Shown one piece after another: positions 1-64,000 of a stretch of DNA of 64,000 nt. Origin of the DNA: Loxodes magnus (taxonomy: Eukaryota; Ciliophora; Karyorelictea; Loxodida; Loxodidae); NCBI GenBank assembly GCA_946699065.1, contig CAMPDV010000058.1, positions 62,001 to 126,000 on the forward strand. The letters are read 5' to 3'. Below the pieces are notes generated by a model. The model made no database searches. It saw only the letters and a list, made by a program, of their open reading frames with translations, and was not told where the DNA came from. The translations under genes and the position numbers were made by a program. Every line of letters starts with the position of its first letter. The first letter of the stretch is position 1.

Positions 1-317
1 CATGATTCGGAGAAATTAAAAAAAATTGAATAAATTTTAATTTTCTATAAATTAAGCTCGAAATTTATAAAAATAATTCATTCTATGAAATTAAAATTAC
101 TTGAACTAAATTTATTTTTGGAACTATTTAAAACTTTTTAGTTATTTTAAATCGGCTTTCAGTTAAAAAAATATTTAATTTTTTTTAAATATGAACAATT
201 TATTGTGAATGCAACTTACTTGGAATTCTCAAAAGTGATTTTCTTATTAATTTTTTTATTAAATAGGTTTATATTTAGCTTAATGTTAAAAATAAATGAT
301 TATCTGAAATTAATTTT

Positions 318-2114
318 TCAATTTTCGAAGAGGTCTTTTCCCTTAATATAAGAATTGATTTGAGCATTTTCAGAAATACCAGGATATTATCGATCCCTAT
401 TCTCCTATATCATCTGCTGACTTTAAATCTACTCTTACTTTTGACTTTCATTTTCTTGATAATCTTATAGATTTCATTTATTTTAATAAATGTTCTAAGA
501 AATCATATCATTACTTTCTTAATCTTTCCAATTTTATTGTAAATCTTGCTTTAGCTAATTAAAAGATAAAACAGGTTTATTAATTTGCCTATTGTTAGAG
601 TTTTCCCAAACGTTTTCATTATTCCAAGTAAAATTACCTTAGATTTAGTTTTCTTCTTAATAGCTTCAATTAGGAAACGGTTCTTAATCCTAATTTTCCC
701 TCCAACTTTATGAATTTTAATTTTCTTATTTATCTCATGAAAATTGATAATTTTACTGATTATCCGAGATATGAGCGAAATTATTTAAACTATTTCTATT
801 TCTGAATCTTCTATCACCTTAAAATCGATTTCTTCCTCTTCTATCATACTAATTGTAGTTTATTTAATAATTTCGTTCTGAATTGAAATTATCTCTTATA
901 TTTTAATCATTAATGATGTTATTTGGCTAATTAGCTGCATAATATGGCTGCCATCCTTCTCCTACTTTATTTTTTGCCAAAATAAGCGTCAAACGCTGAA
1001 AATTAGATTCCTCTATTATGTTTTATAATCCAGAATTTTTATTAATAGGTTCCCATTCTTAAGTTATATGAACTTAACTTATATCTTACTTGAATCAAAA
1101 TTTTAATTGCTAAGCAAGTTAGTAACCAACCCATCTTGCTTTATCAATATTTTTTTAATCTCCAATAATATGCAAAAGATTAAAATTCTAATTCATAGCT
1201 AAGTTCATTCCCTATTATACGAAATCTTAAGGAGGTTGTTATTTGTTAACAAAGATTTCATAAGGCTATTTTAATCGTCTAACTTTTTTATACTGCCTCT
1301 TATCAACATATTCTCTTTATTTATTATCTTACTTATTCTCTTATTTATTTTGCTACTTTGGCTCTTAAAACTAAGCTTCTTCTATAACTTTAAATTAAGG
1401 TTTTAGCTTTCATATCTAGTCTATGTTAGAAAATTACAACAGATTTATTATTTAAACTTTTGCTTTTTATAGTTCCTCTTAATTAGGTTAAAAGCTAGGC
1501 ATATGGATTTAATTTTCAGTAATATATGAATATTAATTCAAATGCTACTAAACTTCTTAAATTCATGCTTATTTTTCTTAATAGTTGCTAGGCTACTTAT
1601 TTAAATATGTTTATAGTCGTTAATTTGTTTAATCTTCTTCTTGAATCATATAACGACAATATTAATCATATAAGGTTTATACCTCTTTTTAATTTATTTC
1701 GTTTTAAAAAAGAATCTCAGATGTAATTTCCTTTACAATTTTTTCACACATTTTATTTAAATTATTGAAGGCAAACTTCGCATCTTTTATCTTTTTTTTC
1801 CATTCAATGTTATTATTTTATATTTAGCTTATCCTTTCTTTATACTGGCTAATCTCCTTGTCATTTGTATAGTCTAATACTTGGCTTTATTATGATGCTA
1901 AATTCTTAACTATATCAAATAGTTGATTGTTAAGGGTTAATCTTTAAGTTTTTATTTGATCTTTACATTACAAGAGACAATAATACTCATCGCCTGAAAA
2001 TTTCTACTTAATGCATGTTAAACAAAAAGTATGACCACATGCTAGAATAACCGGTTTTCTCATTTCAATATCGTAAGCCAAGCAGCAAATTTTACATTTG
2101 ATATATTCCTGCAT
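318..2114 (-). CDS. RING / coiled-coil / Alba / RG-rich / Trp-rich protein, copy A
   Basis: A 599-codon frame with UAA/UAG as Gln and UGA as Trp. The start is the ATG at 2114 just before the RING, and the stop is the UGA at 318-320 after the residues GKDLFEN. The RING cysteines and histidine are C7, C10, C26, H28, C31, C34, C46 and C50; the last pair is spaced C-x3-C instead of the usual C-x2-C. Residues about 60-280 are Gln/Lys/Glu-rich coiled coil. Residues about 284-390 look like an Alba nucleic-acid-binding domain: PYEIFVNK, GMNLA, HIIGD, and a closing GEGWQP like the G-Y-Q-P end of eukaryotic Alba proteins. Residues about 425-442 are RG/RN-rich (RRGRNRFQGDRRF). The rest is disordered, rich in Gln, Asn and Trp. 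Internal UGAs align with Trp, Tyr or Glu in copy B. Inferred role: RNA-binding regulator or ubiquitin ligase. No frameshift was found, so it is probably functional. Confidence 0.75.
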
Positions 2115-2237
2115 ATTATTATAATTTCTATTTTATTTTTAATTTATATACAAATTACAAAAGAAACTTACTATAAAAGTTAGTTTCATTGTAATTTTAA
2201 AAATAAACTTCAGATTTAAATAAATAAAAGCAACTAA

Positions 2238-3177
2238 ATAAAAATGGTAGAAGGGTTCAACAAAGGCTTTTATACCACCTCCTAAAAAGGGGAGAGAAAG
2301 TAAGAACCCTCATCTTTAACTCACACATCTTCTTCCTAGAAATAATCTTCTTCTCAAAACCTTCAAGAATAATAGAATCAACTAGGACCTTCCAGACCAA
2401 CCTAAAAGATGGGACAAAAGCGCCAAAAGGCTACCTCTATGACACCAACTGAAGAGGAAGGACCTAGAAAGGTGCTGGAGACGCAAGAAGCAGCAGCCGT
2501 GCGAGAGTTTGCGATGCCATAGTTCCAGGAATAACAGGTATAAATTTTAGTCGCATTCGCTGACCTGAATGAGGAAGTAAAGAAGCTACGATTAGAGAAT
2601 AGAGCTCTAAAAAATCAAGTTACTGAGCTCAAGGAATGGAAAGAAAGTTTCTGGAAGTCTACAATCGAGAGCAAAACACTTTCTTCAGGGAAATGGGATT
2701 GCTGGAGCAGAGAACAACTGTGCTTGAAGAGAACAGCAAGTAGCAACAGTAGTAGGAATTCAAAGTTAGGACAATTCAAGATCCAATGGATATAGAAGGA
2801 GCTACTACGTTACCGAGGAGTCCAGACAAGAAATGAATTAGGAGAAAACCAAGATGTTTTGTATGCAAACAAACTGGACATAAATATAGACAATGTTAGA
2901 AATTTAAATTAATTAAATAATAGTACTGAAATAGAAAATAATATTAAAAATAATAGTACTAATATTAGGATAAGATTAGACGAGAATTCTATATCTAATT
3001 TTATCCGTCAGGAGGTCAAATCTACAAACCGAAGTGGTATACAATCTAAGGCGACTGAAGAAAGAGTCCTGAAGGGAGCTGGTTCCAGCCAGGTTATCAA
3101 ACTGGTCCTGTGAACACGAGGTTGAAAGTCCTCCAAGTTCACTAAACTCCAATTTAAATTTTTTAATCTATTTTAGT
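2238..3177 (+). mobile_element. ZK element a: Gag-like zinc-knuckle retroposon, frameshifted
   Basis: About 940 bp bounded by a perfect 15-bp direct repeat (AATAAAAGCAACTAA, 2223-2237 and 3178-3192), which I read as a target-site duplication. It is nearly identical to ZK-c at 21040. The ORF opens at ATG 2244 and runs through a Pro-rich start, a coiled coil and a CCHC knuckle (C-x2-C-x4-H-x4-C, codons from 2855). A one-base deletion near 2652-2660 relative to ZK-c shifts the frame before the knuckle. The region has more G+C than its surroundings. The paralogous empty site in the copy-B duplication shows that this is an insertion. Confidence 0.8.
2244..2920 (+). pseudogene. Broken Gag-like zinc-knuckle ORF of ZK-a
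   Basis: The ORF matches ZK-c codon for codon from the ATG at 2244 to about 2652, with UAA/UAG read as Gln. There copy a has one G fewer than copy c within the codons for EKSFWEVY. Downstream the knuckle (CFVCKQTGHKYRQC) continues in a different frame. As annotated, translation would therefore not reach the zinc knuckle. The in-frame UGA before the knuckle (residues DKK-UGA-IRRKP) is shared with ZK-c. Confidence 0.7.
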
Positions 3178-3192
3178 AATAAAAGCAACTAA

Positions 3193-4510
3193 TCATTTTT
3201 AATCATGGTTCTTTATTAATTTTACTATTTAAAGTACATCTTACTCTTCTTTCTAGCTATTTTACTTTAATTATTTTAAGTTGTTGAATGGTAGATTTGC
3301 AATAAAATAAAATGCAAGTCTAATTGTAAAATTATTTAAAGGAATATATAGGAATGACAGCAATCTAAATGTCTATGATAACTTATAAGAGCATTTGATT
3401 GACTATATTTTGAAAATAATTAATTAATTTTAATTTAAAAATAAGATATTATGTAATAAAGCATTTATATTTACATTTTTTAATTATACTTATATTCAGG
3501 ATTTATTTAATATAAACGTAAGAAAATTTATTTAATTTTACTTAGACAGATAATATAATATAATATAATATAATTTATTCTTTAATTTAATTAAAAAAAT
3601 ATTTGTTTAATTATAAGCAAATATGTATTAATAATAAGCAAATAAATAGCTTTTTTTTAATATTTTACATCTAAAAGATTCTAATTTTATAATAAAATAA
3701 AAATATTACAATAAAGAATGTTAATTTAATTTATATAAATAAGTCTAAATAGTTATATACCTTAAATCAAATTTAATATTATTCTTAATTATTTTATTTA
3801 AACATTTGCTTAGAAATAAACTCTAAGTAAACATTAATATAGTTATGTGTATAATTTAAGCAAATAATTTAATAATTTGCATCTTCTTATTTTTTATACA
3901 TTTATTTAAATTTATTTGCTTTGCAGAAATTATCTATATTTTAAGTCAGAAAATACAATAAGATATTTTCTATTTCTTTTAAGTTAGAAAGATTAAATAA
4001 AAAGAGAGCTTATTTATTAAATATAAGCACATATTGCTACAGCTTCAATTTTAGTACATATGAATATAAGATAAAAGCATCTAAATAATGTATATTTATT
4101 CTACTTTCTTTCTATAATGATTTTAATATAATAACTGTTTAATTGAAAGGAGTATTCTACAGGCTTTACATTAATATTCTAATTTTATATTAAAAAATAA
4201 TAAATAGTATAAATATTAAATAGAAATATTATATTTAACTATTTAATTTAAATATTTTAAAATGTAATAAATAGATATTATTAGAGAAAGATAATGTTTA
4301 CTAATATTGTAATTAGATAGATATGTCTATAATAAAGAAATTTAGAAAAGCTATAGATAAATATTTAGTAAGTTTATTATTTTGTTAATTGTGTAATTAA
4401 TATTTTAAATTAGTTTATATTTAAACTATTTTAAACTATTATCTTCCATTTAAATTATTATCAGTAATAATATAATTCAACTTCAAATTATATAAATAAA
4501 TAAATAAATA
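3193..4510. other. AT-rich stretch, no gene recognised
   Basis: The first roughly 200 bp belong to the segmental duplication. The remainder is simple, very AT-rich DNA with short TAATA runs (for example 3548-3575). No conserved frame, RNA or repeat boundary was seen. Confidence 0.6.
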
Positions 4511-4517
4511 TTATTAT

Positions 4518-4550
4518 AGAGTGTGTAGCACCTCATTGGCGCGCAGCTCT
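4518..4550 (-). repeat. 33-bp hairpin repeat, copy 1
   Basis: One of three dispersed copies (others 9105-9137 and 51528-51560). On the minus strand it reads AGAGCT, then GCGCC, a 5-nt loop, GGTGC, and ends near CACTCT. The inner stem GCGCC/GGTGC pairs with one G-U; copy 2 has GCACC/GGTGC. The change keeps pairing, which suggests a structured RNA or an element terminus. Confidence 0.55.
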
Positions 4551-4712
4551 TTCAATATTAATATTTAATATTAAGAAAAATGTTCTCATGTTTCTTGTTA
4601 AAATTCTAGAGGTCTAATGAGTCATGTCAGCTTCTCCAAATGGGGAATCTTCTTATTAAAATTTATTCTAAAATCTTAAGTCAAATGCTTCAGTCTTCTT
4701 GAATAAGGTCCA

Positions 4713-4762
4713 AATAAGAATTAGTTATTAAGTCGGTAATAAGAATTAGTTATTAAGTCGGT
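4713..4762. repeat. 25-bp direct tandem duplication
   Basis: Two adjacent identical 25-bp units starting AATAAGAATTAG (4713-4737, 4738-4762), immediately left of the 175-bp dispersed repeat. A similar AAATAAGAATTA sequence precedes the other copy of that repeat at about 63340. Confidence 0.85.
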
Positions 4763-4769
4763 AATTAGA

Positions 4770-4945
4770 AGGCTCAGTCAAACTTTCATACTGCTAGAGA
4801 GAACCCTCGGGGTAAGTTAGGTATGTCTCAACGGAGCTTATCCACCCTTCCCCGTGGTGGCATCTAGTGCGAGACTACTCGAAATGCAGTATACACTGCA
4901 CCAGATTACCTACTAATTTGTCTGACGCGGGTGACATCCATTTTA
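4770..4945 (-). repeat. 175-bp GC-rich dispersed repeat R, copy 1
   Basis: About 70-75% identical by eye to 63365-63537, and far richer in G+C than its surroundings. Shared blocks include GAGAACCC, CATCTAGTGC, CACCAGATTACCTACTAAT and GATATCC/GACATCC. Copy 1 contains GCAGT-ATAC-ACTGC and CCACC...GGTGG self-complementary segments. Orientation is set as minus because copy 2 then begins with an ATG and lies upstream of a minus-strand coding region. Relative to copy 2 there are frame-breaking indels, so coding is doubtful; it could be an old SINE or an RNA gene. Confidence 0.6.
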
Positions 4946-5373
4946 TATTATATATAATAAAAGTTTTATAAAGCTTTTATAGTTGGTATTATGTATTCTT
5001 AATCAGATTCTCAATTTATAAAGAAATTTTAATTATAAGGAAAAATTATAAAAATTTCTAAGAAAAATAGTATAATTTAGTAATTACTAATAAATTATTA
5101 ACTTAACTAAACACTTATACTGAGTAAACGAATATAAATGAGACTAAATAATCAATTTTATTTTATTTACTTAACTACTACTAAGATTTTATATATTAAA
5201 ATAATTCTAGAATTAAAAATCACAATAATAATAAATAAATTCTCATTGCTTAGTATAATTTTAAATAAAATATAAAGAAATTTAATGATATGTAATTAAA
5301 AATTTTTACAACTCTTAATTTTTATTTTCAATATCTAAATAAATTTTTTAATTGTACTTAAATAATAGTTTAT

Positions 5374-6217
5374 ATATAAATATAAATGAACTTAGTGTTA
5401 AATAAAATTTTGCTATCCCTGGGCTTTCGGCCAGGTACCTGCAGACCAATTTTTTTACGTGGTAAATCTTCCCCGACCTTTTTTGTAAGTGGATGGTTAC
5501 CACTGTTAATTTTCTTTGTTGCCTATTAAAAGTCTTTGTCTGTAAACTCCATTTTCATTAATCCATAGTTTATTTAAAGCTCTTCATGTTTTCTGCTCTT
5601 CTCTTATTTGTAAATTTTTTCGTTCTTTGCAGTGTCTTAGTAAGTGATTCCGTGAGTAGCAATACTAACAATTTTTTATTTATTTTTCAGTGTTCTTCTT
5701 TTAGATATTTTATTTTCCAGTTGTTTAATTCTTTTAGTTAAACTCGTGCTTGCCTATTCTTAACTAGGCTTATTTTATTCTGTATTCTAAAATTTGGTTG
5801 GATTTTCTTCTATAATCATGCATTGAGATTATTTAAAATTTGATTATGACATTTCTCATAATTACTATTCTGTAACTAAACTACTTTTTATTAGTTAGCT
5901 TCTCAATATTTTTAATTCTTTGCTTAATCTTCGATGCAATCCATAAGTTCTCGAATTCGATCTCCGTAATTGAATATCATTTCATTTTATTTAGTGATAA
6001 TTGCTTTCATTTTTTCAATTTAATCTTGAAGAAAGTCGTTACTCTAAATTTGTGGATTAACTGACTCAGCTGGACCTATCATTATTTTTCCTTAGGTGAA
6101 GAGCTAGATTCTTATTATTGTCTTTATTTTTTTAGTTCCTCTTTCGTCGCTTGCTTTCTTGCTTTCTTATTTAATTTTTTGAAAGACGGACATATTATTC
6201 CATTTTAAACTTATATA
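5374..6217 (-). mobile_element. ZK element b, minus strand, one frameshift
   Basis: Bounded by a perfect 14-bp direct repeat (AAATAATAGTTTAT, 5360-5373 and 6218-6231). Read leftward it has an ATG at 6193, a Lys/Gln-rich coiled coil, a CCHC knuckle at 5629-5670 (CQYCYSRNHLLRHC), and then the family C-terminal block with KLWINENGVYRQR. A frame change is needed between the coiled coil and the knuckle (about 5690). The 3' end near 5400-5450 is GC-rich, as in other family members. Sequence is strongly diverged from the other ZK copies, so this is an older or separate subfamily. Confidence 0.75.
5580..6193 (-). pseudogene. Gag-like coiled-coil / zinc-knuckle ORF of ZK-b
   Basis: Starts MSVFQKIKQESKK at 6193 and stays open for over 150 codons of charged, Gln-rich coiled coil under the variant code. 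The knuckle lies in another frame, so at least one indel has broken the ORF. The knuckle residues C-x2-C-x4-H-x4-C are all present. Confidence 0.6.
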
Positions 6218-6231
6218 AAATAATAGTTTAT

Positions 6232-8232
6232 TAACATAAGATTCGAATTTACATAAATTTAAGATTATTAAGCTAGCATTGCTTTTTCTTCACCATAAAT
6301 CTAAGAATTTTTACTTATAAATTTGATTTAAGAGCTTAATAAAAAGTTATATTAAATTAAAAAACTTTTACTCTATTAAATAAAAATATAATTTAGTTGT
6401 ACTAAAAAGAAACTTTATTTAATAAATTATAAAAAGATTTGATTTAATTAAGGATATTCTAAACTTAATATATTATTTCTTTTTTATTCAAATATATTTT
6501 ATTATTTTATATTTATTTAACCTTTAAAATATTCTGTAAGTGAATACTATAATTTAAATAATTAATTAAAAAATAACTAATTTAAATAAATAAATCTGAT
6601 TCTAAACTTTAATTATAAATAGTTTATAAAACAAAAACTCTCAAACTTATAATGATTTAATTTTTAATTTAGACAAATATAAAATTATCTAATTTTCAGA
6701 AATAAATTTATTAAACTATTAAAGTAACACTCTTTTCAAATAATACTAGTATAAAATAGTAAAGTTTAATTTTAATTTTCAATTTTGATGCAAATTTAAA
6801 AATAAAAATTAAATATTTTATAAGATATAATATCTTAATTTTAAATTTGATTTTTTATTTAATTAACTTATTTAAAAAATATAAAATTTAGAAAAATTAT
6901 CAAATTAGAGTTTAAAATATTAAAATAAAATTATTTAAATTAATTATATAAACATATTTAATAAGAAAAAATTGATATCAATTAAGCATGATCAAGATAT
7001 TTCTAATTTGCTAAATAGAAAATAACTTTAAAATAAACTTATTTAAAATTTTCTAGAATTAAATTATAATATTTTAAATTAGTTTTAAATTAAATAATCT
7101 AACATTAAAGAGGAATATTTTATAATACGCCTTTAAAACATTTTAAATTTAACTATTAAAAACAAAATAAAATTAAAATAATTGGAAAGATAATTATAAT
7201 GATTAAGAAAAATAATTTTATAAATTAAAGCAAAATAATTTCTATCAATTAAATAATATTTTTTAAAGAAAGTTATTTATATTTCTATTAAATGGAATGC
7301 TTATTTAAATCTTCCTTTATTTATTTCTAAATTTAAATTTAATTATCATATTTACCTTTTCTTTAGAAATATTATTATAAACTTCATTGGATAGTTATTA
7401 TTTTATACTTTTTAGCTTTCAAATTATCTCTTTAGCTTTGCTCTATAGGGATACTGTTTAATAATAGAATTTCATAAAGAATCTTTTTATTTTAAGCTAG
7501 TAAAATACTATCGAAAGCTTAGATATTAGTTAGTTATTTCTATATTTTTCAATGTTATTATTTTAATTATTGTGAAAGGAAATTTAGATAATTTGCATAA
7601 CAGATCATCCACTTATAATTATTAATTCCCTTTTCATCTTTTATTTTTATAATCTTATTAAAATAATTCAGATGACAATCAAATAAATTTTTAATAAATT
7701 TGCATATCTATTTTAAAGTTTCCTTTTATTAATTTAGAAATACTTATTTAGTCTACTAAGTTTATCTCAAAATTATTTTAAATTTATTTCAATAATTTAG
7801 TTTTAATAGTCACTTTTAAACTAAAATAACCAAATTTTTATTTATAAAACATTTATAGATCTTCAAAATTTATTTGTATCTCCCTTTTTAGTAACTAATA
7901 AAAAGTAAAATAGTTTATTTAGTTTTTAGTTTTTTAATTACTTAATACTAAACTTATTTCTTTATTTATTCTTGATATACTTAAACTATTCATTTGTAAG
8001 AATATCTAAATAATATTTATCTCTTTTATTAAAACTTAAAAATTTATAATTTTAATTAATCTTCCAATTTTAAATTAAATTTGCTTATTATTTTAGCTTA
8101 TTATTATTATATTTATGGCTTAGTTGAAGTAAATTTTAGATGCTTGGATATTTAATTATTAAATGCTTAAATGATTAAGCATTTAAGCAGGGTGTTTAAA
8201 CAATTATTATTTTTGAAATAAAATACAAAAGT
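6232..8232. other. AT-rich stretch, no gene recognised
   Basis: About 2 kb of low-complexity A/T-dominated sequence. No conserved reading frame, knuckle, tRNA or repeat boundary was found on either strand. Confidence 0.6.
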
Positions 8233-8304
8233 TCCACATCCGGGACTCGAACCCGGGTCTTTCGGGTGAAAGCCGAATATCCTAACCAGCTAGACTAATG
8301 TGGA
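8233..8304 (-). tRNA. tRNA-Glu (anticodon UUC)
   Basis: 72 nt. The acceptor stem TCCACAT/ATGTGGA is perfectly paired. The anticodon stem TTCGG/CCGAA encloses the loop CTTTCAC, giving anticodon UUC. The T arm CCGGG-TTCGAGT-CCCGG is perfect and carries a canonical box B, and the D arm has GGTTAGG. No CCA is encoded. On the minus strand a run of four Ts follows directly, a pol III terminator. The body is identical to 14458-14529 although the flanks differ, which argues for function. Confidence 0.95.
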
Positions 8305-9486
8305 GTTATAATATTTGCTTAAAGTTAAATTTAAATAAAAGTATATAATATATCTAATATATTAACTTACTATAATATCTTATTTTTTATTTAAATACTT
8401 TTTAATCTTATACCAGTTAAGATTAGTTTCTTACATCTACATCTATATGAGATAAATTATAAGGAAAATTCAATTATTGCTATACATATTTTTGCTTTTA
8501 TGTAGTTGATATATCATTATTAAAGTTAGTTTATAAGTGTTAGTCTGTTAGTTTATTTATAATTTAATAACTAAAATTTATTGTATACATTTAAATAAAT
8601 TATAAAGATATTAGATATTAAAAATTAATTATTAGCTTCAGTATTTTAAATCTAAGGAAATATTAGAGTAATTTTATTTCTCCTTCTATTAATAAAAAGT
8701 TAAGCCTAACTTAATTGGTTAAATTTTAGAATAAGATTGCTAAATTAATTTAAGTTATCTAGCATTAGGTTATTTCTATTTTTATTTAACAAAAATAGCA
8801 TAAAAAGATAAAGGAAATATAAGTATCTCATATATATTAACTTCACTGTTAGCTAATTATTTTATAAATTGTTTCTAAGATTTTGCTAATAAATATTCAG
8901 GAGTTTATTAGTAAATTTCCTTTATTATTTTTTAATTATATTTATGAAAATAAATTTGATTACTAGAAACATTTTATGTATACTTTAATTAACCTAAATA
9001 TATTTGTCTAAGTTAATTAAGAATATAAAGTTATCTTCTATCTTGAGTATACTTATGCTTGTAAAGTTTTAAAAATCCTTTAAAATAAATAGGTAAACTT
9101 GATTATAGTGCGTAGCACCTTGTTGGTGCAAAGCTCTTTTTTTAATAATGCTAATAAAATTATAAAATAAGAAAAGTTTACATAAGTAAGCTAACTTTAA
9201 TTGCCCTACTAATGTCTTAGAGTAATATCTATGATTTTATTATTTGTTTAATTACTATAAAAATACTAAAGAATTATCTTAGGATTTCTCATTAAAGTTT
9301 TATTCAACGTTATTTGAATCAAAATAAATTGAAGTATAGTTAATATTTATAGTTTTGCAGAATGATAGAAATATTTCTTTAAAATTTCGTAAGAAAAAGT
9401 AAAAGGAAAGTTGATTTTTTTAATTAGACAAATTAAAAAATATTACATCAACTTCTAAAAATTAGCTTGGATTTTAAAATACTTAG
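8305..9486. other. AT-rich stretch with hairpin repeat only
   Basis: Apart from the 33-bp hairpin repeat at 9105-9137, no conserved frame or structural RNA was recognised here. Confidence 0.55.
9105..9137 (-). repeat. 33-bp hairpin repeat, copy 2
   Basis: Minus-strand reading AGAGCTTT, GCACC, 5-nt loop AACAA, GGTGC, TACGCACTAT. It has the perfect inner stem GCACC/GGTGC, covarying with GCGCC/GGTGC in copy 1. A T-rich run lies on its AGAGCT side. Confidence 0.55.
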
Positions 9487-9801
9487 TCAATGGTACATAT
9501 AAAAGCACAAGCCCTTATAATATAGATAAATTTATTAAATTATTAATTTTAAATAAAATTTGGTAATAGCTTCTTATTTTGGTTTATTCTAGTACTAAAA
9601 GACTAATTATTAATTTTATAGCACTATTTGAAGATATTCAAATGAATAACTTAAAAATAGATTGAGATTTAAATGTTTTATAAATAGAAAAAATTTAAAA
9701 AATATTAAATTTTTTATTGAAATAACAAAGCTAACATATATTAATTTTGGATTTTGAAAATATAAAAACGCATTTTGACTATGAAACTTATGATAGAACA
9801 T
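9487..9801 (-). CDS. Small hypothetical ORF (104 aa)
   Basis: Open from ATG 9801 to UGA 9487-9489 with UAA/UAG as Gln. The N-terminal 60 residues are Phe/Leu/Ile-rich, could hold one membrane helix, and are followed by a Lys/Gln-rich tail. I know of no homologue. A chance open frame of this length is quite possible in this composition, so this is tentative. Confidence 0.25.
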
Positions 9802-10542
9802 TTACAAATTATATTAGAATTAAAAAAGTTTAATAAATTGATAATCTATTTGCTTTTAATAGTTTCTATTTTTCAAATAAGTAGATAAAAACAAATAAAA
9901 GATAATTAACTTGTGAAGATTGAGAATTATAGCCTTATTTTAGTATTATGCTTTTATTTAAAGTGATTATTTTAAGAAATTATTTTAAGATATTCTTAAG
10001 TATTTTTATTATAACTAAGCAGCGCTTCTAATTTTTCTATTTAAAGATAATCATAAAATAACTTTAAAAATATAAGCGTTTTTAGCTAAGATAATGAAAG
10101 TTTTTACTTTTCTATTCTTTAAAAGATTATTTTTCATAAGGATAAAAAATGTTTTCCTATTCCTTCTGTAACTCCTTAAAATACACCTAATATCTAAATT
10201 TTCAATCATCATAATAAAAGAAGAAAATTAATTTACAACATAGAATTTCTAGATATTTATTTATCTCTCTATTAGTTCCAATAAATAATAAATTTAAAGT
10301 TTGGTACTATTTAAGGATTTCTACTTTATAAGTATTCATATAATAAACTTAATGAATACATAGACTAAATTATATATTTTAAAACTAGTTGCTTCATAAT
10401 TAATCCTATACATTGGAATTTTATATTACTTATCTATGAGAAATATAAAAAAATGAAATGCTTTGATACATGGCAATTTATTTAGATTCATATGTATTTA
10501 TACCTAATCATGCGTGTAAATAAAGAGACATTTAAAAATGTT

Positions 10543-11103
10543 TCACACGAAGTTCAAAGCTAATGAACCACACAATGTCTTTACACTTAATTCACTAAGT
10601 TTTTGCTTCTTTATTACTTGATCTTCTTCTTACTCTTGAAGACTTCTTTTAATTTTGAGTGTAGTTAGGTTTTCCTAAAAATTATTTTTAAGATTGTATT
10701 TTTCAACTAAGTTTTCTAACAGAATTTTAACTTAGTCTTTGTTAAGTCCTTGTATCTCCTTCTGGCATTCTTCATATAACTGTTTTTTATCTGTATTTAA
10801 TTTATTGTAAAGATTGAGCATTATCTATTCCTTCTCTTCAGTTCATTCAAAATTTTTGAGAGGTAATAAAACTTATAACCATCTCTTTTTGCATTATCTT
10901 CCTATTCGAACTTCATTATTATGAAAATCAGAATTTAGATCTCTAGCGACTTTAGCCCACATCACTTTCTTACTTGAAGTATTCACTATCTAACTCAGTA
11001 AATAATCCTCCTACTTTGTCCAGTTTACTCTCACATATTTTCTACCACCCAAAGTCCATTACTAACAAATCTCTGCTTATACTTTCTGTTCCGTTATCAA
11101 CAT
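10543..11103 (-). CDS. Myb/SANT-domain DNA-binding protein (186 aa)
   Basis: Intact frame from ATG 11103 to UGA 10543-10545, with UAA/UAG as Gln. Residues about 26-80 form a Myb repeat: VNWTKQEDYLL, MWAKVARDLN, then RIGRQCKKRWLQ, close to the R-x-G-K-Q-C-R-x-R-W signature of Myb repeat 2. The next repeat begins LLPLKNFE-UGA-TEEKEQIML, so the UGA at 10843-10845 occupies the first conserved Trp of that repeat (W-T-x-E-E). The other Trps are TGG. The C-terminal third is a charged helix ending in a KKQK basic patch, a possible nuclear signal. Likely a nuclear transcription or chromatin factor. It lies isolated in AT-rich DNA, and no frameshift was found. Confidence 0.8.
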
Positions 11104-14100
11104 TTTATAAAGATTAAATCATTAAGACTTAAATACGTAATGAGATTACGTAATGATTACGTAATCTAAAATTAATAATTTCTATTTTAATTATGAAATA
11201 TAAAGATTACCCAAAATTATTAAAATGAATCTGCTATTTTTATTTTTTCTTTGACTTTATTATTAAGAAAACGTCCATAAGTTATCTCTACTTACTTCAA
11301 TACACTTTTTGTAATATCATCTTATACTTTTTATCCATTTTATCTTCTATAATTCATATTTTATAAACAGAATTTACTTAGGGTTTACAAACTAAGCTTC
11401 CTTGTAATAATAAAATGTTTAAAGATAATTAGCATTATTAAAAATTTAATCTTAGGGAATTTGAAAGATTTATATCAAAATAGATTCTTTTAATTAATAA
11501 TAATAATCTATATTTATTTATTTTTTAAAGAAATTTTATAGTTTCTTTTTAGATTGATATTGCAATAAGTTCTAATGTGTATTTATTGCATAATTCGTAT
11601 CTTATGCTAAAATTTAAGGCAATTTTATATAGATATAGTTAAAATTTTTTCCTAACTTTTTTTAAGAATTTATAAAGGATTTTGTTTGAAGAAAGATAAT
11701 AAATCATTTATATAGCAAAAAAATTATTCAACTTCCTTTACTTATCTGAAGGTATAAAAAAGCATATCAAACATTTAAGTAAACCAGCTTATTAATTTCA
11801 GCTTATTTGCAAGAATTTTTTGCCGAAATAAAAGGTAAAATACTGTCCACTTAGTCAAAAATGAAGAAATATGGTTTAAAGTATAGCTACATAATAAATA
11901 AAGCTAATACTTAAATATATGATGGCATTTATTAGAAATTTATTAATTAAGCTGTAAACAAAAAATTAAAGCAGCAATGCTAATAAATTAAAATTCTAAA
12001 ATTATCTTAAGAATAAGTACTAAATAGATTAAGCTTATCATCTAAAAGTAAATTTTATTATTAAAATAAGTATTTTCTACTTAAAGAAACGAAGGATATT
12101 TGTAAATTCTATAAATATTATTTTTAATAGCTAGCTTCTTTTGATCTAACTGGGTAAGTTGTGTTTCATATTTTTAATTAACCCTTTTATAATCCTATTT
12201 TAGGGAAGTAACTATATATAAGTTTTCTAAAAGTTTTGCTTATTGCTTATAACTTTATATTTTGTAAAATTTCTAAGCGTTAGACAATAATAATTTTTAA
12301 TAGCTAAAACCTTATCATTCTATATAACTAATCAATTTATTAAAGTTAAATAGCTATATATTTGAAAATCTGATACCTCTATTCTAAGAAATTGGATATA
12401 ATTAATTTTCATGTTGCTATACATTTTCAGTAGAGCGAATTAAAATAATAATTAGATTTTTAAACATCCACCTTTCAGTTTATTTTATAATTAAAAATAA
12501 AGGTATCAAGTTTCTTAAAAGTAGAATTTGATAATTTCTTCTTTAAAATTTAGTATAAAATTAAAATAAAACCAGAAAAGCATTTTATCATACATCCTTC
12601 TAACTTTCATATTTTTATTAATCTAGACAATCTATAAATCTGTCTATCTTTTCTTAAATTTATCTCTTTAGATTATTAATCCTCTTTTAAATATGCGACT
12701 TAAATCTATTTTCAATTAAGATTTATATTTAGAAAAGCAAACTTTACTTAGTTTCTAAACACTTAATATATAAACTAAAATTAAGCAAAGAGTATTAAAG
12801 TTTATAATTGTTTAGCCAAATCTTTTTATCTTTATAATAGAATTATTTCACAAAAGCTAAGCTAGTTATACATTAATTAATTATACTACCATCTCTTGAG
12901 ATATCGAATCATTTTTTCAAATATTTGATAAATCTTAAGACTTAAAAGAAAAATAAACTATTTTATAAATAAAATCTTATTTTTTTATTCAGCAGCTTTT
13001 CTCTTTACTTTTTCTTTCAGTTTTCATTAATACAAAATTATTGTTTCACAAAGTTAAAAAAAAGATTAGTTCTAGAAGCGAAGATAAAAGTGATTTGATA
13101 TTAGCTAAAATACTAAAATATATAAAGTCTTAATTATAGAAATTAGCTTATAATTTAGAGTATTCTAGATATATCAAATATAATGATTTAAGCATTTAAT
13201 AAATTACGCTAACTTTATTAATTTTACATAAGTTAGATATTCTAATCTCTACTTATTTAGAAAAATTAAAATATATTTGCTTATTTTTTGTTATTATAAT
13301 GCTTGAGGAATCAGTAGTTTAGTTATGTATTTTGTTTCATTAGTTTATAAACATAGGTTTAATTTAATTAAAGAATAGGTTATGATATTGGTAGTTAAGG
13401 ATATAATAAACTAATATAATTAAATGAAGGAATTTTAAAATACTAGTATGAAGATATTAGCACTACTATAATTTAATTTTAAATATAAGCTAAGTTACAT
13501 CCTATATTAAGTACTTATTACATTTTAAAAATAATTATTTATTATAAAATATAATAAACTTAGTTAAAGGATTTAATGCTAAAGTCTAAAAATAAAAAAG
13601 CAAATATAAAAAGATTTTATCTAAATATACTAAGTTTATCTGAAATATTTAGGTATAATTAATTAAATTTAGTAATTTCTGAGTTATACATTTAATTAAA
13701 ATAAAAAATAAACTATTTTATGCTTCTTATTTATATAAACTTTATTATTTAAACTGCATAATATCTCAGTATTAAACCAATTATAATTAAGAAACCTTTT
13801 ATTTATACTCTTTAACTTCTAATTCTCCTTTATTAATTTAAGCACATTAAATAAACCTCATTATATACAATAAAATAATATATCAATACTTACCTATTTA
13901 TACATCAACAAAGAAGGTAAAGTTAAGAAAATAAGATTTATAGTTTAAATTTATTAAGCATAAAATGATAATGTAAAACATAGTGATAGTAGCTGCTTAT
14001 CTAATATATTCTAATTAATTTTATTATAACTATTTTATTTATTTTATCTCTTCTCATTCTCCAAATAAAATAGTTCTAAGATGCTCTTTAAAGTATTAAT

Positions 14101-14457
14101 CTGAGGGTTGATTTAATAATATAATAATTAAGCTTTATTTATAAATAATAAAATAAAGGTATCAGATATATTCTAATTATATAACTTAAAGATTTAATGA
14201 AGATATAAACTAAGCTTACTATATTGATCTAGTTATATTTATACATCTAGTATAGTATCTAAAATAATTTAATTATATAATCATTTTTAAAGTTAAATAA
14301 CGCACTAAAATTATTTACTTTTAACTAATTTACTAAAAAGCATTGTTAATTTCTAAAATGTATCTATAGCTTTTAAATGAGTATGCTATAAGTAATTTGT
14401 TTTAAATATCAAATTAAACTTATTTTTGTATTTTAAATCTAATTAAATTATAAACAT
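11104..14457. other. AT-rich stretch, no gene recognised
   Basis: About 3.3 kb. A palindrome-like TACGTAATGA/ATTACGTAAT cluster sits at about 11130-11165 just upstream of the Myb gene start and could be regulatory. Otherwise no conserved frame or RNA was seen. Confidence 0.5.
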
Positions 14458-14529
14458 TCCACATCCGGGACTCGAACCCGGGTCTTTCGGGTGAAAGCCG
14501 AATATCCTAACCAGCTAGACTAATGTGGA
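14458..14529 (-). tRNA. tRNA-Glu (anticodon UUC), second copy
   Basis: Identical over all 72 nt to the tRNA at 8233-8304, with all stems intact and anticodon UUC. Flanks differ apart from a few bases, so it is a dispersed gene and not part of a recent large duplication. Only a T3 run follows on the minus strand, a weaker terminator than that of the first copy. Confidence 0.93.
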
Positions 14530-17204
14530 GTTATTTTATTAATTAGGAATTGGTTAAATATTATGGTATTGGAAGTTTCTAAATTAGATATAATACAATA
14601 CAAGAATAAATTCTTATATTATATACAAATCTAAATATTTATTAAAGCATTGCTCTAACTTTAAATTAGTTAAATAGCTATATATTATATATCTCTATAT
14701 TGCTTTCATACAAATATAAAAGTTATTTAAAACTATAGAAAATCTTATTTTTAAATAGTAACTTAATAAATCATTCTCTTTAAATCTAAAAACAAGTCTT
14801 TAACTTAAAGCTTTAAATATAAACTATTATAATCATTTACTAAGGTTAGTCTTAATTAATAAAAACTAACCAAAATTAATTTAAAAATCTTAAAAAATAA
14901 AATTATAAATAAAGCTTTTTTATTATAATGTAAATTGCTTGCTATAGAATAAGAATTAGATTTACTAAATTTATCATAGAATAAGTTTAAACTAAAATCT
15001 GTATAAGATTTTTAATTTCCTAAGCAGTTCTAGTTGAGAAAGAGAAGATATAATAGAAATAGTTTAAATTAATTAAATTCTTATTATTTTTATTTTAAAG
15101 CTCAATGCATATGTGATGCACCAATTTTTTCTTAAATGATAATAAGCAAAACATTAAAAATATTGCGAAAGTCGGAACAAAAAAATAAAAAAAGATTTAT
15201 CTTTAATTTAAAATTTCTAAAGCTTTTACCTTCTAACTTTATAGGTAAATAATTTAATAGAAGAAAGAATTAAAAAAAATCTAAAAATAAATTGATCTTT
15301 TTACTATTAACCACAAAAATAATTTCTATATATAAAATAGATATTTATCAAAACTTATTACCTCTATTTAACAAATTAAAAAGATAAAATTAAATTTTTT
15401 AAATGGAATGAAAATAATTTTACATTCTCCCTAATTTTATTTATTTTATAGAGCAAATATATATTTAGAATTATTTATATTTATTAACTATTTTATTAAG
15501 TTTATTTTAAATAAGCTTAAAATTAGGAACTAACTTAAATAAATTTAGGAATTCAAAAGGATGCTTATCCTATTATAATGAATGTGATTATTAAGCAAAC
15601 CTTTAATAATAGTTAGCTTCATTACAAATTTTATATTTTATTTCTTTTTGTAAATTAAATAAAAATTTTATTTTTATCTAATTTTAATTAATGTGCTTAT
15701 GGTATGCTTGGAATATATAAGAAAAATAAGTTTAAAAAAGCTGAAGAACTTCTATAATATAAAATATCATTATATTAAGAAATAAAATTAAACTATCATA
15801 TATAACTTCTTTTTACAATTTTAGCTATAAAAATTAAAGCATAAGATTAAGATACTTCTAAATAAATTAAGCAAAGAAAAATTAAATTATAGTAGATAAT
15901 TCAAATATCATACAGTCTTTAAACATTTTTGATAGAAGTAATTTAAAACTCTACTCATAATACTTTCAAATAAATTTAAATTTAATAAGATAAAAATAAA
16001 AGAAGTATCTAATAAATATAATAAACATTATTATTCAGATATCATTTCATTTATAGAAATACCAAAACATTTAATTTTATTATTTTATGGCTTAAGAAAT
16101 TTAATCTTCCTTATTCTTTAATACTAAGATAAAAAATTAATTTTTAGCTTTTTTTATAAAAATTTAAAAAGAAAGAAAATAAATAGGATTTCTATAAGTA
16201 ACTAGAGTATTAAGCTTTTTAAAATTTTATATTTAAAATTATTTTTAAACATATTAGATTCCTAATTCATAGTTATCTATTAAATGCAGGTATTTTAGTA
16301 TTTTTTAAATCAAATTATTAAGTATATCCTTTAAATCCCCTGATATATTCAAAAGAATTATTAATTGAATAAACAATCTAAGCTTATTCTATGCTAACAA
16401 ATTTAATTGTAAAATTTAAATCTTATAAGTTATGATATATTATGAAGCTAGGATAGATAACTTTAGGACACATGAATCCTTTGAAAAGAATTAGCTTTTA
16501 TCAATATTTACAATAAGCGATATATTAAATTCCTTAGCTAATTTATTAAAAGATCTGAATAACTTTTTCAAATTTTAAATAGTTAGGATATTTTCTCATT
16601 AATTCTATTTATCATTAGAACTACATGCTTTATGAGTAAAAATATTGATTAAAGGTCTTAAGAATAAAAATAGTTCTTTAGGTTATTTATTATCTGTTTA
16701 AGAATATTTGTTTAATGAAATGTAATATAAAAAAGTTTCTTTTATAAATAATCAATTATAATCAATAGATTTTACTCAAATAAATCATAATTCTTTCTTT
16801 TTATTCATGTATAAATTAAAAATATAGCTAAAAATTAAACTTATATAATTAAATATGAAGATATAAGCTTCAATCCAAAAATTTACGAAAATAATTTAGA
16901 GTAAATGTAAAAATTTATTAATTTAATTTATTATTTGTTCAATAAGTTTAGCTTTAGTTATATAAATAGAAGTTTTATCATTATATAAATAATTCTTAAG
17001 CCTATTATTTTAAGAATTAAATCTTATTAGTGTATGTCTTAAATTTTTCAGCTTGTAAAATGTTTATTCTTCTTTTTCATTTTAAAGTCTATAGTGAATG
17101 TATTTTTTATTTTTTATTCGTATAATGAACTTTCGGAATTATTTTATTTTTAATTACATAGGATTAGTATATTTTAATGCAAATAATAACTTATTTTATT
17201 TAAA
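14530..17204. other. AT-rich stretch, no gene recognised
   Basis: About 2.7 kb downstream of the copy-B RING-Alba gene and upstream of tRNA-Glu. No conserved frame or repeat was recognised. Confidence 0.55.
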
Positions 17205-17209
17205 ATTTT

Positions 17210-19516
17210 TCAGTTTTCGAAGGAATCTTTTCCTTAAATCTCAAAGGGAATTTTAACATTTTCCGAAATACCTTGATTTTATTAGATATTAGTCTCCTTT
17301 ACCACCTACTAATTTTAATTGTCCTAAAATATTTTACCTTCGTTTTCCTTTTACGCTGCTTCTTACTAAATTTATATGTTGCTTTTATTTTCTCCCTCAT
17401 TCAATTGATTAAACTCTTCTTAAGCATAGCTCCACGAAATCTAATTACTTTCTTAGTTTTCCCAACTTTATTAAAAGTTTTAATTTTATTAATTAGACTA
17501 AAATAAAGGCTCATTGGCTCGTTCACTTTTATTTTCTTCCCAGATGTTCTCTTTATTCTAAGGTTAATTACCCCAAGCTTCGTTTTCCTTTTACGCTGCT
17601 TCTTACTAAATTTTTATGTTGCTTTTATTTTCTCCCCGATTCAATTGATTAGACTCTTCTTAAGCATTGCTCCACGAAATCTAATTACTTTCTTAGTTTT
17701 CCCAACTTTATTAAAAGTTTTAATTTTATTAATTAGACTAAAATAAAGACTCATTGGCTCGTTCACTTTTATTTTCTTCCCAGATGTTCTCTTTATTCTA
17801 AGGTTAATTACCCCAAGCTTCGTTTTCCTTTTACGCTGCTTCTTACTAAATTTTTATGTTGCTTTTATTTTCTCCCCGATTCAATTGATTAGACTCTTCT
17901 TAAGCATTGCTCCACGGAATCTAATTACTTTCTTAGTTTTCCCAACTTTATTAAAAGTTTTAATTTTATTAATTAGACTAAAATAAAGGCTCATTGGCTC
18001 GTTCACTTTTATTTTCTTCCCAGATGTTCTCTTTATTCTAAGGTTAATTACCCCAAGCTTGGCTTTCTTATTACTAACTTCATTATTGAATTGGTTCTTA
18101 ATTTGAATTATCTCCTCAATTTGAGGAATTTTAAATTCTTTTGTTATCTCATGAAGTTTATAACTCTCTCTAATTATCTGACGCATGTGCGAAATTATTT
18201 TGTCTATTTCTATTTCTGAATCTTCTATCACCTTAGAATCGATTTCTTCCTCTTCTATCGAACTAATTTTAGTTTTATTAATAATTTCGTTGTGGGTTGA
18301 AGTTATCTCTTTTATTTCAATCTTTAATGACGTTGTTCGGCTAATTAGCTGCATAATATGGCTGCCATCCTTCTCCTATTTAATTCTTATTCAAAATAAA
18401 CGTTAAACGGTAAAGAATTATTTCCTCTTTTTTGTTTTATAATCCGGAGCTTTTATTAATAGGTTCCCATTCTTAAGTTAAATGAACATTACTTACATCT
18501 TACTTGAAATAAAATTGTAATTGCTAAGCAAGTTAGTAGCCAACCCATTATGCTTTTTCTATATTTTTTTCATCTCCAATAATATGCAAAAGATTAAACT
18601 TCTAATTCTTAGCTAAGTTCATTCCCTGCTCTACGAAATCTTAAGGATGTTGTTATTTGTTAACGTAGATTTCATAAGGCTATTTTAGCCTTTTAACTTT
18701 TTAATACACGTTCTAATCAATAAACTATTTTTGCTTATTATCTTGATTATTTTATTCTCTTATCACCTAATCCTTTGCTTCTTCTATTACATTAAATTAA
18801 GGCTTTAGTTTTTCTATCTCGTCTATGCTAGAAAATTATAACTGATTTATAATTAAACTTTTTGCTTGATGTATTAGCTCTTAGTTAGGTTAAAAGCTAG
18901 GCATCTAGATTTAATTTTCAGTAATTTATGAATATTTGCTTAAATACTATTTCACTTCCTTTATTCAATTTTATTTTTCTTCCTAGCTGGATATTTACTT
19001 ATTCAAATATTCTTTAAGTCGTCCATTAGTTTAATTTTCTTCTTAAAGTATTCAATGTCAATACTAATCAAATAAAGTTTATATCTCTCTTTAATTGGCT
19101 TAGGTTATTTAAGAAATTCCAGTTGTAAGTTCCTAAACTAAATTTTAATATGTTTAAATTAGGTTGTTGAAGGTTAGCTTAGCATCTTTTAGCTTTTTCT
19201 TCCATACGTTGTTAGTATTTTATATTTAGTTTATCTTTTATATAAACTACTTAATCTCCTCATCCTCTTTATAGTTAATCACTTGGTTTTATTATGGAGA
19301 GTGGGATTTAACTATTTCCAACAGTTGACTGTTTAAGATTAAATTCTACATTTTGGTCTTTTTTACGCAATTCTAGGGACAAACAAACTCGCAGCCTTGT
19401 TAAGTTTAAATCATGCAAGTAAAGCATATAGAATGACTGCATGCTAGAATCATTGGCTTTCTCTAATCAGTATCATAAATCAAGCGACATCTGAAGCACT
19501 TAAGCAAGTCTTCCAT
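17210..19516 (-). CDS. RING / coiled-coil / Alba / RG-rich / Trp-rich protein, copy B (768 aa)
   Basis: Same architecture as copy A in one uninterrupted 769-codon frame: ATG 19516, UGA stop 17210-17212 after GKDSFEN. RING residues are C7, C10, C26, H28, C31, C34, C46, C50 (KCFRC, ACSHSICFTC, CPQNC). A coiled coil follows, then an Alba-like domain at about 280-386 (PYEIYVNK, HIIGDEKNIEKAQWVGYQLA, GEGWQP) and an RG/RN-rich segment (RRGRNRFQGDRRFRNRNR). The tail has recurring Trp motifs (NWGDN, AWGNQ, NIWEEN, QSWENQ, IPWSN). Residues about 486-726 are three 80-residue repeats. Internal UGAs align with Trp, Cys or Tyr in copy A. Known Alba proteins bind RNA or DNA and often carry RG tails; the RING suggests E3 activity. 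The fusion and its role are inference. Confidence 0.78.
17341..18060. repeat. 240-bp in-frame tandem triplication inside the RING-Alba gene
   Basis: Three units (17341-17580, 17581-17820, 17821-18060), each 240 bp = 80 codons, nearly identical. The left unit is slightly more diverged. They are absent from copy A. The period keeps the gene frame, expanding the Trp/Asn/Gln-rich tail by 160 residues. Confidence 0.9.
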
Positions 19517-19860
19517 GATTTATAATATTTACTATTAACAAATTTATATACATTTTACATGATAAACCAACTGTAAAATAATTATTACATTGTAATTATA
19601 AAATTATTTTAGCTTTAAATAAAGTAAAGCTATCTATTTAGCTTTTAGCTATAAGCCTTTAGTTTAATTTATTTTAATTTCATTGTATTTTCTTTGCTTT
19701 AAATAACTTTAATTATTAGTTTTGAAAACTTTATATTTAATTAAAATGAATGCGAAGATGTAAAATTATATAAAGGAATATATGGGATAAGACAGTTGCT
19801 TTTATAACTATGATAACTTATAGGAGTTTTTGGCTGATTATACTTATATAATTTACTAAC

Positions 19861-21035
19861 TTGATTAAAAATTAATCAGCAAACAAAACCTTTATTAGTT
19901 AATTTTTTTACTTTGGTATACTAAAAACAATAATTCTCTTAGTGCAGTTCTAAGACAATCAAATTTTAATAGCCAGTTGTTATAAAATAATTTGTTCTTC
20001 AAACATCTAAAAAATTGTAAATGTATTTTAAAATTAATAGATATTTATTTACAATCTAAGCATATAAAATGAATTTTTATTGTTCTAAATTACAAATATT
20101 TCTCTTCTTTTACTTCTAAAATAAATTATTATAGAGATTAAGCAAAGTATCTTCATAGTGATATAAAGTTTATATGTTCTAAAGGAATTTATGCCTCTTT
20201 AGTTATTTTTGTTAATATTTGATTTCTAAAAATATAAAAGAATCAGATTAAAGTATTTAGTATAATAAGAATTATTAGCTTATCTAAAGCCTTTAGACTC
20301 TTTTATCCTATATTAAAATTTTAAATTTTAGATATTGTCTACTTTGGTCTTATTTATCTTATATTTTGAGTTTGATTAGGATATTTAGGTTTGCTTAGAT
20401 TTATTAGAGATTGAAAGATAGAAATAACTTGTTAGCTTTTAATTTATTATAAATAATTACCAGTTGCAGCTTCTAAAATTATAAGATAATACCTAAATGA
20501 TGTTATTTATTTCTTCTCTTCAATTTTATTATAATTTACCTTTAAATTCTTTGGAATAACTAAAAGGATAATTTCTACTTACTTAGATACATAATCTCTA
20601 TTTTATATAATAGTAGTTGCTTAAAACTTTCTTTTATAATAATTAATAGTCTTTAGATTATTAAGTTGACAGATCGTTATAATTAAGACATTACACTAGA
20701 ATTTTACCTTTATAGCTTCTATAGATATTAATAATAATGCATAATTCATTTTACTTAATTTATAAATTTAGTTTTTTAGAGATTTTACAAAATCTAAACA
20801 GTACTTTATTTATATATCAACTACTATAAAGCTTACCTTTCCCTAATATTTTCTATTTTTTTGATATATCATTTTTTTAAAAGTACATAGCCTTACTCTT
20901 TTTATAATATTAGATAAAAGAATACATTTTTTATTTTCTTTATAATTAATAAAAATTTAAAAAAGTTAATAGAATTAAGCAAAATTGTAATAAAGCCAAT
21001 AAAAATAGCTTATTTACTTTATTAAGGACTGTAAA
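19861..21035. other. AT-rich stretch, no gene recognised
   Basis: Nothing beyond low-complexity AT-rich sequence was recognised between the duplication end and ZK-c. Confidence 0.55.
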
Positions 21036-21039
21036 TTAT

Positions 21040-21970
21040 TGGTAGAAGGGTTCAAGAAAGGCTTTTATACCACCTCCTAAAAAGGGGAGAGAAAGTAAGA
21101 ACCCTCAGCTTTAACTAACACATCTTCTTCCACGAAATAATCTTCTTCTCAAAACCTTCAAGAATAATAGACTCAACTAGGAACTTCTAGACTAACCTAA
21201 AAAATGGGACAAAAGCGCCAAAAGGCTACCCCGATGACACCAACTGAAGAGGAAGGACCTAGAAAGGTGCTGGAGACGCAAAAAGCAGCAGCCGTGCGAG
21301 AGTTTGCGATGCCATAGTTCCAGGAAGAACAGACATAAATTTTAGTCGCATTCTCTGACCTGAAGGAGGAAGTAAAGGGGCTACGATTAGAGAATAGAGC
21401 TCTAAAAAATTAAGTTACTGAGCTCAAGGAATGGGAAAAAAGCTTCTGGGAAGTCTACGATCGAGAGCAAAACACTTTCTTCAGGGAAATGGGATTGCTG
21501 GAGCAGAGAACAACTGTGCTTGAAGAGAACAGCAAGTAGCAACAGTAGTAGGAATTCAAAGTTAGGACAATTCAAGATCCAATGGATATAGAAGGAGCTA
21601 CTACGTTACCGAGGAGCCCAGACAAGAAATGAATTAGGAGAAAACCAAGATGCTTTGTATGCAAACAAACTGGACATAAATATAGACAATGTTAGAAATT
21701 GAAATTAATTAAATAATAGTACTGGAATAGAAAATAATAAGAAAAATAATAGTACTAATATTAGGATAAGATTAGACGAGAATTATGTAACTAATTTTAT
21801 CCGTCAGGAGGTCAAATCTACAAACCGAAGTGGTATAAAATCTAAGGCGACTGAAGAAAGAGTCCTGAAGAGAGCTGGTTCCAGCCAGGTTATCAAACTG
21901 GTCCTGTGAACACGAGGTTGAAAGTCCTCCAAGTTCACTAAACTCCAATTTAAACTTTTTAATTTAGTAA
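21040..21970 (+). mobile_element. ZK element c: intact-looking Gag-like zinc-knuckle retroposon
   Basis: Nearly identical to ZK-a over its full length from TGGTAGAAGGG to the AACTCCAATTTAAA end. Flanking repeats are weak (GTAAATTAT / GTAATTTAT, one mismatch), so a target duplication is only suggested. Unlike ZK-a it keeps one frame through coiled coil and knuckle, so it is the better template of the pair. Confidence 0.75.
21204..21854 (+). CDS. Gag-like coiled-coil / CCHC zinc-knuckle protein of ZK-c
   Basis: 217 codons from ATG 21204 to a UGA at 21852; the frame is also open upstream to the element start without another ATG. A Glu/Arg-rich helical segment (DLKEEVKGLRLENRALKN) predicts a coiled coil, typical of ORF1/Gag oligomerisation. 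A basic linker with an in-frame UGA precedes the knuckle at 21651-21692, C-x2-C-x4-H-x4-C (CFVCKQTGHKYRQC). It ends with the family block YW-x-RK ... L-C-N-x-F ... G-Q-I-Y-K. Reading UGA as Trp the frame continues further, so the exact end is uncertain. Likely a nucleic-acid-binding retroelement protein. No RT domain. Confidence 0.7.
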
Positions 21971-22489
21971 TTTATAATTTAAATCAAATAATATTCAAAA
22001 TAAGTTTTTTGATTTAAATTTATCTCAATTAATGCTTCTAAAATGCCTTGTTTTTGAATTAATTAATATTTCTTTTGCTAAAATTATTATTTTTAAGTGT
22101 TGAGATATAGAATAATATAGTTAGAATATATGTATAGCTTTATTCTATTACTAATAAATAAAATTTAATAATTTGATTAAATAAACCCTCAGATTAATAT
22201 TTTAAAAAGCATCTTAGAATTCTTTTATTTGAAGATATTAGAAGAAGAAGAATTAGAAATTAAAGAGTATAAATGAAAACTTTTTTAAGTATAATTGGTT
22301 TAATATTCAGATATTATGCAGTTTAAAATATAAAGCTCATATAAATAAGAAGCATAGAATAGTTGCTTTATGATTTTAAAAAATATCTAGTTCGTATATT
22401 CTTTTGTAAAAAGTAATTAGAATAAGTACTTTAATATAGATTCTAACTTAGCTTAATATTTATAATCAAAAATATATCTGACTTCACAA

Positions 22490-23185
22490 AGAATTCTTTG
22501 TCGAAACTAGAAGGAGGAACCTGGAACACACTAGTAACCTAAAACGATTCTCGATACAATAATGCCTACTTCTCAGGAGAAATCTCAGAATTTAATCCTT
22601 CAGAACAGATGAGCATGAAACAGTTATCAAAGTTGTATTAAACCTTCAGGAAGAGGTTAAGAAAATACGAAATGAGAACTTCATTCTGAGGGAGCTAATA
22701 ATTAATGGATTCCAAAATACTATTAACTTAAATTGAGTTTGGTTAAATAGGAGAGGAAACAGAACCTTATGAAATTGTAAGCAGTTGTAGTTCAGCCTGA
22801 TAAACTTCTAGTTAGAGGAAATTTAGAAAAAGAATGTATAGATTGAATCCGAATTTAGAGTCTTAAATAAGAAATCGGAAGTTAGCAGTTTTTATAGTAT
22901 AACAAAGTGGAAATGGAATAAATTGAAGTAAAATAAATTAAAGCATAAAAAAGAAGAAAAATTGCTATTATTGTATTAAGGAAGAATAAACAAGCAATTT
23001 AGAAAACTTTATAAAGCAACATTGGAAGAAATTTAGGCAAGAACAAGAAAAATTACATTGATCGCAATGAAGAAATAAATAGAAGAAAAAATCAAATTAA
23101 TATTCACAAAACCTGGGGCAGAAGAAACAAGAACATACAAATGCATATGGAGACAGATTTAAAAATGATATTTAATGAAAAATGG
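22490..23185 (+). mobile_element. ZK element d, degenerate
   Basis: The segment around 22590-22680 matches ZK-e (EFNPSEQMSM and a coiled coil NLQEEVKKIRNEN) but in different frames, so indels have accumulated. The knuckle remnant near 22958 keeps KNCYYC but has lost the His and last Cys, while the following HWKKFRQEQEK block is still recognisable. Boundaries are approximate. Confidence 0.55.
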
Positions 23186-23678
23186 TATCTACGGCTAAAC
23201 AATTATGTTAATTAAATAAATATTAAATAATAAAAAAATGAAATTATAATATCGCTAGTTTCTTTATAACTATATTAAAAAAACTTTCTTTTAGGTATAT
23301 TAATTGATAAATCCTTGACTAGCATAATAAAATTTCATTTATTTTATTTAAATTAAAACTAAGATTATAAACTAGCAAAGCAAAGACAATAATCAAAGTG
23401 CTGATTGTTTCATCAGCCATTTAAATAATGAAAAATAAATAAATGATTTTTATTTTAAATTATTTTATAATAGATAGAAAATACTAAAATGATTCATTTG
23501 AAACTTTTTAAATTAGCAAAGCTTATTAAATGTAGATAGCTCTTATTCCTAATAAATTAATTAAAAAATTAAAAATTAAATATATTTAGTACCTAAGTTA
23601 ATATAAAAAATTTTATCTGTTCTTTCTAGCCAATTTTTTTTAACTAAGTGGAGAAAAATTGGTATATACATATAATCT

Positions 23679-24171
23679 AAAAAGCAAAAAAGCAAAAAAG
23701 CAAAAAAGCAAAAAAGCAAAAAAGCAAAAAAGCAAAAAAGCAAAAAAGCAAAAAAGCAAAAAAGCAAAAAAGCAAAAAAGCAAAAAAGCAAAAAAGCAAA
23801 AAAGCAAAAAAGCAAAAAAGCAAAAAAGCAAAAAAGCAAAAAAGCAAAAAAGCAAAAAAGCAAAAAAGCAAAAAAGCAAAAAAGCAAAAAAGCAAAAAAG
23901 CAAAAAAGCAAAAAAGCAAAAAAGCAAAAAAGCAAAAAAGCAAAAAAGCAAAAAAGCAAAAAAGCAAAAAAGCAAAAAAGCAAAAAAGCAAAAAAGCAAA
24001 AAAGCAAAAAAGCAAAAAAGCAAAAAAGCAAAAAAGCAAAAAAGCAAAAAAGCAAAAAAGCAAAAAAGCAAAAAAGCAAAAAAGCAAAAAAGCAAAAAAG
24101 CAAAAAAGCAAAAAAGCAAAAAAGCAAAAAAGCAAAAAAGCAAAAAAGCAAAAAAGCAAAAAAGCAAAAAA
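23679..24171. repeat. Perfect 8-bp microsatellite (GCAAAAAA)n
   Basis: About 61 tandem copies of GCAAAAAA with no interruption seen. Because 8 is not a multiple of 3, each frame repeats every 24 bp, and the long Lys/Gln/Ser or Phe/Leu frames across it are by-products. It lies between ZK-d and the coiled-coil gene at 24418. Confidence 0.97.
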
Positions 24172-24417
24172 TTTAAAGATGAAGATATAACAAGAGTAAT
24201 TAAAAATTGATGAGATAAGATTGTATTTAAAAAGAAATAAATAAACATCTCTAAGAGATAATAGTAAAATTTAAAATAGTTAAGTAATCAAATCTTTTTG
24301 AAATAATTATATAATAAAAGATAAAAAGAAATAGTTTAAAAATATATTTTTGATGTTTTTTAATTATTTAACTTATGAACACAGTGTTAATAAACTTAGT
24401 TTAATTTTATTTCTTCA

Positions 24418-26029
24418 GGTATAATTTAATATAATTTGCAGATTCCAAAAAAATTAAGAATTATTAAAAGCTACAAGCAATATTTTTACTGTAGTAAAAC
24501 TTAATATAAATGCAAAGAAATGTGAAGTGATTTAGCTTCTGAAAAAGGAGAAAGAAACTAAATTAATTTAAATATTAATGAATTCCAATCACATAGAAAA
24601 GCTCAATCATTTTTCTAGGCTACAAATTGGGTAACAGTCTAAGTTTCAAAAAATGTTGTGAAAAAAAGGTCTCTGCATACTGGAGAGCAATTTGAAAAAC
24701 TTATGTACTTTCCAAATATGAAATTGTATCTTCAATTAGTTAAAAGAACCTTAACAGAACTTTTATTTTACAAAAAGTAGAATATGGAAGCAATATACCA
24801 CCTTGAGCACTAATATCAGGAATTAAAGGAATAATTAGAAAAATTATTAGATCGCAAAGACTTATATCAAAATTAGCTTTCAAGCATTCTTAATCTTTTT
24901 TTAATGAATTATGTTTTGTTGATTTTAATTTACTTCCATTTATCCATTCTTCGACATAAAAATTTATGCGCTTTTATTGGTAAATAACTAGATTCAGCTA
25001 GAAAAATAGTAATTCTGATATAGCCTTTTTACTTCAAAGATGCAATAAATTTAACCTTCCTTACGAGAAATATATAAATAAAGGCATTGAAAAATACGAT
25101 TTAGATATTTAAAGAAACTTATGATTTCAAAGAGTTTAATAAGTACCTAGCATTTAAATCTAAGCAAATTCTTCTTAAATTAAAAAATGGAAAGAAATCC
25201 GGGAATATAAATTTCAAATTCTTAGTTAATTGACTAGTCGAAGTCAGTCATTGAAAAGTAGGAAAATAGAGTTCAAAAAGAAAAATTTATTCATTCTAGA
25301 AATTGGACTCAAAGATTTTCCAAGTTTTAAAAGCTTGAGAAAGTCTATTATCAGGAAATTATATAATTATATTTCTTATTTGAACTAATGAAAATCAAAA
25401 TATTGATATTAAAAGAGTAAAATCAAAATATTAGTTTGCTTATGGAAAGCAAAAAAGAAAAAGTATAGTTTATCAAATTAAATTAAGAATTAATTAGAAA
25501 CCTTAATATCCAAATTTATGTTAATGGAAAAAATTAAGCAATGACTTCGACAATAATTCATAATCTTAATGTCAAGTTTAAATATCTTTAAGATAAAATT
25601 ACAAATAGAATAAAAAAGCTTGGGGGAATAAGAAAACTCTCAATAATATTACAAAATAAAAATAAAGAAATGCGAAATATATAAAAAATTTAGACTTAAA
25701 TACTTGAATTGATGAAGATATAAGCAAATAAATAACAAAAACTAGAATAAAATTTTAAATAACTTTGAAAAGCTATATGTAACAAAGGATGTAGAAATCT
25801 ATAAAAAGAAATGAATTTAAAAGATATGGAGAAACGACATCCAAAAAGAATGAGAATACTTGAAGATAATTAATGGCAACATAAGAGAGAAAGAGTAATT
25901 TTTATTTTAAAGCATGAAAAGCATAAACTGATCATGCTCTAAAAACTTTTAAAGTTAATATTATTACAAAATTCTTCTAAGAATATCTTTAAAGAAATTT
26001 AGTCATGTATACAGCAAAATAATTTTTGA
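24418..26029 (+). CDS. Coiled-coil protein gene, possible tiny intron
   Basis: Two long open segments under the variant code. The first, in the frame of CAG at 24439, runs to about 25224. It starts with a Cys-containing stretch (YFYCSKTQYKCKEM, then FQSHRK, possibly zinc-binding), then a coiled coil (HLEHQYQELKEQLEKLLDRK) and a hydrophobic segment (MNYVLLILIYFHLSIL). The second, one frame over, runs from about 25238 to UGA 26027-26029 and is strongly coiled-coil (KLNQELIRNLN, KIQTQILELMK) with a basic C-terminus. Removing GTTAATTGACTAG (25225-25237), or the 19 nt to 25243, joins the frames exactly. The start is unclear, with no upstream ATG in frame. Family not recognised; a TRIM-like or structural protein is possible. 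Confidence 0.45.
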
Positions 26030-26112
26030 TCAAATAGAAATTAATTAAAATGTTTTCACTTTAATAACATATATTAAATAAATTAGACATAACATAAAAC
26101 TATATAAATAAA

Positions 26113-26995
26113 ATGGTTGAAGTTTCAAGAAAGGCTTCTATACTTCCTCTTCCTAAGCCAAAAAGGAAGGGAGGAAGCAGGAAGCCTCTTCTTGAATGTC
26201 GTCTTCTTCATAACTTTAACCATTTTCTTAATATTAACAACCTTAGCAACCTGGAATTTAACAAGAAGAATAGAAAAAGGCACAGAAAAGTAAGCATATT
26301 GAAACACCGACTTCAATAGAGAAGCCTAGAAAGCAGGCAAAATCTGCTTTACACCAAGAGGTGTCGGAATTTAATCCTTCTGGCCAGATGAGCATGGAGC
26401 AACTCATCCAAGTTGTACTAAATCTCCAGGAAGAGGGCAAGAGACTAAAGAAGGACAACGACAGGCTAATGGAGAATCTGAACAAGCAAGAGGAAATCGA
26501 GTCAAGACTTATGTCATAAGAAAGGGAATTAAGTGCATTTTGGAACATATCACAGAGTTAGAACTGCCAATCCTAAAATTAGCAATAGAAACAGACGGAG
26601 CTGGGCAACAATCTTGGAGAAATAGAAGATAAGCTGCAACAACAAATGAAACTTAATGAGCAAAGAGGTGATCCAATACTGATAGAGGTAATTTACAAGA
26701 AGAAGAAGGTTAAGTTAATCAAAGTAGTTAAAAAGTGCTACTATTGTAATTCAGAGAAACACTTATGAAGAAGATGTGAATAATTCCTAAACTTTAAGAA
26801 TCAGTATTGGAGAAAATAGAGGAAGCAGCAAGCGTAGCAAAAGAAAATGAGACAACTATAACAAAGAATAATTAGAGAGAGACTATTCATAAACTAGCTT
26901 GGAAATATTTATAGGAAGAAACCTTTGCTGCACTGAAGACATAGTTAGAGACAACAAGAACAAATAGGTGGGAGAGGAGTAGAGACCTATAAATT
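26113..26995 (+). pseudogene. Gag-like zinc-knuckle ORF of ZK-e, one N-terminal frameshift
   Basis: The first about 60 codons from ATG 26113 are in a different frame from the rest. From about 26290 a single frame runs over 200 codons: TPTSIEKPRKQA, EFNPSGQMSMEQLI, a coiled coil (LNLQEEGKRLKKDNDRLM), then the knuckle CYYCNSEKHL-UGA-RRC. With UGA as Trp the knuckle is a complete C-x2-C-x4-H-x4-C with an aromatic two residues after His, as in the other copies (Tyr or Phe). A one-base indel near the N-terminus probably broke this copy. Confidence 0.65.
26143..26177 (+). other. Potential RNA hairpin at ZK-e 5' end
   Basis: CTTCCTCTTCCT (26143-26154) pairs with AGGAAGGGAGGAAG (26164-26177), 12 bp with a GG bulge. 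ZK-a and ZK-c have a shorter CTCC/GGGGAG pairing at the same place despite different sequence. Confidence 0.4.
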
Positions 26996-27149
26996 TTTTT
27001 TAATCCCGGAGCAATCTGGAATCTGCATGAAGTGGTGAAAATCCTCGAAAATTGCCAAACTTAATTATTTTAATAATAATAAAATAGATATCTAATTCAA
27101 GAAACTATTTCAATCCTTAATCTAAGAATTTATATTTATAACTTTTAAT

Positions 27150-28271
27150 ATGAGATGAATAAACGATATTTCAAAACTTAATTCGATAAACTTTATTTAT
27201 GTAGATAGGAATTTAATACATTTAAGCTCATTTTCCAATGTAATCTTTTATTCAGACGATTTTAAGAATTTCAATAAACATAAATAATTACTGGAAAAGA
27301 TTGCAAAAGAGTAATTTTATATGACTATAACTATATTAATTCAATAGTTTACGTGATACAAGATAATTAAAGTATAAATACATAAAAATATTCCATCAAC
27401 AATTATTTAGAAGATAATTAGAGATCTTAAGGATCAGAGTGAAGAAAAAATAGATCCTACTAAAAGGAACCAGTAAACGGATTTAATGAGCTAATCAAAT
27501 CCTTATCAAGATGAGAGTGAAAGAGAATCATGATTGAAAATATAGAAACTTTTAAATTCAGCTCAATTTGCAAGTTTATATGCCAATAATTATGAAATTA
27601 TGTCTCAATATTTCAAAAAGTGAAACTCTTATAGTTTTTAATTTTTATTTAAAGAATGGTTAACTATATTATTTTTATATTTTAGCTGTCTTTTTAGAAT
27701 AATAGTATTAATTATAGTGGATCCACCTTTATTATACTTGTCATTGCTTGTTCTTTATAATATTAATTTAATACATATCCTTTTACCTTATATGTTTTCT
27801 TTAGTTCCAGTCTAAATCGTCTACTTGCAGATTTACTTATTTCAATTTATAATTTTATTTTCTCTAAAAGAGCTTGGACTTAAATGTTTTCAGTACTACA
27901 TTTTCATTTCGATTGATTTTCAAGAAATTTCCAAAATTTTATCATAGTACTAACTGGGTATCTTTCATAATAATCCACTTCAAACAAAGGCCAAGCAATT
28001 GATTCAGTTAAAGTATGAATATTAAAAATTAAGAAACTTAAAAGCAGGTTTCTTCATGCTTTTGGTCTTGTCTAAAGCCTTCTTCCCACTTGATCGGCAT
28101 AGCAGGTAGGCTATATTATTTTCCAATAAAGTCAAACTAGTAACTTACTATTAAAATAACCAAACTATTTAAATTTTATTGAAAAGACTAACTATACTTA
28201 AATAATTAAAAGAAGAAAAAAAAGTTAAAATGTATGATAAATATTTTTATCATTATAGTTCTGTTTAATGA
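27150..28271 (+). CDS. Multi-pass membrane protein of unknown function (373 aa)
   Basis: A single frame from ATG 27150 to UGA 28269-28271 under UAA/UAG = Gln and UGA = Trp, with four internal UGAs. The hydrophilic N-terminal 145 residues include an acidic stretch (DLKDQSEEKIDPTKR). Residues about 168-255 hold several strongly hydrophobic segments (LTILFLYFSCLFRIIVLIIV, LLYLSLLVLYNI, QIVYLQIYLFQFIILFSL) broken by Pro. The C-terminal third is a charged cytosolic-like tail (QTKAKQLIQLKYEYQKLRN, KQLKEEKKVKM). The arrangement recalls ciliate channel-like membrane proteins, but no pore or transporter motif was recognised. It begins just after the ZK-e 3' end. The composition and long uninterrupted frame make it a likely real gene. 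Confidence 0.6.
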
Positions 28272-29095
28272 TAACATTTATAACAATATTTTAAGGAGAG
28301 TTTGATATTCTTAGTGCTTATTAATTTTCTTAAATTTTTAATTTAGTTAAACTAAATTTACTAGAATAGTTACTAAATATGCATTATTCTAATTGAAATT
28401 TATTTGTATAATCTTAGTAAAACTTGGTACAATACAATGTTTGGTATTCTATCAGCAAAAATTTCTTTAATTTAATTTTGTTATTTATTATTTAAGAAAA
28501 TTCATGGTTTGGTAATTATCTTATTGATATCTTAAAACATCTTTTCTTTTTTATTTTCTTGAAGACTATAGTAGAAAGATAAATTACCTCATGCTTTTTG
28601 TTCTATTTTTAAAATAAAAATGTTAATTTTGTAAGAATAAGCAATAAAGGATTAAACTTAAAATGAGGATAAATTCTTTTTTACTTTAGAATTGTTAATA
28701 AATAAAAAATAGTTATTTCTTCAGTTGCTAGCTTCACCATGTACTGAATCAATAGCGCTAAATTTAAAAAAGATGATTTATCATAAAAATAAATTATAAA
28801 TAGAGTCCTTTTAATTAAACCTACTTGGATAATCTCTTATTTATTAGAATTGAGTAATAAAGCAAATAAACTTTATTTAACTTTGAACTAAACTAAGTTT
28901 ATGATAATTTTTGTAATTCTTTCTTCTAGTATTAGTTAATAACATCTTAAATATAATACAAATAATTTGATTTAGGCTTAGAATAATTTACTATTAAACT
29001 GATTTCATCTGTAGTTGTTTAATTAATATTAATCTAAAATAATTTATTTAATACTTAATTTAGCAGTTTAAAGAACTTTAGAAAAATAGTTTTAA
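28272..29095. other. AT-rich stretch, no gene recognised
   Basis: No conserved frame or repeat was found between the membrane protein gene and ZK-f. Confidence 0.55.
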
Positions 29096-29105
29096 TTTAG
29101 ATTTT

Positions 29106-29989
29106 TAAAAAATGGAATCTTAAAATCTTGTTCCCGGCTTTTTCTTGAGCAAAGAAGAGAAAAAAGCTATAGAGAAAAAGTAGGCATAAAAAAAGTATCA
29201 AGAGTCTTCTTCTCCTCACTTATAAAACTAATAAAGAACCTAATAACTATAATAAACACCTCCTAAAGTAATAAAAAGAAAGGAATCTAATATAATAACA
29301 GGAAAAGAACTTCCATCAAAGATAATTAAAAAGGAAATCAATATTTAACAGTTAGTATTTGAAATATCCATTCTCTAGGAAGAGATTAAAGTGCTTAAGT
29401 AGGAAAATTAAGAACTAAGAAACTTAATATCGCTTGGATAAGATAATTTACAGATTAGAATTATTAATTAAGAAAGGGAACTCCAAGCATATTCGAACAT
29501 TCAAACTGAACATAGATAAGAAACAGCAAGACTTGGAAATATCGTATAAAAACAAGAGTTGGAGTTTATTAAGTAAAAGAATATTAGCACAAACATAATT
29601 AATTAGACAAATTAGATGGAGATAGAATAAAAAGAGGTTATAAATCGAAAACCAATCAGATAAGTAAGGAAGAAATGCTACTACTGTAAGAGTAAGTGAC
29701 ATTTGTACAAGAATTGCTAAAAATTTTAGAATTTCAAGAGAAAATTTTGGCGTAAAGAATAAGAAAAATACTAGAGGCTCTATTGTAACTAGCATGGAGA
29801 TATTTACAGAAGAAAATGATATGAAGTACCTTTTGAAATAATAAGAACAAGAAATCAAAGAAACTGAGAAGACCTTAGTAAAGATAATTTCATTAGAAAG
29901 TCAAGAATGATGAGAAGTGTTGCTGATAAAACAACTTATTTTAAACGGTGTCCAGATTGGCACTGTTGAACATTTTAATTTCATTATTA
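29106..29989 (+). mobile_element. ZK element f: intact ORF
   Basis: Flanked by TTTAGATTTTTAAA (about 29097-29110) and TTTAGATTTTAAA (29990-30002), a target-site duplication differing by one T. The 3' part ends TGGCACTGTTGAACATTTTAATTTC. The ORF is uninterrupted. Sequence is diverged from ZK-a/c, closer to ZK-e. Confidence 0.72.
29112..29963 (+). CDS. Gag-like coiled-coil / CCHC zinc-knuckle protein of ZK-f
   Basis: Open from ATG 29112 with UAA/UAG = Gln. A Lys/Gln-rich N-terminus is followed by a coiled coil (LQEEIKVLKQENQELRNL) and the knuckle CYYCKSK-UGA-HLYKNC, where the UGA at 29697-29699 lies just before the His. After it come NFKRKFWRK and RLYCNQHGDIYRRK, the shared family block. Reading UGA as Trp, translation passes a UGA at 29817 and continues to FKRCPDWHC and a further UGA at about 29961. 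If UGA is a stop at 29817 the protein is about 235 residues. Role: nucleic-acid-binding retroelement protein (inferred from family architecture). A 136-residue standard-code frame on the opposite strand is an antisense shadow. Confidence 0.65.
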
Positions 29990-30199
29990 TTTAGATTTTA
30001 AAGAGTATTACTTATAAGGCTTTTTTATTATCAAATTTAATTAATTAGTATAAATTAATTTTTAGATGAACTTTTAGTATCTGTATGAATAAAATAGGAT
30101 TATATAAATATATTGCTATTGTATGTAATTATTGGTAGAGTAAGTCTTTAAATCAATATTTAAAATTTAAGTATATTAAGTTTTTAATTTTTTGGATTA

Positions 30200-30517
30200 T
30201 TAATTAATTTCAACTAAAAAATTTTTGGACCGGAAACTCCTTTCCGATCGCACGACTCGACGCTCTCTTTTTATGGAATAACGGGGATATCTTGTTGTGC
30301 TCCAGGCACAGCTGCTAGAGAGCTCCATCGCTATGAGCAGCCAGGCTTCAAGCCCCTACCAAGAGCGGATAATCTCAAAGACAGTGTTCCATTCAGAAAA
30401 TGACTCTGACCTGGGACTTTCTCAGCGACAGGAAAGGAACTTGTTCCTAGTCATATAACCAGAAAGTGTTGTCACGAAGGCCATTCTCAGCTCCCACCAT
30501 CTTTTCAATTTTTTTTT
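30200..30517 (+). mobile_element. 300-bp GC-rich retroposon-like repeat, copy 1
   Basis: One of three copies (others 53384-53692 plus, 60960-61270 minus), about 90% identical and roughly half G+C in AT-rich surroundings. All begin TTTCAACTAAA and end near CATCTTTTCA. Flanked by an imperfect direct repeat (TTTTTTGGATTAT / TTTTTTTGATTAT). It carries two overlapping open frames under the variant code; neither shows clear codon conservation between copies. No poly(A) tail and no clear pol III boxes. Confidence 0.8.
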
Positions 30518-30586
30518 TTTGATTATATGTAATAGAGAAGGTTTACAATAGCTTAATATTTAAGTAATTGCTAAAATAGTAAAAAA

Positions 30587-30658
30587 TTCACATTAGTCTA
30601 GCAGGTTAGAATATTCGGCTTTCACCCGAAAGACCCAAGTTCTAAACCCGGATGTGGA
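30587..30658 (+). pseudogene. tRNA-Glu pseudogene
   Basis: 72 nt aligned end to end with the tRNA-Glu(UUC) genes. The anticodon arm is unchanged (UUC), but the T arm is broken: CCAAG faces CCCGG, and the loop reads TTCTAAA instead of TTCGAGT, destroying box B. There is also C to T at position 2 of the acceptor stem. It lies about 70 bp after the 300-bp repeat. Confidence 0.85.
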
Positions 30659-30929
30659 ATTTTTTATATTTTCGTCAAAATACAGAAACTAAAGTAATTA
30701 AATTTGTTTATAAATATAAATATCTTAAAAAAACTCATTTATAATAGTTTGCTTATACTTAATTATTCGATCTCTCTTTCTATTATTTAAAATTTCTTAT
30801 AAAATTTATTATATGCAAATTCCAATAAAATAAGTTAAATTTTAAAGGTTTAAATATACTTAAATTAATATTTTTAAAACTAAAGCATTGACGATAAAAT
30901 CAATATTATTATAATATAAATAAATAGGG

Positions 30930-31190
30930 AGGAGCAATCCTCCAACTAGCATTGATTTAAGATCTGGTACCAGGAAGCACTCATGGGGGAAGAACCGAAT
31001 GAGAATCTTGGAAGGAGCCAAGAGAGAAGACAAAGACTAAAGAGAGATCAAGAAATGTTATTGATGAAAAATGTCAGATACTAAGGTTTCTTAGGGAGCA
31101 TTCTGATCATGTTCTATAGAAGACGAGACTCATAAAGGACGTTAGCACTGTGAAAGACTTCAGAAAAGGATTTTTTTGACTTTAAAATTT
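30930..31190 (+). other. GC-richer island, unassigned coding-like sequence
   Basis: Distinctly less AT-rich than its neighbours. One frame reads GEEPNENLGRSQERRQRLKR and resembles the ZK coiled coil; another gives REHSDHVLQKTRLIKDVS. It may be the N-terminal part of ZK-g or a separate remnant. Frame and limits cannot be fixed by eye. Confidence 0.35.
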
Positions 31191-31339
31191 TTTTAAAGAG
31201 CTACGCGCTCTCTAATCTAATTAATTAATTTATGATACCTAATTATTTATATCCTCTCATTTTATGTTCTTTTGTATTAAATAATTATATTTTTATTTAT
31301 TAAGTTATATTAATTAAACTCAAATAAAATTTAAAATAT

Positions 31340-32165
31340 ATTATAATAGAAGAAGGTGGCTCCTAAGAAATAATCTAATAAAAACTAACAGAACATCGAC
31401 TTATAAAACCCTCTAAGCGAAATATACTCCCTAGGAGCTAAAAATAAAAAATTTTATAATCAATTCTAGACTTTATTTAATGATTAGATTCTCTAATTTT
31501 TACTGTACAACAACTATGAAATGAAAATCAATATTAAAAATGGAAATCAACACTAAAACTTCCAATTCTTAACTTATTTAATAACTGGAAAAAATGGAAT
31601 TAAAACTTTAAGATACTAAAAAGTAAAATAATTCTTATTAACTTATTTCTCTTCATGATGATCCTATGTAGTGGAAGAGCAGTATTCCGAAACCTTTTCT
31701 AATCGGAAAACATATTAAAAATGGTGAAATGTCGAAAATGTCAAAAATTAGGACATATCTCCAAAAAATGCACAAAAAGGTGCTTCTTTTGCCAAAGAAA
31801 TGGACATATATTTAAAAACTACTGGTACTTTTAGAGAAAACAGAAATATGAAAGTCGAAAGTTATGAAATAACATGTCAAAGTTATACTGTTCCTCAAAA
31901 GGAATTTTTATAGGAAAAAGGCATATGGGGGAGATTAATTACTATTTGATAAAGTGAATGCTCAAAAAAATAAGGACCAGACAAATATTTGGAACTAATT
32001 GAGACTGAAAAAAATTCCTACTGTCAAGAAGGGATAAATTAGCTTGAGTCGATAATTAATAAAAAATACGAATCTAGTAATTCGAGAGAAGAATGGATGA
32101 TCCCATGAACATTTGAGAAAACTTACAAACTGATTCCGTAACTAAACTATCAAAGGAAAAAGTCA
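31340..32165 (+). mobile_element. ZK element g with two zinc knuckles, degenerate
   Basis: The knuckle region starting at ATG 31720 encodes CRKCQKLGHISKKC followed directly by CFFCQRNGHIFKNY, i.e. one complete CCHC knuckle and a second whose last Cys has become Tyr. Downstream KLYCSSKGIFIGKR matches the family block. The upstream Gln/Asn-rich part and DDPM motif (compare QDPMDIE in ZK-c) lie in other frames, so the copy has indels. Limits are approximate. Confidence 0.6.
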
Positions 32166-32995
32166 CGTAATCAGATGATAATAATTATTATTATAAATAA
32201 TAAATATTAACAAAAGAAATTGCATTTTTATAACTTATAGAGCTTATTTAATTATTGATTATTTTAACGCTTTCATTTATATTTCTGAGGTTTAAAATTT
32301 TTTGTCTTTATAATGTTAACTTTATGGATATAATTAAAAAAATTATATTAAATTACTCAACATTTTAAATAAATGTAAAATAAAGATTTCATTGTTAAAT
32401 ATTTATAAAAATGAAGCTTAAAAAATATAAAAATAGTACAAAAAAATGGGATAAATAAGTATAAATAATCTGCGTACTGGAAGCATTTTTATGAAATAAG
32501 AGAGAACTTTTAATCAAGAATAGAGAAAATGATAAAAAAGCTTACAGAAAAAAAAAATTATTTTTAATAGAGAGATAAAAAAAGATAATAAACGGTATCT
32601 ATAATTTAAATTTTTCATACATATCAAAAAAAAATTTCATTAATTTTGAACTGGAAAAATTATATATATTTATAAAAAAAATAACAGTAACAAATTTAAT
32701 TTAATCATAAAATTTTAGAATCATTCAATTTATTTTTAAAGCAGATTTAGAAAAAATTTTAATCCTAAATTAGAAAAAAAATTAAAGAAAAAATCGCAAT
32801 TGAAGTAAAATATAACAATAAAAAAAAATTAGTAAAAATTTGGATTTATAAAAAATTTAAAGAACAATTTAAAAAATGTTTATTTCTTTTATGACATATA
32901 TAAATAAGAAAAAAATATAATAATAAAAAAGAGTTTGAAAACTTATGCATAAAAAGATATCTAAATTTAAATACACTTTATAATAAAAGACACAT
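32166..32995 (+). other. Left flank of the 2166-bp array
   Basis: Very A-rich. Lys/Asn/Ile-rich frames are open here, for example KIKEKIAIEVKYNN and onward near 32780, but they switch frame and resemble nothing known. The unit array begins abruptly at 32996. Confidence 0.35.
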
Positions 32996-33540
32996 ATTAT
33001 AAATTTATTAAAAATATAATTAAATAATTAAAACTTAAGATTCAAAAAAAGAATTAATAACGTTTCAATAAGCTTTATACTTAATTTACATAAATGATTA
33101 TAATAAATGAGAAAAATAACCATAAATTTTAGATTTCAAAATTTAAGAAAGTTATTATTGATACACTAAGATCATTTTAAAAGTCTTTATCAAATAGTTA
33201 AAAAGAAATAGTAAAGAAACTAAAATTTTGCCCTTGGACTTATCCTTATACTAATTTTACTATAAACATCCTAAATACCAACTTAAAATAGTCATAAGAA
33301 TCATTTTATTTAATAAAAGGCTTATTAAAACAATAAACATTCTCAAAGATAACTGTAGAAGTAAATACAACATCTAAAATATGTACCTTCTTTTTAGAAT
33401 ATAACCAAATATCACTAGACTTATTTCTAGAACTCTATGACTAATTTTCTCTTCTTAAATTAGAAAAAATCTTATCCTAAGAAACGATATATAAATCTTT
33501 CATAAACTTCGAAAAGTTATCATAAAGTTAAAACGTTTGA
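32996..33540 (+). pseudogene. 5'-truncated array gene (left edge)
   Basis: Only the C-terminal about 180 codons of the array ORF are present, ending at UGA 33538-33540. The preceding sequence is unique flank. The frame stays open into the flank but without resemblance to the missing part. Confidence 0.5.
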
Positions 33541-33786
33541 GCTTAAACCAATATTTTTTATGTAAGGATAAGTAAAACATTACTTGATCTTTTAATTCGT
33601 AGTAGGACTTAAGCTGAAAGATCACCATAAAAGATCTTAAATCATTTAAAAGTAAGATCGTATGCAAAAAGTTGAACGAGAGAAATTGATCTTACAAAAG
33701 TTTTGGTTTTAAAATGATGTAGAAGTAGTATCATATGATTGAAAAAAGTAAACATATTGTGAAGAGACCGCTAAAATATCTGAGAA

Positions 33787-35706
33787 ATGTAATAACATTT
33801 TAAAAAACTTAAACAATAAATTAAAAACATTTTTTATCTAAACTGCTTTCAAAGTATGATGGTTAAGTATTATTCGATTATAAGTAATAGTAAAATTTAG
33901 TTAGTTATAAAAATCTTCGTAAAGCTTAATTTTTAAAGTAAAAGCTACATAACTCATGAATTACTTTTTTCAATTATATGCGCTAATAAATGTTTTAATA
34001 TTTGTATAATTTTTATCTCATTTTCTATTACTTTTGATATAGTCTTTCTTTCTTACTTTTTTTGTAAATTTCTTGTGAAATATTTTTATGTATAAATCTA
34101 AATATCTAAAATTAGACTTTGTGTTTCCTTAATCATATATTATAAGGAGTCTTAAGTCATTATTCCCAATCGTTTACGATAGTCAAATATAGAATAGTAC
34201 ATGCATAAATTTTCTCGAATGAATCATACTCTCCACACATAGGGATTTTCAATAATAAGAATCTTAAAAATATTTTCGAAAATGATTGGTTTCTAAGCTA
34301 TATATACTGATAAGTTCTTTTCTAAATTATTTGTTCAACTTAGTGTAAGAAAATAGTGGAAATCAGTTAAGATTCTAAACTAATCAGCATATATTTTAGC
34401 TGTTTTAATTTTCTTAAACTTTTGAGTAGCTGTATTATAGAAATAATGTTGTATTTTGTCTCTTATATATTTAGTAAAGATTCATAAGCCTTAAAACTTA
34501 AGTAATAAAGAAATTAAATATATTTAAACATTAAAACAATAAATTAAAAAATAAACATTTTTCGATCAAACTCTTTTTAACTGTAAAATCCGATAAGCAA
34601 AAATTATTTTAAAATCAAATCTATTATAAGTAATAGATAAACTTTATGACTTACTTTTCATTGATGTCTTAAAATAAGTAGGAGTCGGAAAAATTTACAT
34701 CAGACTGGAAAAAAAGTGATTATTTTTCTTTAAAAAAGCGACTATTTGAATCGTAATAGAAAATGTAAATTAGTAACTTATTAGGATTTCTTAGAACTTT
34801 GTTGAACAATTTCGAGTGTAAGTGTTAAAAAGAGAATAATCTTTTAATAATGATATATTACTTCTGTTTTTTGTTTATGCCATACATAATATTTTTATTG
34901 ATCTTCTTAATTTGGATTAAATCGTATTGATAAGTTTTTTCTAATCAGATTTAAATTATTTAATATCTATTGGATTTTTACATTATGAAACTAAAGTAAA
35001 ATTGATTTAACTAAGTTTTAATGAAAATGATGTGCTTTATTGTGTCAAACTTGAGACTTTCATATATTAGTTGATTGATTAATAAGAATTTATTTAATTA
35101 TGTATCTTCATACTTTCCTTTTATAAGAGCTTACTCTTTGAACTTCTTTAAATGAAACTAAATTATAAATTTATTAAAAATATAATTAAATAATTAAAAC
35201 TTAAGATTCAAAAAAAGAATTAATAACGTTTCAATAAGCTTTATACTTAATTTACATAAATGATTATAATAAATGAGAAAAATAACCATAAATTTTAGAT
35301 TTCAAAATTTAAGAAAGTTATTATTGATACACTAAGATCATTTTAAAAGTCTTTATCAAATAGTTAAAAAGAAATAGTAAAGAAACTAAAATTTTGCCCT
35401 TGGACTTATCCTTATACTAATTTTACTATAAACATCCTAAATACCAACTTAAAATAGTCATAAGAATCATTTTATTTAATAAAAGGCTTATTAAAACAAT
35501 AAACATTCTCAAAGATAACTGTAGAAGTAAATACAACATCTAAAATATGTACCTTCTTTTTAGAATATAACCAAATATCACTAGACTTATTTCTAGAACT
35601 CTATGACTAATTTTCTCTTCTTAAATTAGAAAAAATCTTATCCTAAGAAACGATATATAAATCTTTCATAAACTTCGAAAAGTTATCATAAAGTTAAAAC
35701 GTTTGA
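33787..35706 (+). CDS. Array gene copy 1: hydrophobic 639-aa protein
   Basis: 640 codons from ATG 33787 across the unit boundary to UGA 35704-35706 with UAA/UAG = Gln. Only three internal UGAs (read as Trp) occur within it, but six UGAs follow in the 245 nt between its stop and the next ATG, as expected if the ORF end is real. First-codon-position G is enriched in the last third (for example FCPWTYPYTNF, KITVEVNTTSKICTFFLEY). Residues about 70-125 are strongly hydrophobic (LLFSIICANKCFNICIIFIS, FDIVFLSYFFCKFLVKYF), with further hydrophobic stretches (AYILAVLIFLNF, LLLFFVYAIHNIFIDLL). Possibly a membrane protein. Family not recognised. Confidence 0.45.
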
Positions 35707-35952
35707 GCTTAAACCAATATTTTTTATGTAAGGATAAGTAAAACATTACTTGATCTTTTAATTCGTAGTAGGACTTAAGCTGAAAGATCACCATAAAAGA
35801 TCTTAAATCATTTAAAAGTAAGATCGTATGCAAAAAGTTGAACGAGAGAAATTGATCTTACAAAAGTTTTGGTTTTAAAATGATGTAGAAGTAGTATCAT
35901 ATGATTGAAAAAAGTAAACATATTGTGAAGAGACCGCTAAAATATCTGAGAA

Positions 35953-37872
35953 ATGTAATAACATTTTAAAAAACTTAAACAATAAATTAAAAACATTTTT
36001 TATCTAAACTGCTTTCAAAGTATGATGGTTAAGTATTATTCGATTATAAGTAATAGTAAAATTTAGTTAGTTATAAAAATCTTCGTAAAGCTTAATTTTT
36101 AAAGTAAAAGCTACATAACTCATGAATTACTTTTTTCAATTATATGCGCTAATAAATGTTTTAATATTTGTATAATTTTTATCTCATTTTCTATTACTTT
36201 TGATATAGTCTTTCTTTCTTACTTTTTTTGTAAATTTCTTGTGAAATATTTTTATGTATAAATCTAAATATCTAAAATTAGACTTTGTGTTTCCTTAATC
36301 ATATATTATAAGGAGTCTTAAGTCATTATTCCCAATCGTTTACGATAGTCAAATATAGAATAGTACATGCATAAATTTTCTCGAATGAATCATACTCTCC
36401 ACACATAGGGATTTTCAATAATAAGAATCTTAAAAATATTTTCGAAAATGATTGGTTTCTAAGCTATATATACTGATAAGTTCTTTTCTAAATTATTTGT
36501 TCAACTTAGTGTAAGAAAATAGTGGAAATCAGTTAAGATTCTAAACTAATCAGCATATATTTTAGCTGTTTTAATTTTCTTAAACTTTTGAGTAGCTGTA
36601 TTATAGAAATAATGTTGTATTTTGTCTCTTATATATTTAGTAAAGATTCATAAGCCTTAAAACTTAAGTAATAAAGAAATTAAATATATTTAAACATTAA
36701 AACAATAAATTAAAAAATAAACATTTTTCGATCAAACTCTTTTTAACTGTAAAATCCGATAAGCAAAAATTATTTTAAAATCAAATCTATTATAAGTAAT
36801 AGATAAACTTTATGACTTACTTTTCATTGATGTCTTAAAATAAGTAGGAGTCGGAAAAATTTACATCAGACTGGAAAAAAAGTGATTATTTTTCTTTAAA
36901 AAAGCGACTATTTGAATCGTAATAGAAAATGTAAATTAGTAACTTATTAGGATTTCTTAGAACTTTGTTGAACAATTTCGAGTGTAAGTGTTAAAAAGAG
37001 AATAATCTTTTAATAATGATATATTACTTCTGTTTTTTGTTTATGCCATACATAATATTTTTATTGATCTTCTTAATTTGGATTAAATCGTATTGATAAG
37101 TTTTTTCTAATCAGATTTAAATTATTTAATATCTATTGGATTTTTACATTATGAAACTAAAGTAAAATTGATTTAACTAAGTTTTAATGAAAATGATGTG
37201 CTTTATTGTGTCAAACTTGAGACTTTCATATATTAGTTGATTGATTAATAAGAATTTATTTAATTATGTATCTTCATACTTTCCTTTTATAAGAGCTTAC
37301 TCTTTGAACTTCTTTAAATGAAACTAAATTATAAATTTATTAAAAATATAATTAAATAATTAAAACTTAAGATTCAAAAAAAGAATTAATAACGTTTCAA
37401 TAAGCTTTATACTTAATTTACATAAATGATTATAATAAATGAGAAAAATAACCATAAATTTTAGATTTCAAAATTTAAGAAAGTTATTATTGATACACTA
37501 AGATCATTTTAAAAGTCTTTATCAAATAGTTAAAAAGAAATAGTAAAGAAACTAAAATTTTGCCCTTGGACTTATCCTTATACTAATTTTACTATAAACA
37601 TCCTAAATACCAACTTAAAATAGTCATAAGAATCATTTTATTTAATAAAAGGCTTATTAAAACAATAAACATTCTCAAAGATAACTGTAGAAGTAAATAC
37701 AACATCTAAAATATGTACCTTCTTTTTAGAATATAACCAAATATCACTAGACTTATTTCTAGAACTCTATGACTAATTTTCTCTTCTTAAATTAGAAAAA
37801 ATCTTATCCTAAGAAACGATATATAAATCTTTCATAAACTTCGAAAAGTTATCATAAAGTTAAAACGTTTGA
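35953..37872 (+). CDS. Array gene copy 2
   Basis: Same ORF as 33787-35706, offset by 2166 bp. No sequence difference noticed. Confidence 0.45.
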
Positions 37873-38118
37873 GCTTAAACCAATATTTTTTATGTAAGGA
37901 TAAGTAAAACATTACTTGATCTTTTAATTCGTAGTAGGACTTAAGCTGAAAGATCACCATAAAAGATCTTAAATCATTTAAAAGTAAGATCGTATGCAAA
38001 AAGTTGAACGAGAGAAATTGATCTTACAAAAGTTTTGGTTTTAAAATGATGTAGAAGTAGTATCATATGATTGAAAAAAGTAAACATATTGTGAAGAGAC
38101 CGCTAAAATATCTGAGAA

Positions 38119-40038
38119 ATGTAATAACATTTTAAAAAACTTAAACAATAAATTAAAAACATTTTTTATCTAAACTGCTTTCAAAGTATGATGGTTAAGT
38201 ATTATTCGATTATAAGTAATAGTAAAATTTAGTTAGTTATAAAAATCTTCGTAAAGCTTAATTTTTAAAGTAAAAGCTACATAACTCATGAATTACTTTT
38301 TTCAATTATATGCGCTAATAAATGTTTTAATATTTGTATAATTTTTATCTCATTTTCTATTACTTTTGATATAGTCTTTCTTTCTTACTTTTTTTGTAAA
38401 TTTCTTGTGAAATATTTTTATGTATAAATCTAAATATCTAAAATTAGACTTTGTGTTTCCTTAATCATATATTATAAGGAGTCTTAAGTCATTATTCCCA
38501 ATCGTTTACGATAGTCAAATATAGAATAGTACATGCATAAATTTTCTCGAATGAATCATACTCTCCACACATAGGGATTTTCAATAATAAGAATCTTAAA
38601 AATATTTTCGAAAATGATTGGTTTCTAAGCTATATATACTGATAAGTTCTTTTCTAAATTATTTGTTCAACTTAGTGTAAGAAAATAGTGGAAATCAGTT
38701 AAGATTCTAAACTAATCAGCATATATTTTAGCTGTTTTAATTTTCTTAAACTTTTGAGTAGCTGTATTATAGAAATAATGTTGTATTTTGTCTCTTATAT
38801 ATTTAGTAAAGATTCATAAGCCTTAAAACTTAAGTAATAAAGAAATTAAATATATTTAAACATTAAAACAATAAATTAAAAAATAAACATTTTTCGATCA
38901 AACTCTTTTTAACTGTAAAATCCGATAAGCAAAAATTATTTTAAAATCAAATCTATTATAAGTAATAGATAAACTTTATGACTTACTTTTCATTGATGTC
39001 TTAAAATAAGTAGGAGTCGGAAAAATTTACATCAGACTGGAAAAAAAGTGATTATTTTTCTTTAAAAAAGCGACTATTTGAATCGTAATAGAAAATGTAA
39101 ATTAGTAACTTATTAGGATTTCTTAGAACTTTGTTGAACAATTTCGAGTGTAAGTGTTAAAAAGAGAATAATCTTTTAATAATGATATATTACTTCTGTT
39201 TTTTGTTTATGCCATACATAATATTTTTATTGATCTTCTTAATTTGGATTAAATCGTATTGATAAGTTTTTTCTAATCAGATTTAAATTATTTAATATCT
39301 ATTGGATTTTTACATTATGAAACTAAAGTAAAATTGATTTAACTAAGTTTTAATGAAAATGATGTGCTTTATTGTGTCAAACTTGAGACTTTCATATATT
39401 AGTTGATTGATTAATAAGAATTTATTTAATTATGTATCTTCATACTTTCCTTTTATAAGAGCTTACTCTTTGAACTTCTTTAAATGAAACTAAATTATAA
39501 ATTTATTAAAAATATAATTAAATAATTAAAACTTAAGATTCAAAAAAAGAATTAATAACGTTTCAATAAGCTTTATACTTAATTTACATAAATGATTATA
39601 ATAAATGAGAAAAATAACCATAAATTTTAGATTTCAAAATTTAAGAAAGTTATTATTGATACACTAAGATCATTTTAAAAGTCTTTATCAAATAGTTAAA
39701 AAGAAATAGTAAAGAAACTAAAATTTTGCCCTTGGACTTATCCTTATACTAATTTTACTATAAACATCCTAAATACCAACTTAAAATAGTCATAAGAATC
39801 ATTTTATTTAATAAAAGGCTTATTAAAACAATAAACATTCTCAAAGATAACTGTAGAAGTAAATACAACATCTAAAATATGTACCTTCTTTTTAGAATAT
39901 AACCAAATATCACTAGACTTATTTCTAGAACTCTATGACTAATTTTCTCTTCTTAAATTAGAAAAAATCTTATCCTAAGAAACGATATATAAATCTTTCA
40001 TAAACTTCGAAAAGTTATCATAAAGTTAAAACGTTTGA
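38119..40038 (+). CDS. Array gene copy 3
   Basis: Same ORF as 33787-35706, offset by two units. No sequence difference noticed. Confidence 0.45.
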
Positions 40039-40284
40039 GCTTAAACCAATATTTTTTATGTAAGGATAAGTAAAACATTACTTGATCTTTTAATTCGTAG
40101 TAGGACTTAAGCTGAAAGATCACCATAAAAGATCTTAAATCATTTAAAAGTAAGATCGTATGCAAAAAGTTGAACGAGAGAAATTGATCTTACAAAAGTT
40201 TTGGTTTTAAAATGATGTAGAAGTAGTATCATATGATTGAAAAAAGTAAACATATTGTGAAGAGACCGCTAAAATATCTGAGAA

Positions 40285-42204
40285 ATGTAATAACATTTTA
40301 AAAAACTTAAACAATAAATTAAAAACATTTTTTATCTAAACTGCTTTCAAAGTATGATGGTTAAGTATTATTCGATTATAAGTAATAGTAAAATTTAGTT
40401 AGTTATAAAAATCTTCGTAAAGCTTAATTTTTAAAGTAAAAGCTACATAACTCATGAATTACTTTTTTCAATTATATGCGCTAATAAATGTTTTAATATT
40501 TGTATAATTTTTATCTCATTTTCTATTACTTTTGATATAGTCTTTCTTTCTTACTTTTTTTGTAAATTTCTTGTGAAATATTTTTATGTATAAATCTAAA
40601 TATCTAAAATTAGACTTTGTGTTTCCTTAATCATATATTATAAGGAGTCTTAAGTCATTATTCCCAATCGTTTACGATAGTCAAATATAGAATAGTACAT
40701 GCATAAATTTTCTCGAATGAATCATACTCTCCACACATAGGGATTTTCAATAATAAGAATCTTAAAAATATTTTCGAAAATGATTGGTTTCTAAGCTATA
40801 TATACTGATAAGTTCTTTTCTAAATTATTTGTTCAACTTAGTGTAAGAAAATAGTGGAAATCAGTTAAGATTCTAAACTAATCAGCATATATTTTAGCTG
40901 TTTTAATTTTCTTAAACTTTTGAGTAGCTGTATTATAGAAATAATGTTGTATTTTGTCTCTTATATATTTAGTAAAGATTCATAAGCCTTAAAACTTAAG
41001 TAATAAAGAAATTAAATATATTTAAACATTAAAACAATAAATTAAAAAATAAACATTTTTCGATCAAACTCTTTTTAACTGTAAAATCCGATAAGCAAAA
41101 ATTATTTTAAAATCAAATCTATTATAAGTAATAGATAAACTTTATGACTTACTTTTCATTGATGTCTTAAAATAAGTAGGAGTCGGAAAAATTTACATCA
41201 GACTGGAAAAAAAGTGATTATTTTTCTTTAAAAAAGCGACTATTTGAATCGTAATAGAAAATGTAAATTAGTAACTTATTAGGATTTCTTAGAACTTTGT
41301 TGAACAATTTCGAGTGTAAGTGTTAAAAAGAGAATAATCTTTTAATAATGATATATTACTTCTGTTTTTTGTTTATGCCATACATAATATTTTTATTGAT
41401 CTTCTTAATTTGGATTAAATCGTATTGATAAGTTTTTTCTAATCAGATTTAAATTATTTAATATCTATTGGATTTTTACATTATGAAACTAAAGTAAAAT
41501 TGATTTAACTAAGTTTTAATGAAAATGATGTGCTTTATTGTGTCAAACTTGAGACTTTCATATATTAGTTGATTGATTAATAAGAATTTATTTAATTATG
41601 TATCTTCATACTTTCCTTTTATAAGAGCTTACTCTTTGAACTTCTTTAAATGAAACTAAATTATAAATTTATTAAAAATATAATTAAATAATTAAAACTT
41701 AAGATTCAAAAAAAGAATTAATAACGTTTCAATAAGCTTTATACTTAATTTACATAAATGATTATAATAAATGAGAAAAATAACCATAAATTTTAGATTT
41801 CAAAATTTAAGAAAGTTATTATTGATACACTAAGATCATTTTAAAAGTCTTTATCAAATAGTTAAAAAGAAATAGTAAAGAAACTAAAATTTTGCCCTTG
41901 GACTTATCCTTATACTAATTTTACTATAAACATCCTAAATACCAACTTAAAATAGTCATAAGAATCATTTTATTTAATAAAAGGCTTATTAAAACAATAA
42001 ACATTCTCAAAGATAACTGTAGAAGTAAATACAACATCTAAAATATGTACCTTCTTTTTAGAATATAACCAAATATCACTAGACTTATTTCTAGAACTCT
42101 ATGACTAATTTTCTCTTCTTAAATTAGAAAAAATCTTATCCTAAGAAACGATATATAAATCTTTCATAAACTTCGAAAAGTTATCATAAAGTTAAAACGT
42201 TTGA
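40285..42204 (+). CDS. Array gene copy 4
   Basis: Same ORF as 33787-35706, offset by three units. No sequence difference noticed. Confidence 0.45.
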
Positions 42205-42450
42205 GCTTAAACCAATATTTTTTATGTAAGGATAAGTAAAACATTACTTGATCTTTTAATTCGTAGTAGGACTTAAGCTGAAAGATCACCATAAAAGATC
42301 TTAAATCATTTAAAAGTAAGATCGTATGCAAAAAGTTGAACGAGAGAAATTGATCTTACAAAAGTTTTGGTTTTAAAATGATGTAGAAGTAGTATCATAT
42401 GATTGAAAAAAGTAAACATATTGTGAAGAGACCGCTAAAATATCTGAGAA

Positions 42451-44370
42451 ATGTAATAACATTTTAAAAAACTTAAACAATAAATTAAAAACATTTTTTA
42501 TCTAAACTGCTTTCAAAGTATGATGGTTAAGTATTATTCGATTATAAGTAATAGTAAAATTTAGTTAGTTATAAAAATCTTCGTAAAGCTTAATTTTTAA
42601 AGTAAAAGCTACATAACTCATGAATTACTTTTTTCAATTATATGCGCTAATAAATGTTTTAATATTTGTATAATTTTTATCTCATTTTCTATTACTTTTG
42701 ATATAGTCTTTCTTTCTTACTTTTTTTGTAAATTTCTTGTGAAATATTTTTATGTATAAATCTAAATATCTAAAATTAGACTTTGTGTTTCCTTAATCAT
42801 ATATTATAAGGAGTCTTAAGTCATTATTCCCAATCGTTTACGATAGTCAAATATAGAATAGTACATGCATAAATTTTCTCGAATGAATCATACTCTCCAC
42901 ACATAGGGATTTTCAATAATAAGAATCTTAAAAATATTTTCGAAAATGATTGGTTTCTAAGCTATATATACTGATAAGTTCTTTTCTAAATTATTTGTTC
43001 AACTTAGTGTAAGAAAATAGTGGAAATCAGTTAAGATTCTAAACTAATCAGCATATATTTTAGCTGTTTTAATTTTCTTAAACTTTTGAGTAGCTGTATT
43101 ATAGAAATAATGTTGTATTTTGTCTCTTATATATTTAGTAAAGATTCATAAGCCTTAAAACTTAAGTAATAAAGAAATTAAATATATTTAAACATTAAAA
43201 CAATAAATTAAAAAATAAACATTTTTCGATCAAACTCTTTTTAACTGTAAAATCCGATAAGCAAAAATTATTTTAAAATCAAATCTATTATAAGTAATAG
43301 ATAAACTTTATGACTTACTTTTCATTGATGTCTTAAAATAAGTAGGAGTCGGAAAAATTTACATCAGACTGGAAAAAAAGTGATTATTTTTCTTTAAAAA
43401 AGCGACTATTTGAATCGTAATAGAAAATGTAAATTAGTAACTTATTAGGATTTCTTAGAACTTTGTTGAACAATTTCGAGTGTAAGTGTTAAAAAGAGAA
43501 TAATCTTTTAATAATGATATATTACTTCTGTTTTTTGTTTATGCCATACATAATATTTTTATTGATCTTCTTAATTTGGATTAAATCGTATTGATAAGTT
43601 TTTTCTAATCAGATTTAAATTATTTAATATCTATTGGATTTTTACATTATGAAACTAAAGTAAAATTGATTTAACTAAGTTTTAATGAAAATGATGTGCT
43701 TTATTGTGTCAAACTTGAGACTTTCATATATTAGTTGATTGATTAATAAGAATTTATTTAATTATGTATCTTCATACTTTCCTTTTATAAGAGCTTACTC
43801 TTTGAACTTCTTTAAATGAAACTAAATTATAAATTTATTAAAAATATAATTAAATAATTAAAACTTAAGATTCAAAAAAAGAATTAATAACGTTTCAATA
43901 AGCTTTATACTTAATTTACATAAATGATTATAATAAATGAGAAAAATAACCATAAATTTTAGATTTCAAAATTTAAGAAAGTTATTATTGATACACTAAG
44001 ATCATTTTAAAAGTCTTTATCAAATAGTTAAAAAGAAATAGTAAAGAAACTAAAATTTTGCCCTTGGACTTATCCTTATACTAATTTTACTATAAACATC
44101 CTAAATACCAACTTAAAATAGTCATAAGAATCATTTTATTTAATAAAAGGCTTATTAAAACAATAAACATTCTCAAAGATAACTGTAGAAGTAAATACAA
44201 CATCTAAAATATGTACCTTCTTTTTAGAATATAACCAAATATCACTAGACTTATTTCTAGAACTCTATGACTAATTTTCTCTTCTTAAATTAGAAAAAAT
44301 CTTATCCTAAGAAACGATATATAAATCTTTCATAAACTTCGAAAAGTTATCATAAAGTTAAAACGTTTGA
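42451..44370 (+). CDS. Array gene copy 5
   Basis: Same ORF as 33787-35706, offset by four units. No sequence difference noticed. Confidence 0.45.
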
Positions 44371-44616
44371 GCTTAAACCAATATTTTTTATGTAAGGATA
44401 AGTAAAACATTACTTGATCTTTTAATTCGTAGTAGGACTTAAGCTGAAAGATCACCATAAAAGATCTTAAATCATTTAAAAGTAAGATCGTATGCAAAAA
44501 GTTGAACGAGAGAAATTGATCTTACAAAAGTTTTGGTTTTAAAATGATGTAGAAGTAGTATCATATGATTGAAAAAAGTAAACATATTGTGAAGAGACCG
44601 CTAAAATATCTGAGAA

Positions 44617-46536
44617 ATGTAATAACATTTTAAAAAACTTAAACAATAAATTAAAAACATTTTTTATCTAAACTGCTTTCAAAGTATGATGGTTAAGTAT
44701 TATTCGATTATAAGTAATAGTAAAATTTAGTTAGTTATAAAAATCTTCGTAAAGCTTAATTTTTAAAGTAAAAGCTACATAACTCATGAATTACTTTTTT
44801 CAATTATATGCGCTAATAAATGTTTTAATATTTGTATAATTTTTATCTCATTTTCTATTACTTTTGATATAGTCTTTCTTTCTTACTTTTTTTGTAAATT
44901 TCTTGTGAAATATTTTTATGTATAAATCTAAATATCTAAAATTAGACTTTGTGTTTCCTTAATCATATATTATAAGGAGTCTTAAGTCATTATTCCCAAT
45001 CGTTTACGATAGTCAAATATAGAATAGTACATGCATAAATTTTCTCGAATGAATCATACTCTCCACACATAGGGATTTTCAATAATAAGAATCTTAAAAA
45101 TATTTTCGAAAATGATTGGTTTCTAAGCTATATATACTGATAAGTTCTTTTCTAAATTATTTGTTCAACTTAGTGTAAGAAAATAGTGGAAATCAGTTAA
45201 GATTCTAAACTAATCAGCATATATTTTAGCTGTTTTAATTTTCTTAAACTTTTGAGTAGCTGTATTATAGAAATAATGTTGTATTTTGTCTCTTATATAT
45301 TTAGTAAAGATTCATAAGCCTTAAAACTTAAGTAATAAAGAAATTAAATATATTTAAACATTAAAACAATAAATTAAAAAATAAACATTTTTCGATCAAA
45401 CTCTTTTTAACTGTAAAATCCGATAAGCAAAAATTATTTTAAAATCAAATCTATTATAAGTAATAGATAAACTTTATGACTTACTTTTCATTGATGTCTT
45501 AAAATAAGTAGGAGTCGGAAAAATTTACATCAGACTGGAAAAAAAGTGATTATTTTTCTTTAAAAAAGCGACTATTTGAATCGTAATAGAAAATGTAAAT
45601 TAGTAACTTATTAGGATTTCTTAGAACTTTGTTGAACAATTTCGAGTGTAAGTGTTAAAAAGAGAATAATCTTTTAATAATGATATATTACTTCTGTTTT
45701 TTGTTTATGCCATACATAATATTTTTATTGATCTTCTTAATTTGGATTAAATCGTATTGATAAGTTTTTTCTAATCAGATTTAAATTATTTAATATCTAT
45801 TGGATTTTTACATTATGAAACTAAAGTAAAATTGATTTAACTAAGTTTTAATGAAAATGATGTGCTTTATTGTGTCAAACTTGAGACTTTCATATATTAG
45901 TTGATTGATTAATAAGAATTTATTTAATTATGTATCTTCATACTTTCCTTTTATAAGAGCTTACTCTTTGAACTTCTTTAAATGAAACTAAATTATAAAT
46001 TTATTAAAAATATAATTAAATAATTAAAACTTAAGATTCAAAAAAAGAATTAATAACGTTTCAATAAGCTTTATACTTAATTTACATAAATGATTATAAT
46101 AAATGAGAAAAATAACCATAAATTTTAGATTTCAAAATTTAAGAAAGTTATTATTGATACACTAAGATCATTTTAAAAGTCTTTATCAAATAGTTAAAAA
46201 GAAATAGTAAAGAAACTAAAATTTTGCCCTTGGACTTATCCTTATACTAATTTTACTATAAACATCCTAAATACCAACTTAAAATAGTCATAAGAATCAT
46301 TTTATTTAATAAAAGGCTTATTAAAACAATAAACATTCTCAAAGATAACTGTAGAAGTAAATACAACATCTAAAATATGTACCTTCTTTTTAGAATATAA
46401 CCAAATATCACTAGACTTATTTCTAGAACTCTATGACTAATTTTCTCTTCTTAAATTAGAAAAAATCTTATCCTAAGAAACGATATATAAATCTTTCATA
46501 AACTTCGAAAAGTTATCATAAAGTTAAAACGTTTGA
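44617..46536 (+). CDS. Array gene copy 6
   Basis: Same ORF as 33787-35706, offset by five units. No sequence difference noticed. Confidence 0.45.
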
Positions 46537-46782
46537 GCTTAAACCAATATTTTTTATGTAAGGATAAGTAAAACATTACTTGATCTTTTAATTCGTAGTA
46601 GGACTTAAGCTGAAAGATCACCATAAAAGATCTTAAATCATTTAAAAGTAAGATCGTATGCAAAAAGTTGAACGAGAGAAATTGATCTTACAAAAGTTTT
46701 GGTTTTAAAATGATGTAGAAGTAGTATCATATGATTGAAAAAAGTAAACATATTGTGAAGAGACCGCTAAAATATCTGAGAA

Positions 46783-48702
46783 ATGTAATAACATTTTAAA
46801 AAACTTAAACAATAAATTAAAAACATTTTTTATCTAAACTGCTTTCAAAGTATGATGGTTAAGTATTATTCGATTATAAGTAATAGTAAAATTTAGTTAG
46901 TTATAAAAATCTTCGTAAAGCTTAATTTTTAAAGTAAAAGCTACATAACTCATGAATTACTTTTTTCAATTATATGCGCTAATAAATGTTTTAATATTTG
47001 TATAATTTTTATCTCATTTTCTATTACTTTTGATATAGTCTTTCTTTCTTACTTTTTTTGTAAATTTCTTGTGAAATATTTTTATGTATAAATCTAAATA
47101 TCTAAAATTAGACTTTGTGTTTCCTTAATCATATATTATAAGGAGTCTTAAGTCATTATTCCCAATCGTTTACGATAGTCAAATATAGAATAGTACATGC
47201 ATAAATTTTCTCGAATGAATCATACTCTCCACACATAGGGATTTTCAATAATAAGAATCTTAAAAATATTTTCGAAAATGATTGGTTTCTAAGCTATATA
47301 TACTGATAAGTTCTTTTCTAAATTATTTGTTCAACTTAGTGTAAGAAAATAGTGGAAATCAGTTAAGATTCTAAACTAATCAGCATATATTTTAGCTGTT
47401 TTAATTTTCTTAAACTTTTGAGTAGCTGTATTATAGAAATAATGTTGTATTTTGTCTCTTATATATTTAGTAAAGATTCATAAGCCTTAAAACTTAAGTA
47501 ATAAAGAAATTAAATATATTTAAACATTAAAACAATAAATTAAAAAATAAACATTTTTCGATCAAACTCTTTTTAACTGTAAAATCCGATAAGCAAAAAT
47601 TATTTTAAAATCAAATCTATTATAAGTAATAGATAAACTTTATGACTTACTTTTCATTGATGTCTTAAAATAAGTAGGAGTCGGAAAAATTTACATCAGA
47701 CTGGAAAAAAAGTGATTATTTTTCTTTAAAAAAGCGACTATTTGAATCGTAATAGAAAATGTAAATTAGTAACTTATTAGGATTTCTTAGAACTTTGTTG
47801 AACAATTTCGAGTGTAAGTGTTAAAAAGAGAATAATCTTTTAATAATGATATATTACTTCTGTTTTTTGTTTATGCCATACATAATATTTTTATTGATCT
47901 TCTTAATTTGGATTAAATCGTATTGATAAGTTTTTTCTAATCAGATTTAAATTATTTAATATCTATTGGATTTTTACATTATGAAACTAAAGTAAAATTG
48001 ATTTAACTAAGTTTTAATGAAAATGATGTGCTTTATTGTGTCAAACTTGAGACTTTCATATATTAGTTGATTGATTAATAAGAATTTATTTAATTATGTA
48101 TCTTCATACTTTCCTTTTATAAGAGCTTACTCTTTGAACTTCTTTAAATGAAACTAAATTATAAATTTATTAAAAATATAATTAAATAATTAAAACTTAA
48201 GATTCAAAAAAAGAATTAATAACGTTTCAATAAGCTTTATACTTAATTTACATAAATGATTATAATAAATGAGAAAAATAACCATAAATTTTAGATTTCA
48301 AAATTTAAGAAAGTTATTATTGATACACTAAGATCATTTTAAAAGTCTTTATCAAATAGTTAAAAAGAAATAGTAAAGAAACTAAAATTTTGCCCTTGGA
48401 CTTATCCTTATACTAATTTTACTATAAACATCCTAAATACCAACTTAAAATAGTCATAAGAATCATTTTATTTAATAAAAGGCTTATTAAAACAATAAAC
48501 ATTCTCAAAGATAACTGTAGAAGTAAATACAACATCTAAAATATGTACCTTCTTTTTAGAATATAACCAAATATCACTAGACTTATTTCTAGAACTCTAT
48601 GACTAATTTTCTCTTCTTAAATTAGAAAAAATCTTATCCTAAGAAACGATATATAAATCTTTCATAAACTTCGAAAAGTTATCATAAAGTTAAAACGTTT
48701 GA
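46783..48702 (+). CDS. Array gene copy 7
   Basis: Same ORF as 33787-35706, offset by six units; the last complete copy. Confidence 0.45.
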
Positions 48703-48948
48703 GCTTAAACCAATATTTTTTATGTAAGGATAAGTAAAACATTACTTGATCTTTTAATTCGTAGTAGGACTTAAGCTGAAAGATCACCATAAAAGATCTT
48801 AAATCATTTAAAAGTAAGATCGTATGCAAAAAGTTGAACGAGAGAAATTGATCTTACAAAAGTTTTGGTTTTAAAATGATGTAGAAGTAGTATCATATGA
48901 TTGAAAAAAGTAAACATATTGTGAAGAGACCGCTAAAATATCTGAGAA

Positions 48949-49076
48949 ATGTAATAACATTTTAAAAAACTTAAACAATAAATTAAAAACATTTTTTATC
49001 TAAACTGCTTTCAAAGTATGATGGTTAAGTATTATTCGATTATAAGTAATAGTAAAATTTAGTTAGTTATAAAAAT
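48949..49076 (+). pseudogene. 3'-truncated array gene (right edge)
   Basis: Only the first about 42 codons of the array ORF remain before the array ends at 49076 and unrelated sequence (CTCGCAAAC) follows. Confidence 0.5.
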
Positions 49077-49079
49077 TCT

Positions 49080-50155
49080 CGCAAACTATAAAACTGTAAA
49101 ATTAATATGTGGTGCGAAACATTAATTATGAAAATTTAAAACAAAAAATTTAAGTATTATAATTTTTTATTAAACTTTTTGAAACTTTTTTATCTGTTTT
49201 TCAAATTTTTTTTCGTAAATCTATCTTTTAAATTACTATAAATATTTTTCTTAATTCTTTCATAAAAAAATTATTTTTTTTACGTGAAAATTAGATTCAT
49301 TTTTATTTTAGATTTTATTGAAAATTTCAATTCAAAGAGATTTAATTCTTTAATTTTAAAGAATAGATATATTTTCTTTTAATTTTAAGTTTTTTTAGAA
49401 TATTGTTTCAGTTTTTAACAAATCATCTTTAATATCGTTAAAATTTGAATAGTTAACATGCTTTCTTTATATTTTTAATTTTTAATATTTAAAATTATAA
49501 TTTTTTTAAAACATACATGAACAAATACAACATTTAAAGGAATAAAAATTAAAGTTTAATTTTATAATTTTCTTATCAGAAATTTTTTTAATTTAGTAAT
49601 TTAAAGTTTTTAGTTTTAAGTTTTTTATTTATATTTGTTTAATTTGGTAGTTTCATTTGCTTAAATTTAAATTTTTAATTTTTTTTCTTGATTTGAAAAT
49701 ATTAGGCTTTTAAGCTAATTTCTTTTAATTTAATTTTTTTTTACGTATTTATTTTTTTAGGTCGTCTTTTTATGTGCTTTCTTCTTTTTATTCTTTTATT
49801 CTTTTTTAATGCACATTAAATTTTTCATATTTAATAAATTATAGAATCTTTTTCAAAAAGCATTTCTCCTTTATTTATGTTTATCTTTTTTTGTCTTCTT
49901 CAATGTAAAATATTTTTTTACATTTAACGATTTATATTTATATTAAAAATAACATTTTTATTACTTATACTTTTATACGCTATTACTTATTAAATAAAAT
50001 CTTATGTCTCTTCTATTGTTTTGAAACATGATGTCTTCTTAAGAAGTAAAACCTCTTTCTTATATGAATTTCATAACGAAATTTCTTCCTTATATGAAAA
50101 TTTTAAGTTATGCTTTCGATTATGGCTTTACTATCCCTTGTGTATTCGATAAAAA
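49080..50155 (-). CDS. Candidate Lys/Gln-rich ORF right of the array
   Basis: On the minus strand one frame is open for about 350 codons with only three UGAs. It contains EYTRDSKAIIESITQNFHIR near its right end and a coiled-coil-like segment further on. It has no known domain or clear start or stop. It could be coding or chance, given a single ambiguous stop codon in T-rich DNA. Confidence 0.22.
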
Positions 50156-50163
50156 TTTAATTT

Positions 50164-50899
50164 AATTTATTATTTAGTTTTACATAAATTATAACAAAAA
50201 GATATCAGTATTCAAATTAGGATTCTTCAATACTCTAACAAGGTAGGAGATAACAAAATTCTAGAAAGACTAGAACCAAGCAAGGGTACCAAAAAGATCG
50301 TCCATCAGGATGAATCTCTTGCCTCTGAAGAAAAGCCTATGAAATAGCTTAAAAGAATAATGCACTTGGAACTCTCGAATCTCACAACTTAGTAATAAAC
50401 AAGATATGATTAGCTGATTTAAGTAGTGCTGGATCTCCAGAAAGAGGTAAAAAAGTGAAGAAAGCCAATAAAAATATAATGGAAAAACTTGAAATTGCAG
50501 AGGAAATAGAATTGAGACTTATGACCTAAAAAAGAGTTCTTAACGTAATTTTAAATATTTCACAAGATTAGAGTAGTTAATTTCAAAACTAGCTATAGAA
50601 GCAGAAAAAGGTGAACAACAAGCTAGATAAAATAGAAAAAATAAGTACAAATTCTAGCGCTAAATGAAACTGAAAGAATAATGAAATGATCCAATGAAAT
50701 TGAAGGTGAAAATAATTACATTGTAATAAATTGGGGAAATTTACAAGAAAAAAGACATCTAGCATCTAGGTGAAAGAAGAAATAAAGGAAAATTGCATAG
50801 CAAGGAGAAGAGATGTTGAGATTCTCAGAATTTTATATTTAACCTTTAGAGCAATCTAGAGGTTGGCTGGAAATCGTTTGAAATACCTCCAAGAACGCC
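50164..50899 (+). mobile_element. ZK element h, degenerate
   Basis: Related to ZK-e: LIQVVLDLQKEVKK, EIELRLMTQKR and NISQDQS match in order but in several frames. The knuckle is lost. The 3' end (CTCCAAGAACGCC) matches the family. AAAAATTTAATTT occurs at both ends (50151-50163, 50900-50912), a plausible but low-complexity 13-bp target duplication. Confidence 0.55.
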
Positions 50900-50969
50900 A
50901 AAAATTTAATTTTGTATTTATATTTGTACTTAGTATTACATCTAAAACTTATTTACTTAGTTTATACTT

Positions 50970-51537
50970 CTATGCTTTATTAATATAAATCCACTAAAGC
51001 AATTTCTCAGATTCTTTCTCGTTTATAATACAAACTAAATACTTTAAACAAGTAAAAAACCAAAATTTTTAATTAAAAATAAAAATGCTCGAAAAAATGG
51101 TGGAAATAGCAAAAGAGAGACTAAATATGATATATTATTTCTAAGAATAAAATGAAGAGTAAGCTTTTATGTAATAAATTAACTAAAAGCAGAATCTATC
51201 AAAATATAAAACACTTTTACTATAAAAATTCGAAAATTTATAAATTACTTTGTAGAAATGCATCATGAACTCTTGAAAAGCTAAATTAAGAAAGAGTTTG
51301 AAATACTTGAAAATAAATAAATTAAAATTTTATGAAATAAAATTCTAAATTATATGGAGACTTAGATCTTTCTATTGACTTTTTTGAAATGAAACCTGGA
51401 AAAATACTAACTGTAATAAATTTTAGATATATTCACAGAAATTGAGTTAAAAGAAAAAGGTAAGCAGATTGACCAAAATGAAATAAATATTAACTCTTTC
51501 CTATTTACATAAAAAAACTAAGATTAAAGAGTGTGCA
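50970..51537 (+). CDS. Candidate ORF, charged coiled-coil-like
   Basis: One frame (GCT at 51087 in frame) is open throughout under the variant code and reads ARKNGGNSKRETKYDILFLR, then MHHELLKSQIKKEFEILENK and EIELKEKGKQIDQNE. The first in-frame ATG is at 51258. No clear UGA stop precedes the hairpin repeat at 51528. Function unknown. Confidence 0.3.
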
Positions 51538-51560
51538 GCACATAACTGGCGCACAGCTCT
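51528..51560 (-). repeat. 33-bp hairpin repeat, copy 3
   Basis: Minus strand: AGAGCTGTGC, GCCAGTTATG, TGCTGCACACTCT. It has the longest outer stem of the three copies (AGAG-TGTGC with GCACA-CTCT, one bulged C). Confidence 0.55.
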
Positions 51561-51844
51561 TAAATGTCATATTTTTCAAGTTCTTTTAGAATATTTTTAG
51601 GTTAAAAAACTCTTCTACAATTTATTCATATTCTCCTCTTCTTACACATTTATGTCTTTCATTTTTTCTCTTACCAATTTTTTAATTATTTGTCTTCCAC
51701 TAATCTTCTTTTTATTAATTCTTTTTGATAAACTTCAGTTTTTTCTCCTTTTCTTTTTTCTAATATTCATTTTTATATATTTTCCGCTATATTAAGTTAT
51801 TGTAGATTCATAATAATAATAAAATAATAAAAAGCATAAAAAGA

Positions 51845-52183
51845 ATGAAGAATGAAGTTGCTAAAAGTGTAATATATTTAGATTTAAATTTTTATGCAAT
51901 TGTTTATTTTAGAAAGGATTCACCCTTTTATTCATTTTCCAGCCTTCAATCTTTTCGGATTAAGAGTTTATTTCCAATAAACATCTTCTCTAATCAAGAT
52001 ATCCTGAAAAATTTAAAGTCCTTTTATCTCAATTTTTTCAATTATATGTTTATTCAAGTGCTTTTTTTAATTTAAACATGGATATAGAGTTATACTTTTT
52101 CCCTTTCAAACCATTAATATCTTTAACTTCATAAAATAAAAAAAATTAGTTATATACTAAATACTTCTATCGAAAAAAGTTGA
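51845..52183 (+). CDS. Small hypothetical ORF (112 aa)
   Basis: ATG 51845 to UGA 52181-52183. The first 76 codons are free of any stop even in the standard code, and UAA/UAG as Gln extends the frame to 112 residues. Begins MKNEVAKSVIYLDLNFYAIV, then is Ser/Phe-rich. An A-rich AAAAAGA precedes the ATG. No recognised domain. Confidence 0.35.
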
Positions 52184-52879
52184 ATATAACTTTAAAGCAA
52201 CTAATTAAAGATTAAGTTAAAATTCATATTAAAATTTCTAAAGAAATAGAAAAATCAGCCGAAAATTAGTGTAAGCAATTAAATAATTAAATATCATAAA
52301 AAAAAACCAAATAATTAAGAATTTTTTAAGTATTTCGATATGAAACTTATAAAATGAAGCATACGCTAGATGAGTGAATTAGTTATTATTGCTTAATAAA
52401 ATACATAATTTAAAAATCCAATTTATCTTTATTCAAAATGATAAATAATTATCATAGAACAATTTTTTCTTTATATTAGATAATTTGTTATTACTTTTAG
52501 CTTAAAATAGAATTATTTTAAAATTGCATTAATCAAAAATTTCATTTTTTTTGCCAATTAGCTCCTAAGTAATTTTGTGTTGAAGATTTACTTGAAACTA
52601 ATGATATATATTTAACATCATGATTAGTAGATTTAAGTGTTAAATTGCTTGCTGTTTTTGAAGTTAAGTTTATCTAGTTTCCCTCAAACATTATAAATAA
52701 TAATTCTATTTTAATTAAATAAAATTTTATTTTTTTATTTCGAATTATCTTATAACATCATTCAGTAGGAAATTAATACAGATTAATTATTAATAAATAT
52801 AATGAAATTAGATAAATAAAAACTTATATTTAATCAATTAAAAAAATTAATCGAAGGAAGTTATTAATGCGTTTAATTT
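52184..52879. other. AT-rich stretch, no gene recognised
   Basis: No conserved frame or repeat was seen. Confidence 0.5.
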
Positions 52880-53340
52880 AAAATTTAGGAAATTTAGTGG
52901 TGAACAAATATTATAAAATTTAAAGTTATATAATTCTAGTATTTTTTTAATCTACTCATCAATCTCTTATTGGTTTCTTTTCATAGCTAAGTTCATTGCT
53001 TATTTAAAAAACTATCCTTAAAATGTTAAATATCTAGGTTTTTTTAAGTTTTCATGAACTTCAGCAAACGTATTTGGAAATTTCTTAAAATTCCCTGATT
53101 CTTAACGACATTTCATTTAATTGACAAGAATTGGTACTTCTTGATTTTATCTTTTAGTAACATATATATTTAATTTTATTAAGGAAAATCTAAGATAAAT
53201 TCGCTAAAATTTGAAATCTATTTTTCTAGTACTAAAATTAATTAAGTATTTCTTAATTTTTTTACGGAAATTCTTCTTACTATTCAAAAATTTATATTTC
53301 CTATTTCAGTTCATTAGCTCACTCTATAAATTTAAAAAGG
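52880..53340 (-). pseudogene. Coiled-coil coding remnant, faintly RING-Alba-like
   Basis: On the minus strand ANELKQEIQIFEQQEEFPQK is typical coiled coil. Further on, in another frame, PRYLTFQGQFFKQAMNLAMK resembles the Alba start of the RING-Alba genes (PYEIFVNK ... QQGMNLAMNQ). It needs at least one frame change, so it is probably decayed. Copy 2 of the 300-bp repeat is inserted next to it. Confidence 0.3.
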
Positions 53341-53383
53341 AATAAACTATTTTTGAATTTGCTTTTTAGGAACTTTTTAATTA

Positions 53384-53692
53384 ATTAATTTCAACTAAAA
53401 AAATTTTGAATGGAAACTCCTTTCCGATTGCACGACCTGATGCCCTCTTTTTATGGAATAACGGGGACATACTGTTGTGCTCCAGGCACACCTGCTAGAG
53501 AGCTCCATCGCTATGAGCAGCCAGGCTTCAAGCCCCTACGAAGAGCGGATAATCTCAAAGACAGTGCTCCCTTCAGAAAATGACTCTGACCAGGGACTTT
53601 CTCAGCGACAGGAAAGGAACTTGTTCCTAGTCATAAAACCAGAAAGTGTTGTCACGAAGGTCATTCTCAGCTCCCATCATCTTTTCAGTAAT
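53384..53692 (+). mobile_element. 300-bp GC-rich retroposon-like repeat, copy 2
   Basis: Flanked by a perfect 17-bp direct repeat, TAGGAACTTTTTAATTA (53367-53383 and 53693-53709), the clearest target-site duplication in the window. The 72-residue frame from GTG 53477 exists in all three copies, but so does a second frame starting METPFRLHD. Changes between copies are mixed synonymous and nonsynonymous in both frames, so coding is undecided. Confidence 0.88.
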
Positions 53693-53877
53693 TAGGAACT
53701 TTTTAATTATTTTACTTAATTTGAGTTTTATAAATCAAAATACCAAGATTTTAATGCTATTAGTATATTTTGAATTTTTCAAAGAGGACTTTTTCTTAAC
53801 TTCTCTATTTTATTCTTACTTTTTTGTGTAATTTCTTTTGCCATTTATTTTAATGGTCTCATCAAACTCTTATGAAT

Positions 53878-60197
<6,320 letters not shown>

Positions 60198-60239
60198 TAC
60201 TTAAATGTTGAGATTTTTAGCTTTTCTTAACTTTTAATC

Positions 60240-60935
60240 AGGTTAGTGCAATCATTTTTTTATAAAGATGAATGCAATTACCTTTTTATATTGGCAGGCT
60301 ACTAATAATAATATTTTCAGTTCTTGATAAAGTTTTCTATTTATAAATTACATTTTCTGTTATTCAGAGTAAACTAAGACTTCTTCATATTCTTCTTTCT
60401 TCTATTATTCTTATTTTTTTACAGGCTTAGCATTGTAGTAAAGTATGTTAGTTTTTGATTGAGTTTTTCTTGCTTTGCCTCTACATTTTTTTTAAAATCA
60501 TTTATTTTACTTTTTAATTTTCTATAATCATATTTTGTTATATTTAACTATCGATTGTGATTACTCATAAAGTTACTGTTCTATTATTAATTCTTTTATC
60601 AGTTAACGGCATCCTATTATTAACTCATTATTTTAGTCGACAGTATTATTCATTAATTCTCTGATTTTTTCTCCTTAATAGTAAATTGTTTTTTTCATAC
60701 ATTGCTATTAATTTTTACATAATATACAGTGTATAAGAGTTTTTTGGCCTATTTAATTTTAAAATTTTCCTATCTCTACAGTTCCAATCATAAATTTATC
60801 TTATAATGAATAATTTGATTCCTCTTGTTTCTAATGCTTTTTTTCCACTTCTTATGCTGCCTTTCTTCTCAAGTTTCTAAGTTAATTATTTGAGAAACAG
60901 GCAGATTATTCATTTTTTTACTCTTATAAACTAAG
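60240..60935 (-). mobile_element. ZK element i, degenerate
   Basis: Minus strand: starts MNNLPVSQIINLET near 60915, then a Lys/Gln-rich coiled coil, a partial knuckle (CQAC) and LWITENVIYKQK, which matches LWINENGVYRQR of ZK-b. The pieces lie in different frames. It sits between the (AAT)n tract and copy 3 of the 300-bp repeat. Confidence 0.5.
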
Positions 60936-60959
60936 AGCACTTAAATCTACTACATTAAT

Positions 60960-61270
60960 AATTGAAAAGATGGTGGGAGCTGAGAATGACCTTCGTGACA
61001 ACACTTTCTGGTTTTATGGCTAGGAACAAGTTCCTTTCCTGTCGCTGAGAAAGTCCCAGGTCAGAGTCATTTTCTGAAGGGAACACTGTCTTTGAGATTA
61101 TCCTCTCTTCGTAGGGGCTTGAAGCCTGGTTGATCATAGCAATAGAGCTCCCTAGCAGGTGTGCCTGGAGCACAACATGATATCCCCGTTATTCCATAAA
61201 AAGAGGGCATCAGGTCGTGCAATCGGAAAGGAGTTTCCATTCAAAAATTTATTTAGTTGAAATTAATTAA
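60960..61270 (-). mobile_element. 300-bp GC-rich retroposon-like repeat, copy 3
   Basis: Inverted relative to copy 2. Flanked by 19-bp repeats TTAAATCTACTACATTAAT (60941-60959) and TTAAATCTATTACATTAAT (61271-61289), one mismatch. About 90% identical to the other copies. Confidence 0.88.
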
Positions 61271-61319
61271 TTAAATCTATTACATTAATTAATTAGTCAA
61301 TTAATTAATCATTTTTATA

Positions 61320-61870
61320 TTTTGCCCATAGGTTTAAAAGAAAAATTTGATTTGTTGTATTTCAATTTCTTCTCTTAATTTCTCCCTGCTATGCATTTAA
61401 ATTCAAATCTTGTTCCTTTTTCCAGATTTTTTCAGCTCATAAAGAATAAAATTCAGTATCACTTTCTTTATTCCTAGAAGCTAATATTTGTCTGATGCTA
61501 TTTCTTATTCTGTTTTTGTACGTTTCCATAAAAATGCTGCATACTGTCGCAAATTTAGCATCTTTTTTTGGTCTTTGAAATGTTCTTTCTTGTCTTTCTA
61601 TTGCTATGTAGTTTCTTTTAAAGACTTCTACAAATTTTTTCAATTTACAGGAGTTTTGAATCTAATTATACTCAATTTTTCTTGTCTTATTTTCTTTTTA
61701 TTTAAATATCATTCTTTAATCCTATCATTCGTTCATACTCTCAGGCTTTACCTCTTCAATTTACCTTATGGCCTTCATCATCATCTTCATGATTTATGAG
61801 GTCTTTACTTTCTTCAAATATTTCTTCTATGTTTTTGAATCATTTTCAAATATTTTAATTATTTGATGAG
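61320..61870 (-). mobile_element. ZK element j, degenerate
   Basis: The minus strand encodes a coiled coil (AIRQIEEVKPESMNEW) and a knuckle CQICDSMQHFYGN followed by Val in place of the last Cys. The 68-residue standard-code frame at 61437-61643 is in a neighbouring frame and is probably not the original protein. The right boundary is not defined. Confidence 0.45.
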
Positions 61871-62162
61871 TTGGTATATTAACTATATTATCTATTTATA
61901 GTACATTCACTCTATTTCAATATTATCTAAATCAAATTTATCAAAATTTATATTGAATTATCGTACTTTGCTTTAATTGTTTATTTTTTATTATATTTTA
62001 GAAAATTAACTGAGTGGTCTTTTTTTCAGTTTTCAATGGAGGCATTGTAAGTTGTGTTAGTATTTATGTTTGGAATAATTACTTTAGTTCTTCTTGCAGC
62101 TCAATTTTTAGTATAATGAAAGTTTTTCTCGGTAAAGTTAAGATTTGGTAAGAGAAAATACT

Positions 62163-63245
62163 TCAGGTTTTCTTTTCTACTCTTATGAGGAAAATAAACC
62201 CTTTTTTAAAGTCAGGCATTTTATTAAACTACTAGATACTTTATTTTTTTACTTAGAGATTCTATTGTTCCAATTTTCAAAAAGCGACACTTAATCATTA
62301 TATTTTAATGGATACGGGTCTTTAAATTAATCATAAGATAAATTATATTCTATGAATTTTTTTAAAACTCTATATCTCTTCGAAGCGACTCGATTCATTT
62401 AACTTCTAGCAAATCTTTTCTTAACTCTCTGATTGTATATCATTTGTTATCTCACTGTTGAAAAATGGCTTGATTTCAGAAGCTAGCCACTCTAAATCTA
62501 TTTGTTAAGATTTTTCCATAGCTACTTAAGTATTCAATTTATAGTAAAGAATAGAAATATTTAAGTTTAACTGAAAGAAAGATTCTTTTTACCTTTTATT
62601 TAAGTCAACTACTCCTCTAGAATGTCCATAACCTGCTTGGATTTTCCATTATTCTTCTCACATAAAATTTAGATAATTGAGTTTATAAAAGAACTCAAAA
62701 TCATATTAAAGTTATCTTTTTATGCAATCTGATGAAATCAAAGCTTGAGGCTTACTCTAAAATAATCTCATTACGGTTTCTTCAAAATATGAGTCTAAAT
62801 TGAAATCTCTATTACAGTTATCTTCTTCTATTAAAAATTTCTTTTATGAATAAAATTAAATTTATATTAAGCTTTTATTTCGAAGACCAGATACTTTTAA
62901 AATACCTACTTTATATAAATCTACTTAGTATTAGTTAGCTTATAGCTTTTTTATTAAAGCATTAATATTAAACTTGAACCTGTCTTTCATCTCTAAATAT
63001 AACTGCAGCATATCCTTTAAGTAAAATTTTAATCCTTATTAAAATTAAATTTCTTTAATTATATATTCTTCTAAAGCTTAAAATGAATAAAATATAGAAA
63101 CTTATTGCTTTATAATATCAATAATATGTAGAAATTTTAGAAAAAAAAATTAAAGGAATGGATGGAACAAATCTTTGCAACGTTCTGAATTTACTTCCAA
63201 TTTTTAAGAAGTTCCTGATTTTATCTAAGGCCTTGAAGCAAATTC
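62163..63245 (-). CDS. Hypothetical protein, about 360 aa, domain not recognised
   Basis: A continuous minus-strand frame under the variant code, ending at UGA 62163-62165. It reads naturally: LYLEMKDRFKFNINALIKKL, NLDSYFEETVMRLFQSKPQ, QAGYGHSRGVVDLNKRQKES, IDLEWLASEIKPFF. Internal UGAs (for example in NFM-UGA-EEQWKIQAG) would be Trp. The frame stays open upstream to the R repeat at 63365-63537, but the first in-frame ATG is at 63011, so the start is unresolved; an upstream short intron is possible. A soluble, mostly helical protein of unknown role. Confidence 0.45.
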
Positions 63246-63364
63246 TTGGCGATTCTTGCTTATAGAAATATATCAGAAGAATATTCCCGCTTTATCCGTC
63301 AAGAGACTATTATAAAATGCAGCAAAGCGAGAGTTAAATAAGAATTATTAATTAAAACATTATT

Positions 63365-63537
63365 AGGTTCGTCAGTCAACCGTTCATACAGCTAGCGAGA
63401 ACCCTTGGGTAAATTAGGCTTATCTCTTGCGATCTTTTCCACTCTTCCTCGTGTGACATCTAGTGCAAGATTACTCACAATACATTATACACTTCACCAG
63501 ATTACCTACTAATTCTTCTGACCACAGCCGATATCCA
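63365..63537 (-). repeat. 175-bp dispersed repeat R, copy 2
   Basis: Homologous to 4770-4945. Read on the minus strand it opens with ATGGATATC, and one frame gives DVTRGRVEKIARDKPNLPKG, which looks protein-like. Copy 1 has indels relative to it. It lies directly upstream of the 62163-63245 coding region. Confidence 0.6.
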
Positions 63538-63565
63538 TATTTTTTTTATAATATAGCATAATTTA

Positions 63566-64000
63566 TCAGAGTAACTTCACCTTTATTTGGTTAGTTACAT
63601 ACTAGTTTATAAAGCGAATAAGTTCTCAATAAAAATCTTCTTCTTTAAATTAAACTTTTATTATATCTTACCTTACTTTTTTGTTTCTTTCATTGAGACT
63701 TATTAACTCAAGCTTTCCTAAGTTGAATCTTTATTATCTTTTGTTTCTTTATCTTGCTTCCATTAGTATTTAATGTTTGTTTGTAGCCTTTGCTGTTCTT
63801 TCTTCTATAGAGTGCTACTTCTCTTGTGCAGTACATTCTAAAAATTTTATTTCAAGCTTTTCGTTCTTCTGTTTTCATTTTATCCTAATATTTCCAAAAT
63901 TTTTTTATCTTATGAAATTGCTTCTTGAAATATCAGTACCCTACTATCGATTTTCGATATGTATAGATTATTGCTTAAATTTTCCTCTTTCTCTGACTTC
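63566..64000 (-). CDS. Partial coding region running off the right edge
   Basis: 145 codons open from the window edge to UGA 63566-63568 with UAA/UAG = Gln. Charged, helical composition: EVRERGKFKQQSIHIENRQQ, SIEERTAKATNKHQILMEA, NLGKLELISLNERNKK. Possibly a coiled-coil protein or another ZK-related N-terminus; no knuckle seen. The 5' end is outside the window. Confidence 0.4.

Follow-up and report, generated by a model that had tools for sequence, protein, structure and literature searches.

The window, by which we mean the whole 64,000-nucleotide stretch of Loxodes magnus DNA analysed here (C58:62001-126000), carries on its minus strand a short Myb gene that can be read through only under a variant genetic code (Table 1). 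Translated with NCBI table 27, the gene runs from its ATG to a final UGA, and its frame contains 11 UAA or UAG codons. Translated with table 6, the frame breaks at codon 87, where a UGA (10845-10843) lies well inside the coding sequence.

Table 1. Features of the window and of related tRNA loci elsewhere in the assembly (positions are those of the window unless a contig is named)
Feature	Position	Strand	Remarks
Myb gene	11103-10543	minus	186 codons plus final UGA, NCBI table 27
Start codon ATG	11103	minus	Myb gene
First Myb repeat	10867..11031	minus	PF00249 match, residues 25-79
UAA, codon 70	10894..10896	minus	Gln of R-I-G-R-Q-C
Sense UGA, codon 87	10843..10845	minus	First Trp of second Myb-like repeat
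Second, divergent Myb-like three-helix repeat	10696..10845	minus	About residues 87-136; c-Myb alignment and model helices
Terminal UGA, likely stop	10543..10545	minus	Homology stops at the same point
RING-finger gene region	510..2231	minus	In-frame UGAs; zf-RING_5 28.1 bits, cut-off 27.9
Paralogue of 510-2231	17924..19630	minus	In-frame UGAs; RING 16.9 bits, below cut-off 27.9
tRNA-Glu(UUC), gene 1	8231-8304	minus	Two of the three genes score equally
tRNA-Glu(UUC), gene 2	14457-14529	minus	
tRNA-Glu(UUC), gene 3	30587-30659	plus	
Tandem array, 66 tRNA-Trp(CCA) genes	C148:157283-173067		Unit of about 241 bp; loci L130, L131, L133, L134
Dispersed Trp-like tRNA genes	C110:361709-473962		Loci L124, L125, L127-L129
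Dispersed Trp-like tRNA gene	C7736:22195		Locus L126

The surrounding DNA is AT-rich and repetitive. Measured in 2-kb steps, GC content is about 16-29%, leaving aside a 6.3-kb AAT repeat that spans 53880-60197 with some 2,105 units. A 2,166-bp unit is repeated in tandem from 32996 to about 48900 (eight copies per 300-base reference stretch, 100% identical), and smaller tandem repeats lie at 23679-24171 (AAAAAGCA, 61.6 copies) and 17338-18074 (a 240-bp unit, 3.1 copies). Copies of a roughly 320-bp interspersed repeat, 90-95% identical and lying in both orientations, occur at 30184-30513, 53376-53694 and 60956-61288, as well as in the Myb-bearing loci L029 and L042. The window also holds a direct duplication, in which the RING-finger gene region and its paralogue share 75% DNA identity and stand beside a 927-bp stretch at 96% (2245-3170, 21040-21966). 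In six-frame Pfam scans of 1-4990, 16801-21790 and 59900-64000, the only matches to exceed the cut-off were RING fingers in the first of these stretches.

With the internal UGA entered as W, a Pfam profile search matched the Myb protein to PF00249 (6.4e-7, 29.8 bits against a curated cut-off of 24.4) and to PF13921 (5.4e-6, above the Pfam cut-off), so that the profile check proposed in the original prediction finds both Myb families in the table-27 translation. The R2R3 chains of c-Myb, searched with the same W, match at 3e-7 and set the UGA opposite the Trp with which the following repeat opens. This placement, at the point where a second Myb repeat had been expected to begin with Trp, agrees with the family column described below. 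Single-sequence AlphaFold modelling produced two three-helix units at a mean pLDDT of 54.5, with helices at residues 30-41, 50-61 and 65-83 in the first (pLDDT mostly below 50) and at 89-102, 106-116 and 122-135 in the second (pLDDT by block of 64-83 across residues 81-140). A fold search with this single-sequence model returned nothing at E <=0.001; its top three chains came from yeast spliceosome structures, the best of which, at a non-significant E of 0.055, we take to be the Myb protein Cef1. The gene product is predicted to be a small, two-repeat, Myb-type DNA-binding protein. It shares with R2R3 Myb proteins such as c-Myb the two repeats and the motif R-x-G-[KR]-Q-C-x-x-R-W, but it is short, its second repeat is divergent and it belongs to a large and clustered family.

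That family, judged by matches across the assembly, is large, locally amplified and clustered. The Myb protein has at least 150 matches, the number scored out of 571 candidates and one that possibly includes allelic or repeated contigs; the 150 lie on 34 contigs, with 42 on C69. Copies often lie 3-9.5 kb from a neighbour, which may point either way, and near-identical inverted arms (95-100%) are present in 8 of the 12 loci examined. We considered, and rejected, the idea that the copies belong to a mobile element whose inverted repeats carry Myb genes: neighbours within 10 kb are arranged in the same direction (16), convergently (14) or divergently (12), homology at L034 and L035 extends beyond the arms, and Pfam finds nothing in a 5-kb part of the spacer at L034.

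The abundance of relatives allows the internal UGA to be examined column by column. We aligned 116 matches from loci L001-L103 of the same genome (111 distinct) with every UGA masked as X, so the alignment was unable to favour Trp. In the distinct relatives, 148 of 177 UGA codons fall in four otherwise mostly Trp columns, whose UGA/UGG counts are 40/67, 30/75, 32/76 and 46/39; a fifth column, in which W and N are commonest (23 each), takes 18 UGAs, and the remaining 11 lie elsewhere. W is enriched 41-fold at the UGA positions of this masked alignment, and UGG, used as a control codon, resembles UGA, with W enriched 26.1- and 26.7-fold. The concentration recurs among 52 representatives below 70% codon identity, which place 75 UGAs in the four Trp columns and 13 outside them, counting those in the fifth column.

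The last of the four columns is the codon-87 site, where 22 of the 107 distinct relatives represented have neither UGA nor UGG and carry Q, G, L, M, E and other residues. The nearest copies reflect this spread: four have UGA (L009, L010, L012, L013), four have UGG (L014, L015, L016, L017), L011 has UUA and L018 has AUG. The copy closest by DNA, on contig C1662 (98.65% over 3,559 bases), encodes Leu there (TTA), so codon 87 can do without Trp. The original prediction had placed the UGA at an invariant Myb tryptophan; the Trp site stands, but the invariance does not. As the codon columns read, UGG and the internal UGA are synonymous.

Selection beyond the codon points the same way. Among the 46 members with UGA at the site, dN/dS is 0.233 downstream and 0.086 upstream (70 pairs at 60-95% codon identity), and among the 39 members with UGG it is 0.333 downstream and 0.253 upstream (45 pairs); the pairs are not independent. 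Purifying selection downstream of the UGA argues that it is not a stop at codon 87. Other genes carry in-frame UGA as well. A PF00069 profile search listed 136 kinase matches among 5,592 candidates, and by hand count 91 of the 136 listed have at least one UGA. We fetched 20 of them (17 picked for UGA and 3 without), in which UGA and UGG each supply the Trp of D-x-W-S-x-G 10 times, and 23 of their 34 UGAs lie in three Trp columns, with 11 elsewhere. Within the window, the RING-finger gene region and its paralogue share 54% identity across an alignment of 627 columns that spans several UGAs and lies partly beyond the certain gene. Nine columns hold UGA: three are UGA/UGA, one is UGG/UGA and five face Cys, Tyr, Gln or Glu codons. 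From this alignment, the two paralogues, genes distinct from the Myb gene, also seem to use UGA as sense.

These data bear directly on the reading in which UGA always terminates, as in table 6, the code of Tetrahymena, and the Myb copy is a pseudogene or has been truncated by a UGG-to-UGA change. The family is large enough that some copies could be dead, and the near-identical C1662 copy has Leu in place of Trp; however, the same UGA recurs in 46 of 107 distinct relatives with selection persisting downstream, and two-thirds of the listed kinases carry the codon too. We therefore consider permanent termination at UGA very improbable. An intron that hides the internal UGA is harder still to credit: an in-frame 48-nt GT-AG stretch does cover it, but the shortest GT-AG stretch across it is 37 nt, whereas introns of L. 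magnus are reported to have a mean of 19.3 nt and a mode of 17 nt, with 93% at or below 25 nt and multiples of three depleted (PMC11441545), and the stretch encodes the start of the second repeat, at which sister copies have UGG.

Sense UGA in the Myb gene is complemented by UGA at its end. Scanning loci L009 to L052 for the motif GxQCxxxW gave 49 matches, some of them near-duplicates (L039, L041 and L044 gave none). In 47 of the 49, homology is ended by a UGA 104-122 codons past the GxQC motif; the exceptions are L052, which has no terminal UGA, and one L036 match cut by the end of the locus. Sense UGAs, where present, lie 7 and 19 codons past the motif, the stop UGA lies about 118 codons past it in many copies, and a further UGA between the sense positions and the terminal one occurs in a single match, in L042. 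The original prediction that UGA is also the stop is borne out in this family, and the scanned copies indicate that UGA is both sense and stop within one gene. Table 27 is associated with a depletion of sense UGA over the last 20 or so codons ahead of the stop; in the scanned copies the sense UGA stands about 100 codons before the stop, at positions where the Trp columns sit in any case.

For the other two reassigned codons, the clearest evidence is the Gln column of R-x-G-R-Q-C, where the Myb relatives have TAA in 39 cases, CAA in 26, TAG in 22, CAG in 20 and CAT in one. Averaged over all columns of this fast-evolving family, the Gln signal is weak: for UAA, Q is the highest residue at 1.9-fold, and for UAG, E (1.6) scores above K and Q (1.4 each). 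The assignment of UAA and UAG to Gln that had been proposed from the motif is upheld by its column, with little help from the average.

Taken together, the columns and the stop scan support the predicted code, NCBI table 27, with UAA and UAG as Gln and UGA as both Trp and stop. Its Trp assignment draws on the concentration of UGA in Trp columns, the kinases and the dN/dS past the UGA, and is weaker in the RING-region paralogues. The Condylostoma magnum code, NCBI table 28, is the closest alternative in content, with UAR likewise read as Gln, UGA as Trp and a context-dependent stop, but there UAA and UAG also serve as stops. At the ends of the scanned Myb copies, a single family, we saw UGA, and neither UAA nor UAG, in 47 of 49, and the assembly, at 705,730,643 bases in 7,843 contigs, fits L. 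magnus, which leaves table 28 a negligible likelihood. The 2024 L. magnus paper gives a macronuclear genome of 706 Mbp, a micronuclear genome of 848 Mbp and code table 27 (PMC11441545), and we infer that the window is macronuclear DNA of this species. The suggestion of a karyorelict such as Loxodes was accordingly right as to source. Table 27 as defined for Loxodes and Parduczia has UAA and UAG as Gln, UGA as Trp inside genes and UGA as the stop at their ends, and we found no difference between it and the Myb gene. That table 27 applies to L. magnus macronuclear DNA, with the Myb gene read as above, is on the sequence evidence nearly certain; the code itself has already been published, and the finding is correct but known.

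Under table 27, ribosomes would insert Gln at UAA and UAG and Trp at an internal UGA; at a UGA near the poly(A) tail, the release factor would prevail and end the protein, a distance rule taken from the literature. A comparable arrangement, with UAR as Gln, UGA as Trp and termination near transcript ends, is described for Condylostoma and the karyorelict Parduczia in Swart 2016 (PMC4967479), and the 3' UTR of L. magnus is reported to have a median of 41 nt (PMC11441545).

Reading UGA as Trp also requires a tRNA, and the assembly contains a striking source of candidates. Searching with a tRNA-Trp led to a single gene on C110, and searching again with that gene yielded 131 candidates, of which 40 were scored. 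Thirty-three of the 40 form a series of one gene every 241 bases or so at C148 157290-165004; the others are one opposite-strand copy at C148 155434, the 67th on that contig, and six genes on C110 and C7736. A further 33 copies were read at C148 165238-172996, which together with the scored 33 make an array of 66, a number that comes from the assembly alone. ARAGORN and an exact-match search concur on 40 genes in the stretches of C148 read, identical over 72 bases. At L134, 22 of 30 whole units are identical, and the 27 units of equal length differ at five spacer bases in total. A flanking 6-kb stretch of C148 has 19-25% GC, like the remainder.

The arrayed gene is called tRNA-Trp(CCA) by ARAGORN and a tRNA by Rfam, and TTTTTT follows it. 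Its anticodon stem, UUCGA/UCGAC, leaves the top pair, U27.C43, unformed and so has four pairs. Of the six dispersed genes, four have the anticodon CCA, and two neighbours on C110 that share the same body have CCT and CAT; all six show an extra T-stem base by alignment. Three of the CCA genes have UUCGA/UCGAA, with five pairs, and the one on C7736 has one pair broken. The five-pair tRNA-Trp(CCA) genes on C110 mean that the C148 array need not be the sole source of tRNA-Trp.

A four-pair stem of this kind has precedents, and tRNA-Trp(CCA) in this form is reported from elsewhere as a reader of UGA. PMC13092985 and PMC12005148 state a 4-bp-stem tRNA-Trp(CCA) for Blepharisma and Loxodes, citing other work, and PMC13092985 reports one for Condylostoma too. 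In Amoebophrya the tRNA-Trp has U26 and C42, called identical to that of Condylostoma (PMC12005148), and so shares with the Loxodes gene the anticodon CCA and an unpaired top of the stem with U on the 5' and C on the 3' side; the pair written 26C.42U for Blastocrithidia and Condylostoma (PMC13092985) has the reverse orientation to U27.C43. By analogy with these organisms, the arrayed four-pair tRNA-Trp(CCA) probably reads UGA. The alternative is that a cognate tRNA-Trp(UCA), whether nuclear or mitochondrial, takes the place of the four-pair tRNA in inserting Trp at UGA. None of the 46 tRNA-Trp-like genes read has a UCA anticodon (44 CCA, one CCT and one CAT, 31 of them from L134), a set that was found with CCA queries, with 40 of 131 candidates scored, and that comes mostly from one array. 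The reports of a 4-bp-stem tRNA-Trp(CCA) in Loxodes also speak against it, and Swart 2016 (PMC4967479) records no nuclear tRNA-Trp(UCA) found in Condylostoma. We consider a tRNA-Trp(UCA) unlikely.

As an arrangement of genes, the array recalls those of Entamoeba, in which tRNA genes also stand in tandem; there, however, according to PMC2652664, almost all tRNA genes are arrayed, in units that hold up to five genes set apart by short tandem repeats, whereas the Loxodes unit has one tRNA gene and the window's three tRNA-Glu genes are dispersed. Our literature searches, outside whose scope most subscription papers and supplements fell, found no paper that joins Loxodes with tRNA and 'tandem array' or Loxodes with Myb, and novelty is in both cases unproven; the main text of the 2024 L. 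magnus paper (PMC11441545) contains no word beginning 'tRNA'. A 66-copy tandem array of one four-pair-stem tRNA-Trp(CCA) gene is possibly new.

Tentatively, and at somewhat less than an even chance, we propose that this homogenised array of 66 four-pair-stem tRNA-Trp(CCA) genes sustains sense UGA by dosage, outcompeting the release factor except beside poly(A), and that a separate five-pair-stem tRNA-Trp would serve UGG. The Myb family of L. magnus offers a demonstration, from DNA alone, that one codon may be both Trp and stop in one gene. If the copy number of the array is real and its genes are expressed, the efficient reading of an ambiguous stop codon would become a measurable question of dosage.
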